Below are positions 1 through 64,000 of a stretch of 64,000 bases of DNA, one piece after another. Every line of letters begins with the position of its first letter. Position 1 is the stretch's first letter. The position numbers and the translations under genes are program-made. The notes beneath the pieces are model-generated. The model worked only from the letters and a program-made list of their open reading frames with translations. It ran no database searches and had not been told where the DNA came from. The stretch is from Adenophora triphylla var. japonica (Eukaryota > Streptophyta > Magnoliopsida > Asterales > Campanulaceae), in contig JAFEMH010000333.1 of NCBI GenBank assembly GCA_022495995.1, forward strand, positions 744,001 to 808,000, in the 5' to 3' direction.

Positions 1-553
1 TTGGTCCACCAAATCATCTCCAAATGGGAATGTTCTTTTACATAAACCTTATTTAAGGTGTTTTGAACAACTTTCATTCTCGGACTTTCCCCAGATTTTG
101 AAGTTTTAAAGCCCTTAAACCCATTTTAAAATCAAGTGTCCACTGCCTTTTTCATTCTGGCAGAATTGGTTTTCAACTTCAAAAGGTCTTTTGAGTACCA
201 AAACTCAACCCTAAAATCACACCAAAAATCATGGGATTTTTTCAAAGTCTTAAAAAGAGTTCCCAATTTTTAGTTTTCTCAGTTTCAACTTATTTTGGTC
301 AAAGGAACACACACACATACACACAAATGGTTTTTAAGCTTGAAAGACTCGTTTTACGAGGCATTCCGGGTGAACACTAACGTTCTTCCCGGCGTGTAAC
401 GTGACCTCCGAACCCAAATCTCTCTTCTCGGGAATTTTTCAATGTTTTGGCCCTTAAAATAAAAATGGCGTGGCGACTCCCTGTTTTATTCGATTGAATT
501 TCAAAGAAAAGAAAAATACCAATCTTTCGGAAAAATGGACCAACATCGTTACA
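1..553 (+). repeat. 3' portion of the 5' LTR of element A
   Basis: Aligns base for base with 35638-36188, the end of the 3' LTR. It ends in ...GTTACA, giving the expected terminal CA, and is followed after one base by the primer-binding site. The LTR promoter part is outside the window. Confidence 0.93.
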
Positions 554-554
554 G

Positions 555-572
555 TGGCGACTCCGCTGGGGA
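555..572 (+). other. Primer-binding site of element A (tRNA-Arg type)
   Basis: TGGCGACTCCGCTGGGGA lies one base after the LTR. Ogre elements are known to prime minus-strand DNA synthesis from tRNA-Arg with this type of sequence. B carries the same site with one change (TGGTGACT...). Confidence 0.85.
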
Positions 573-1917
573 GCATTTAAGTTTTATCTTTTCAAAAAAA
601 AAAAAAAAACTTTTGAGGGTCAAGCTTCCGTCCCGGCATTTGAAACCGTTTGTTGTGTGTATGTTAATTTTTCACATTTTCGTGTTGTTTTGGCCGCCTC
701 GAAAAAGTCAAGATTTTGACTATCGAACCCGTTGCCTTGAATTTTGAATTATGTGCTTGTGTGCTTATGTGTGCATTTACTTTCAAAAAAAAAAGATTTT
801 CAAAAAAAAAAGAATTTATCAAAAAGAAAATTTTCAAAAAAAAAATCATGCATCATACTTTTTAAGACACATGAAAAATTTATATTTTACTCAGAAAAAG
901 AAGATAGACTGCTTGCACACTACGCGCACGTGACCTTACACTGCACACTACGTCCCTAACCCGGGGAAATCCCTGTCGCGGCCCGTTTGGTCTTATTACG
1001 CCTCTCGGTGCAAGCACGGGACTACCCAAACATCCCATGGAGCCTCGTGTCGACCATGCACTTGTCCGTGACACACTTTGTCCGAGACCCGGTTGGTTTT
1101 TAGTCTGGTCTGTGTCATGCCCTGTCTGTGTATAGACCTTTCCTTTCAAGCCTTAGTCGGCATACCAAGTCAATATCTTTCGGGACCCTAATCAGTCGAA
1201 GTCCTGCCGGTTTTCCGTCACGGGCTTTGACCAGATATTGACTGGCGCCTTGACTTTGACTCTGACTGGCACAAATTATACACTGACTCCCAGCATGACA
1301 CTGAGTCATCAAGGATTAACAATTATTCCATGCCTAATTACGGCCTAATTGACGACAAGTCAAGATCAATTGTGGACATTTATCAGTCCGAATCATGCCG
1401 ACTTTTTTGTCGAGCCCTTGGACATGATCTCGACTTTTGACGTCAGCTTTGTCCGTAATTTACATCGAATGCTCGTTAAGACTAGATTACCCGCCAGACT
1501 TTTAGGATCATTTTTCTTTTCGGTCGGTGGGACCCGCTTGCCCTATAGGACCCTCGCCCGGGGCTGTCCACCCTGGGAAGTCGAAATACAGGTGGAATAC
1601 GAGGGGCTTATAGACGTAGTGACGGGGCCCACTGATCCAGGATCCAGAGTAGTTTGCGAAAAAGAAGAGCAATCTTTTCCAACCGATTAGGTTAATAAAA
1701 CATGTTTTAAGTAAACAAGAACAAATAACTGCATGTTGCATGAGTCCAAAGCCCAAACACCTACCCTCCTTCTATCCCCAGACATCTGAACCCTCGTGCC
1801 TTTTCCCCCGCAGCTCCTCACAAAGCTTGGTTTCGGGCACCGGGTCACCGTTTGATCAGTTGGGAAGAGTCAAGCGCATCGTCAGCTTCACCGTTTGTTC
1901 CGACTCCGGGTTTCAGA
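573..1917 (+). other. 5' leader of element A
   Basis: Noncoding or weakly coding leader between primer site and gag. It begins with A-rich tracts (590-850). The part at about 1515-1675 is strongly similar to the B leader (reverse complement of 28480-28625), much more than the two LTRs resemble each other. No terminator or RNA gene is seen. Confidence 0.7.
1349..1690 (+). pseudogene. Possible ORF1-like reading frame in the leader of A
   Basis: An open frame of about 113 codons ends just before gag. Its 3' half (containing EVEIQVEYEGLIDVV) is matched almost residue for residue by the B leader on the minus strand, where a one-base difference in a G run shifts the frame. Ogre elements are known to have an extra ORF of unknown function upstream of gag, and this may be its remnant. 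The first ATG is not certain and no domain is recognised. Confidence 0.4.
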
Positions 1918-4900
1918 ATGTCTGCATCAGCTGGTAATGATGGGGATAACGTCACTCCGCCTCCCGGGACCCCTCGAACGAGCAGCAGTGGAATCGGTTA
2001 GCGAAACGTATGAGATTGCGACAGGAAGCACAGCTGAATAGCCTTATGGAGGCTATTAAGAGCCACGGTTTGGCCGCCAGCCTCAATCCCGATGTCACCT
2101 TCACCGTGGAAGAAGAAGAGGATGCCAATCCCACTCTCAGCCGCCCTGATTACTCTAGGATGCCACCAACCACCTCCTATGGTACCACTACCAGAACCCA
2201 TGCTCCTCGGTCTCTGGGTCAGCCAGCTCCCCAACCACAGACCACCGGATCCATGCAGCCTGACGGCACTAATCAGTTCACAGTTCCCCAGTGGGGACAA
2301 AGCCAGTACGGAATGTCTTCTCATGGTTGGGGATACCTTGGAATGCCACAGCAAATTGGGATCCCGCCTCAGTTTGGAATCGATCAGTCCGGACCTTCAC
2401 AGCAACAGTTTGGAATGCCGCCACAGTCTGGTTCGGGTCCACAATCAGGAGCCCCTCCTCAGCATGATACTAGCTCAGTTGCTCCTCACACAGCTCTCAC
2501 AAATCCATTTCTCACTCAAGGTCCGATGGGTTACCAAACCTCCATCCCGGTTTTGTCAGAATCACCAGGACCGCAACACCCCCCTGGTTATACACCATCG
2601 CCCCAGATGGCCATGCAATTCAATAATCAGGGACAACAGCCCGCACCTAAGCCTTCTTATGGGTCTCACTCCGGAAATCCAAGCTACCCAGCTACATCAG
2701 GACTGCCTCCACCCACTTTGCCAGTTGAAAATCAACAGCAGGCCGCAAGGTTCTATCCCTTCGCCCAGGCTCCTACTCATGCTCCCCCGGGCAATTTGGG
2801 CCAAGGACAGGTTTTCACTTACGTCCCCGGGTCAGCCGTTCCCTCCACCAGTCCGCCGCCAGTGGTAGCTCCTCTCTCTAGCTCAGTCACTGGTTTGAAC
2901 GCCATGGTTCCACCACAAGATCCTCATCTGGCCTGGTTCATGGAACAACATAAGGAAATGAAAGCACAGATTGTTGAATTGACCGCTAAGAAGTCTGCCT
3001 TCTGGCCTACAGACCCGGACTCCATCGTTCCCCTGCCTCAGAAATTTGTTATGCCGAATCTGGACCTCTTTGATGGTACTGCATGCCCAAAAACTCATCT
3101 GGACACGTATACCTTGGTGATGAAGGCAAAAGGGTGTACCAATCAGCAGTTGGCTGACTATTTCAGTCTATCTTTGAAATCCAGTGCTCTAAAATGGTTC
3201 TTTTGCCTAAAGTCCGAGGCCAGGGCTACATGGGACCAGATTACTAATGCCTTCACAGAAAAGTACAAAGCTAACTTGGAATGGGAAACAAATAGAGTTG
3301 ACCTGCAGACAACAGTGCAGCGTCCCGACGAGAATGTTGGGGACTTCTACAAGCGTTGGAATCTGAAACCTAGTGAAATGGCCATCCCTCCTTCTGAAGA
3401 GGAACAACTGGACATCTTTCAGTCATGCCTGAAACCACATCTGAGAACCTCCCTCAGTCACTTCCCATACTCAGACTTACGGGCCATGGTTAACTCCGCA
3501 GCTAAGTTTGAAAAGGCTTACAATCAGCAACCGGCTGCTGCACCTGCTTACAGATATCGGGCTCCTCCTCCCAACACCGCTCCCGCTCCTACTAAAGGCA
3601 AAGAGGTGATTAATTACGCGGAACAGGAATGTAATAACACAACTCCTTTTGCTCCCAGAAAACCAGTCGAGCCCAGGCCACGGGTCATGAACCTTGAAAA
3701 CTTTGGAATGCCTCTGAACGACATCTTTAGGGGACTGGTGAAAGAAGGCTTGCTGCGGCCTTTGGAGAATTTCCAACCCAGGAATCCGAATGCTCCCGTG
3801 GATACCTCAAAGTATTGCGCTTTTTATCAAGCCCACAGACATCTGACTGACAACTGCTTCACTCTGAAAAAGGCGATCCAAGGCTTGATAGAGCAAGGAA
3901 AGTTGGAAGGCCCCGAGGGGCTTAATACAGTCAAAAATCCTCTACCGAGGAACCATAATCAGGTGAATATGATTGAATGTGGAGAACCTTCGCATGCCCA
4001 GGAAGATGCTGATGAAGGTCCCCAAATACCCATGGCCAACCTTGTCGAGGATCCTGAATTCGGATTCCCCCTCAACCTTGAGGATGATGAACAAGTCAGC
4101 CCACCTTGGTCTCATGTCAGAGATTTTTTGCAAGAATATGAGGCTCGCTATTTCTCGGAGGAAGGGAAAGCCGATGCTGAAGAACTGGGGTTGTTCCAGT
4201 CAAATCATAAGAAAACCATTTACACGAGATGGTTAGAGCAGTCAAGGAAGATTGAGCAAGAAAGCTTCAGACGGGCGCCTGTATTGGGGCTTATCAGCAA
4301 AGAGGCCGAAGAGCACTTGGAGTTAGTACACTTCTGCAAGTTGGCCTTGGGGGAAACCAAATATGATCCCGAAGACAGTGAAAGTGAGGAATTGGAAGAG
4401 GAGGATTGCTTCTATATCCTTCCTGGAGTCAAGTACGTGTCGCCCCCTCTCACTCTTCCCCCACAATTTTTGGGAGGAGAAGCGGAGTCGCAATTGCCGC
4501 TTCCGGCAATGGGGGCATATGACAATTTTTGCGGTTGCACGCACCCGTCCTCCCCTAACAGATTTGACCGGCGCTCTCTCTCAGCCGAAATCCCAGTAGT
4601 ATGGGAAGATGATTCTGATGATAGTAATGACAGTGATGATGATGATGACGGCGAAAGTGAGGAGTCAACCGATGCCCAAGAATCGGAATCAATGCGGAAC
4701 AATCATCACGGGAAATGACATCATGGGGCCAGGACACAATGGTTGGTTGTCGGCAGTTACGATGAAGAAACTTCGGAAGACGATTATGAAACCGAGGACA
4801 TGAAAGCCATGAAATTTCCTGGGGCTGAGCACGTGGATGTCATAGAGTTCAACACTGCCTACCATGCTTTGGGGAAAGGGTTTTCGGACACCCGATCCAG

Positions 4901-5660
4901 GCTGATAGTTGAAGATCTGTTAGAGAGAGGGAAACTGACTCCCATCCTCCCCAACGAGAAAGTGAACATGGTCAGATCAAATCTGCCCCGAAACAAAGTA
5001 ACAATCCTTGTCAGGGTTACCCAAGAAGAGGTCACTTTCCCCGAATGCATTTCAGCTCTCAGAGAAGTCCTGGAAACCGGCATGATACCTGATGCTCCTC
5101 CCACGCAGAATGCTATAATCATCTCCAGCTCTGAGTATTACAGAAAGGAACCAGAATGGTTGCACTATACCGGGGATGAGATCGAAAAACCGCCGAGCCC
5201 CGACAATAGCGACTCTTGTTGTATGATAACTATGGGCAAGGCAGGCTATGGGAGCGAATCGGAGGACGCCCTAGCTCTGTGGGCCATCCAGGGGGCAACA
5301 ACACAACCCCAGACTCAAAAGCCTGTGACTTGGGAAGCAGTTATAAGGGCCGCCCAGGAAGGAGCCAGTACAGCTCAAGCTCAGCCCCTCACCATTGCTA
5401 GACTCCGTCAGAACCAGTGGCCGATAGCCAAAAAGGCTCCCCCGTTGACCTTAGCAGCGTTGAATAAATCTAGCCAAGAAACAACTGATGAGGAAGTCAA
5501 CCTGTTGACCCGATCCGGGCAAATCTTCCCAGGGAATCCCAAGACAGATAAAAGGGTGGCAGATCAAGCATCCGGAGAAAACCGTAATCCCGGTGTCAAG
5601 ACAGCCGAAGCTCCTAACCTTGAGAAAGAGGACCCCGTGCTCACCCAAAGCGAGCGCATG
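1918..5660 (+). pseudogene. gag: gag of element A (broken)
   Basis: Structural polyprotein that packages the element RNA. The likely start is ATG 1918 (MSASAGNDGD), which hits a stop at 1999. After a short shift the frame is open from 2010 to 4718 (902 codons). Visible parts: a Pro/Gln/Gly-rich N-terminal region of about 300 residues, a capsid-like region (FDGTACPKTHLDTY, EEEQLDIFQSCLKPHL), a zinc-knuckle-like motif (CAFYQAHRHLTDNC) and an acidic tail near 4600-4680 (runs of Asp/Glu). An in-frame TGA at 4716 is followed by about 310 more codons in the same frame (linker containing LTRSGQIFPG). A one-base indel near 5660 then moves the reading into the protease frame. The same stretch in C is uninterrupted, so I read these as decay rather than programmed recoding. 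Confidence 0.85.
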
Positions 5661-7206
5661 TGCCAACATCTCTCTATGGTCCCTGCTCACCTCGTCTTAT
5701 CCCCATAAGCTAAAGCTGGAAGAAAGCTTGACTCGCACTCTAGTGCCTATTGATGCTACTCCCGATGACGTGGTGCAATTAATTGGGAACATCCACTATG
5801 GGAACATAATCACTTTCACAGATCTCGATCTCCCTCAATTCGGGGCCGATCATAACGAACCTCTCTTCATCACAGTCCAATTGGATGAACGATGCCTCCC
5901 TCGGGTCCTGGTTGACAATGGGTCCGGAATGAATATTCTTCCGGCAAAGATCATGAGCCTACTTGACATCATGTCCACAGACTTGAAGCCTTCCTCCCTC
6001 ACAGTCAAAGCTTACGACTCAACATCTCGAGCAGTCCTTGGAGTTGCTACTTTGGACCTCTGGTTTGGCCAGAAATTGATACTTGTGGAATTCCAGGTTA
6101 TCGACATCCCGATCACTTTTAATGCCTTATTGGGAAGACCTTGGCTGCATCAGGTCAAGGGGGTCGCCTCAAGCCTCCACCAGTGTGTGAAATTCGTCTC
6201 GAATGGGGACCTGACAACTATTTACGGGGATTTAGTCACCTTGGAGGGCACGGATACAGGTGGAATACCTATTTTGGAAATCAAACATGATGAGGAAAGT
6301 CTCATGCTAACAGACTTCACGGTCGAGCCTCCTAAGGCCCAAGTTTGCAACGTAGATCTGACAATCACTCGGGATAAAATCCCTCCGGTCTTGAAAATGA
6401 TGAGGAAGATGAGCTATCTACCTGGCCTCGGTCTAGGGAAGCACCAACAAGGAACTCACAAACTCATCGAGGTGAAAGGACAGAAAACTCGCCACGGCCT
6501 GGGATATGAGGCCACCTCAGTGGACACCGCGAAAGAAAAAGAATTTGCTCTACAAAGGAAAGAAGCTATCACAGGAAGGGTCCCGGTCAACAACCCTAAA
6601 TCTCTCCCTTTCAGTCCTAATTTGGCTGACTACTTTGTAAAGGGTCCCACGCAACCGGGTAATGTCACAGTCGAAGAGCCCACTCCTACAGAAGGGTGGC
6701 TGAAGCTACAGGATAGCCTCAACAAGTTCAGGGGAGCCAAAGCTAACCCAGTCCGTAGAATGTTTCTGGACCTACCCAAGATATCCGGGGCTACCACTAC
6801 CATGAAGAGTGAGTACACTTTCAAAGGCGTGCCAAGCCTAGTGGAACAGTTTGAGAAGCTTACTACCACAATTCCGATTATCCAGGAAGGACCGAAGCCT
6901 GAGTTTGAATTGACAGTGCCGAAAGCCAAAGCCACAGAAGTCTTTTCAGATGATTGGGATGGTCCGATTATGCAGCAGTTATTCGGGGAAGAGGTCCAGG
7001 TGCCAGACCTGATTGATTTCAGCTCAGTCAAAGAGATGGTAGCAATGATCGAGGAAGGAGGACATAAACAGTACAATTACCGAGTCATGACGTCCCTGAC
7101 ATCGATCCCATTAAAGAATCGGGAAACTCTCTCAGGCCCGTCCGCGACCAAAGAAGAAATGATCGCCAATCTTGGATTGGTCCCCCATCCCTTTGTGTCA
7201 ATCTAG
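5661..7206 (+). pseudogene. pro: Aspartic protease and linker of element A
   Basis: Retropepsin-like protease that would cleave the polyprotein. After the indel the frame reads ISLWSLLTSSYPHKLKLEE, then the active-site motif LVDNGSGMNILPAK near 5908-5943, a flap/second-domain region (FNALLGRPWLH) and the motif LPGLGLGKHQQG. The linker region ends at TAG 7204. Equivalent residues are in C at 60856-61700. The frame itself is intact over this part. It is fused upstream to gag only through the broken junction near 5660. Confidence 0.85.
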
Positions 7207-8358
7207 GTAGAGTCCTTCGAGTCCCTCATTGTCAAGATCGAGTCTCTAGAGTCGTCCTACGGCCTTACGCCTGAAGACTACAAGTCTGTAGCAAATGCTG
7301 TATTTCCTTTCGTTCCTAATGAAATGACGAACCTTTCTGAGTATCCCTTGATTGCCACTTTAACTAATGATAAATTAATTAATAAGTTTAAAAAAAACAT
7401 TTAATAATGATTCATTAGATAAAGAAGCAGACGCATTAAATAAAAAAAAAAGAGAACAAAAATCTTTAAGCAGGTTGTTCGGAAAGAGGAAAATCGAGCC
7501 CAAGCTGCCGAAGAGATTTTGACAAGTGTGAATCTGGGAACTGCGGAAGAGCCTAAAGAGACGCAGAATGGTAGTTTCTTCGAAGGAACTGAAAAGGATG
7601 CCCTACAAAATCCTACAAGGTCCTCAACTCAAGGGAAAGTAGCCCTCTTCATCAAAGAAAACATCATATGCAGATACGGGTTGCCGGCCGAAATCATCTC
7701 AGATAATGGATCCCACTTCGAAGAGGAATGCGACAGGCTGCTAGCAGAGTTCAGAATAACCCGTCACAAGTCATCTCCCTACAGGCCCCAAACTAACGGA
7801 GGCGTTGAGGCAGCAAACAAGACTTTGGAAAACATCATTCGTAAAATGGCTGTCCGAGGTCGAGATTGGCCCGAGAAGCTACACCTGGCACTCTGGGGCT
7901 ACAGAACATGCGTCAGAACGGCAACCGGGGAAACACCATTTGCTCTCACCTACGGAATGGAAGTCGTACTCCCAATCGAGCTAGAAATCCCCTCACTCCG
8001 GGTACTGTTGGAAAGTCAGATCAACGAGGTCGAATGGCTCCAAAGTCGCCATGATGAATTGACTCTACTAGATGAACGCCGATTGAAGGCCATGGAACAT
8101 ATTCGAGCTTACCAAGGGAGAATGGCCAGAGCCTTCGATAAGAAAGTAAAGCATCAGGAGATCAGGGAAGGTGATCTCGTCTTGAAAGAGAAGCTCCCAG
8201 TCCGTATCAACCCGCTTGACAAATGGGAACCCGTCTGGGTCGGGCCATATGTTGTCCAGAAAATCTTCTCCGGAGGAGCCATGCAACTTGCAGACCTCGA
8301 CGGAAATCCTTTTGTACACCCAGTGAATGGTGACAAGCTGCGCAGATACTACGCGTAA
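7207..8358 (+). pseudogene. pol: pol remnant of A: RT linker fused by deletion to integrase C-terminal half
   Basis: Bases 7207-7400 continue the protease frame past the TAG (VESFESLIVKIESLESSYG, LSEYPLIATLTNDKL) into an A-rich decayed part. From 7519 the frame reads TSVNLGTAEEPKETQ, the start of RT. Near 7603-7615 it jumps to the middle of integrase (KVALFIKENIICRYG, SDNGSHF with the second catalytic Asp, VEAANKTLE with the catalytic Glu) and runs to the true C-terminus (GDKLRRYYA, stop 8356). RT, both RNases H and the integrase N-terminus are gone. TCCTACAA/CCTACAA repeats at the junction suggest a microhomology deletion. Confidence 0.85.
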
Positions 8359-8440
8359 AACACTGAGTCAAAAAAAAACAACAAAAAAAACAAAAAAAAA
8401 ATATATATAAAAAAAAGAGTGCTAAAAGAGTAATACCCAA

Positions 8441-8472
8441 CTAGGTTGAAAACCCGAAAAGGGCGGCCTAGG
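8441..8472 (+). other. Hairpin H1 after pol of A
   Basis: Outer pairing CTAGG...CCTAG encloses CCC-GAAAA-GGG. It starts about 80 bases after the integrase stop. The same block is found at the same place in B, where it is duplicated. On paper it is a nested hairpin in the sense RNA. Function unknown. Confidence 0.55.
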
Positions 8473-8550
8473 TAAAAAACAGGGTTGCACCAAAAAGAAA
8501 AAAAAACAAAACAAAAAAACAAAAAAAAAACAAAAAATTTTAACCGGGTC

Positions 8551-8624
8551 GAACTACGGAGACCTGAGCCCTTTTGTCCGAAGGGAACGTAGGCAGCCGG
8601 AAACGGTTCGGTCTAAAATACAAA
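8551..8624 (+). other. Hairpin H2 after pol of A (CUACG...CGUAG element)
   Basis: GAACTACG ... ACCTGAGCCCTT ... AAGGGAACGTAGGCAGCC. The outer stem CUACG/CGUAG encloses an inner stem CCCUU/AAGGG. The downstream tail ends in GGTTCGGTCTA. It is one of 16 related copies on the sense strand of A, B, D, E and F, and the inner stem varies with compensating changes. Confidence 0.6.
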
Positions 8625-8625
8625 T

Positions 8626-8825
8626 AAAAGACATACTTTGTCAAACCATGAAAGCGTCTCGAAAAACTCTAAAACAATTCACATATTCATTACAGTTAAA
8701 AGCTTTTTGATGAGTCTAAGCTCGGTTCATTCCTAAAACTGGCAACCTGCTAAAAGAAAACTAAGATACATAATCAAACTAATGTGTCTGCTACGACAAG
8801 AAAGGGATACTCGGAAACCTCAAGG
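8626..8825 (+). other. Noncoding stretch between pol and antisense gene 2 of A
   Basis: A/T-rich sequence, presumably the 3' flank of antisense gene 2 and part of the 3' untranslated region of the sense RNA. No gene or array is seen. Confidence 0.5.
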
Positions 8826-10337
8826 TCACTCCAAGCCACTCGTATTGGCTTCTCCCCTCTTCTTCCCCCTTCGAGTCTTCTTCCTTTGAACAGGAAAGAT
8901 GTCGGTCTTCCTCCTATCAAGCTCTGGTGTAGGGACAGGATCTATCAAACCAGCCTCTGTCAGGGCCCTAGTAGCCCTAGCGTCATCTCTCATCTCCTGT
9001 AGTTGAGCTGGTAACATAGGAGTCCTCCTCTCCTGTCACTTGACATAAGCCTCATAGTCGGTCACAACATCTCCGCTCCTGTCATAAGGGTTGGCCCTCG
9101 CCTCGACCCTTCTCCTCTCTGAAACTGTCAGGTCCTCCGCACCCACCATGGCCTCACGCAGTCTCAAAATAGCCATCTGAGTCTCTCCCAAATGCCTCTC
9201 GTACCAATCCAAGTACCAAGTGGTCAGAAACAAAGGTCTCGGACGCCTGAGGATAACCCGAGGAGGGAAGACGTCATACCTCCATGCTCGGGAAAGAAAT
9301 GGGAACACCGAAGGATCATCCATAGAAGCAGGAGCCACCACCCTAGTGGCTATATCATCAAAGTCCTCCAAAGGAACCTGCTCCAAGCCAAACTGTCTCA
9401 GAACCAGAGCCGGAATGTAAAAGCTGGACTGAGAAAGCCCCGGAAGCATAACCACGGGAGATCCATCCTGAAGTACTCTCCGAGTCTCCACCCGCCAATG
9501 AGGCACCAACCATCTGATATCTTCAGTCTGGCGACCAGCCATCCAACGCTCCCACGAGCCCTGATCATCAAAATCCACAGTAACCCCTCTCCTGGCAAAT
9601 GTCCAAGGCTTGATCATGTCAGAAGTTTCCCGAAGAACCCCCAGGCGCTCCATCAGCCACAGGGTCAAGAGAAACGGGCTGCCCCCGTGCATGTACCGCC
9701 TCCCGGTAGCTAACCTGTCGAGAGCATGAAAAGTCTCCCCCAGGATCAAAGGTACAACATCTCTGCCCAAACGACAGTGAACCACTACATCCAGCAGAGC
9801 CCGATGACAAATCCCAAAAGAATAAACCATGAACAAGGTTCCAAACATGCAGAGTGCAAAAGCATCCCAATAGGCATCATCAAGCAAGCCTAAGTCCCTA
9901 AATCTATCAGGAAGACCAGAAATGTCAAAATGATCGGGACCACGGATCATACCTTGTGCTTCCTCCGGGGAAAGATGGAGAAGGTTGCACAACCTATCAA
10001 CAAAAGAGACTCCTCCGGGCAAAGGAATCGCAATCTCCTCCACCTCGGGACCACCAAGCAAAGCCCGAAATTCTTCAACAGTCGTGACCATTTCATTGTA
10101 AGAGAAGCAAAAAACATGCCTTCTAGTGTCCCAAAATGAGGAAGAAGCTCTCAAAAGATCATAATCCGGAATCAATTCCTTGAGAGACCACAAGCATCGT
10201 ATCTTGTACCTTTCTTCAAAGAATGGCCTCCTCTCATGCATAATCTCCCGGCACCACTCTTTAAACTTGGTGAAGAATGACATTTGAGAATTTTGGGATA
10301 ATTTGGGTGGATTTTGCATGCTCACAATTCTCTCCAT
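8826..10337 (-). pseudogene. A antisense gene 2: DUF7745/plant-mobile-domain-like protein, one premature stop
   Basis: Single exon from ATG 10337, 433 codons to TGA 9036. The same frame then stays open to 8826, giving about 503 codons in all. The continuation matches the C-terminus in B (21242-21500), so the TGA is a mutation. Visible: SLKELIPDYDLLRASSSFWD, HVFCFSYNEMVTTVEEFRAL and GRDVVPLILGETFHALDRL. These resemble plant DUF7745/mobile-domain proteins found in transposons and in a few host genes (family assignment from memory). The tail holds a basic block KKTRRGKKRG that could be a nuclear signal. It is transcribed against the element, lies next to antisense gene 1 in the same order as in B and D, and has its own promoter-like region. 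Biochemical function is unknown. Confidence 0.8.
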
Positions 10338-10430
10338 GGTTTTTCTCTCCTTCTTCCCGAAAATGGCTGTTTGAACTGGTGGTTGAAGAAGGTGTTTGAA
10401 TTTGAAATAAGGGAAAAGCAGATCTGAAGC

Positions 10431-10474
10431 AAAATTAAAGGACAGTGTCAGAAGACTGTCTCATCCGCGCGAAC
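10431..10474 (-). promoter_or_regulatory. Putative promoter box of A antisense gene 2
   Basis: On the minus strand CGCGCGGA (10471-10464, one arm imperfect) is followed after about 23 nt by the TATA-like CTTTAATTTT (10440-10431), about 95 nt before ATG 10337. The box is the TCCGCGCGGA dyad of A's LTR and of A gene 1, at nearly the same spacing. Confidence 0.5.
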
Positions 10475-10500
10475 ATAAGTGTCGCTACCAGAAAAAATCT

Positions 10501-10520
10501 GCAGCAGTTCAAACTGCTGC
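10501..10520. repeat. Inverted repeat between antisense genes 1 and 2 of A
   Basis: GCAGCAGTTCAAACTGCTGC, 9-bp arms. It lies 26 bp upstream of the gene 2 dyad box. B has GCAGCAAC-tttg-GTTGCTGC at the same position (19774-19793), so arms and position are kept although the bases differ. It could be a protein-binding site or an RNA hairpin in the gene 1 3' end. Confidence 0.6.
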
Positions 10521-10777
10521 ACCACGGAGGAATATTTCATCCCGGCCGCTCGAAACTTGTGCAAAGCCTGCCCAAATAGTTCACATACCATACATTCGCA
10601 CCCTAGCCAAGAAACCTGGGCTCATGCAACATTGCATTCACAAAAAAAAAGAGATAAAAAAAAAAAGAAAGTAGATTATTACATTCCAAAAAAAAACACA
10701 AAAAAAAACAAAAAAATGTGTGCATGAGAATAAAGTGCATCTGTCTAAATAGGTACAATCTCAGAAATCAAAGATAG
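10521..10777 (-). other. 3' flank of A antisense gene 1
   Basis: Noncoding, with poly-A/T tracts (10638-10715). It probably holds the 3' untranslated region of gene 1. No clear polyadenylation signal can be fixed. Confidence 0.4.
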
Positions 10778-13678
10778 TCAGTCAGAATCCTCAGAGGCCG
10801 GCCCTTTCCCCCGATCACTCTTGCGGCTCGGGCCCGCCTCCTCAGTAGCTATGAATGTCTCGGGCTCGGAGTCATCCTTGTCTCCAGAGAGGGGCTCTCC
10901 TGGATCAACCGGCACGCCACGATACGGCAAGCCAAGATCCGCAAAGAAGTCGTATCCGAACGAAAACGCGTCGGATTCCCGGAGGTGCGAAGAAGACCCG
11001 CCGTGATGCCAAACATGTCCCTGCCCATGCAAATCTCCGAGAATGACATGGTCCAGAGGCAGCTCCATGTCGGGATCTATCAGAGGAGAGAGAGGAGTCT
11101 CGGTCGAATGCTCCGAAGGAATAGGGGAAGTCTCCCGCTCCACAGGTGCCGGCTGTGCCCGCCTCGCTCTGGCCTGAGGAGCCCCACAAGCAACCATCCT
11201 CCTGATGAACCTCTTGGCCCCAATCACCTGCTTCGTCAGCTTCTCCACCACCACGGCTGGGAACTGCACGGGAACAAAAGTGTCAGAAAGAATTGATGCG
11301 AAAAATGATGAAGCGAAAGGAAAGAAGAAGAGACAGTAAAAAGCCGTACCTTCATATCCGGACGAGGCCGGAAAGCTCGTGGGACCCGCTCAGGTTGAGG
11401 GATCTGCACCCTCAATCTAACCCCATCCTGGACATATGAGAAGTCTGTCCGGGGGTATCGTACAATCCCTAACCCCTCTCTCTCAAGAACCTGGGGCATC
11501 CTCAGCCTCCTCAAGATAAATCTCGAATACTCCTCAATCGCCACGAACGTCGAGAAGTGCTGGCCACCTCGATAGTCGCCCCAGGTCTCCGATCTCTCAC
11601 TCGGATGCATCATGTCGGCAGGAGGCTCTACCGATGCCATCAGAGGCGCACCCTCGCCATGCTGGCGCGTCACTCTCTCCCACAGATAATACACATCGCA
11701 GGTCAAGCCCCTCAAAATCCTCCGCTGCACAGTCTATCTCTCGGCACCCTTCAGCTGCTCCACCTCAAAGCGGCCCCAGGGGTAGAAAACCATCCCCTCA
11801 TCCGTCTCAGCCCTCGTCAAAGGCAGGCAATCCCTGTACTTAAGGGTCGTGCGCCCCTTAGAACCTATCTTCTCCCGAGCATGCTTGCTCCAGGAGAGCA
11901 TGGTCGGATATGCCCCGATGTGCTCCGCCGGCTGCCGCCACATCGTGACATGGAAAAACTCCAGAGCCCATACCTGCGAAAGAGAAAGATCTCATCAATC
12001 AAGTGCGAAAAGAAAAGTGTGTGCTTAAGGAAAAGAAAAGCAAAAGCCCATACCTCCAAAGGAAACTCGAAGCATGTCAGAGAGCTGACAGCCTTCCGGC
12101 TGTACCGATCCAGAGCAAAATATAGCTCTGCCAGCCCTGCCTCTCCCCAGGACACCTCCCCAGCCATCTCCACATCCTCCAACGTCCTCAACAAAGCAAA
12201 CATTGTCGTCCCCTCGGCGTGTCCAAAAAGTGTGCTCGAAAAAGCAAACCACAAGAAAGCCCTAGAAATCTGCACCGCAGCCACCCTCTCATCACCAGCC
12301 TCGTAATTCTCGATGCTCTCCACGATCTTCCCGTGGACCACGGCGTACTCCATACCCATCCCCTTTTTGGGAATGGGGGTAAAGCCCAGAAGATCCTGCA
12401 GGTCCCGGTCACTGTAGCCGTCTCTCCACTCAATGCTCCGTCCTTTAAAGGACAGGCCCGTGATCGCTGCGTAGTCGGAAGGTATAACCGTGGCCTCACC
12501 CCAGAAAAAATGGAATGTGTGGGTCGCGTCCCACCAGTGCTGTGCCAAAGCAAAAATCAGACCCTTGCTCTTGGAAAACTTAACCAATCCCCTCAGGCAC
12601 TCGATAAACTCGTACAATCCAGTCCCAATGACGATCTGTCTCGGACTCATCAAAACTCCTCGGGCCAAGACTGGAAGCCGGTCCCACAGGTCAACCACGG
12701 CCTCCACTGACCCCCGAGTCTTCATCTTGTTCAGCTGCTGCATCACAAAGCGATCTCCACCCTGCAATAAAAAAAAAACAGAAGAAAATGTCAAAAAAAA
12801 AAAAACATACACATGCATCATAAAATTTTGAAGAAAATCGGGCAGCATAACAGCATACAATGGACTCAGCCCCATTTTTCTTGCACAAAAGAAAACACTT
12901 TCAACAACCATCATTCATTATGCATATATATAAAAAAAAATGTGTCAATAACATTGAGTCAACGGAAGAAAAATTCCGTCCCATTTTTCATAAAATAGCA
13001 TACATAAACAATGTTTTCACCATTCATACATTCAATCAACGGGAACGAAAAATCCGTCCCATTTTCACAGAAAATCACATTCTCACAAAAAAATGCATTC
13101 ATATCATTCATATCATTCACATCACATTGCAAGAATTCAACAAAAAGTCTGTCCCGGATTTGGGCAAATTTTCAAAATGGCAAAATGCCCATTCTTTTTT
13201 TTTCAAACAAAATGCACATTCGAGTTACCCATATACTCATTACAACATACGAATCATCAAAATCAAGATTCAATGTCAAGAACATAATTTTCGAATTTTC
13301 ATTGCATTTTTCGAATTTAAAAAAAAAATGGCAAAATGCCAATTCTTTTTCCAAACAAAATGCACATTTTGATTACCCACATACTCATTACAACATGCAA
13401 AGCATCAAAATCAAATTTCAAGCCCAAGGAAATCAATTTTCGAAATAAAAAAGAAAAAAAAAACAATCAATTTCACGTAAAAATCGACAAAGGGAATGGA
13501 GAGATTCGAAGTATACCGTACGGAGACTCGGATCAGAAGCCCAATGTTGCCACGCATCGGGGTACGGCTCCTCCGCAATCGATTGCGAAAGTGTGTAATG
13601 CCTCCTCATTCGAACAAGCTCCAATCGCCTCTCCGCTACCGGGCCACGTCCTTGGCCTTGAATGGCTACTCCCGCGTG
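10778..13678 (-). pseudogene. A antisense gene 1: four-exon plant mobile domain protein (exons 1b-4)
   Basis: Exon model on the minus strand: exon 1 starts at ATG 31668 (other side of B) and resumes 13673-13517. Exon 2 is 12761-12054, exon 3 11973-11350 and exon 4 11263-10778. All three introns begin GT and end AG (GTATAC, GTATGG and GTACGG donors; CAG acceptors), all in phase 0, giving about 661 codons. Exon 2 holds the plant-mobile-domain signature (HTFHFFWGEATVIPSDYAAI, VSWGEAGLAELYFALDRYSR). Exon 3 has VFYPWGR and LRGLTCDVYYLWERV. Exon 4 is Pro/Asp/Glu-rich and probably disordered. An in-frame TAG near 11730 (probably from CAG) and the insertion of B in exon 1 disable it. B carries the homologous gene with the same intron positions. 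Plant mobile domain proteins occur in transposons and in silencing-related host proteins; the role here is unknown. Confidence 0.8.
12762..13516 (-). other. Intron 1 of A antisense gene 1
   Basis: About 755 nt with GTATAC donor and a pyrimidine-rich ...TTGCAG acceptor. A/T-rich, with many ATGCACATT/CATTCA-type short repeats. B has a 570-nt intron at the same place. The small open frames here are shadows. Confidence 0.65.
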
Positions 13679-15074
13679 TTTGAATGTGTGCCCAAATTTT
13701 GTTTTTTGTTGGATTCACGCGAGTTTGAAGACATCCGGTTTAATTTGAAAAACGGAGTCGCCACGCCATTTTGATTACCTCAAAACTTTGAAAAAAAGGT
13801 TTTATGGGTTCGGAGGTTAAGTTACCCCTTGGGAAGAACGTTTGGCGTTCACCCAAGGTGCCTTGCCGGAGCAAGTCTCCCATGATTTCATTAATCGTGC
13901 TTACTTGCGTGCTTTCTTGTGTGCATGTGTTTGAAAATAAGGAGGGAATGTCCCAAGTCGTCTTCCGGACGTACAAACCATTTGTTGGTTGTCGCTCGGG
14001 ATTTCTTGGAATTTATGTATTCGGGATTATGATCCCGTCCTCATCTTGGACTTGTGATCATCGCATTTTTTAGACCTTGGGACTTGCGTGATCGAGAGAA
14101 TGAATCTCTTTGTAGTCAAAGATGAGGTTCTTTAGAAAAGGAGGGTCCTTAGCCCATCAATCCTACACTTTAAGATGGTCGAGCTTGTATAGATGCTTCA
14201 TACTCATCTTAAGTGATAATCGGAGATATAGGGTTCGAAGGTGTCCCTTTTCTAAAGAGATTATGAAACCTTTATGGAAGGAACGATGTAAAGATAGGAT
14301 CTTTTACACCGGTCCGTTCCTAGGTTGCTAATGGGAGAATGGGGGAAATGTATGTAAAAATGACACTTTAATGAAAAGATGACATTTTTGGGTTGCAAAT
14401 GATGCACTTAATTCAAAGAAATGATCTTTATTGCAAATGATGCATAAAGATTTGATTTTTATGCAAATGATGCATTTTTGTTGAAGAAATTGGCATTCAT
14501 TATGCAAATGATGCATAAAGATTGCATTTTGAAAAGCATATGATGCTAGTTTATGGTAAAGACGTGGTCTTTAAAGCAAATGATGCTTGGAAAAGGGATT
14601 TTGAATGCAAATGATGCATTTTGATTGAAAAGATTTGATATTTATATGCAAAGGATGCATAAAGATGACATTTTTATTTGAAAATGGGGGTTTTAGGTGC
14701 AAAGGATGCACCTTTATGGGAAAAGACTACATTTTTATGACAAATGATGTCTAATGCATGCAAAAGGGGAAGGAGGAATATGAAGATATGATCTTTAATC
14801 TACCAAGTCCCAAGCAATATAAAGGTAATGCAATGAGCAATTTATAAAGCAATTAGGATGCGAGGTTAGGGCGTGCGAGGTTACCAATGGCTTCCTTCTT
14901 CTTCGGGCGGAGCTAGGAGGAGAGGTTGGTCTTGGATCTTCAAGGAGGAGGGAGGGAGCTTCTTGGCCTTCTTCTTCACCTTCTTGAGCTTCCAGCAGTA
15001 TTCTTCACGTATTTGGAGTATTTGTGGGTGATTTGTTGTGTTAATTGTGTGTTAAAATGGGTAGAGGAGGGCTC

Positions 15075-15148
15075 TATTTATAGGCAGTCTGGATAAGGCT
15101 AATGAAGCCGTGCGGCTAAGGACAGCGAGCTAATGCAGCCGTGCGGCA
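15075..15148 (-). promoter_or_regulatory. LTR promoter of B (3' LTR copy): TATA box with two dyad boxes
   Basis: TATAAATA on the minus strand (15082-15075). AGCCGTGCGGCT lies 23 nt upstream (15106-15117) and a second GCCGTGCGGC is at 15138-15147, 31 bp further. The same layout is at 31346-31419 in the other LTR. Confidence 0.7.
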
Positions 15149-15208
15149 TTATCCACAATGACTCAGCATTCTAGAACCATGCAAGGTGGCAAATTCTAGA
15201 ACCTTTCC

Positions 15209-15298
15209 TCCTAATTAAGAAAAACGTGTTTCTTAATTAGGAAGGATCCTCTTCAGCCCTAAATTAATTAAAAACAGTTCCGGAATGTTTCCGGAACA
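15209..15298. repeat. U3 inverted repeats of the B-family LTR
   Basis: Two close perfect palindromes: CTAATTAAGAAA...TTTCTTAATTAG with a short AACGTG loop, and GTTCCGGAA-TG-TTTCCGGAAC. Both are kept in the other B LTR and in the solo LTR (53549-53630). They may be binding sites or RNA hairpins in the U3 part. Confidence 0.6.
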
Positions 15299-15386
15299 CT
15301 AGGAAGGTCTGGGGAATTACCGGAAAACTTACCGAAATTGCCGGGAAATTTAACCGGAAGGCATGAGCCAGATTTGGGTACTTACA

Positions 15387-15424
15387 GAAGCCCCTCGGCA
15401 ACGTCACTTGCAAGGCGAGTGGGG
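15387..15424 (-). other. Polypurine tract and adjacent hairpin of B
   Basis: On the minus strand GCCGAGGGGCTTC directly precedes the LTR start TGTAAG, as expected for plus-strand priming. The GGGG can pair with CCCC (complement of 15421-15424) around an inner CACT/AGTG stem. The same layout is present in A, D and E. Confidence 0.7.
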
Positions 15425-15490
15425 TTGTCGATAGAAAAGGATCCGATCTGGCGAATGCCGAGACGGATTGGGTGACGAAGGTGGTCGAGT

Positions 15491-15822
15491 GGCTGAACCT
15501 CTTATGAAAGGCTACCTACGTATCCCGGAGGAATCAAGCCAGGCCGTAGTTCGGAATAGATCCATTTGGGGAATGGAGAAGAGAAGCTGGTCTCTTCTTT
15601 GGGGAAATAGAAGGGAAAATGACCTAGGAGGTCAAGCAATTGATCCTGCGGGGATATGCTAGGAGTGACCAAGGTGGTCAGATAACAAAGTCTCTTATGA
15701 GAGACTACTTCATCACTGAGGAGTGACGGAGGAAAAAGGGTGACCAAAGTGGTCGGATGGCTGGACCTTTTATAAAAGGCTACCTACGTATCCCGGAGGA
15801 ATCAAGCCTTGATCGTAGTTCG
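15491..15822 (-). repeat. Two H2 hairpin copies in the B 3' untranslated region
   Basis: Minus-strand copies at 15554-15491 and 15822-15758: GAACTACG...GGCTTGATTCCTCCGGGATACGTAGGTAGCC...CCAGCC (read in pieces). The stretch between them holds a decayed third copy near 15690. Same element as 8551-8624. Confidence 0.55.
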
Positions 15823-15854
15823 AGCATCACTAGATAGGTAGGAACGATGTCTAG

Positions 15855-16490
15855 GATCCTCGAGGGTTTTGACAATTAATGGAGGCTGTCACCTGAGAAA
15901 ACTGGAGCTTACGTCACTATCGAGAAGATAGAGGTAGCTAAAGTTGGATGACGTTATTTCTTTATGACGGAAATAACGAAGACTAGAGCTTACGGCGCTA
16001 TCTCTTTTTGACAGAGATAGAGGTAGCTAAAGCTAGAAGAACTTAAGTATACTTCACTATTCGTGATAGAGGTATCTTAAGTTAAGAGGAACTCAAGCAT
16101 ACGTCACTATTCGGGATAGAGGTAGCTTAAGTTGAGAGAAACTTGAGCGTACGTCACTATTCGGGATAGAGGTAGCTTAAGTTGAGAGAAACTTGAGCGT
16201 ACGTCACTATTCGGGATAGAGGTAGCTTAAGTTGAGAGAAACTTGAGCGTACGTCACTATTCGGGATAGAGGTGGCTTAAGTTGAGAGAAACTTGAGCGT
16301 ACGTCACTATTCGGGATAGAGGTAGCTTAAGTTAAGAGAACTTAGCATACGTCACTATTCGGGATAGAGGTAGCTTAAGTTGAGAGAAACTTGAGCGTAC
16401 GTCACTATTCGGGATAGAGGTAGCTTAAGTTGAGAGAAACTTGAGCATACGTCACTATTCGGGATAGAGGTAAGCTAAGTTTAGAGTTTT
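15855..16490 (-). repeat. Tandem array of about 50-bp units in B 3' untranslated region
   Basis: Regular copies of a unit containing CGTACGTCACTATTCGGGAT and AGAGGTAGCTTAAG run from about 16055 to 16475. Diverged copies lie upstream from 15890. F has a longer-unit relative (44925-46140). Tat/Ogre 3' regions are known to carry such arrays and to seed satellite repeats. Confidence 0.85.
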
Positions 16491-16684
16491 GACAATTCGG
16501 AGGTTGTCACCTAGCATTATCCCGTTATAACGGAATTAATGGAGCGGCGGGAAGAAAGCTTAATTGCTTAAGAGATAAGGGATATCTTACGAAAAAGATG
16601 TTATCTTGGTTAAAAGATAACGGAAATTGCATGCCCAAGTGGAAGGTCCGGGCGGGATTGTAATTTTCTACTCAGAGCGAATGA

Positions 16685-16755
16685 GGCCGCCCGGCATGAG
16701 ATGGAGAAAAAGGAGCCGTACGGCTAGAAGCCTGTTTTTTCCAGATTATTTAAAA
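16685..16755 (+). promoter_or_regulatory. Putative promoter of B antisense gene 1
   Basis: Two dyad boxes, GGCCGCCCGGCA (16685-16696) and AGCCGTACGGCT (16714-16725), are 29 bp apart. The second is 21 nt before TATTTAAAA (16747-16755). A GA-rich 5' untranslated region follows, with ATG at 16871. The layout copies the B LTR promoter, which uses the same GCCG..CGGC arms. Confidence 0.55.
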
Positions 16756-16870
16756 TCAGATTTGAACGGGCCATTGGCATTGTATTGCCGCCCAAGAACG
16801 CAGAGAGAGAGAGAAGAGAGGAAGAGAATTTCGAAATTCTTTCAATCCCCTTGCTTCCTTTTGATTTGAG

Positions 16871-19470
16871 ATGGATCCGGAGGGCAATCCCATACCGAGG
16901 CAAGCAAGAAGAAACATCTCGGCGGCCGCTCGGAGGAGGAGAAAGGAGCTCGTGCGAACGGAAAGAAAGTATGACTTTCTTACGCCTCCGTCGGAGCTTT
17001 ACCCGGGGAGAAGAGAGCATAAATCAACGAACCCGCGATCGGTTGGGGTAAGCATTCTTAATTTGCTCAATTCCGTCGATTTTGATTGAATTTTGAATGA
17101 CTTAGGGCTTGACCCGAATTTAGAAATTTTCTAGGATTTTCCTAGGATTTTTGAATGATTTTGAGACATTGATGAATAACCTATGAGGCTAAGAATATGC
17201 AATGTGCAATTTGTTTGACAAAAATAATGGGAATGACCCACTTTTTTCTCGCAAATAATGTAAGAATGAAAAAATTGTCTAAAGTGAGACGGAGTTCTTG
17301 CATGTGCTAGAACTAGGTCAAAATTTTAAGAAAACATGATTTTGGAAGATGAAAAGGATTCATGCATGCCATTTTTGAAAGAATAATGCTTATGTGCAAA
17401 GAATTGTGAAAATTGTGATTTTGTGCTTTAGGAAAGCAATGGGACTTGACATGACACGTTTTAAGTGATGAAAGACGCTTTTTTGATGCAAATGATGCTA
17501 AAAAAAACTTTTGTGAATGCTTTTCTTTTTGAAAAACATGTGCACTTTTTGAATATATGCATGCTTTTGAAAATGATGAATGATTGACACACTTCTTTTT
17601 GTTGTGCTTGTCTACAGGAGAACAAGTCTAGAGGACCATCAGAGATTGCAGTCAAACTTTGGCAGAGGATGCCGGATTTCGAGAAGAATGAGGTGAACCC
17701 CAAGGGTTTGGTGAGGGCTACCGGCCTGGATTCATTCGTCGAGGCTATAGCAGGGGTGTTCAAATCACCTCTAAGAGCAAGGGCTTGATCCAGGCCCTTT
17801 CTGAGTTCTGGTGGGACAGTACACATAGCTTTCACCTGAGCTGGGGAGAGCTTACAGTGACTCCTGCCGATTTCACAGCTATCACTGGCCTACAGTTCAC
17901 CGGGAGGCCCGTGACTTGGAGAGACCACATTACAGCTGAGGAGTTCCAGGCTTTGGTTGGATTTGAGTTGATTCCCAAGGGACTGGGTATGGAGACACGG
18001 AATGTCGAGGTGGCAGTTCAGACTTGCATGCAGAACTTTGCTGCTAATGATGTGGCCCTTGGCCCAGTAGCTAGAGCCTTTGTGTGGTTGATGCTGTCAG
18101 TCACTATCTTCACTAATTCTGGGACGCTAGCTATGACTTGCCTTCTCGACTCTCTGGAGGATGTAGATGGGATAGAGATGGTCTCTTGGGGAGAGGCCGG
18201 ATTGGCGGAGTTGTTTTTCTCCTTGGACATGTACAGCCGGAACAAGGCTGCTTCGATGGACTGTTTCTCCTTTGCCCTTGAGGTAGTCTCCTTTCTTTTC
18301 TCTTTTCTTTTTCTGTCTTGAGACTTTTATGAGAGAGAGAATTACCTTTTTGATGTTTTGAACATGCAGGCCTGGTTTTGCGAGGTGATCGGGTTCTTCC
18401 CTTGGAACCAACAGAGCGATATCACCATCTTTCCTGCTATGGTTCGCTGGAGGGGAGATGCGAGGGATAAATTCACGGGGAAGACCCGGATCACCTTCGA
18501 CTACAAAATGGTGAGGCCGGTCATCAACAGGGATGGGCACGACGGAGTGGACTTCTACCCTTGGGGCAGGTATCCGGAGATCTTGCTGGGAGATGCCATT
18601 GAGGCGACTAGGCAGAGGAGGTGGCTCACTGGGCTGACATGTGATGTCATTTACTTGGGGGACCGTTTCTCGAGGCAGCATGGCCATGTCCCTCCATTGG
18701 ACGCCATTACTCCTCGGGATCCTCCAGCGGCACGGATGCTACGGCCCGAGGATTGGCCGAGAGGATGAGATTGCTAGGTACCGAGCGGGCGTGGGCTGCG
18801 AGAGAATGCCGACATGGACACCCCCTACGCTGTGTTTGTGGAGCGGCGCACGAGGACGCCACATAAGCTAGTGAAGGCGGCGGTCACTCGGGGATATGGG
18901 GAGGATGAGCCTGCGACCCGCCGATCCCTCCTGCGCATCTATCCTACGTGGTCCATGGAGTACCGAGGAGGTGAGGATACTGTCCCACGCTAGGGAGCCC
19001 CGGTACACCTTGCCGCTGACAAAGCCTGTAAGTATACTTTTAGGGTCTTTCCTTTTCGGCTTTTGATTTTTACGCTTTTTGCAATTTTACGAGATTTTTC
19101 GAGATTTTTCTCTTCTTTTTCTCGGAGTTCCGGCTCGCACCTATGACGGATTGGTCGGGCGAGAATAGGGGCTGGAAGGACATGTGCCGGTCCCTTCGAG
19201 GAAGGCGCTGCGCTTGAGGCGGCGGCGGATGCACGAGAGCCGGGCGCAAGAGACGGCATGTCGGGGCACGGCATCCTCTTCATCGGCCTCGGAGTACTCT
19301 TCCGGTGCCATGCCTCGGGGCGGGGACCCAACGCCGACATTCAGGGAGCGGGCGAGTATGGGCACGATAATGTCCATCTGTCTGATGTGAGCGACCAGGA
19401 GGACCTGATGAGGGAGGCTAGCATTTATGAGCTGAGTAGCGATGAGGAGGAGGAAGAATCGGAGGCCTAG
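16871..19470 (+). pseudogene. B antisense gene 1: plant mobile domain protein, frameshifted
   Basis: Exon 1 is 16871-17047 (MDPEGNPIPRQARR, 59 codons), intron 17048-17617 (GTAAGC...CTACAG), exon 2 17618-18282, intron 18283-18369 (GTAGTC...ATGCAG), exon 3 18370-19027, intron from 19028 (GTAAGT) to about 19127, and exon 4 to TAG 19468. All junctions are phase 0 and at the same places as in A. Exon 2 has the mobile-domain signature (HSFHLSWGELTVTPADFTAI, VSWGEAGLAELFFSLDMYSR). Exon 3 has VDFYPWGRYPEI and LTGLTCDVIYLGDRF. Exon 4 ends in an acidic tail. Disabled by a one-base shift near 17765 and further shifts from about 18770 on; the last acceptor is weak. Confidence 0.8.
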
Positions 19471-19773
19471 GAGGTCTCAAGAATAGATTTGGAACAAAAA
19501 ACAAACAATGAACAACTTTTATGCACACTTTATTTATTTTTTGCTTTATTCTGGCGCCGATGGGGCGAAGACATTGTTCATGTTTTATTTGCTTTTCTAA
19601 TTTATGCTTTTTTAAATTTGCATATTATCTGAGCCTCGGGGCGATATTTTTGCTTGGAATCGGGGCTGAAACTGGGCCAAAATGATTTCTAATGGTGTAT
19701 AAATGCTTGAATGGCTTCTGGATATGTTTTTGTACAGGTTTTGGTTGAAAAAGTGGGGTGAAAACTTCCTTGG
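19471..19773 (+). other. 3' flank of B antisense gene 1
   Basis: A/T-rich noncoding sequence with TTTATTTATTT near 19530. No other gene is seen. It corresponds to 10521-10777 of A. Confidence 0.45.
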
Positions 19774-19793
19774 GCAGCAACTTTGGTTGCTGC
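19774..19793. repeat. Inverted repeat between the antisense genes of B
   Basis: GCAGCAAC-tttg-GTTGCTGC, 27 bp upstream of the first gene 2 dyad box. It is the positional counterpart of 10501-10520 in A, with changed but still complementary arms. Confidence 0.6.
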
Positions 19794-19820
19794 AGAATTT
19801 TTTCTGCAGAGGGCTAATGT

Positions 19821-19899
19821 AGCCGTGCGGACAGTCCCGAGGGTAAATAGGGCCGTGCGGCTCACGGTTCTGTACGAACTGGTTATTTTCTGAATAAAA
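19821..19899 (+). promoter_or_regulatory. Putative promoter of B antisense gene 2
   Basis: Boxes AGCCGTGCGGAC (19821-19832) and GGCCGTGCGGCT (19851-19862) are 30 bp apart. TATA-like TTATTTT begins 20 nt later (19883), with AATAAAAG at 19893-19900 as the alternative. ATG is at 20000. Same arms as the B LTR box. Confidence 0.5.
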
Positions 19900-19999
19900 G
19901 CAAGGCTTGGCCATTTCATTTCATTTTCAACTTAGACTTGTCCCAATTGTTCCCAGAGCACATTTTGGACCTAAAAGCACCACCTTTGGTCGTTTTGCG

Positions 20000-21586
20000 A
20001 TGGAGAAGCCTGTCAGATTGCAAAAAGGGGGAAACGAGACCGTTTTCTGTCCGATCTTCAATCTTGGGTGAGACACAACTTTCAATCTCATAGGGGGCTG
20101 CTTGATTCTTCCTTCAAGATCAAGTCTTTATGGCATTTGAGGGATCTCCCGCCCGATTGGGACCTTTTGAGAGCCGCAGCAAAGTTCTGGGACGTCCGGA
20201 GACATGTTTACTGCTTTTCTTATAACGAGATTGTCCCGACGCATGAAGACTTCCGAGCCTTGATTGGGGGTCCCGAGATTGAGGCTATATCTATTCCGCT
20301 GATCGGAGACGTGCCAGTGGCGGTAAAGCTTGCATCTTTTGCGAGATTCCTTTGGGAGAGGCCGAGAGGATGATGGTAGCCGGATAGGATTGACCTTTCG
20401 ATATCCGGGCGAGGTTTGGGTCTCCGAGATATGGCTGCGACCACGGTGGCTATGGACGCATTTATCCTTTGCGTATTCTGCTCTGTTCACTTCTTGAGTC
20501 CGTGGGGATCTGTCATAGTGGCCTCTTGGACATGGTTAGAGACTGCAAGGCTGGGAGGGATATTGTCCCGCTGGTTTTGGGAGAGACACTTCATGGGATT
20601 GACGGGATGGCTCGGGGAGACCATTTCATGAGATCCGGGAGTCCAGTGTGTTGACCTTATGGGCTGCGGGGAGAGGCTCGGGGCTTTGCCGGGGGCTTTG
20701 CCGACTCGGTGCCCTTGGGTGATTTCTCGGAGGGGTGCACCGAGGCAACGAGGACCGAGTAGGCCGGAGGCGACGATGGCTAGGCTATCCACTTCGGACA
20801 TCCGTTGGTGGATTCCTCATTGGAGGTTGCGGACCCGGGAGGATATTTCGGGAGTCCTATCTTTGTGAGGGTTCCGAGGATTCTTTGGTCATCCTTCTAC
20901 ATACCTGCTTAGTATCCGGGCGGTTTGGGGCTTTACGGGAGCCATTGAGCGATTGGGAGGACATCCGGACCATGGAGGTGATGCCATTGGATATGAGAGA
21001 TCCGGCCGGCTTCTCATTCTTCTCGAGGGCTTGGACATACACTGCTTTCCCACCCGGGGCTATCTTCGGGAGCGGGAAAAGCACCATCTTGACCACTGTC
21101 TACTTGGGGCGAGTACGAGAGGGAGATGGGAGCGACTCGGGTCATCTTGGAGGAGAGACGTCGAGCTTTATTGGGAGGCGGCTGCGACTCGAGTAGGACT
21201 TTGAGGGAGGCGAGGCTAAGGCGAGTCGCCATAACCGGTCAGTGACTTGGTCGGGGATATGGAGGCTCGGTACAAGAGGTTGTCCAGAGGTCGCTCCTTT
21301 GGCGAGGCTCGAGAGGGAGGAGGTGCGGACTCGTGCTCGGATAGAGAGAGCACTTATTGACACAGGTTTAGTGGAGGCTCCAGTAAGGATACCGGAGGGC
21401 GGGATGAGGGATACCGACATCATAGATAAAAAGAGGAAAAAGACGCGACGGGGCCGAGGAAAAGGGAAAAGACCAAAAGACTCGGCGAATGACGGCGACG
21501 ATGATCTTTTCTTAGGATTCCCTTATTGCCATTTTGCAAACACATTAGTTTATTTAGGCATTTTATTGTATTTTAGATCTTTGTAG
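20000..21586 (+). pseudogene. B antisense gene 2: DUF7745/mobile-domain-like protein, many frameshifts
   Basis: Starts MEKPVRLQKGGNET at 20000. A frameshift near 20050 leads to SLWHLRDLPPDWDLLRAAAK and HVYCFSYNEIVPTHEDFRAL (20068-20373). After further shifts come GRDIVPLVLGETLHGIDGMA (about 20540-20600), later pieces, and a C-terminus with KKRKKTRRGRGKGKR (about 21430-21475). Piece by piece it follows A antisense gene 2, including the basic tail. The number of shifts makes it clearly non-coding today. Confidence 0.8.
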
Positions 21587-21689
21587 CAGGTTAGCAGAGT
21601 CAAGAGGTAGACCGTGCTTGAACTCATCAAGAAGTTTTTAACTTGTAATGAACAAGAAATATTATCTTAAAAATTAGTCAAGACACATT

Positions 21690-21842
21690 TCATGGAAATT
21701 CAAATGTCTTATTTATTGGGACCCGTTTTATGAAAACTGAAATACCCTTTATTATTTAGGACGCACTTCATGGAAGCTTGATTGTCCTTTTTATTGTTTA
21801 GGACACATTTCATGGAAACTTAATCGTCCTTTTTATTGTTTA
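21690..21842 (-). repeat. Short tandem repeats after B antisense gene 2
   Basis: About three copies of a 50-60-bp unit with GACACATTTCATGGAAA and TGTCCTTTTTATTGTTTAG. Absent from the corresponding part of A. No function suggested. Confidence 0.5.
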
Positions 21843-21920
21843 GACCGAACCATATATGGCTGCCTACGTTCCCCTTTTACAAGAAAGACTAAGGGGCTCA
21901 GGTCTTCGTAGTTCATTCTG
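21843..21920 (-). other. Hairpin H2 after pol of B
   Basis: On the minus strand GAACTACGAAGACCTGAG, then CCCCUU...AAGGGG, then AACGTAGGCAGCC and the GGTTCGGTCTA tail. Same position and parts as 8551-8624 in A, with a longer inner stem. Confidence 0.6.
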
Positions 21921-21954
21921 GTGAACTAATTTTTTTTTCATGTGCAGCCCTGTT

Positions 21955-22014
21955 TTTTGCCTAGACCGCCCTTTTTAGGGTTTTCAGCCTAGCTGGGCAT
22001 TACTCTTTTTGCAC

Positions 22015-22047
<33 letters not shown>

Positions 22048-22140
22048 TTTTCTTTTTCTTTTATGTGCAACCCTGTCTTTTGCCTAGACCGCCCTTTTTG
22101 GGGTTTTCAGCCTAGCTGGGTATTACTCTTTTTGCACTTT
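21955..22140 (-). other. Hairpin H1 after pol of B, duplicated
   Basis: Two copies (about 21959-21992 and 22083-22115) of the CTAGG...CCC/GGG...CCTAG block, about 120 bp apart and separated by a long T run (22020-22046). A has one copy at 8441-8472. The duplication includes GTGCAGCCCTG on one side and AGAGTAATACCC (minus strand) on the other. Confidence 0.55.
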
Positions 22141-22175
22141 TTTTTTTTTATTTATTTTTTTATTATTTTTTTCTT

Positions 22176-23450
22176 TTAGACATAGTATCTTTTGAGCTTA
22201 TCACCGTTATTTGGGTGGACAAAGGGATTGCCGTCCAGTCTGCAAGCTTCATGGCTCCTCCCAGATAGTATCTTACGCACCACATAATGGCCGATCCAAA
22301 CGGGTTCCCATTTTCCCGGGGTTGTCTGCGGTAGGGGCTTCACTTTCAACACTAAGTCACCCTCTTTGATGTCTACGGCCTTGACCTTTTTATCAAACGC
22401 TACGGCCATCCGCCTGCGGTAGGCTCGGGTGTGTTCCATGGCTTTTAGCCTTCTCTCGTCAAGCGGGGCTAACTCATCATGCAGCGCAACCATTCCACTT
22501 CATTGACACTTTGTTTTCCGGGAGGACCCTTAATGACGGGATTTCCAACTCCAGTGGTAACACTTGCTTCCATCCCGTAGGTTAAGGCAAAAGGAGTTTC
22601 TCCTGTAGGCATTCGACAGACGTTACGTAGCCCCGAGTGCCAAGTGCGGCTTTTCGGGCCAATCACGACCACGGGTGGCCATCTTCCGGATGATCCGTTC
22701 GAGCGTCTTATTAGTAGCTTCCACGGCTCCATTAGTCGAGGTGCATGCGGAGACGACTTGTGGCGAAGTGATTACTGAATTACGACGGCAACCTATCGCA
22801 GTCCCCTTCAAAGTGCGACCCATTATCGGAAATGATCTCGTTGGGCACCCCATATACGCACATTATGTTTTCTTTGGTGAATTGGGCCACTTTTACGGAA
22901 GTGAGGACCTTGTAAGACTTGGCCTCTACCCACTTGGTGAAGGAGTCGATGGCTACTAGCACAAATTCATGCCCATTGCTTCTGTAGGGGCTATTTTCCC
23001 TATCACGTCAATACCCCAAGTTGCAAACGGCCAAGGAGTCGTCATGCGGTGCGGAGTCATGAGGCGGGAGATGGTTGAGGTTGGCAAACCGCCGGCACTT
23101 GTCGCATGCTCGGACGTGCTGGACACGATCTGTTTCCATGGAAATCCGGTAGTAACCCATTACGAGGATCACTTGCATCGGGGCTGGCATTCATATGGGG
23201 ACCGCGGGGACCATTGTGGACTTCGGATCATCAATTCTTTGGCCCTTTCTTGAGTGACGCACAAGAGGAGTGGTCCTTGGTATCGCTTCTTGTACAAGTT
23301 GCCTCCTAGAATGACATAATGGGAGGCCAACCTTTTCGAGCTTGCAAGCTCTTGGCTCGACACCTTCTTTTGGTCTACCTTCTTCGTCTTTGAAAGTGAC
23401 TCTCCATCTTTGAGGAGCTGGTAAATTTGATTGTACCGGGGTTCCTTCAT
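22176..23450 (-). pseudogene. pol: Integrase of element B (broken)
   Basis: Pieces on the minus strand in order: zinc-binding N-terminus (QHVRACDKCRRFANLNHLPP, about 23130-23070), core (LVAIDSFTKWVEAKSYKVL with the first Asp near 22960, IISDNGSHFEGDCDRLP with the second Asp, VEATNKTLERII with the Glu) and C-terminus (LDERRLKAMEHTRAYRRRMA to KLKRYYV, ending 22176). At least four frameshifts break the frame. Confidence 0.85.
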
Positions 23451-23466
23451 AGGCTCGGGTCCCAGT

Positions 23467-24410
23467 CTACTTCACAACGAAGGTTGGGGCTTCTCTTCTA
23501 CCCACTCGGAAGGGTTTTATGGCTTTTCCCTCGGGGATCTCTACCAATGAGGCTAGAGTAGCTAATGCATCTGCGAACTGTTCTTTTCCCTTGGCAAGTA
23601 GTGGAAGGTCACTTCTACGAGCTGTCCGATCCAACTCCTCCATATGGGCATGATACCGCTGCGGGTTAGGGTCCACGAGTCTTCCACTTGTTGGAAACAC
23701 GATTGATGATCGGGCGAGTCTCCGTAAACTTCTAGCTCCTTGACATTCCTTTCTAAGGCGGCTTCCAAACCGGTAATGCGAGGCTTCATACTCGGCAACA
23801 TTGTTCGTGGCGGGGAAGTTCAACTTGAGGGCTATGGGTGTATGCTCATCCTTCGGATCGACCGGTAGCATCCCGATACCGTTTCCTCTTTTGTTAGCGG
23901 CTCAGTCAAAGAACAAGCGCCATCGGTTTTCGGGTTCATTTGCAAAGATCCCTTCATGCAGGAATTGGGGTTCGAGCCCTCTGTCTTCATTCTTTGGGAA
24001 AGTTTGCCGGGTGGTCGACAATGCTTGACCCTTGATAGCCTTTTCTGGTCACATAGTTGATGTCGTACTCTGCTAAGAAGAAGGACCACTTTGCTAGACG
24101 CATCGAGAGGAAGGCTTATCAAAGATGTATTTGATGGGGTCCATTTTTGAGACCAAATTCACGGGGTGGGCTTGCATATAATGCTTCAACTTGCCGACTA
24201 CCCGGACCGATCTGCACGAGTCTTTTCACATCTTTGAGTAATTGAGCTCACTTCCTGCAGCTTCAGTGACAAAGTAAATGGCGTTTTCTACCCGAGAGTC
24301 TTTCTTTTCTGAGCAAGCATAGCCCCAAGCTGCCGTATCGGTGACGGTGAGATAGAGCGAGAAGAGGTTTTGTCTATGTGGGGGCATAGCAGGAGGGTGT
24401 ACCAAGTATG
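23467..24410 (-). pseudogene. pol: RNase H and second (archaeal-type) RNase H of B, broken
   Basis: First RNase H remnants: LYLTVTDTAA and VVGKLKHYMQAHP (24400-24130). The second domain begins about 23950 with FFD, then ATNNVAEYEAS (23830), KELEVYGDSPDHQS (23720-23670) and KEQFADALATLASLVEIPEG (23590-23520). It is the counterpart of the better kept domains in C. An extra archaeal-type RNase H is a known mark of plant Tat elements. Confidence 0.8.
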
Positions 24411-25470
24411 CCTTGATCTGGTCAAAAGCATCCTGGCATTCTTCGGTCCATTACGTGTCTACGTTCTTCTTCATGAGCTTGAAGATGGGCTCGCACATAG
24501 TGGTCAGCGGTCACGAAACGGCTAATGTCTTGCGGTTTTCCCATAAAGCTCTTGACTTACATGCAGGTCCGAGGTGGCCTCATATCCATAATGGCTTTGA
24601 TCTTTTGGGGGTCAACCTCGATACCTCGTTTCGTGACCATATACCCAAGCACTTTTCCCCTTGTCACTCCGAAGGTGCATTTAGCAGGGTTTAGTCTCAT
24701 GGAATGTTGTCTCAGTCTCTCAAAGAACTTCCGCGGAGTCAACAAATTGCTGCCCGTCCTTGCCTTTGGAGTGGATTATCATGTCGTCTACGTAGACCTC
24801 GATCTCCTTGTGGATCATGTCATGAAAAAGCGCGGTCGCTGCCCTTTGATAAGTAGCCCCGGCGTTCTTAAGCCCAAATGGCATCACCGTATAACAGTAA
24901 GTTCCCCACGGCGTGGTGAAGGCTGTCTTTTCTTGGTCTTCCTCAGCCATCTTGATCTGGTTGTATCCTGCAAAGCCGTCAACGAAGGATTTGACTTCGT
25001 AGTTGGCAGTGGAGTCTACCAGGATGTCTATGTTTGGCAAAGGGTAATCGTCCTTGGGGCTGGCCTTGTTCACATCTCGGAAATCCACACAGCAGCGCAC
25101 CTTCCCATTGGCCTTGGTGACGGTCACAATATTGGACAACCATGTCGGATATTCGATGACTCTGATGAATCCTACCCGCAGTAGCTTCTCAATTTCTTCT
25201 TTGACTGTAGAGACCATTCGGCTTGATCTTCCTCGGTTTACGCTTCTTGGTTTAGCATGCGGTGCTAGAGGGATTACGTGCTCTACTATCGAACTATCTA
25301 GCCCCGGCATATCCTGTATGACCATGCAAACACGTCGACGTATTCCCTGAGCGGATCGATCGATGCACTGTTCAACCCACTGGAAGAAGTTTCCGATCTG
25401 TGTCTCTTTAGGTTCCTTGACGGTACCCAAGTTCACACTTGTCAAAACCTCCTCGGCGGCTTGGGCCCTG
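24411..25470 (-). pseudogene. pol: Reverse transcriptase of element B
   Basis: Minus strand from about 25470: LTSVNLGTVKEPKETQIGNF, IEKLLRVGFIRVIEYPTW, VCCVDF-like CCVDFRDVNKASPKDDYPLP, PFGLKNAGATYQRA, and the catalytic YVDD at 24794-24783. The frame breaks near 24735 and resumes (FFERLRQHSMRLNPAKCTFG). The N-terminal part has a short scrambled segment near 25250-25380. The catalytic residues are present but the frame is not continuous. Confidence 0.88.
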
Positions 25471-26180
25471 TTTTCCTCTTTTACGAAACACTGCTTAAAG
25501 ATTTCTTTAATGTATTGTTCATTTAGTGTGTTTGCATCTTGTTCAAATGATTCATTATTAAGCTTGTTGTTAAGTTTTGAGTTAATTTATCATTTGTTAA
25601 GTTGGCAATAAGAGGATACTCGTAAAGATCTGTCATTTCATTCAAAATAAGGGGAAAGATGACATCGATTACATTTTGGTAGTCCTCGGGCGTGAGGCCT
25701 TCGGATGACTCGGAAGGCTGGAATTCAAAGATTCTGACTCAAGCGAACGAGACGCTGCGACTCTGGACCCTACACTACTTATTGACTCGAGGGTGGCTTG
25801 ACAAGGGTTGGGCCAGGGATCTCACTCCTTCTTCTTTGTTGCCACAGGGAGTAGCGGTCTTGTCGGCGTTCTCATCACTGTGGATCATAATTGCCTTTGT
25901 TGACACCATTTCCATGGGGAATACATGGCTACAGCGGAATCTCCTTTACGAACTTAACTTTATGCATCGGTACCTGCAGGGCGGTAGGACCGGTTGTGCT
26001 TTCGGCATCGAGATACGGCTTTCTTCATCCCAAAAGTCTTACGGCCGGTTCACTCTTCTTTCCACCTTTTCCCAAACAGTGGGGTGATCCTCGGGAGTGG
26101 TAAGAGCCATTACAAATACATTATGCTCATCATGGGTGATGAAGGGTTACGAAGAAACTTTCATTAACATGGCTTGTTTC
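25471..26180 (-). pseudogene. Linker of B where protease should be
   Basis: Contains the pre-RT linker (LYEYPLIANLTNDKLTQN near 25640-25590; SEGLTPEDY near 25700) and decayed linker sequence. The whole DNG-motif protease and GLGLGK region seen in A and C is not found, so protease appears deleted. Confidence 0.6.
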
Positions 26181-28233
26181 ACTTCAAACTCGCAGTCCTC
26201 ATAAGTGAGCCTTTCTTACGTAATCTTGACCATGGTTCTTGGTTCGATGTCATAGAAAAGAGGCCGAGCTCGACAACATTAACAAAATCGGTTCCGACTA
26301 TGGGCCCAATCTGTCCTTCCATGGCGGCGGCGTTAATCAAATCTTTCCACTTTCCTTGCAATTCGGCATAAGGAACATTGAACTTGAGAATGTCTATGAT
26401 CTCTGGATTTCCAAAGTTGGCGCATTTGTCTCCCGAACTCAATCATGTTGACTGATTGTTAGGTGGAAGAGGGTTCTTGACCACATTAGGACCCGAGGTG
26501 GTTCCAACTTGCCTTCTTCAATTAGATCGGGAATTTCAAGTAGGTGCAATCATTGGTGTTATGCCCATGATATTTGTGGAAGCGGCAATGTTTGGTTTCG
26601 TCCATTCGACATTAGGGTTTTACGGGTTTCCGGTTTTCCAAAGGTCGATGAGTCCTTCGGCTACCAAACCGTCAAAGACCTTCTCCGGTGGCATTCCAAA
26701 ATCTTACGCGGTATAGAAACGAGGTCTCGGTTTCGCAACTACTTGGCTTGAATTACTGTCCCACTTTCTCATTACGGATGTAATTGGACGGCGCCGACCG
26801 TTTCTTTTCCCTTTATAGTGACAGTAGGGCGTTTGACACGCGCTTTGTAGCGATAAGAGCTGGGCGATCACGTGGCGGGGCCATGTTGAAGGCATTTTCA
26901 AACTTGGTACCGGCATTTACCATTGCTCGAAGGTCGGGATAATAGTAATTGCCAATTTGGACCCTTAGTTGAGGCTTTAGGCGGGATTGGAAGATCTCCA
27001 TCTGTTCCTCTTCATTCGGTGGGGTCATCATTTCACTAAGCTTCCGAGTTCCATCTCTTGTAAAATTCACTCACGGCTCGTGCAGGGCGTAGAGTGCCTT
27101 GTAGATCATTCCTGCTTTGGTTTCCCAATTCAAATTGGCCTTATACTTCTCGAAAGGCTTCCTTAATTTGGTCCCGGGTGGCTCGGGCTTACGGTTTTAC
27201 GTGCGGGAACCATCTAAGAGTGAACCCTTTAATGACAAGCGAAAATGGTCGGCCATTTGCTGATGTGTACGATCCTTGGCTCTCATGGCAAGAAGGTAAC
27301 TTTCAATATGAGTCAGGGGACAATCGGTGCCGTTGAACTTTTCAATCTACGGCATCCGGAATTTTGGAGGAAGAGGGACAATCTTGCTAGGATCGGTAAT
27401 CGATATGCCGCCTTTTTGGTGTTCGGTTCTCAGAACTTCTCTGCATTGACTTAACTTGTTCCATCAACCAAGTCATGTTGGGGTCGGGGGACGGTTTCGA
27501 CTACGAAGCGAGGCTTGTCGAGATTTGAGTGGCGGGGCTGTGGGTGGCACGGTGGTAGGCAGTACCGTGGCTTGGGAGTCTTTAGAAGGGAAATAGGTGT
27601 AAACTTGGCACAGTCCGGTGTTTCCACTGAGGCGACCGAGAGGCATAGGAATTAGGCTCATAGTTGCGAAGTAGGAAAAAGGAGCCTCGTGGGATCCTAT
27701 TGGCAAGGTTGGGGGTGGAAGATCTGTTGTGGCGGGCGGGAGCTGAAAAGGTCACTTGATTGATTCGAGGCACGGAAGTTATGCAGGACGGCCCATATTG
27801 GGGAGAGGAGCGAATCCCATAGGGTAATGCGAGAGGCTGCGTTACGGGAATAGGCTGTGGCGTTTGTTCTCTGTTGGTAGGGAACAAAGTGGGTCTTATC
27901 GAGGAGGAGAGGGTGTCGGGACCCTAATGGCTTGGGATACGGAAAAGGCCGAAAAGGGACGGAGTCTTTGGCAAAGGCTCATATGTGGGTGGAGGAGGGC
28001 ACCGGTTATAGGCTAGAGGGTGAGATGGTTACTTACGGAGTTTCATCTTCTACCATAACCAAGTAACCATTGGGCTCTACCACTATCTGGACCCCATGAC
28101 GGCGTAGCGCATCAATGAGCATGGCTCTTTGTTCCTCATGGGCCTTACGACTATTTTCCAAGGCTAAGGCTAGCTCTTCTTCCCTAGTCATCTGGTTACC
28201 CAAACCGGTGATGTTCTCTGTCGAATCGGACAT
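26181..28233 (-). pseudogene. gag: gag of element B (broken)
   Basis: Starts at ATG 28233 (MSDSTENITGLGNQMTREEE) and stops after 66 codons. Later pieces: Pro/Gln-rich N-terminal region (27890-27580), capsid (YKANLNWETKAGM near 27130, EEEQMEIFQSRLKPQLR near 27010-26960, DLRAMVNAGTKFENAF) and a zinc-knuckle variant C-X2-H-X4-H-X4-C (CRFHKYHGHNTNDC, about 26590-26545). The residue just after the early stop aligns with A's VEEEEDANP, so I read it as a nonsense change, although GTAAGT there could also act as a splice donor. Confidence 0.8.
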
Positions 28234-29928
28234 TCGACTCTACGGGTGACCAAGCGAGGATTACGGCGAGCGTACGAGAATTCTGCGCTAACAAGTCGGC
28301 GGCCGGTGTTCTCACCCACTTCTTTCTCGGCTGCGGGAAAGGGATAGGAAAGGTTTAGACTCGGGGTAGGTGTTTAGGGTGAAGGCTCGGGCAATATGCA
28401 AATTAGAATCTTCCGGTTTACTTAAAACAGTGTCTTTTATTAATATCTATTTGGTTGGAAAAGGGGTTTGCCCTTCTTTTTCGTAACTACACTAGATCTG
28501 GATCGGTGGGTTCCGTCACTACGTCTATAAGCCCCTCGTATTCCACCTGTATTTCGACCTCCCGGGGTGGACAGCCCGGGCGAGGGTCCTATAGGGCACG
28601 CGGATCCCACCGACCGAGAGTAAAGAACGCTCCTAACGGGTCTAGCGGGTCAAAGGAACTTTCAATGCACGAGCGATGCGGATTATAGTCAAGGCAATGC
28701 GGGAAAGTCTCGTCTTTACGCCTTGATAGGATTTTGGCGAGAATTTCGCTTGAGCGAATGACGTTTTGACTTTCGGTAATGTCCGAGAAGATAATAGGCA
28801 TGGGTCGAGTGGCAAAAGCCGGATGACACAGTGTCACATTGAACTTCGTTGCATACGCCGGGCGTGAGTTAGAATCGAAGTCAATGCCGGGTCAAGATCT
28901 TGCCAATTTTTCCTTGTCGGAATTTTAGTAGAGCTTCGCTTGAGCGAAAGATCTTTTGATTTGTTGGCAAAGATTCGGTCTTGACTCTTACGCATTCCGT
29001 GCAGGTCAAGGTCAATAGTCAATGTCGGAGTTGAGATCTCGCCAATTTTTCCTTGTCGGAATTTTGGCAGAGTTCTTCTTCCGTTATGAACTAAGGCTTG
29101 ACCTTTACGAGGGTATGCAAGCTGGGCTATATGACACGGACTAGACCAAAAACCAACCAAAAGTCACGGTTTTGAAACGTGTGACACGGGTTTGTGCATT
29201 GGTCGACATTTTGCCATGGGGAGGTTGGGATGATTCCGTGCGCGCCCGGGAGCATCGTAAGGCTGTCCGTGACTGCAGCTGGAACCACCCTCGGGTTTGA
29301 AGGACGTGCGTGCAAAAGTGTACAGGATATATCTGGTGCGCGTAGTGTGCGGTCTCCTAAAAATGTTCCTTTTTGAGTTAAAATAGAGATTTTCAGAAAT
29401 GTGTTTTAAAGGAATGATTTTCGGGACGGGGAGAATGCAACACATAAGCACGTAAATTTTAAGGAGCCCAGATCGGTCATGGAGGTGAGTAGCCCCAAGG
29501 CTGCTAGGGGCTGCCCAGATTAACCATGATTTTTCTGGTGGAATTGCCCGAGGTCGCCCGGTCAGAATCCAAGGAGGATTGAGCCGTACGACTGCATGGA
29601 TCAATTTTCCAGGTTCCACTCCTTTTGCTATTTTTCGGGTTGTTTCCCGTTTCAAAGTATGCACAAATTCCAAGATGCAAATGATGCAATGCATGGTAAA
29701 GAAAGCAAGCATGATTAATGAAATCGGTGACGGGAGTCTAACCCGCTCAAAGGGAAAAGCTTTCTAATTTTTTTTTCGAAAAAGTGATACTGGTACGTGG
29801 ATTGTTAAACCACCGGTTATCCCAACTCCCACGTCAGGGAGTGTACAGGAAGGGTAAGTGGTTTCCACCTATATACCGAGTATCGATTTTTTTTGTTTTG
29901 AAAATAAAAGCTTTACTCCTTTGGGGTT
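28234..29928 (-). other. 5' leader of element B
   Basis: Leader between primer site and gag. The part 28480-28625 matches A 1515-1675. A roughly 80-bp segment with GATCTCGCCAATTTTTCCTT is present twice (28890-28960 and 29030-29080). A GATGCAAATGATGCAATGCA motif near 29670 echoes the LTR repeats. No complete gene. Confidence 0.65.
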
Positions 29929-29946
29929 TCCCCAGCGGAGTCACCA
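29929..29946 (-). other. Primer-binding site of element B
   Basis: Minus strand TGGTGACTCCGCTGGGGA, three bases after the LTR end. One base differs from A's site (C to T), which still allows G:U pairing with the same tRNA-Arg 3' end. Confidence 0.85.
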
Positions 29947-29949
29947 AAC

Positions 29950-31657
29950 TGTGAATGTGTGCCCAAATTTTGTTTTTTGTTGGATTCACGCGAGTTTGAA
30001 GACATCCGGTTTAATTTGAAAAACGGAGTCGCCACGCCATTTTGATTACCTCAAAACTTTGAAAAAAAGGTTTTATGGGTTCGGAGGTTAAGTTACCCCT
30101 TGGGAAGAACGTTTGGCGTTCACCCAAGGTGCCTTGCCGGAGCAAGTCTCCCATGATTTCATTAATCGTGCTTGCTTGCGTGCTTTCTTGTGTGCATGTG
30201 TTTGAAAATAAGGAGGGAATGTCCCAAGTCGTCTTCTGGACGTACAAACCATTTGTTGGTTGTCGCTCGGGATTTCTTGGAATTTATGTATTCGGGATTA
30301 TGATCCCGTCCTCATCTTGGACTTGTGATCATCACATTTTTTAGACCTTGGGACTTGCGTGATCGAGAGAATGAATCTCTTTGTGGTCAAAGATGAGGTT
30401 CTTTAGAAAAGGAGGGTCCTTAGCCCATAAATCCTACACTTTAAGATGGTCGAGCTTGTATAGATGCTTCATACTCATCTTAAGTGATAATCGGAGATAT
30501 AGGGTTCGAAGGTGTCCCTTTTCTAAAGAGATTATGAAACCTTTATGGAAGGAACGATGTAAAGATAGGATCTTTTACATCGGTCCGTTCCTAGGTTGCT
30601 AATGGGGGAATGGGGGAAATGTATGTAAAAATGACACTTTAATGAAAAGATGACATTTTTGGGTTGCAAATGATGCACTTAATTCAAAGAAATGATCTTT
30701 ATTGCAAATGATGCATAAAGATTTGATTTTTATGCAAATGATGCATTTTTGTTGAAGAAATTGGCATTCATTATGCAAATGATGCATAAAGATTGCATTT
30801 TGAAAAGCATATGATGCTAGTTTATGGTAAAGACGTGGTCTTTAAAGCAAATGATGCTTGGAAAAGGGATTTTGAATGCAAATGATGCATTTTGATTGAA
30901 AAGATTTGATTTTTATATGCAAAGGATGCATAAAGATGACATTTTTATTTGAAAATGGGGGTTTTAGGTGCAAAGGATGCACCTTTATGGGAAAAGACTA
31001 CATTTTTATGACAAATGATGTCTAATGCATGCAAAAGGGGAAGGGGGAATATGAAGATATGATCTTTAATCTACCAAGTCCCAAGCAATATAAAGGTAAT
31101 GCAATGAGCAATTTATAAAGCAATTAGGATGCGAGGTTAGGGCGTGCGAGGTTACCAATGGCTTCCTTCTTCTTCGGGCGGAGCTAGGAGGAGAGGTTGG
31201 TCTTGGATCTTCAAGGAGGAGGGAGGGAGCTTCTTGGCCTTCTTCTTCACCTTCTTGAGCTTCCAGCAGTATTCTTCACGTATTTGGAGTGTTTGTGGGT
31301 GATTTGTTGTGTTAATTGTGTGTTGAAATGGGTAGAGGAGGGCTCTATTTATAGGCAGTCTGGATAAGGCTAATGAAGCCGTGCGGCTAAGGACAGCGAG
31401 CTAATGCAGCCGTGCGGCATTATCCACAATGACTCAGCATTCTAGAACCATGCAAGGTGGCAAATTCTAGAACCTTTCCTCCTAATTAAGAAAAACGTGT
31501 TTCTTAATTAGGAAGGATCCTCTTCAGCCCTAAATTAATTAAAAACAGTTCCGGAATGTTTCCGGAACACTAGGAAGGTCTGGGGAATTACCGGAAAACT
31601 TACCGAAATTGCCGGGAAATTTAACCGGAAGGCATGAGCCAGATTTGGGTACTTACA
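29950..31657 (-). repeat. 5' LTR of element B
   Basis: 1708 bp, with proper TG...CA ends on the minus strand (TGTAAGTACCC ... CATTCACA). Differs from the 3' LTR at about 12 positions, nine of them transitions. The TATA box is at 31353-31346 and the dyad boxes at 31377-31388 and about 31408-31419. Confidence 0.95.
31346..31419 (-). promoter_or_regulatory. LTR promoter of B (5' LTR copy)
   Basis: TATAAATA (31353-31346) with AGCCGTGCGGCT 23 nt upstream (31377-31388) and GCCGTGCGGC 31 bp beyond. This copy would drive the element's genomic RNA. Confidence 0.7.
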
Positions 31658-31668
31658 GCGTGTTCCAT
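31658..31668 (-). pseudogene. First codons of A antisense gene 1, cut off by element B
   Basis: ATGGAACACGC on the minus strand. Removing B and one GCGTG copy joins it in frame to 13673 and gives an open first exon of 56 codons ending at the donor at 13516. The start context and length fit exon 1 of B gene 1. Confidence 0.7.
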
Positions 31669-31842
31669 TGCTAGAAAATCGAAGAAAATCGGAAGATTTC
31701 GAAGCTTTCTAGGCCAACAATGGCGGTTTTGACTCTCTCCCTCGTCTCTCTCTCGTGAAACTGGAAATTGGTGAAGAAGAAACCAAAAGGGCGGCGGCCC
31801 TCTTTTAAAACCAATCTGACTTCCATTCTGGTCCGCGCGGAT
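31669..31842 (-). promoter_or_regulatory. Putative promoter and 5' untranslated region of A antisense gene 1
   Basis: TCCGCGCGGA (31832-31841) precedes TTTTAAAA (31810-31803) by 21 nt on the minus strand. A GA-rich leader (GAGAGAGAGACGAGGGAGAG) then leads to ATG 31668. The box is identical to that in A's LTR (34741-34750), in a similar position relative to TATA. Confidence 0.6.
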
Positions 31843-31963
31843 GAGATGGAAGGGTCAAAAAGACCATTTTGCCCTTTAAAATTTCAGGACTCTGCAGTTT
31901 AGTCATCAACTTAACAGAGTTAACCAAAGTTAACCAAAGTTAACCCCCTCTTCAAAAGAGCTA

Positions 31964-33590
31964 AACGGCAGTCAAACGTAAGTCCGATTTCTCCGAGAAA
32001 GATAACGGAATCCCGTTTCTTTCATCAAAATCATCAACGGCAGTCAAACGTATGTCCGATTTCTCCGAGAAAGATAACGGAATCCCGTTTCTTTCATCAA
32101 AATCATCAACGGCAGTCAAACGGAAGTCCGATTTCTCCGAGAAAGATAACGGAATCCCATTTCTTTCATCAAAATCATCAACGGCAGTCAAACGTAAGTC
32201 CGACTTCTCCGAGAAAGATAACGGAATCCCGTTTCTTTCATCAAAATCATCAACGGCAGTAAAACGTAAGTCCGATTTCTCCGAGAAAGATAACGGAATC
32301 CCGTTTCTTTCATCAAAATCATCAACGGCAGTCAAACGTAAGTCCGATTTCTCCGAGAAAGATAACGGAATCCCGTCTCTTTCATCAAAATCATCAACGG
32401 CAGTCAAACGTAAGTCCGATTTCTCCGAGAAAGATAACGGAATCCCGTTCCTTTCATCAAAATCGTCAACGGCAGTCAAACGTAAGTCCGATTTCTCCGA
32501 GAAAGATAACGGAATCCCGTTTCTTTCATCAAAATCATTAACGGCAGTCAAACGTAAGTCCGATTTCTCCGAGAAAGATAACGGAATCCCGTCTCTTTCA
32601 TCAAAATCATCAACGGCAGTCAAACGTAAGTCCGATTTCTCCGAGAAAGATAACGGAATCCCGTTTCTTTCATCAAAATCATCAACGGCAGTCAAACGTA
32701 AGTCCGATTTCTCCGAGAAAGATAACGGAATCCCGTCTCTTTCATCAAAATCGTCAACGGCAGTAAAACGTAAGTCCGATTTCTCCGAGAAAGATAACGG
32801 AATCCCGTTCCTTTCATCAAAATCGTCAACGGCAGTCAAACGTAAGTCCGATTTCTACGAGAAAGATAACGGAATCTCGTTTCTTTCATCAAAATCGTCA
32901 ATGGCAGTCAAACGTAAGTCCGATTTCTCCGAGAAAGATAACGGAATCCCGTCTCTTTCATCAAAATCGTCAACGGCAGTCAAACGTAAGTCCGATTTCT
33001 TCGAGAAAGATAACGGAATCCCGTCTCTTTCATCAAAATCATCAACGGCAGTCAAACGTAAGTCCGATTTCTCAGAGAAAGATAACGAAATCCCGTCTCT
33101 TTCATCAAAATCATCAACGGCAGTCAAACGTAAGTCCGATTTCTCCGAGAAAGATAACGGAATCCCGTTCCTTTCATCAAAATCGTCAACGGCAGTCAAA
33201 CGTAAGTCCGATTTCTCCGAGAAAGATAACGGAATCCCGTTTCTTTCATCAAAATCATCAACGGCAGTCAAACGTAAGTCCGATTTCTCCGAGAAAGATA
33301 ACGGAATCCCGTTCCTTTCATCAAAATCGTCAACGGCAGTCAAACGTAAGTCCGATTTCTCCAAGAAAGATAACGGAATCCCGTTTCTTTCATCAAAATC
33401 GTCAACAGCAGTCAAAAGTAAGTCCGATTTCTCCGAGAAAGATAACGGAATCCCGTTCCTTTCATCAAAATCGTCAACGGCAGTCAAACGTAAGTCCGAT
33501 TTCTCCGAGAAAGATAACGGAATCCCGTTTCTTTCATCAAAATCGTCAACAGCAGTAAAATATAAGTCCGATTTCCCCAGCAAAAGCTAA
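31964..33590 (+). repeat. Tandem array of 72-bp units in A 3' untranslated region
   Basis: About 22.5 copies, highly uniform, of a unit containing GTAAGTCCGATTTCTCCGAG, AAAGATAACGGAATCCCG and TTTCATCAAAATCATCAACG. As 72 is a multiple of 3 and the unit has no stop, both strands read open for hundreds of codons (for example SDFSEKDNGIPFLSSKS repeats). I treat this as a by-product. Arrays at this place are typical of Tat/Ogre elements. The number of copies could be mis-assembled. Confidence 0.93.
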
Positions 33591-34417
33591 CAAAATCCCC
33601 AGCGAAGTCAACGGAATCCCGTTTCTTTCCTCATTATCATCGACGGCCGTAAAACGTAAGCCCGATTTTTCTCCAACGAAACCCCCAGCAGCGTTTCGAA
33701 CTACGATTGGCTTGATTCCTCTTAAAGATACGTAGGTAGCCTACCATAGGTCCAGCCACCCGACCAAAATGGTCACCCTCTCCTTCGGCAGCAGACGAAG
33801 TCCACCGAAGAACCATCCATCCCAAACCATTAAGGTAAAACATTTCAAATCAAGGCTTGAGGCACCTAAAACGCCATCTTCAAGGTCGGAGACACCTAAA
33901 ACGCCATCATCAAGGTCTGAGGCACCTAAAACGCCATCTTCAAGGTCTGAGGCACCTAAAATACCATCTTCACGGTTCGAGGCACCTAAAACGGCATCAT
34001 CAAGGTCTGAGGCACCTAAAACGCCATCATTACCCGGTTGACGCCTCAAAATAGTCATTCCAGGGTCAAAGACCTGAACTACGACTGGCTTGATTCCTCT
34101 TAAGGATACGTAGGTAGCCTATCATTAGGTTCAGCCATGAGACCAAAACGGTCATTCTTATCCCCAGCAGAGCGGATATACAACTCTAGCCATCAGACCA
34201 AAATGGTCATCTCTTATCCCCAGCAGAGTTTCTTTCAGCAACCGACTGCGGAACTCGCTCGTCAGGTTGACATCCTAAAACTGTCACTCCAGGGTCAAAG
34301 ACCCAAACTACGGCCGACTTGATTCCTCTTAAGGATACGTAGGTAGCCTATCGTCAGGTTCAGCCACTCGATCACTCGATCATCCTGTCAAATATGGAGC
34401 CTTACTCTTATCGACGA
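33591..34417 (+). repeat. A 3' untranslated region: three H2 copies and a 30-bp array
   Basis: H2 hairpin copies lie at 33698-33755, 34077-34136 and 34306-34367 (GAACTACG...TTGATTCCTCTTAAGGATACGTAGGTAGCC, read in pieces). Between the first two, about seven 30-bp units with GAGGCACCTAAAACGCCATC run from 33849 to 34030. No gene. Confidence 0.75.
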
Positions 34418-34455
34418 CCCCGCTTCCTTCGAAAGCGCCGTCGCCGAGGGGCTAC
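34418..34455 (+). other. Polypurine tract and hairpin of element A
   Basis: CCCCGCTTCC...AAAGCG...GCCGAGGGGCTAC directly precedes the LTR start TGTAAGTGC. CCCC can pair with the GGGG of the tract, around inner CGCTT/AAGCG. In D and E the inner stem is CACTT/AAGTG, a compensating change. Confidence 0.7.
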
Positions 34456-36188
34456 TGTAAGTGCTCCAATTTGAGTTGTTAGTATTTTCGTTAGAAAATT
34501 AACAAAAGTCTTAACATTCCTAACATTTCTAACTATTCCTAACTTTTCTAACAAAGTAAGGGTAAAGTAGGCATTGCTATTTCAAGATAAACCAAGAAAA
34601 GCATCTCAAAAAGAAAAGAAATTGGAAAAATCCGAATCTGGTAAGCTGAAAAACAGCAACCAGTTTGAATTTTCAAAAGATATTCCTTGTGTCCAAAGCC
34701 TGGAGCTGCATTTAATGAACAGTGCACGCTTCCACTTTGGTCCGCGCGGATGAAAATGGCACTTTCAGAAGCCTATAAATTAAGCCCTTCAGTCTCAGAA
34801 ATAAAAAGAGAGAACACAATTCACAGCTGCACATTGGCGAAAATACTTGAGAAAATAGTGAGAATTCCCTTGAATTGTCACTCTTTTCTCTTGATTATCT
34901 TCCCAAATCTCACTCACTCACTCTCAAATTCAAAGCCTCAAACACTCTTACATTCAAGCCTAAAACTCAAAAATCAAAAGAAGATAGGTATAACCTCCTT
35001 CTCCCAACCCTGAATCTCTTTCATACATGCATGCATCTCAAACTTTGAAGATGTAATTTGTTCATTTCTTGCCTTAGATCCAAGAGGATCACCATGGAAG
35101 TTCATCTCCATGGATGATCCTCTAAAAGGATCAACATTCTTTTCAAAGTGTCTTTACTTACTTGCAAGCACATTTTCAAAACCCTAAAAATCATTTTCAT
35201 ACATCAAATCTTGATTTCAAAGGATAAAATTCCCCTTCCCAAGCAAATGAAATGCTTAAGTCCTAATGTACCCCAAGGATAGCTTGATATAGTAGATCAC
35301 CACTAAAATATTTAGTGATCACTATCAAATATTAGGTAAATGGGGACAAGCATGGATGCCAAACCCCCTTTTAATCATGTTTTTCTTCAAGAGAAAGTTG
35401 CTGTCCAGTAGCCTTTCTCTAAGACCTCTGTCCATGGTCTAATTTTTTGGACATACAGAAACTTGTAATTTAGTGTTGACTACAAAATACTTTTTGTAGC
35501 CAACATCAAGAGCTTTCCAGACATATTTTTACTTTATTTTTTGCGTGAGTAAAACTCCCTTTTTCAAATTTTATTTTAAAAGTCAGTTCCTCAGTCTCTG
35601 GAAATCCAGATTTCATATCTGAGATTTCCAGAAGGTTTTGGTCCACCAAATCATCTCCAAATGGGAATGTTCTTTTACATAAACCTTATTTTAGGTGTTT
35701 TGAACAACTTTCATTCTCGGACTTTCCCCATATTTTGAAGTTTTAAAGCCCTTAAACCCATTTGAAAATCAAGTGTCCACTGCCTTTTTCATTCTGGCAG
35801 AATTGGTTTTCAACTTCAAAAGGTCTTTTGAGTACCAAAACTCAACCCTAAAATCACACCAAAAATCATGGGATTTGTTCAAAGTCTTACAAAGAGTTCC
35901 CAATTTTTAGTTTTCTCAGTTTCAACTTATTTTGGCCAAAGGAACACACACACACACACAAATGGTTTTTAAGCTTGGAAGACTCGTTTTACGAGGCATT
36001 CCGGGTGAACACTAACGTTCTTCCCGGCGTGTAACGTGACCTCCGAACCCAAATCTCTAATCTCGGGCATTTTTCAAAGTTTTGGCCCTTAAAATAAAAA
36101 TGGCGTGGCGACTCCGTATTTTTTTCGATTGAATTTCAAAGAAAAGGAAAATACCAATCTTTCGGAAAAATGGACCAACATCGTTACA
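34456..36188 (+). repeat. 3' LTR of element A
   Basis: 1733 bp from TGTAAGTGCTCC to ...TCGTTACA. Ends and position after the polypurine tract are clear. The last 551 bp match the partial 5' LTR. Contains the promoter at 34741-34780. Confidence 0.93.
34741..34780 (+). promoter_or_regulatory. LTR promoter of A
   Basis: Dyad box TCCGCGCGGA (34741-34750), then 23 nt, then TATAAAT (34774-34780). The same box is upstream of both A antisense genes. Confidence 0.65.
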
Positions 36189-36590
36189 CATCCAGAGTCT
36201 GTTGTTTTTAAGTTCGAGTCTCTCGAATCGCCTGATGGCCTTATGCCTAAAGATTATGCGTTTGTAACAAAAAATACGCTTCCTTATGCTTTGAATAAAG
36301 TTCGACCTTTCTGAGTATCCCCTCATTGCCACTTTAACAAATGATAAATTAACTAATCAAAAACAGTTAATAATGATTCACTTGATAAAGACGCAGACAC
36401 ATTAATGAACAATGCATTAAACAAATCTTTAAGCATGTTGTCAAACGAGAGGAAAATCGGGCCCAAGCTGCCGAGAAGGTTCTAACCAAAATAAATTTGG
36501 GAACAGCTAAAGAGCCTACAGAGACGCAAATCGGAGAATTCTCCGTCGATACTTCACCTAAAGAATATCGAATCTTCTTCTCCCCCCTCA
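36189..36590 (+). pseudogene. pol: pol linker remnant of D
   Basis: Reads HPESVVFKFESLESPDGLMP, then (with shifts) LSEYPLI-like and NLGTAKEPTETQIGEF, matching A 7207-7560 and C 56560-56190. After TQIGEF the RT homology stops abruptly. Confidence 0.75.
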
Positions 36591-38589
36591 ACACAAAAAA
36601 AAATCATACAGTCAACCTCGTGGGTTCTAGTACTTTTCTCGCTCAATCACGTCCTCCTCGGATATTGTAATTAAGTCTTCAATTTTCTGTACATAAGGCT
36701 TCTTTCTTTTCTTGCTAGACTTGAGACATTATTTAGCACCCCACATTACATTTAATGAAATGGTTTTGTTCTGTGTGATCACTTGCATTGCTCAACAAAT
36801 AACTTCCCAAATGATTAATGCTTTGATTAATTAGTGTGAGAAAGTCAATCGATAGCTCCACATACACCTTACCATACCCCACACAAAGGCCTCCATCAGG
36901 CCATACACTTTCCAAAACATGTCCCCACCATCACCTTGACCAAGTCAACGACGGCGGCAACATCAAAGGACAACAAAAGGTCACTCAGCATTAAAAGATT
37001 GACCCCATGTCGACAACAACCTAGGGGCTTGACTTCGCCCTCGTGCGCATCAAGAAAGCTCAAGCAGGGGCTTGCCTTCGCCCTCATATGCTTCAAAAAA
37101 AAAGGAAAAAAATCTCAAGCAGAAGCTTCAAAAAAAGAGAAAAAGCTCAAGCAGGAGCTTGAAAAAAAAAAAAAGGAGCCAAGGACCCAGCACCGCCAGT
37201 CAGAAGGTCAATAGAAGGAGGCGAAAGCAAAAACGCATCATAAGTCCTTAAGCGATATTCAAATTCTTCCTCTCCCCGAGAAAGTAACGATCAAGAAGCA
37301 ATGGATTCATTGAAACTGCCGTCAAATACGACTTGTCAAGGAATCATCTCAAGGCCCGTGCCTCATCATTCAACTTTCCGAGCCTTTTCGTCAAAGGCCG
37401 TGCAAATATTCATGCCCTGGCCCCAAAGCCAATCACGGTTCAACCCCGAACTACGTCGACCTGAGCTCCTTGTCTTAAGGGGAACGTAGGCAACCAAAAA
37501 TGGTCTGGTCATAAACACATGCAAATCCACAAATCCGGTCTCATCAATGACCTCTCCTATACACAAACCTTCTTTCACACCAGACCAAATTCGATCCTTA
37601 ATACCGGTTGACTTTCTCCTCATGATTAAGCAAGCATATCAAGTTTTATTGTTGAATAACCCGAACATCAACAAAGAGTTTTAAGCAAACAAGTGATCAT
37701 TGTGAATAAATCATGTTTTCAAATGTCTCGACAAGTCTTCTTTTTCTACAAAATAGGAAAATAGAGCTAAACACTGATTTTCTGTCAGCAAGGGCTTCCA
37801 TACACTTTTACAAGCTTTTCAGTGCTCATACTCTCTCAAAAGAGTCAAACCCAAGAGAATTTCTTTTGTGCCTACATCAAATAAGGCATTCACACAAAAG
37901 GGGACCCGTTCCCACCTTTTTAAAAATAAATACGCCCTTGCGAGTGTACATTATGAGTCATTTCTCCCACAAAAGAGGGTCGAACTACGCAAACCTGAGC
38001 CCCTCAGTTCGAGGGGAACATAGGCATCCTTCATTGGTTCGGTCTAAGGAATACACAAAATTCCAAAAATTGATGCCACCAAGGCAGGGTATGGAATGAC
38101 CTTCTGAAACACCGAGTATCCATTCATTGTCATTGCATACACATTAATTGTTAAATGCTTTACGTTGTCTTTTAGCATGTTGTGAGTTTGAGAGTAGACC
38201 GTGCTTGAACTCATCAAGAAGTGTTTTAACTGTGATGATTTGTGATTTACTTTTAAAGCTTTGTCCAGACGCAAAATCTCTTGCTTGCTTCTTGTCTGAG
38301 CCTTGGTGGCATCAATTTTTGGAATTTTGTGTATTCCTTAGACCGAACACTCTCCCTACATCGAAGGAGCACCACAGGAGGTAAAGCGGAATACTTTCAT
38401 ACCCTCAGAAAATACAGAAAGGCATCAGGATCTGTCATGCAGAAGGAGGCTGCCTCCATAGTGGTAATGCCTTTCTAGCCCAGCAAAGGCTCCTGCCTCA
38501 TCCCGAACTGCCTGGAAACAAGCAAAGAAGACCAAGACAAACACGAAACTCTGACAACATAGGAACCTTCCTGACAGGCCCTCCTATTC
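36591..38589 (+). other. D region between pol remnant and antisense gene relics, with two H2 copies
   Basis: Noncoding, homologous to the reverse complement of F at about 49100-50430. H2 copies lie at 37448-37510 (inner stem CUCCUU/AAGGGG) and 37981-38047 (CCCCU/AGGGG, outer stem with one mismatch). A stretch at 37020-37190 repeats CTCAAGCAGGAGCTT-like units. No gene seen. Confidence 0.65.
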
Positions 38590-38925
38590 TCAATTCCCCA
38601 ATGAGGAACCCACCAACGGAGGTGATGCGTGCCAAGTCAAACCATCCACCTCTCCCAAGTGGACTAATCTATATCCAAGACAAGAGGTCGTTGAGCAAAC
38701 GTCCACGGACCAAGAGATGTCAGAAGCACAGGCACTGCTTGAAGCCTCTCTCGCAACCACAAAGTGACTAAAGCAGGGGCTTCCCCCACACATGAACCGG
38801 TCCCCCATCGCTAGGCGATCCATACCGTGAAAAGTCTCCCCATAAACTAAGGGAACGATGTACTCACCGGCCCGGCAATGGCCTACCACATCCAGCAAAC
38901 ACGTCCCAAGGTACATCACTCCCAC
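38590..38925 (-). pseudogene. Relic of antisense gene 2 in D
   Basis: Minus strand reads LLDVVGHCRAGEYIVPLVYG then ETFHGMDRLAMGDRFMCGGS, matching A gene 2 (LLDVVVHCRLGRDVVPLILG, ETFHALDRLATGRRYMHGGS). Only this central part is recognisable. Confidence 0.8.
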
Positions 38926-39226
38926 CGTCGCTCATGAAACTGTCAAAGCTGCTTCAGCCCCCAACAGCTCAAAAGCCTTACCAAAGCCATTTCCGGCCAC
39001 CATACACTAACCAGAAACATTTCAATCTCATATGACATGTACAAAACACAAAAGGGGAGTAGAAACAACTCCTAAGTTATCCCCAATAAGGTGCAAATAA
39101 GAGAGTTCATTACACATGAATACATTGTGCATATAAATACAAATATTTTGTTGCTCTCCTCACTAACATACACAGAAAATAAAAGAAAAAGGAGTCCTAC
39201 TCTGAGTCATCGGCAACACCACCTGG

Positions 39227-39448
39227 TCACGACTCCCACATCTCGGCGCCTCCGCCAGCTACCTCATCATCCTCGGTGAGCTCAGCACTTTCCTCGGCCG
39301 GATACTTCGAGTAGTCTGCAAAAGTAAGAACGAAAAAAAAAAGAGGTGAGCCATCCCTCCACTCCTTAGCCAGCACCTGCGGTGTCCTCAACTTCCTTCT
39401 CGCAAAGGCGTCTCCTCCTACAGGTAAAACATAGCCAAGGTATGTCAA
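39227..39448 (-). pseudogene. Probable relic of antisense gene 1 in D
   Basis: Contains RRKLRTPQVLAKEWRDGS, similar to A gene 1 exon 3 (LRRLRMPQVLEREGLGIV), and an acidic end (ESAELTEDDE) like exon 4. It lies right of the gene 2 relic, the same order as in A. Short, so moderate confidence. Confidence 0.5.
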
Positions 39449-39599
39449 TAAACTTCAAATGCAAGACATAGCAGTAATAAACAGAAGAGTGCCACACACT
39501 TTCACACAATGTTCGTCCCTACACGGCACACACATTCACACAAAGCCCATCCCTACACAACACATTTTACAACAAAAGCTCATTCTCATGCGGCACATA

Positions 39600-41330
39600 C
39601 AAAATACACCATCAAGAATTGGTCAGAGGCGCCCCACATCCTCAAAATTTCAACAACTCGATCTGAGGCGCCCCACGTCCTCAACACCTCAACAACTCGG
39701 TCAGAGGCACCCCACGTCCTAAAACATCCTCACTATCTCAGCCAGAGGCGGCACCACGTCCTCATTATCTCAGCAAGAGGCGCCACCCCGTCCTCCTCAA
39801 CTTTCCTCCTCACAAAGGCCCTTCCTCTTGCAGGTAAACACAACAAAGGTATGAAAAAAAATCATACTTATGTCATTAAATATTTCCTCTGTTACCTCGT
39901 AGTGAGATACCTCCCCCTGTCTCCCTGATAGATATCTCATATCTTTTATTAAGATTACCATTCTTTTGGTAAGATTGGACATCCTTCACATAGGGTTGAT
40001 GTCTTTTAGTAAGATTACCCATCTTTTAGTAAGATTAGCTATCTTTTAGTAAGATTACCAATTTTTTGGTAAGATTGGCCATCCTTCACATAGGGTAGAT
40101 ATATTTTAGAAAGATTACCCACCTTTTCGTAAGATTAGCATATCTTTTAGTAAGATTACCCATCTTTTAGTAAGATTAGCTATCTTTTAGTAAGATTACC
40201 AATCTTTTTGTAAGATTGGCCATCCTTCACATAGGGTAGATATCTTTTAGAAAGATTATCCACCTTTTCGTAAGATTAGCATATCTTTTAGTAAGATTAC
40301 CCATCTTTTAGTAAGATTAGCTATCTTTTAGTAAGATTACCAATCTTTTCGTAAGATTAGCCATCTCTCAACTTAGGGTAGACACCCCCAAACAGTCTCA
40401 CATAGGGTAGACACCCTCAAACAATCTCACTTAAGCTGTAGACACCTTCAAAGAAACTCAACTTAGTTACTCCTCGCCTTTCATGGCCATCAAAGTAAGC
40501 CCGAAACCGTTCCCCAGCGGACAAAAGTCAAAATGCAATTCTTGCAAACCAGTACAAGACCATATATCCCCAGCAGATAAAACGCCAACCATCAAAGTAA
40601 GCCCGAACTTTGCCCCATCGGAGAAAACACAAGGCAAGCATGCCTCCCAAAATCAAAACACTTAAGGCAAGTGTGCCTTCCCCCCCAAGGCACAAACACT
40701 TACATCCCCGGCTTAGGACACCGACACGTCCACGCCTGAAACCTAAGTCAGAGGACATCACACGTCCTTGAACATTTCCCAACCTTGTTCAGAGGACATA
40801 ACATGTCCTCAAACATTACACTCACAATTTCACCATCACCAGCATGATCCGTAGCCCAGAAGGCTTTAAATTACCCGGTGCGAAAGACCATATAAATTTC
40901 CCCAAATCACAATCCGTAGCCCGGAAGGCTTTAAATTACCCAGTCCGGAAGACAATATAAATTTCCAAAGCATCATCCTCATAACAACACAACCAGAGGA
41001 CATAACACATCCTCCTACACCACAACCCATCTTTCCGTGAGATTACCCATCTTTTCATGAGATTACCCATCTTCTCGTGAGATTACCCATCTTTTCGTAA
41101 GATTACCCATCTTCTCGTGAGATTACCCATCTTTTAGTGAGATTACCCATCTTTTCGTGAGATTACCCATCTTTTCATGAGATTACCCATATTTTCGTGA
41201 GATTACCCATCTTTTAGTGAGATACCATTCTTTTAGTGAGATTACCCATCTTTTCATGAGATTACCCATCTCTTAGTGAGATTACCCACCTTTTCGGGAG
41301 ATTACCCACCTTTTTGTAAGATCACCTCAC
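39600..41330 (+). repeat. Mixed tandem arrays of D 3' untranslated region
   Basis: In order: about 40-bp units with CTCGGTCAGAGGC and CCCCACGTCCT (39610-39800), about 20-bp units ATCTTTTAGTAAGATTACCC (39940-40370), two 65-70-bp units with GTAGCCCGGAAGGCTTTAAA (40845-40975), and about 21-bp units ATCTTTTCGTGAGATTACCC (41030-41325). Related units occur in E and F. Confidence 0.85.
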
Positions 41331-41333
41331 ACG

Positions 41334-41901
41334 TGAACTACGATCAGGCTTGATTCCCACTTGGGATACGTAGAAATCCTATCAAAGGGTCCAGTCAACA
41401 CACCTAAATGGTCACACAACAGGACACTGCCAGGTCCTCACAGTCGACCTCATTGGTCACATCACCTCAGGGCACTACCACGCTCGCATACATTCAATAT
41501 TACACGATCTCTGAACTACGATCAGGCTTGATTCCCGCTAGGGATACGTAGGAATCCTATCAAATGGTCCAGCCAACTGACCTAAACGATCACACCGAGG
41601 ACAAACCACGTCCTCACAACCGACCTAAACGGTCACCCACAGGACGCTGACACGTCCACGCACTCACGCGAACTACGATCAGGCTTGATTCCCACTTGGG
41701 ATACGTAGGAATCCTATCAAAGGGTCCAGCCAACTGACCTAAATGGTCACCCACAGGACACTGACACATCCACGTACAGAGTCTTAGTCAGAGGAAATCA
41801 CACGTCCTTATACATGACAATGCACTCCCCACACACATGAACTACGATTGGCTTGATTCCCACTCAGGGATACGTAGGAATACTATCAAAGGGTCCAGCT
41901 G
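41334..41901 (+). repeat. Four H2 hairpin copies in D
   Basis: Copies at about 41334-41396, 41515-41576, 41666-41726 and 41838-41901: GAACTACGATCAGGCTTGAT, TCCC/GGGA inner stem, ATACGTAGGAATCC, ending GGTCCAGCC. The spacers carry AGGACACTGACACGTCC-type repeats. Confidence 0.65.
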
Positions 41902-41970
41902 TTCGACCAACCTGGTCATCTTCTCTCTCCCAGCAAGCGATCCAGATCAGGACCCTTATCTTATCGACGA

Positions 41971-42008
41971 CCCCACTTCCTTCATAAGTGACGTCGGCGA
42001 GGGGCTTC
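41971..42008 (+). other. Polypurine tract and hairpin of D
   Basis: CCCC (41971-41974), CACTT...AAGTG inner stem, then GGCGAGGGGCTTC ending at the LTR start TGTAAGTACCCC (42009). Same structure as in A, B and E. Confidence 0.7.
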
Positions 42009-43204
42009 TGTAAGTACCCCAATCTTGATCGATATCCATCCAAGCATACGGAAAAACTAAGGACGAACTTCCGGAGGTCATAACTCCTTCATGCGAACTC
42101 CGATTGAGACGTGCCATATATGGTTTGAAAGCTCTCGACGAGAACTAGCTCGACATAACAAAAATAATAAAATAGTCAGCTTGTATCATGGTCTGTACGG
42201 ACCATTTTGCATCCAGAGGCCTTTCTAGGATAAAACAAGGCAAAAGAACTTCATAGGAATTTTGGAAAATATGGAAGTGGTAGGTTGTGTCGTGCGACAC
42301 ACTATGCCAGGAGACATAATTATTACAAAATCCCCTTAAAGTCTACAATATTCCCTTAAATCCAGGAAAAGCAAAAAACTGGTAATGGCTTACAGTGCCG
42401 TGCGACAAACCTTGCAAGAATCTGGACCCTATAAATAGAGACCTCCCCCTCTCATTTTTCACACACAATCCTCTTCTCCTCTCTCCCTCAGCCTTCAGGC
42501 TCCCTCTCTAAGGCCCTTCGGGGCAATCCCGGTCCCTTTCGGTTCCCTCTGAAGCATTCTGAGGCCCCTCGTGGTACTCCGAAGCTCTGTCGAGCGCTCC
42601 CGTGATGCTCCCGAGCTGCCCCGAGGCACTCCCGAGGCATTCTGAAGCCTTGCCAATCCATCCCAAAAATCCATCCCGAGGCATTCTGATCCATCCCGAG
42701 GTGTCTCGACCCTTTCCGAGCTCAACCGACGATTCCAAACGCACGCCAGAACTCTGCCCGAGCACAATCGACAATTCCAACGCACGTCGGAATCTGCCCG
42801 AGCACAACCAACGATCCTAACGCACGCCGAAACTATGCCCGAGTACACACCTGACAATCTCGAGGCACGCCAAAGCTCTATCTGCAGACAACCAACACAT
42901 CCCAAAGCAACCCCGGTCCATCCCTGAACACTATTCAACACTCAAACACTATTCCCCAGTGGAAGACAGACACGAACCAACATTGGTAAGGCTACCTTCC
43001 TACACTATTTCAATACATTTCAATACGCAGTGTACAATGTAGACATTAGATATAGCATGCATTTTTAAAAGCACATGCACACACACACAATTTTTAAAGA
43101 AAGAAGGTGTACCGAAAGACTCGTTTTTACGAGGCAACTCGGGTGAGCTCTAACATTCTCTTCCCGAGGTGTAACTCAACCTCCGAAATCAAAAATCTCA
43201 TCGC
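42009..43204 (+). repeat. 3' LTR of D, truncated
   Basis: Starts TGTAAGTACCCCAATC. Related to the E LTR (59221 on) through a C-rich region with CCGAGGCATTCTGA repeats (42490-42920) and GAAAGACTCGTTTTTACGAG. It breaks off at about 43204, where the E LTR continues for more than 100 bp. Confidence 0.8.
42190..42438 (+). promoter_or_regulatory. LTR promoter of D with three dyad boxes
   Basis: GGTCTGTACGGACC (42190-42203), GTGTCGTGCGACAC (42287-42300) and TGCCGTGCGACA (42396-42407). The last is 22 nt before TATAAATAG (42430-42438). Confidence 0.6.
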
Positions 43205-44826
43205 TTTGAGGCCAAGTCACCTCGTTGGAAGACACCAAATTTATGAAAAACAGAGTTGCCACGCCATTTTGATTTATCCTCAAAACTTTTAAAAAAAAGG
43301 AAAAGGGTTCAGAGGTTAAGTTGCTCCTTGGGAAGAACGTTTGGCGTTCACCCAAGAAGCCTTGCAAATGCAAGTCTTCCAAGGTCCAAAATTTGTGCTT
43401 GTGTGTGATTTAAGAAAGAGAAATGATATGCCAAGTCTTTATCCAAACATATGAACCATTTTAAGAAGGTTTTAGTTCAAAATGCCTTGGGCTTTGATGT
43501 TATTAGGGATTTGATTCCCTACTCATTTTAGACTTATGATCATCATTATGTGACCTATCTACCCTCCCATTAGACTAATCAACCAATCTAGGCGTAGGAG
43601 CCTTGGTATGTTTTAATCTAACTTTCCTTGGGGATTTTAGACAAATGTGATCATAGAACTCATTTTTAAGTCCAAGAATGAAACATTAGAAAAAGAATGA
43701 ATCTTTGGCCATCAATCCTACATCTTGAGACAATGGTGATCATAGGGACATTTTGGTGTGTTTGTCTCAAGTGATCCTAGGAGATTTTGGGACCAAGAAT
43801 CATTGATTTCTAAAAGGGACAAAGATTATAGCATTTTATAATGAGATTAGTGTAAAGATTGAGTCTTTACACCAACCTTCACTATAGAAATGCTCAAGAA
43901 TCATGGGACTAGAGAAATGAGACATAAAGGTTGGATTTTTATATTCATCCTATGTCTTTGATGCCTTAGTTGGCTTTTTAGACAATCTTTGGAGAAAGAT
44001 TCCAACTTTGAAAAGGGGAAATAATGTTAATGTAAAGACTTGATTTTTAATGTGAAAATACAAGAAGTATCAATAATCTAAGAACATAATGTAAAAGGGA
44101 TGGATCTTCATGGCTTTTCCTATGTCCTTAATACCTCAATAGGTGGACAATCCTAGGAAAAGCTAGATCTAGGGAAGGGGAGAACATTTAGTAAATAAAG
44201 ATTGCATTTTTATACATGAATGTAAAGGGGGTTCACATCCTCATTTGGTAGATCATCCCTAGAACAAGCCACTTGTGGAATCTTGTTCATCATAGGGAGA
44301 GGATCTCCATGAGTCATTTATGTAGGGGAGTGGGAAATATGGATCTACGTTGCTAAAGATTGAAACTTTATGATATAATAGAGAGTAATCAACAAGTAGC
44401 AAGAGAATAAGAGTGTATAATAGTAGATTAGAGGTGAGGGAAGGAGAGATTACCAATATTGGTGTTTCTCTATCTTCCAAGGGAGGTTTTCTTAGGAAAT
44501 ATCTATTAGGAATAGATTAGGTTGGGATTAGTGTATGAGAGAGAGTGGTTTTCTATGTCTAGGAGAGTATATTTTGAGCTTAGATTTCTGCAGAGTAAAT
44601 TTGCTGTGGAAATTCTCTAAGAAAATGGGTAGAGGAGGCCTCTATTTATAGGCTTCTAGTGTGCTACTAATGAAGCCGCACGGCATGACCATGCGCTAAA
44701 AGAAGCCAACCGACCAAATCTTCCGTCGCGTCAGCTTATTTCTGGAAACATGCAAGGTGGCAGATTGGAACCTTCTTTCCAACAAGGTCCTATCCAGAAT
44801 TTTTATTCCTGATAGGTCCTTCCTTG
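43205..44826 (-). repeat. 3' LTR of F, truncated, B-related
   Basis: Plus-strand view: GGAAGACACCAAATT, GAGTTGCCACGCCATTTTGA and GGGAAGAACGTTTGGCGTTC, then a TATA box and dyad box, parallel to the B LTR but strongly diverged. The U3 start is missing; the left end may be cut as well. Confidence 0.75.
44643..44685 (-). promoter_or_regulatory. LTR promoter of F
   Basis: TATAAATA on the minus strand (44650-44643), then 23 nt to AGCCGCACGGCA (44674-44685), the same arms as B. Confidence 0.6.
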
Positions 44827-44924
44827 CTCGGGGTTTTGACGGTTAATGGAGGAGTCACCTAATTGGTTTGAACATTTGGAGAAATCACCTAATTGATTTG
44901 AACATTTGGAGGGATCACCTAAGA

Positions 44925-46140
44925 AACTAAAGCTTACGGCGCTATCTCTTTTGAAGGAGATAGAGGGAGCTAAAGCTGGAAACTAAAGCTTACGGCTCTA
45001 TCTCTTCCTAAGGAGATAGAATGAGCTAAATCTGGATACTAAAGCTTACGGCGCTACCTCCTTCTAAGGAGATAGAGGGAGCTAAAGCTGGATACTAAAG
45101 TTTTCGGAGCTATCTCCTTCTAAGGAGATAGAGGGAGCTAAAGATGGATCTAAAGCTTACGGCGCTATCTCCTTCTAAGGAGATAGAGGGAGCTAAAGTT
45201 GGATACTAAAGCTTACGGCGCTATCTCCTTCAAAGGAGATAAAGGGAGCTAAAGCTGGATACTAAATCTTACGGTGCTATCTCCTTCTAAGGAGATAGAG
45301 GGAGCTAAAGCTGGAAACTAAAGCTTACGATGCTATCTCCTTCTAAGGAGATAGAGGGAGCTAAAGCTGGAAACTAAAGCTTATGGCGCTATCTCCTTCT
45401 AAGGAGATAGAGGGAACTAAAGCTGGATACTAAAGCTTACGGCGCTATCTCCTTCTAAGGAGATAGAGGGAGCTAAAGCTGGATACTAAAGCTTACGGCG
45501 CTATCTCCTTCCAAGGAGATTAAGGGAGCTAAAGCTGGATACTAAAACTTACGGCTCTATGTCCTTCTAAGGAGATAGAGGGAGCTAAAGCTGGATACTA
45601 AAGCTTACGATGCTATCTCCTTCTAAGGAGATAGAGGGAGCTAAAGTTGGATACTAAAGCTTACAGAGCAATCTCCTTCTAAGGAGATAGAAGGAGCTAA
45701 AGCTGAAAACCAAAGCTTACGGCGTTATCTCCTTCTAAGGAGATAGAGGGAGCTAAAGCTGAAAATTAAAGCTTATGGCGCTATCTCCTTCTAAGGAGAT
45801 AGAGGGAGCTAAAGCTGGAAACTAAAGCTTACGCCGCTATCTCCTTCAAAGAAGATAGAGGGAGCTAAAGGTAGATACTAAAGCTTATGGCGCTATCTCC
45901 TTCTAAGGAGATAGAGGAAGCTAAAGCTGGAAACTAAAGCTTACGGCGCTATCTCCTTCTAAGGAGATAGAAGGAGATAAAGGCGGAAATTAAATCTTAC
46001 GGAGCTATCTCTTTTGAGATAGAGGGAGCTGAAGTTGGATACTAAAGCTTACGGCGCTATCTATTTTAAGATAGAGGGAGCTAAAGCTGGATAATAAAGC
46101 TTATGGTGCTATCTCTTTTGAGGGAGATAGAGGGAGCTAA
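44925..46140 (-). repeat. Tandem array of about 56-bp units in F
   Basis: About 21 copies of a unit with ACTAAAGCTTACGGCGCTAT, CTCCTTCTAAGGAGATAGAG and GGAGCTAAAGCTGG. Each unit contains the palindrome CTATCTCCTTctAAGGAGATAG. Diverged from, but alignable in parts to, the B array (GATAGAGGTAGCTTAAG). Confidence 0.9.
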
Positions 46141-46145
46141 ATATA

Positions 46146-46600
46146 TGGGTAATCATGCGTGTTCAATTTGCTTGAAGGAATATGAGTACGACTCATTTTT
46201 TGAAAAATAAAGTGGGCAAAATAATGTCAAAAAGTGGGATGGAGTTCTTGCATGTGCTAAAACTTGATTAATTTCTGATTATGGATGCGAGAATGATACT
46301 TTGGATGATGAAAATGATTCCTGCATGTTTGCTTGAAAGATTAAATTTGTATGAAAAGATTTTGTGAAAAGCTGAGATGTCATGTGCTTGTTTTTGCTTT
46401 GGGAGATCATGTGCTCGGTGATATGTTCCATATGATGAAAACATGTGTTCTATGCAAATGATGCTAGAAAAATCTTTCGGACTGCTTTACTTTGCAATTT
46501 GTGCAATATCTTGTAAATATATGCATATTTCTAAGAGGTGTTGAAGGACTAACATGCCTTTGTTGTGCTTACCTTTAGGAGTTGAAGGCCAAGTATCGTG
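46146..46600 (+). pseudogene. Intron 1 relic of antisense gene 1 in F
   Basis: Follows B intron 1 (17180-17620) in order: GGAGTTCTTGCATGTGCTA, GATGCAAATGATGCTA, ATATATGCAT and the acceptor-like TTGTGCTTACCTTTAGGAG. The coding exon after it is replaced by unrelated repeats. Confidence 0.55.
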
Positions 46601-46689
46601 GGTTGGTATAAGTTGTAAAATTACAGTGATTGCTTTGAGCCATGGTGGATGTGTGGAAATTGATAGTGTTGAGAGGTTGATGCATCTGA

Positions 46690-47160
46690 CGGAGATGTTG
46701 AAACATTTGGGGGCGTGAGGTGCCTCTGATCGAGTTGCATTTGAGAACTTGGTATTTTTGACCGATTTGCATTTGAGAACTTTGGTGTCTCTGATCGATT
46801 TGCATTTTGCGAACTTGGTGTCTTTGACCGATTTGCATTTTGAGAACTTGGTGTCTTTGACCGAATTGCATTTGAGAACTTGGTGTCTCTGACCGATTTG
46901 CATTTGAGAACTTGATGTCTCTGACCGATTTGCATTTTGAGAACTTGGTGTCTTTGACCGAATTGCATTTGAGAACTTGGTGTCTCTGACCGATTTGCAT
47001 TTGAGAACTTGATGTCTCTGACCGAATTGCATTTGAGAACTTGGTGTCTCTGACCGATTTGCTAGAAATTTTGAGGGCATGAGGTGCCTCTGACCGAGTT
47101 GTTGGAACATTTGAGGTCTGTTCATTTGTTGAGGATAGGTGAGAACTTGGTGTCTCTTAC
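46690..47160 (-). repeat. Tandem array of about 39-bp units in F
   Basis: Copies of GAGAACTTGGTGTCTCTGAC and CGATTTGCATTT, about ten, ending in GAGGTGCCTCTGACCGAG units that match the D array (reverse complement of 39610-39800). The open frames across it are due to the repeat. Confidence 0.85.
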
Positions 47161-47169
47161 CATTTGTAG

Positions 47170-50100
47170 ACACTGGAGGCTGTCTTCACATGTTTTGCCT
47201 GGAATTATCCCTCGCCGAAGGGGGATTTGATTTCTTGAATTTGATTTATCAACAGATTGTCGTAGGCCAAGATGAAAAGGACTTGAGTCATCTTAAAACG
47301 AGATGATACAGACTTGAGGGCACCGAAAGACGGAGTTCGTGCGAGTTGTTCATGCCATCTTGTTGAAACCACTGATTTTGGGCTTTGGTGAATATCTTCG
47401 TTGTTGAGGATAGGTCTCAATAGCGATGGAAAATGGTCTTTCGCATTTGAATTCATGCATTCGTTAGTGAAGAGACAAACAGAAATATGTATGATATTTA
47501 TGACGATGCATGGAGGCATGAGATGGTATGACCATGAATATGTTAGCAAGGCTAAAGGGGTGACAAACAATTCATGAAATCACTTAGAATGATGATTTTT
47601 TTGTTTTTCTTTTATCTATTTTTTTTGTTTTTCTTTTGAGCATGCAGGAGCCTAATTTTGGGCAAAAGTATTTCCTAATTTGATTTGTAATCAATTAAGG
47701 TTATTTCTCTTTGTGCTTGTCACATGAGCCACGGGCTGACTGTTTTGCGGGAAGGCAATGTGAGAAGGATTTTATGTATGTAAGAATGTGTTGGAGATGT
47801 GTTTGGATGTATGTGTCTGGGAACTGTTTGAGACAAGTTTCGAGCAGGTGGGGTTGTATTTCTTGGTTGCGGACTGAACTTGCTGTTGTTGCTGAGATGT
47901 TGTTAATGCTGTCAAAAGGTATCATGTGGACTAGAATTCCCTCTTGGGATGAGATCAGGTTTAAACTACGGGTCTTGATTAAAGTTCATTTCTCAAACTT
48001 TGGCACTTGAAGCTGATGCTGACAGGCACTAGAACCAAAGATTAAAGCAATCTATCCAGATAAATGAACCCCTTTAGTTTGGATTTATTATGGTTTGGAA
48101 AAGCCCATATCCAAAGAATGACTTGGCAAAATGTTGGCACGGGGGAGAACCAGATTCTGAACCTTATATACAGAAAAGTATAATAAGCCCCAAAACTGAG
48201 ATTCCAAAACAATTGTCAAAGTGACCAAACCTCTCTTCTGAGGATAGATGTGACTTAGCGAAGCCCCCGGTCTGAGAGAAAAGATTTGCAAAGAAAGAGA
48301 GAGAGTGTTTGAAACAACCTTAAGGAATATATGGACGAAACTTTCTCCAAATGACTTGTGAAACCTCCGACTTGACAAAGTATCTTGGGGAAGGCCCGAA
48401 TGAATTGATTATAAAATCAAACTAGTTGATCAGCCATGACAGATCCCAGAATGCACTTAATGCGGCCCCAATCCGTTGAAGCATTACGTTACGAAGTGTG
48501 AAACCCATCATGGGTTCCAAAAAAGATTCTCATTTCGGTTGGTGCAAAAGGGGTCTTGTAGACTCGACCTCCAATGTTGGACTTAAAGTCATGATTAAGC
48601 CCCGATCTTGATTACAATCTCATTCTCGAACTTGGACACCAAAGAATTTGCTCGTGGCAGGCAAAACTTCCCTTTGCTCGGTAAAGCCCCGATTTGATGA
48701 ACTGGGTAGGCGAAGTCTAGATTTTGAAGAAGTGACTTGGTGAAGCCCCAATCTTATGACCTAGCAAAGTCCCAATCTTAATGGTACTGCAAAAGTGATC
48801 GTGAAGTTAATCTGACAAAGACTGAATCCATCTCGTATCATAGTGAAGAACCCGATGCGGACCCAAAAATGACTAGAGAAGCCCCAATCTAAAGAGATAA
48901 CTTGACGAAGCCCCACCTTGAAGAGTTTCAATGCAGCCCTAATGCAAATTGTAGCAAAAGAGGAAAACCTATCCTTTTATACTTACTTTCTTATTTTCTT
49001 TAGTCAATCAGTCAACCGCAAGAAGATGTAAAAGAAAAGAATTATAGAAATTTATACATGCAGGGGCATATTTTTCGAAAGGTGGGAATAGATCCCGATT
49101 TTGTGTTATTTTGATGGCCACATTCGATGTAGGCACAAGAACTCGCTTTGGGTTTGACTCTTTTGAGAGAGTATAAGCGTAGAAAGGCTTGTAAAAGTGT
49201 ATGAAAGCCCCTGCTGACAGAAAATCAGTGTTTAGAACTATTTTTTCTATAATGTAGAAAAAGAAGACTTGTCAAGACATATGAAAACTTGTTTTATTTA
49301 CAATGATCACAAGATTGTTTAAAACCCTTTATTACTGTTCGGGTTATTCAACCATTAATCTCGATATGATCAAATATTTTGATTAATCATGAGGAGAAAG
49401 TCGACCAATGCGAAGAAAGTTTGTGTATAGGAGAGGCCATTGATGAGACCAAATTTTCTGGAATTTGAAAGTATTTATGACCTGACCATTTCTGGTTGCC
49501 TACTTTCCCCTCATTGTGGGGAGCTCGGGACGCCGTAGTTCAGGCTGAACTATGTTTGGATTTGGGAAATGGTATGAATATTTATGGTTCCATTGTTGAA
49601 AAGGCTCGGATGAGAAGGTTGGATGATGAGGCACTGCCTTGAAATGATTCCTTGACAAGTCGTTCTTGACGGCTGCTTCAATGATTCCATTTCTTGATCG
49701 TCGTCTTTTCATCGGGAGAGAAAGAATTAGCATATAGCTTAGGGACTTACGATATGCTTTTGCCTTTGCTTTTTGCTTTGACTGCTCCATTGTTATCGAC
49801 AACTTTCATTCTTCGAGCTTTGATTTTGCCCATCTGTCAAGCTTCTGATTGGCGGTGTTGAGTCCTTGGCTTCATTTTTTGAAGCTCCTGCTTGGGCTTT
49901 TTTTTCTCTCTCTTTTTTGTTTTTTTTTTTGAAGCACATGAGGGTGAAGACAAGCCCCTATTTGAACTTACTTGATGCACATGAGGGCGATGGAAATCTC
50001 CTAGGTTGTTGTCGATATTGGGTCCATCTTTCGATGTTGAGTGACCTCTTGTTGTTCCTTGATGTTGCTGCCGTCGTTGACTTGGTCAATATGATGGTGG

Positions 50101-50439
50101 GGACATGATTTGGAAAGTGTATAGCTTGATGGAGACCTTTGTGAGGTAATGAAAATGTATGGGAAGGGCATTAGTTGACTTTCTCACAACGATTAATCAG
50201 AACATTAATTATTTCGAGAGATTATTTGTTGAGCAATGCAAGTGATCATATAAAATAAAACCATTTCATTAAATGTGATGTAGGTGTGCAAATAATGTCC
50301 TAAGTCTAGCAAGAAAAGAAAAATACTCTTAGAAAGTTGAACATTTTTACTACAATGTCCAAGGAGGACTTGATTAAAAGTAAAGCACTAGAACCTACGA
50401 AGGTTGACTAAGAGACGGTTTTATCTTTTAATTTTGTTT
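47170..50439 (-). other. F 3' region without genes, one H2 copy
   Basis: From 48080 to 48930 there are loose repeats of GCCCCAATCTT/ACTTGGCGAAGCCCC. From 49100 on it is homologous to D 36600-37900 in reverse. The H2 copy is at 49553-49495 (GAACTACG...CUCCCC/GGGGA...GTAGGCAACC). Open frames here show no recognisable protein. Confidence 0.6.
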
Positions 50440-51000
50440 AAGGATAGGTAACCCCTAGCCTAGCTACTCTTCGTTGATTGAACTGCCAAGGCACTTGCGC
50501 TTTCTTCGTCGATCAGTCCTTGGACTTCTTTCTTCAAAGTCAGACACTTGTCGGTCGTGTGACCATGATGATTGTGGTATTCACATAACTTGGTCATGTC
50601 AAGGTTACCTGGGTTCCTTGGTTGATAATTCTAGAGAGGTTTGAGAAGACCTTGTCTTACCAAATCGTCAAAAATATTGCTCGTTGGCATCCCGAAATCA
50701 TCAAAATGACATTTCTGACATAGCACTTCTCGATTCGAGCTTTTACCATTATGAACATGGCTTGTTGTTTTTGGCCCATTGAGGCTCTGAAGCTTCCCAT
50801 CTCCAATTGGCGCTTGGATTGCAGGCCTTAAGATTGTGCCGCCATTTGACGAAGGAGGAGATTTAGTCTGAGGGAGCTTGTTTGAGTATAGAACGTAGTA
50901 ATCGAATTCCATTGAGGGTTCCCCGAGTGTCCATATGCTGGTATCTCCGGCCTCATATCTTTCTTTCAACTTCTGCTGAGAGGAGGATTTTCCTTTCCTC
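50440..51000 (-). pseudogene. gag: gag fragment 2
   Basis: Minus strand reads DDFGMPTSNIFDDLVRQGLL, then a stop, then a zinc-knuckle variant C-X2-H-X4-H-X4-C (CEYHNHHGHTTDKC). It is the C-terminal part of a Tat gag and differs clearly from that of A, B, C and fragment 1. Probably part of F or of an older element. Confidence 0.75.
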
Positions 51001-51033
51001 TAGGGAGAGTCTTCACTTATCCAGTCCTGAAAC

Positions 51034-51418
51034 TCATCTTCTAAACAATCTGTACTCACAAACGTCATAACATATGTGCGACTTTGGCAAAGGAGTTGGG
51101 TCTGAGTTAGCTGGCCCTGCTTCCCGCTCCACGACTTTCATGTTGGCATTGTTTGGGGAAAGATTGTAAGACGCATGTGGGCATTCAATTGTCCCATCTT
51201 CTATCAGCTTCTGGATCTCATGCCTCAAATAGTTGCAATTATCAGTGTCGTGTTCGTGGTACTGGTGGAAACGACAATGCTTAGACTCATCCAACCAAAT
51301 GTTAGGTTTCCTGGGCTTCCAATTCTCCAGTGGCTTTATTAGCTTTTCTTTCACTAGTTCTTCCAGCATCTTGCTCAAAGGCATCTCCACATTTTCATAA
51401 TGAAGGGAGCGGTGTTTT
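51034..51418 (-). pseudogene. gag: gag fragment 1, fused to the integrase end of C
   Basis: Reads NVEMPLSKMLEELVKEKLIK, then CRFHQYHEHDTDNC (C-X2-H-X4-H-X4-C) and IQKLIEDGTIECPH. It starts where C integrase homology ends (near 51419) and runs into gag fragment 2 after a short unreadable stretch. A recombination or deletion junction. Confidence 0.75.
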
Positions 51419-52106
51419 CGGGAGGCACTGCTGTTCCTCCGGAGAATATCTTCTTTACTAGAAACGGTCCGACCCAGACAGGTGCCCATTTGCCCAATGC
51501 ACTGTTCTAATTTGCGGGCTTCATCTTGAGAACCAGATCACCAACCTTGATGTCCCTGGGCTTCACTCTTTTGTCAAAAGCACGGGCCATTCTCTTCTGA
51601 TATGCCCGATTGTGCTCCATGGCCTTTAATCTGCGTTCATCTAACAGTGCCAATTCGTTGTACTGACTTTGGAGCCATTCAATCTCATTTACCTCATTCT
51701 CGAGTAATACCCTGAGGGATGGAATTTCTAGCTCAATGGGCATGACAACCTCCATTCCGTAGGTCAAGGCGTATGGGGTTGCACCGGTGGCGGTCCGAAT
51801 TGAAGTGCGATAGCCCCACAATGCTAAATGTAGCTTCTCCGGCCAATCCCTTCCTCGCTCGGCCATCTTCTTTATGATTCTCTCCAAGTTCTTATTAGCA
51901 GCCTCAACAGCACCATTCGTCTGTGGTCTGTATGGTGAAGACTTGTGGTGCTTGACCCTTTATTTAGTAAGCAGACGATCGGTCTCTCCCTCGAAGTGGG
52001 TTCCATTATCAGAAATGATTTCATTCGGGACTCCGTAGCGGCAAAAGATTTTCTCTTTTATGAAGCGAGCTACCATTTTAGCTGTGAGCACTTTGTAGGA
52101 TGCGGC
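51419..52106 (-). pseudogene. pol: Integrase of C, core second half and C-terminus
   Basis: Continues after the solo LTR: ASYKVLTAKMVARFIKEK, IISDNGTHFEGETDRLL (second catalytic Asp), VEAANKNLERIIKKMA (catalytic Glu), LDERRLKAMEHNRAYQKRMA, then GKWAPVWVGPFLVKKIFSGG. Two in-frame stops (TAA near 51963, TAG 51507). The last 25 or so residues known from A are missing, replaced by gag fragment 1. Confidence 0.88.
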
Positions 52107-53719
52107 TGTGAATGTGGTGCCCCAATTTTTGGTGTTGGATTCACGCGAGTTTGAAGACATCCGAGTTATTTGAAAAACGGAGTCGCCACGCCATTTTGAT
52201 TACCTCAAAACTTTGAAAAAAAGGTTTTTACTTGGGTTCGGAGGTTAAGTTACCCCTTGGGAAGAACGTTTGGCGTTCACCCAAAGTGCCTTGCCGGAGC
52301 AAGTCTCCCAAGATTTCATTAATCGTGCTTGCTTGCGTGCTTTCTTTGTGTGCATGTGTTTGAGAGTAAAAGGGGGAAATGTCCCAAGTTATCTTCCGGA
52401 CGTACAAACCATTTGTTGGTTGTCGCTCGGGATTCCTTGGAATTTTATGTATTCGGGATTATGATCCCGTCCTCATCTTGTGACTTGTGATCATCGCATT
52501 TTAACCTCGGGACCCTCGGGACTTGCGTGATCGAGAGAATGACTCTCTTTTGGTCAAAGATGAGGTTCTTTAGGAAGGAATGTCCTTAGCCCATCAATCC
52601 TACGCTTTAAGACGGTCGAGCTCGTATAGAGGCTTCATACTCATTCTTAAGCGATAATCGGAGATATAGGGTTCAAGGTTATCCTTTTCCTAAAGAAATC
52701 ATGAACCTTTAATGGAAGGAACGATGCAAAGATGAGAACTTTTACACCGGTCTGTTCCAAGGTTGGGGAAAGGGGGAATGCATGATGAAAATGACTCTTT
52801 AATGAAAAGATGACATTTTTGATTTTAGCAAATGATGCTTTTTGATTTAAAGAAAGGATCTTTATTGCAAGTGATGCGTAAAGATAGGATTTTTATGCAA
52901 ATGATGCATTGAAAAAGGGGTTTTGATGCAAAGGATGCATTTTTATTAAAAAAGATTTGATCTTTATATGCAAATGATGCATAAAGATAACATTTTTATT
53001 GGAAAATGGGGGTTTTAGGTGCAAAGGATGCACCTTTATGAAAAAGACTACATTTTATGACAAATGAGGTCTTAATGTATGCAAAAGGGAAAGGGGGTGA
53101 TAAAGATGTGATCTTTATGAATAAATGCCAAGTCCCAAGCAAGATATATGAATGCAATGAGCAAGTACATCAATTAAAATGCAAGGTTAGGGCGTGCGAG
53201 GTTACCAATCGTTTCCTTCGCTTCTTCGGACGGAGCTAGGAGGAGAGGTTCGTCTTGGGTCTTTAAGGAGGAGGGAGATGGCTTCTTGAGCTTCTTCTTC
53301 GCCTTCTTGAGCCTTCAAGGGTGTTCTTCACGTCTGATTGTGTTTGAGTGTATTGTATCTCTATTGTGTGTCTTGTTGTTGTTGTGAAATGGGTAGAGGA
53401 GGGCTCTATTTATAGGCAGTCTGGATAAGGCTAATGAAGCCGTGCGGTCAGAGGCAGCGAGCTAATGCAGCCGTGCGGGCTTATCCATTGTGACTCAGCA
53501 TTCTAGAACCATGCAAGGTGGCATTATTCTAGAACCTTCCCTCCTAATTAAGAAAAACGTGTTTCTTAATTAGGAAGGATTCCCTTCAGCCTTTATTTAA
53601 TAAAAAACAGTTCCGGAATGTTTCCGGAACACTAGGAAGGTCTGGGGAATTACCGGAAAACTTACCGAAAATGTCGGGAAAATTAACCGGAAGGCATGAG
53701 CCAGATTTGGGTACTTACA
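52107..53719 (-). mobile_element. Solo LTR of the B family inside C integrase
   Basis: 1613 bp, plus-strand TGTGAATGTGG ... GGGTACTTACA, flanked by the direct repeat GCGGC (52102-52106 and 53720-53724). No internal region remains, so it is a solo LTR left by recombination between two LTRs. More diverged from the B LTRs than these are from each other. It has the U3 palindromes, TATA and two dyad boxes. Confidence 0.95.
53407..53480 (-). promoter_or_regulatory. Promoter of the solo LTR
   Basis: TATAAATA (53414-53407), 23 nt, AGCCGTGCGGTC (53438-53449), and AGCCGTGCGGGC (53469-53480) 31 bp further. The cores are kept although one outer base of each dyad has changed. Confidence 0.6.
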
Positions 53720-53724
53720 GCGGC

Positions 53725-55059
53725 TTCCACCCACTTTGTGAAGTAATCTACCGCAACCAAAATTTATGAGTGTCCATTGCTCCCGAGTGGAGTTATCTTC
53801 CCGATGAAATCAATCCCCCACGTTGCGAAGGTCCAAGGAGTTGTCATACAATATAGGTCATGAGGAGGGATGTGGTTTAGATTGGAGAATCGCTGGCATT
53901 TGTCACAAGTCCGCACAAATTGGATACAATCAGTCTCCATAGTGATCCAGAAGTAGCCCAGTCTGATAATGCTATGCATAAGGGATCGAGCATTCATATG
54001 AGGTCCGCAGGTGCCATTGTGAACATCTTCCATTACTCTTTGAGCTTTTTCTTTGATGATATAGAGCAGGAGAGGGAAACCTTCCCTTTTCTTCCATAAC
54101 TCATTGCCAAGTATGACGTATTGAGCCGATGGCCTTTTCAAGGCTTGCAGGCTCTTGGCATGAATACCTTTTAGGTCTCCTTCTTTATCAACGGGGAAAG
54201 ATGCTTCACCATGCTTGAGATATTGGAAGATCTGGTTGTACCATGGCTCATTGAAGGTTTCGGTCTCAATTTCACAACAATATGCAGGATTTTCTCGCCT
54301 ACCGACCCTGAACGGTTTGATTGACTTTCCTTCTGGGATTTCTACCAAAGAGGCCAGAGTAGCTAGGGCATCGGCAAATCTGTTCTTATCTCGTGGCAGG
54401 AATTGGAATGACACTTCCTTGAACTGGCCGACGAGCTCTGCAATGTAAGCATGATACCTCTGGAGACACGGATCTGAGGTTTTCCATCTGTTGGCGGCTT
54501 GATTTATTATCAGTTGGGAATCACCAAACACTTCCAACTCATCCACATGTCGCTCTAGGGCAGCCTCAAGACCGGCTATGCAAGCTTCATATTCGGCTGC
54601 ATTGTTGGTAACCGAGAAGTTTAGCTTGATAGCTATGGGGGTATGCATGTCATTCGGATCTACCAGTACCATCTCGATGTCGTTACCTCTTTTGTTCGTC
54701 GCGCTGTCAAAGAATAACTGCCACCGATTGCCATTTTCTACGACAAAAATCCCCTCATCTGAAAACTGGAGATCTGGTCCTCGGGCTTCTGTACTGGGGG
54801 AATTAGCCAATTGATCTGCCAAAGCCTGTCCCTTGATTGATTTCCGAATCACATATTTAATATCAAATTCAGCTAGGAAGAAGGTCCATTTGGCCAATCT
54901 GGTGGAAATGTTGCCTCTGTCACCCTGAAACAGGTATCTAATCGGGTCCATTTGGAGACCAGATGTACTGTGGGATAGCATATAGTGCTTTAGCTTTCCA
55001 ACTACCCAAACCAGAGCTACGCATGTCTTCTCGAGGGCAGAATAATTCAACTCGCTACC
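53725..55059 (-). pseudogene. pol: RNase H, archaeal-type RNase H and integrase N-terminus of C
   Basis: In the RT frame after one stop. First RNase H end: NYSALEKTCVALVWVVGKLK and IKGQALADQLA. Second RNase H: LFFDSATNKRG, NNAAEYEACIAGLEAALERH, LEVFGDSQLIINQ and NRFADALATLASL, giving the D-E-D-D set. Integrase zinc domain: H...H with VHNGTCGPHMNARS and CDKCQRFSNLNHIPPHD, then WGIDFIGKITPLGSNGHS and a stop at 53764, shortly before the solo LTR. A complete second RNase H is diagnostic for Tat. Confidence 0.9.
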
Positions 55060-57059
55060 TTAGAATTTGCAACTGACAAAATATATGGCATTCTCGACCT
55101 TGGAGTCCTTCTTCTCTTGCGCTAGAATGGCCCCGATAGCTGTGTCTGTGACCGTCAGGTATATAAGTAGAGGCTTGCTCTCGTGAGGTGGGCAAAGAAT
55201 GGGAGGATTAACAAGGTAAGCCTTGATTCTCTCGAAAGCTAGCTGACATTCCTCGTTCCAAACCACTTCCTGATTCTTCTTCAATAGCTTAAAGATTGGC
55301 TCACATATGGAGGTCAGCTGGTTGATAAATCTGCTGATGTACTGTAGACGGCCCATGAAACCTTTTACTTTAGAGACAGTTTTGGGCGGCTTCATCTCAA
55401 CAATTGCTTTGACTTTTCTGGGATCTACTTCGATGCCTCGCTCTGTGACCATGTAGCCCAAAACTTTACCCCGGATAACCCCAAAAGTGCACTTGGCTGG
55501 ATTTAGCCTCATGGAATGCTCCCGAAGTCTGTTGAAGAACTTCCTTAAATCAGTGAAGTGATGTCCATCTGACCCTTTCGAGTGAATAATCATATCATCC
55601 ACATACACTTCAATCTCCTTGTGGATCATGTCGTGAAACAGGGTGGTAACGGCCCTCTGGTAGGTAGCCCCAGCATTCATCAACCCAAACGGCATCACAG
55701 TGTAACAATAAGTGCCCCAAGGAGTGGTGAATGCTGTCTTGTCTTGATCTTCCTCGGCCATTTTAATCTGGTTATAACCCGCAAAACCATCGACGAAGGA
55801 CTTGACCTCGTAGTTCGCTGTTGCATCTACCAGCATGTCAATGTTTGGCAAGGGGAAGTCATCTTTGGGACTATCCTTGTTGAGATCCTGGAAATCTACA
55901 CAAACCCGAACTTTTTCATTCGCTTTTGTGACCGTTACAATATTTGCCAGCCAAGTCGGGTATTCGATCACTTTGATAAAGCCCACCCGTAGGAGTTTCT
56001 CAATCTCTTCTTTGACTTGTAAGGACCACTCGGGCTTGATCCGCCTCAATTTCTGCTTTATCGGCTTAATCTCTGGATCCAGGGGTATCCGGTGCTCTAC
56101 GATAGATGTATCCAACCCGGGCATGTCTTTGTAGGACCAGGCAAAGACGTCTATAAATTCTTTAAGCAACTCGATCAGGGCAACCTGTTCATCTCCAGAG
56201 AAGAAGCTACCAATTTGCGTTTCTTTGGGTTCCTCAGCTGTTCCTAGATTCACTGTTGTCAATACCTCATCGGCAGCTTGGGCTCGGCTTTCCTTTTGCT
56301 CGCAAACCTGCTTTGAATTATTTTCTAGAATTTGCTCATCTATTAAGTCTGCATTATCTTCAATTGAATCTGGCATAATTATTTTTAAATCTTGATGATT
56401 AATTTTAGTTAAGCGTTCAATTGTTAGATTGGCAATCACGGGATACTCAGAAAGATCGACCATTTTATTCAAAGCGAAGGGAAAAACAGTGTCTACAACA
56501 CGACGACGGTCTTCCGTCGTGAGGACTTCAGACCGATCGGAGGACTCAAACTCAATCACAAAGGACTCTGGGGAATGACTCGGGACACGGGGAACAAATT
56601 TAGACTCGGAAGGACCTGGACGAGGCTTGAGCCCTAGCTTTTTGATCATAGTCTCCATGTCAGCGACCGGTCGTTGGAATGAAGTCCAGTTTTGCAACGG
56701 TCTCCAAACAGTTCAGATTCACAACAGACTCCTTCTCGAATACCAATATGGCCACAACCTCGCTATCAGAGGAAAAGTCAATCAAATCTCTGGGATCTTC
56801 AGCAACAACAAACCCTTCTGCAGGTATCTCTTCCGCAAACATACCGCTCTCAGGCTCTGACAGCCCCTGATCCTCGAACAGATCTTCCAAATCACCATCA
56901 ATATCTATAGGATTTGCATCGCGGGTCTTGTGCATAACGGGCTCATCCAGAGCAAGCTTCTCAAATTGGTTGACATAATCAGGCCCCCAGAAATGGTAGC
57001 TGTTCTCAAATGTGGCGGTGACGCCTGGCCTTCTAGGCATACTAACGAGCATCTCCTTC
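55060..57059 (-). pseudogene. pol: Reverse transcriptase and upstream linker of C
   Basis: Linker from about 57059 (FENSYHFWGPDYVNQFEKLA, acidic stretch), one frameshift near 56690, then 545 codons open to 55060. RT motifs: TVNLGTAEEPKETQIGSF, IEKLLRVGFIKVIEYPTW, VCVDFQDLNKDSPKDDFPLP, PFGLMNAGATYQRAVTTL, the catalytic YVDD at 55605-55594, and GFMGRLQYISRFI. The start of RNase H (LTVTDTAIGAILAQ) is included. The stop at 55062-55060 interrupts RNase H. Confidence 0.92.
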
Positions 57060-58990
57060 AACGGCAATTCAAGAACCGGCCGTCAGTGTAAGCCCGGACT
57101 TCGCCCACTCAATGGCAATTCAAGAACCAGCCGTCAGTGTAAGCCCGGACTTCGCCCACTCAACGGCAATTCAAGAACCGGCCGTCAGTGTAAGCCCGAA
57201 ATTCGCCCACTCAACGGCAATTCAAGAACCGGCCGTCAGCGTAAGCCCGGATTTCGCCCACTAAATGGCAACGCAAGAATCGGCCGTCATCGTAAGCTCG
57301 GATTTCGCCCACTAAACGGCAACTCAAGCACCGGCCATCAAAGTAAGCCTGAGCTCCTTCCCCAGCACGTCAAAAAGGGAATTCTTGCAAACCCGTACGA
57401 AACCGCATATCCCCAGCACCGGCCGTCATTGTAAGCCCGGACCTCGCCCACTAAACAGTAAAACAAGCGCAAAAGGAGCCAGCACCTCCCAGCACTAATC
57501 CCAAGGCACAAAATGCCTCCAAAACGCCAAACGGTGAAGCAACTCAAGCACCGGCCGTCAAAGTAAGCCCGAAGTCACCTTCTCAGCAGAAAAGACCCTA
57601 CAAGGCCACAATGATCCCCAACAGATGAACACCAGCAGTCATCGTAAGTCCAACCTTCTCCCCAGCAGACAAAGCACGAGGCATCTACGCCTCTCGCAAT
57701 CAAAGCACAAGGCAGCCAGAAGACGATTCAAGTCCTCACGCATGGCAACCCGCAGCCAGAAGACGATTCAAGTCCTCACGCATGGCAACCCGCAGCCAGA
57801 AGATGATTCAATTCCTCACGCATGGCACACCCGCAGCCAGAAGACGATTCAAGTCCTCACGCATGGCACACCCGCAGCCAGAAGACGATTCAAGTCCTCA
57901 CGCATGGCAAACCGCAGTCAGAAGACGATTCAAGTCCTCATACATGACACAACCGCAGTCAGAAGACGATTTAAGTCCTCATACATGACACAACCGCAGT
58001 CAGAAGATGATTCAAGTCCTCATACATGACACAATCACAGTCAGAAGATGATTCAAGTCCTCATACATGATACAACAGCAGTTAGAAGACGATTCAAGTC
58101 CTCATACATGACACAACCGCAGTCAGAAGACGATTCAAGTCCTCATACATGACACAACCACAGTCAGAAGACGAATCAAGTCCTCATACATGACATACAG
58201 GCAACCCGGAAGGCTCTAAACCACTCGGTCCGGAAGACCGTATAAACCTCCCAAATCACTATCTCCAGCCCGGAAGGCTTTAAACCACTCGGTCCGGAAG
58301 ACCGTATGAACCTCCCAAATCACTATATCCAGCTCGGAAGGCTTTAAACCACTCGGTCCGAAAGACCGCATAAACCTCCCAAATCATTATCTCCGGCCCG
58401 GAAGGCCTTAAACCACCCGATTCAGAAGATCGTAAAATTTCCATCTTAGGATGCCACCACGTCCTCACAATCGACCTCGGTGGTCACCACACCCAGGATG
58501 CCACCACGTCCTTACAGTCAACCTTGGTGGTCACACGACACTTCAGAGCACCACCACGCCCGCATACACTCACAATTTCACGATCTCTGAACTACGACCG
58601 GGCTTGATTCCCGCCAGGGATACGTAGGAATCCTATCACAGGGTCCAGCCATCGACCTATGCGGTCACCTCGGGACGCCACCACGTCCTTACCATCGACC
58701 TCTGCGGTCACCTAGGATGCCACCACGTCCTTACCATCGACCTATACGGTCACCCAGGACGCCACCACGTCCTTACCATCGACCTCTGCGGTCACCTAGG
58801 ACGTCACCATGTCCTTACCATCGACCTATACGGTCACCCAGGACGCCACCATGTCCTTACCATCGACCTATACGGTCACCCAGGATGCCACCACGTCCTT
58901 ACCATCAACCTATGCGGTCACCCACAGGACACCACCACGTCCACGCACAGAGTTCCAGTCAGAGGACATCTCACATCCTCGTACACAACA
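57060..58990 (+). repeat. Mixed tandem arrays of E 3' untranslated region
   Basis: In order: about 60-bp units with GGCAATTCAAGAACCGGCCG and TAAGCCCGGACTTCGCCCAC (57060-57440), about 40-bp units with CAGAAGACGATTCAAGTCCT (57715-58195), four 65-bp units with CCGGAAGGCTTTAAACCACT and GGTCCGGAAGACC (58200-58440), and about 45-bp units with GCCACCACGTCCTTACCATC (58670-58940). Confidence 0.88.
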
Positions 58991-59068
58991 ACACTCACCC
59001 CACACACGAACTACGATCAGGCTTGATTCCTGCCAGGGATACGTAGGAATCCTATCACAGGGTCTAGC
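58587..59068 (+). repeat. Two H2 hairpin copies in E
   Basis: 58587-58648 (inner UCCC/GGGA) and 59008-59068 (inner UCCU/GGGA with a wobble). Outer CTACG/CGTAG is intact in both. Confidence 0.65.
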
Positions 59069-59182
59069 CAATTGACCTAAACGGTCACACAACAGGACAC
59101 CGCCACATCCTCACACCGACCTACACGGTCACTTCCTCTCTCAGCACGCGATCCAGATTAGGACCCTTATCTTATCGACGAC

Positions 59183-59220
59183 CCCACTTCCTCCGTAAGT
59201 GACGTCGTCAAGGGGCTTCT
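59183..59220 (+). other. Polypurine tract and hairpin of E
   Basis: CCCC (59183-59186), CACTT...AAGTG, GACGTCGTCAAGGGGCTTC, then LTR start TGTAAGTACACC at 59221. Confidence 0.7.
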
Positions 59221-60700
59221 GTAAGTACACCAATCTGGATCACCCTCTTCCGAGTACACAGGAAACACCGCAGACTCACAAACGCAGTCTCGAAGACCTT
59301 TGACACTCAAAACCCTCAAAAACCCCAAGCCAAACGAAGGGAGGAACCTTTCTGGGATAAAAAGGGACAAAAGGACCTCTTGGGAATTTTCAGAAAATTG
59401 GAAAAGCAAATAAGGTCCGTATGGACCTCTTTGTTTTAATAATTACTGAATCCCCTTAAAGTCCACAATATTCCCTCAAATCCCGGGGAACATCATTACT
59501 GGAATGCATGGTTGGTCCGTACGGACCTCTTTGCATGCCTAGTTGGTCCGTACGGACCTCTTTGCAAAGGAGACATCATCATTCCAGAATATTCTCAATT
59601 ATCACAAATTCCCTCAAATCGAGGAAAACCAAAAAACTAGATTACCTAGAAGGTCCGTACGGACCTTCTTACAGTTTTCTGGCACTATAAATAGAGGGCC
59701 CCCCCTCCCTCATTTTCACACATTTCCCTCTTCTTTCCTCTCCCCCCAGCCTTCAGGCTCCCCTCTAAGATCCTTCGGGGCACTCCCGGCCCCTTTCGGA
59801 TCCTTCCGAGGCCTTCCGAGCCCCCTTGCGGTGCTCCGAAGCCTCCCCAAGCGCTCCCGCGATGCTCCGAGCTGCCCTGAGGCACTCTCGAGGTACTCTG
59901 AGGCCCCTCGTGGTACTCCGAGGCCTTGCCTGGTCTTTCCCGAGGCGTCCCGACTCTTTCCGAGTCAAACCGGCAATCCCAAACCACGCCGAACCTCTGC
60001 CCGAATCCAACCAACGATTCCAACGCACGCCGAACCTCTGCCCGAATCCAACCAATGATTCCAACGCACGCCGAAACTCTGCCCGAGTGATCCCTGCAAT
60101 CCCAACGCACGCCAAAACTCTGTCTGCAGACAACCGGCCCCTTTTCCGAGGCAATCCCGGTCCGTACACTATTCCGACTTCAAACACTATTCCCCTGCAG
60201 AAGACAGACACGAACCAACATTGGTAAGGCTTCCTTCCTATACTATTTCAATACATTTCAATAAAGCAGTGTACAATGTAGACATCCGACACAGCATGCA
60301 TTTTTAAAAAGCTCATACACACACACACACAACAATTAAAGAATATTAGGGGTATCCGAAAGACTCGTTTTTACGAGGCAACTCGGGTGAGCTCTAAGAT
60401 TCTAATATTCTCTTCCCGAGGAGTCATCTGACCTCCGAACTCAAAATCTCATCACACAACAAAAACAGTTTACTTTTAAATTGATGCCCTTTTTCAATGT
60501 TTTGGGCTTAATAAAAATGGTGTGGCGACTCTACAAGCAAAAACACAGCGAGACACCTCCCAACTAACGCTGCAAAGCGGGAATAAGCCAGATGCCGGGG
60601 CGCGAACTCGCTGCCTCTCGGATCCGGGCGAACTTTCCCGAAACGCGACGCAAGCGAAAATGCGAGATGCACGGGGCCCCTCCGCGCGCGAGCCGGATCC
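59221..60700 (+). repeat. 3' LTR of E
   Basis: D-like LTR with C-rich region (59740-60200, CCGAGG repeats) and GAAAGACTCGTTTTTACGAG, then AATAAAAATGGTGTGGCGACTC at 60507-60530 where the A LTR nears its end. The 3' boundary is uncertain because 60535-60705 is an unmatched GC-rich stretch. Confidence 0.7.
59414..59694 (+). promoter_or_regulatory. LTR promoter of E with four dyad boxes
   Basis: GGTCCGTATGGACC (59414-59427), GGTCCGTACGGACC at 59514-59527 and 59545-59558 (31 bp apart), and again at 59652-59665 inside a 22-bp perfect palindrome. TATAAATAG follows 20 nt later (59686-59694). Confidence 0.65.
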
Positions 60701-60705
60701 CGGGT

Positions 60706-63700
60706 AATTTCACTCTTGTATCTCTTACCAGCAGCTGAGGTCATCCTTTCTTTAAGCGCTTCGGTTTTCTCATACGCTTTGTCTTCTTCCGTCACAACAT
60801 ATCCCAGGCCTCGCCTGTTTCTCTTGGGTTCTGGCATCTCAAGCTTATATGGTCCCTATTGTCGTTTTCCTAGCCCCAGACCAGGGATGTAGCTCATGCC
60901 TCTCATCATTTTCAGCACAAGGAGGATCTTATCCGAGGAGGTTGTCAAATCTATAGTGCAGACCTGCCCTTTAGGCTTTTCTATCGTAAAACCACTGAGC
61001 ATCAGGTTCTCCTGGTCAAGTTTGATTTCCATCACTGGCATGGTATTGGTACTGGTCTCCCCAATAGTGGCGCTATCCCCATAAATGGTCGTCAGAACTC
61101 CATCTTGTACAAATTTTAAACAGTGGTGGAGGGTGGATGCTACTTCTCTGATTTCATGAATCCATGGTCTACCCAATAGTGCTGAGAACGTGACAGGAAT
61201 GTCAATAACTTGGAAATCTACCATCATCTCCTTACTCCCAAATAACAGGTTCAAAGAGACTATCCCCAACACCGCCCTGGATGTCGAATCGTAGGCCTTT
61301 ATGGTTTGGTTGGATGGTTTGAGGCTCTGTGCGTCAATGTCTAGCATGCTCATCATCTTGGCAGGAAGTACATTCATGGCCGACCCATTGTCCACCAACA
61401 TATGGGGGATTCGACGACCCTCCAGTGGCACAGTGATGTGTAGAGACTCATTATGTTTCGAACCATAAGCAGGCAGATCAAGGTCAGTAAAAGTAATGAT
61501 GTTTCCATATTGGGCCGTCCCGATCAGCTGACAGGCCTCGTCGGGAGTGGCGTTAACAGACACCTTGGTTTTTGACAGAGCCTCTTCTAATTTTAGCTTG
61601 TGGGGGTAGGAGGATGTGAGCAGAGACCATAAAGAGATATCAGCTTGGGTTCTCTTCAACTGTGTTAAAATTGGATCTTCGCGCCTTTCCTCACTTCCTG
61701 CTGATTTGTAGGGATCTTGAGAGGCCTGGGGATTCGAAACTGCAACTCCCTTGCCTTTCCCTGATGGATCAGCACTATCCATTCCCAACATTCTTTCAGA
61801 TCGAGTCAACAGATTAACCTCTTGATTATTCTCAACCACAAAGTTCTTACTGGCCTCTTTGAGTTCTGCTAGCCTAATTGGAACAGGACGAGTGTTGTAT
61901 GGCCACGCCGCCTGTCTTATCTCATTCACGGACAATGGCACCTCCACATTAGTTGCTATCCTAAGTTCCTCCAAAGAGATTGGGAAATCTCTAGGAACCA
62001 TAGAGGAGATAGCGTTGACAACCAAACGCTCTTCATAATCATCATAATCAACAGCATTATTCAAATCATACAAATCATCAAGATACAAAATGTAGCAAAA
62101 GTTATCTTTCATTTCATCGAAACAAGGAATTACATCAGTCACGATCTCATTACAATCAACACTATCATTTCCATCTATAGACTCTCCAAACTCTATTACA
62201 TTGACGAAATAGTCTTGACCAAAATCAATGAGATTCACGTTGTTGCTAGGCAGAGGGTTGCTGACGACATTAGGACGAGGGGACTTTTCAATCTTCTTTT
62301 CATCTACAATCCCTTGGATAATCCTCTTGAGGGTGAAGCAAGTATTGGTGGTGTGCCCCGGGAACTGATGGAACCGATAATATTTGCTTGTGTCAAGATT
62401 GGGATTGGGACTAGTAGGCCTGTAATTCTCCAGCGGCATTATCATACCGGTTCTGAGCAATCTGTTGTAAACCTCCTCTGTAGTCATACCCAAGTCATCA
62501 AACTTTCGTTGTTGCTTTGGCTGGAATCTCCCACCATTAGGCCTATTATCACCTCCTCCATGCAGGTTATTGACAATATTGTCCTTAACTACTTCTCTTC
62601 CTTTTGGTACCATGGCAGAGAATGGGTTCGTTGTCCGGTACCTGAATCCTCCACTTCCGCTATTTCCACTAGTATTCACACCCGGAGTTTGAATAAAAAG
62701 CCTGTTCTCACTGCGGGCGCCCATTCCGACCATTTCTCTGAGATCTGGGTACCAACCTTTTCCGATAGCCTCCCTTAACACCGGCTTCACGCACGACAAG
62801 AAAATATCCTTCTGATCCTAAAGAGGAATGGGCTCTGATAGTTCGTTAAGCTTGGCATTCCACCGCTTATAGAATTCCGTGATCAACTCGTCATTCTTCT
62901 GAATGGTCCCCACTAAGTCATCTCAGGTGGTACGCCACTCTAGATTGCCTCTATACTTCTCCAAGAAGGTCTCTGTGATCTGGCTCCAGGTGGAGCGGCA
63001 TTCTTGTTTCAAGGCCAAAAACCATGTGAGCGCTGGTCATTTCAAAGTTAGATGAAAATGGGATGCCATAAACTCGGGCGTGCAGCCCATCACCCCCATC
63101 ATCATAACATATGTATCCACATGAGTTTTTGGACAAGCCGTGCCATCAAAGTCCATCTTCGGCATCTTGAACTTATGAGGCAAGGGAGTTACTTGAGCTG
63201 GGTCCACCACCTTGAAACCACTAGAACCTACAGTCAGTCTGTCGATTTGCTGTTGCATCTGCTTCAATAAGGCCGTTACTTCCGGAGTTAAACCTGGAAT
63301 ATGGGGAATAGCAGGAGCCACTGTTGAAGACGGCACTGGGAACTCGAAAGTAGATCTAATGGGCAAAGCAGCCGATGGGAGACCAAAGGTACTGGGGATA
63401 CTGATATTATTATCCAACAAACTGACCGAGCTGGGAATCCTGTTCCCGTACATGTCATAGCCATTAAACTGCACACTGGGATTCTGGGGACTGAACTACA
63501 CTGATTGACCTCCAAACTGACCAAGCGTAGAAAATCCGGTACTGATGCATGGAGCTGAATACGGGGTGGAACCATACAGATGCTGGGTAAGGGGAGAACA
63601 CACTGCGGGCTGAGGAAAGTTGCCTTAGAACTGAGACTGTGGATACCTCGGAATACTGTCTTGACAAATCTGATTCCCTGAAAGATGATACTGACCATTC

Positions 63701-63747
63701 TGTTGCAGATTAGACTGACTACACTGATAGCTGTCGGGGTACATACT
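60706..63747 (-). pseudogene. gag: gag and protease of element C
   Basis: One frame from about 63740 to 60856 with stops near 63637, 63495, 63037, 62925 and 62820. A stop also follows GLGLGKRQ at 60856; the frame resumes as NRRGLGYVVTEEDKAYEKTE down to about 60706. Gag: FDGTACPKTHVDTYVMMMG, WSQITETFLEKYRGNLE, then a zinc-knuckle variant YRFHQFPGHTTNTC (first Cys is Tyr). Linker with LTRSERMLG. Protease: ISLWSLLTSSYPHKLKLEEA, active site LVDNGSAMNVLPAKMM at about 61400-61355, ALLGRPWIHEI, YIPGLGLGKRQ. No frameshift over more than 2.5 kb, so its decay is mild. Confidence 0.88.
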
Positions 63748-64000
63748 TGTTGGGTTTTACGGGTCCATGCGCAGCGGAATTAAGCATTAAAAACATAAAA
63801 CCCAAGAAGCCCTAGGATCCGTTCTATACAATTAATTTGAATATCAATGAAATAGAATTAAACCAACCTTGAAACGCTTTCCGGTCTTGAGCTATCGAAC
63901 GATTTGATTATGTGATATTGAATCACAAACTTCGTTCTTCAACTTGCTTGAACTCTAGGTCTTGATCGATGAACGAGCGAAGACCCTCTTTTGGTATCCA
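63748..64000. other. Unidentified sequence cutting the gag of C
   Basis: C gag homology stops at about 63747 and TGTTGGGTTTTACGGGTCC begins. The terminal TG and the sharp break suggest the end of another LTR element, but the other end is outside the window and no coding is seen. It may also be a simple rearrangement. Confidence 0.35.

Follow-up and report, generated by a model that had tools for sequence, protein, structure and literature searches.

The window (the whole 64,000-nucleotide stretch analysed) consists of nested plant-type Ty3/gypsy repeats. Element A runs on the forward strand, from the tail of its 5′ LTR (1–553) to the end of its 3′ LTR near 36188, and encloses element B on the reverse strand, whose LTRs (13681–15387 and 29952–31658) are 99.4% identical. 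B has apparently inserted just behind the start codon of A antisense gene 1 (31658–31668), and GCGTGTT is present at both B ends. A solo LTR of the B family occupies 52109–53729. The LTRs of elements D and E are homologous to each other, and the F LTR is related to that of B. An element at ∼ 53.7–56.7 kb (−) carries a reverse transcriptase (RT) ORF (55060–56658, −) with RT_RNaseH_2 at its end and an ORF (53764–54981, −) with RVT_3 and an integrase zinc domain. This order, RT and RNase H, a second RNase H-like domain and then integrase, is the Tat/Ogre arrangement, since that clade is marked by an additional RNase H placed after the first and before integrase (PMC6317226). RT ahead of RNase H/integrase is at the same time the Ty3/gypsy order, and B contains relatives of both ORFs in that order; B aligns at 37% to the RVT_3/integrase ORF. 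In A, whose RT similarity is partial, no second RNase H was seen between RNase H and integrase. An A ORF (5929–7206, +) between gag and the RT-like stretch encodes a G-patch domain, which is known from other plant gypsy elements (PMC9289625). Long tandem arrays lie at 31964–33575 (72-bp × 22), 16016–16486 (50-bp × 9.5), 44926–46141 (56-bp × 22) and 57712–58195 (41-bp × 12).

In A as in B, the interval from pol to the 3′ LTR holds two antisense genes. A gene 1 (11865–12914, −) encodes a plant mobile domain (PMD; PF10536, E 3e-23), as does the PMD part of B gene 1 (17692–18318, +; E 1.6e-21). The first two tandem arrays listed above separate the gene 1 promoter from the 3′ LTR in A and B. A gene 2 (9036–10337, −) is an open 433-aa ORF with DUF7745 (E 2e-11) and a weak PMD match (E 0.0026) that falls below the PMD cutoff. 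The first part of B gene 2 (19975–20370, +) is DUF7745-like at E 0.004, below cutoff, and the B gene 2 region (20.0–21.2 kb) is 34–36% identical to A gene 2 (tblastn). An extra PMD ORF occurs in 57% of Ogre (PMC6317226), and this Tat/Ogre trait is seen here as the PMD in gene 1 of A and B and DUF7745 in A gene 2. The similarity of A gene 2 to P0001 extends beyond the stop at 9036 (8886–9036, −), so the gene may be shortened at its end. B gene 2 looks broken near its start (20000–20370, +), because the apparent start codon is out of frame with the similarity that follows. D keeps a gene 2 relic (38361–38901, −) from which the 5′ part and the promoter are missing, and gene 1 and gene 2 queries within the window detected no antisense gene alongside E or F.

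Protein searches returned at least four relatives of gene 2 (among the best 7999 candidates scored) and three of gene 1. Viral contigs gave no relatives with A gene 1, A gene 2 or RT as query, with RT or gene 2 alignments, or with the Tat RT DNA pattern, and prokaryote contigs gave none with the gene 2 alignment. A PDB sequence search found no match for gene 2; for gene 1 it listed a MutS2 endonuclease (E 0.07) and a dynein light chain (E 0.64), neither of which is credible. AlphaFold2 models built from 5-row alignments (pLDDT 33 for A gene 2, 39 for A gene 1) are unusable.

The feature under study is a short CG-NN-CG dyad (referred to as the box), which when perfect has the 10-bp form xyCGNNCGy′x′. 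All eleven sites named in the original prediction exist, 0–2 bases from where they had been placed, and its view that one kind of dyad stands at one spacing in LTR and antisense promoters is borne out by gaps of 22–24 and 21–24 bp respectively. The A LTR box (34741–34750, +; TCCGCGCGGA) has its TATA box (TATAAAT, 34774–34780, +) 23 bp downstream. In the B 3′ LTR the proximal box (15107–15116, −; GCCGCACGGC) is 24 bp from the TATA at 15082 (−) and a second box (15138–15147, −) lies 31 bp upstream of it; the B 5′ LTR has its proximal box at 31378–31387 (−), 24 bp from the TATA at 31353 (−), and its second at 31409–31418 (−). The solo LTR has two boxes, each with one mismatch: the proximal box (53439–53448, −; ACCGCACGGC), 24 bp from the TATA at 53414 (−), and the second (53470–53479, −; CCCGCACGGC). 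The F LTR box (44675–44684, −; GCCGTGCGGC) is 24 bp from the TATA at 44650 (−). A box was also found at the place predicted in the D LTR (42397–42406, +; GCCGTGCGAC), 23 bp from the TATA at 42430, but it has one mismatch and the perfect D box lies 108 bp further upstream (42289–42298, +), 131 bp from the TATA, as the core 10-mer of GTGTCGTGCGACAC, itself a perfect dyad. E has three boxes: a proximal one (59654–59663, +; the core 10-mer of GGTCCGTACGGACC) 22 bp from the TATA at 59686, a distal one (59547–59556, +) 129 bp from it, and an outer one (59516–59525, +) 31 bp above the distal box and 160 bp from the TATA, the last two both the 14-mer GGTCCGTACGGACC.

Allowing one mismatch, a dyad thus stands 22–24 bp before all seven LTR TATA boxes, in five element types. 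When TATA sites were defined as TATAAA or TATATA with runs collapsed (n = 43 in the window), a dyad with no more than one mismatch was found at a gap of 18–26 bp in 7 of 43, all of them LTR sites, and in none of the other 36; random positions carry such a dyad at that gap in 0.94% of cases. The LTR promoters are mutually homologous (P 0.02 or less in 14 of 15 pairs; A versus E, P 0.12), and we therefore treat the seven sites as one conserved feature and not as seven independent events.

The same box occurs 21–24 bp before an AT-rich TATA-like sequence at all four antisense promoters of A and B that could be inspected, although none of these TATA-like sequences is strong and each was chosen with the box already known. 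The A gene 1 box (31832–31841, −; TCCGCGCGGA) is 21 bp from TTTTAAAA, and the A gene 2 box (10464–10473, −; TTCGCGCGGA, one mismatch) is 24 bp from TTTAAT. B gene 1 has a proximal box (16715–16724, +; GCCGTACGGC) 24 bp from TTTAAAA, a second (16686–16695, +; GCCGCCCGGC) 29 bp above it and an imperfect third (16647–16656, +) 39 bp further up. B gene 2 has a proximal box (19852–19861, +; GCCGTGCGGC) 22 bp from TATTTT and a second (19822–19831, +; GCCGTGCGGA, one mismatch) 30 bp above. Dinucleotide shuffles place such a box in 0.15–1.25% of cases per promoter, with ten promoters tried. A TATA-free control, in which perfect dyads were counted within 250 bp above the ATG, gave one for A gene 1 (shuffle P 0.03), none for A gene 2 (P 1), two for B gene 1 (P 0.0015) and one for B gene 2 (P 0.02); A gene 2 scores zero because its box has one mismatch.

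The gene 2 promoters of A and B are homologous (P below 1/200). They also carry another dyad, GCAGCAGTTTGAACTGCTGC in A (10501–10520, −) and GCAGCAACTTTGGTTGCTGC in B (19774–19793, +), 28–29 bp above the (first) box of gene 2. The A and B versions of this dyad are distinguished by two arm pairs, each altered in both arms.

The whole window holds 134 CGNNCG cores and 17 perfect dyads, compared with a mean of 7.4 (SD 2.6, maximum 17) in 300 dinucleotide shuffles of 1-kb blocks. That excess is modest when taken alone; the location of the dyads is striking, and we reject simple chance as their source. Retrotransposon promoters have 14 of the 17 perfect dyads upstream of them, or 12 of 15 once the duplicate B 5′ LTR is set aside; the remaining three dyads are found at 1973, 25355 and 63894. 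Among the CGNNCG cores, 13 of 21 in eleven 150-bp promoter windows form perfect dyads, compared with 4 of the 113 located elsewhere (Fisher P 9.5e-10), a comparison that counts the copies of one family separately and has the E outer box among the four elsewhere.

The arms of the boxes are symmetric outside the core. With promoter-window cores counted irrespective of their arms, complementarity at the two pairs flanking the core reaches 81% and 71% among the 21 cores, as against 20% and 25% among the 113 cores elsewhere. Re-dealing the right arms among 19 distinct boxes gave P 0.006 for the outer pair and P 0.0025 for both pairs together. The inner pair (P 0.29) is uninformative because it is nearly always C-G, and the next three pairs gave 0.56, 0.17 and 0.48, so that the outer pair alone reaches significance when pairs are taken singly. 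A second line of evidence comes from the homologous LTRs of D and E, whose distal boxes (GTGTCG-TG-CGACAC in D, GGTCCG-TA-CGGACC in E) differ in three arm pairs, and in every one of these both partners have changed. Such symmetric changes point to a symmetric, dimeric reader. The D proximal box is asymmetric and has no symmetric change against the E proximal box. As judged from these arm comparisons, symmetry is a constrained property of the boxes. The three E boxes have one common 14-bp dyad and the two D boxes resemble each other, which suggests that boxes change together within an element, possibly by copying.

Arms and box number appear to follow the element, a conclusion that the sequences support for A and B, where alone both kinds of promoter are present. 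Compared with the proximal LTR box, the antisense boxes match at 10 and 9 of 10 positions in A and at 9 and 10 of 10 in B, whereas comparisons between A and B give 6, 7, 7 and 6 of 10. The claim that all three A promoters have the same arms must be amended in one respect, since A gene 2 has TTCGCGCGGA and not TCCGCGCGGA. With four antisense boxes in two elements, the label-permutation chance of this concordance is 1 in 6. At its LTR, gene 1 and gene 2 promoters B carries at least two boxes, 29–31 bp apart, and A has one at each. The predicted second box 29–31 bp away is present in the B LTRs, the solo LTR, B gene 1, B gene 2 and the outer pair of E. These pairs also agree with a spacing of three helical turns; the third B gene 1 box, at 39 bp or 3.7 turns, is off whole turns.

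Our preferred reading, to which we give slightly less than even weight, is that the boxes may be the common site of a dimeric regulator, probably one of the element's own antisense proteins, that would co-activate transcription of the genomic RNA and of the antisense genes. A homodimer would occupy the CG-NN-CG dyad 21–24 bp above the TATA or TATA-like sequence, and its binding on one face of the DNA would fit the symmetric sites, the two-sided arm changes and the roughly three-turn spacing of double boxes. The box lies upstream of the TATA and not over it, which makes activation or anti-silencing a more likely mode than steric repression. The same regulator would act on promoters of both strands and raise genomic RNA and antisense genes together. 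Because arms and box number are common within an element and differ between elements, the specificity of the reader would have evolved with its element, and an element-encoded source is more likely than a host one. VANC proteins and their motifs are reported to co-evolve in VANDAL transposons (PMC5735166).

Of the antisense products, the PMD protein is the candidate regulator on grounds of gene content, of Arabidopsis PMD mutants and of the VANC analogy. In mutants of the Arabidopsis PMD genes MAIN and MAIL1, many of the genes with lowered expression have a common promoter motif (the DOWN motif, for example CATGCAGTTT in the MORC1 promoter), and the authors leave open whether the PMD complex contacts chromatin (PMC7156037, PMC9899485). 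An exact copy of the MORC1 instance, the only one tried, is present on neither strand of the window; the DOWN motif is a different sequence and we reject it as the box. Taken further, the preferred reading becomes a self-contained two-strand circuit, in which an antisense PMD dimer would read a private, co-evolving operator and drive its own gene, the sister gene and the LTR; this fuller version we regard as rather doubtful. The imperfect boxes of A gene 2 and of the D proximal site count against the preferred reading, as do the boxes of E and F, for which no antisense gene was detected in the window. Overall the original interpretation is partly supported. An RNA hairpin is disfavoured by reasoning, since the 2-base spacer would not suffice for a loop without opening of the inner pairs.

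Host transcription factors are a strong rival and a serious possibility. One or several such factors would bind the box at every promoter, the arms would reflect different factors or drift in a tolerant consensus, and the antisense proteins would not be binders at all. Plant LTRs often rely on host factors, frequently stress-related ones, and the boxes of E and F, with no antisense gene visible in the window, fit this explanation. We compared the 20 boxes with cores that we take to be typical of host factors. The BZR-type core CGTG(T/C)G occurs in 11 of them (B, solo, D, F and B gene 2), SPL-type GTAC in four (E and the B gene 1 proximal box) and CAMTA-type CGCG in three (A). Each element could accordingly use a different host factor, since different cores occur in the boxes of different elements. 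None of the three cores is found in all 20 boxes, however, and two B gene 1 boxes fit none of them. The LOB-domain target GCGGCG (PMC10118128) is found in none of the 20 boxes taken with three bases on either side. The CGG–CCG boxes of Sireviruses mainly recovered stress-factor sites among known plant sites (PMC2829016), which speaks for a host reader. A single factor would not predict that arms and box number follow the element.

It is improbable that the boxes are merely CpG anchors, that is, methylation switches or sites of methyl-sensitive factors whose symmetry is a by-product of selection for CpG-rich sequence. Each box does contain two CpGs, mostly in CCG/CGG trinucleotides, and Sirevirus boxes form CpG islands (PMC2829016). 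The F LTR stretch (43224–44850) has kept both box CpGs at a CpG observed/expected of 0.26, and in the 200 bp above the TATA the boxes hold 4 of 4 CpGs in D and 6 of 7 in E. The corresponding counts are only 2 of 5 in A, 4 of 7 in B, 4 of 6 in the solo LTR and 2 of 9 in F, so the boxes do not monopolize the CpGs. CpG anchoring leaves the symmetric non-CpG arms, the arm covariation and the fixed gap unexplained.

Common descent of the promoters was addressed by comparing their flanks with the boxes masked (200 single-base shuffles; 45 pairs in two orientations, i.e. 90 comparisons, with P uncorrected). In the direction of the promoter, the masked B LTR is not similar to B gene 1 (P 0.36) or B gene 2 (P 0.25), and the B boxes are therefore unlikely to be mere inherited promoter sequence. 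In reverse orientation the B LTR resembles B gene 2 (P 0.04), and B gene 1 compared with B gene 2 gave P 0.08 forward and 0.02 reverse. The masked A LTR resembles A gene 1 (P below 1/200) and, weakly, A gene 2 (P 0.04 forward, 0.01 reverse). Given the similar flanks of the A LTR with both A genes and of the B LTR with B gene 2 in reverse, partial sequence exchange is possible. Promoter homology as the sole reason for the boxes holds among LTRs and was not seen between the B LTR and the B antisense promoters in promoter direction; on this sequence comparison, box sharing through common promoter descent appears unlikely for B and may apply to A. A longer one-sided flank, CTAATGNAGCCG, is common to the B LTR, the F LTR and the second box of B gene 2 (15098–15116, 31369–31387, 44666–44684 and 19813–19831), the last being flipped relative to its promoter; such a flank could reflect either binding to a half-site or earlier copying. 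The idea that short promoter pieces were simply copied within each element by duplication or gene conversion, without a common regulator, draws on this flank, which those sites share together with the rest of the core, and on the somewhat similar flanks of the A LTR and A gene 1, but we consider it very unlikely, as copying alone would not repeatedly set the box 21–24 bp from a TATA-like sequence and the masked B promoters are unlike in promoter direction.

If the two-strand circuit is real, it would parallel retroviral transactivators in plants and would give retrotransposon PMD genes their first function. HBZ (HTLV-type), which lies in a retrovirus, unlike the plant elements studied here, acts via host bZIP partners, and we know of no common operator box in that system. 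It resembles the present case in being an antisense retroelement gene, with a product that is nuclear in the case of HBZ (PMC11963269).

Comparable known genes are the antisense accessory genes of Tat-clade retrotransposons, namely Grande gene23, the Retand TRP28 ORFs and PMD ORFs, which likewise lie after pol and ahead of the 3′ LTR (PMC11963269, PMC7264820, PMC6317226, PMC9289625). The purpose of Tat-clade antisense accessory genes is described as not known (PMC11963269, PMC9289625), although a regulatory role has been proposed; gene23 of Grande has its own antisense promoter and encodes a nuclear protein (PMC7264820, PMC11963269). For the antisense proteins of Retand, which are TRP28 proteins and not PMD/DUF7745 as here, Vicient (2025) predicted DNA binding and suggested regulation (PMC11963269). 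The accessible text of these papers (PMC11963269, PMC7264820, PMC6317226, PMC9289625) describes no cis element common to LTR and antisense gene, and the accessible part of the open-licence PMC literature yielded no CCG-NN-CGG box common to LTR and antisense-gene promoters. A common, element-specific box ahead of both the LTR and the antisense genes narrows the loosely defined ‘regulatory role’ to a single short site per element, whose binding by the encoded proteins can be assayed.

The proposed logic resembles that of VANC and VANDAL, where an element-encoded protein recognizes a short motif in the non-coding parts of its own element, and the motif diverges between related elements and changes jointly within one (PMC5735166). 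The boxes likewise differ between elements yet are common within them, in two elements. VANDAL is a DNA transposon, its motifs are 8–9-mers in one orientation and at high density, and VANC binding and demethylation were shown experimentally (PMC5735166); for the boxes here, binding is a prediction from sequence. If the two-strand circuit holds, element-private control circuits may be a wider strategy.

The closest published analogue that we found is the repeated motif (RM) box of Sireviruses, a CGG–CCG palindrome (Bousios et al. 2010; PMC2829016). In both cases dyads with a CG-rich core stand above the LTR TATA and above an internal gene (env in Sireviruses), have element-specific arms and leave few bases between them (PMC2829016); here a palindrome is found above 7 of 7 LTR TATA boxes and at 4 of 4 antisense promoters that could be inspected. 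The Sirevirus authors likewise name no single factor that binds the box, as far as the available text of that paper goes (PMC2829016). The two systems differ in superfamily, core polarity, copy number and accessory gene. Sireviruses are Ty1/copia, whereas the elements here are Ty3/gypsy by the order of RT and RNase H/integrase; the RM core is CGG..CCG, here CCG-NN-CGG or CG-NN-CG with other arms; the internal gene is a sense env there and antisense PMD genes here (PMC2829016). RM boxes are clustered at 8–32 copies per element, in contrast to 1–3 per promoter here with one at a fixed 21–24 bp (PMC2829016). Against the Sirevirus minimum of eight in the internal region plus 3′ LTR, B, the fullest element, has seven (two in the 3′ LTR and five at antisense promoters) and A has three. 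If the preferred reading is right, the dyad-box logic of Sireviruses would reach into a second superfamily.
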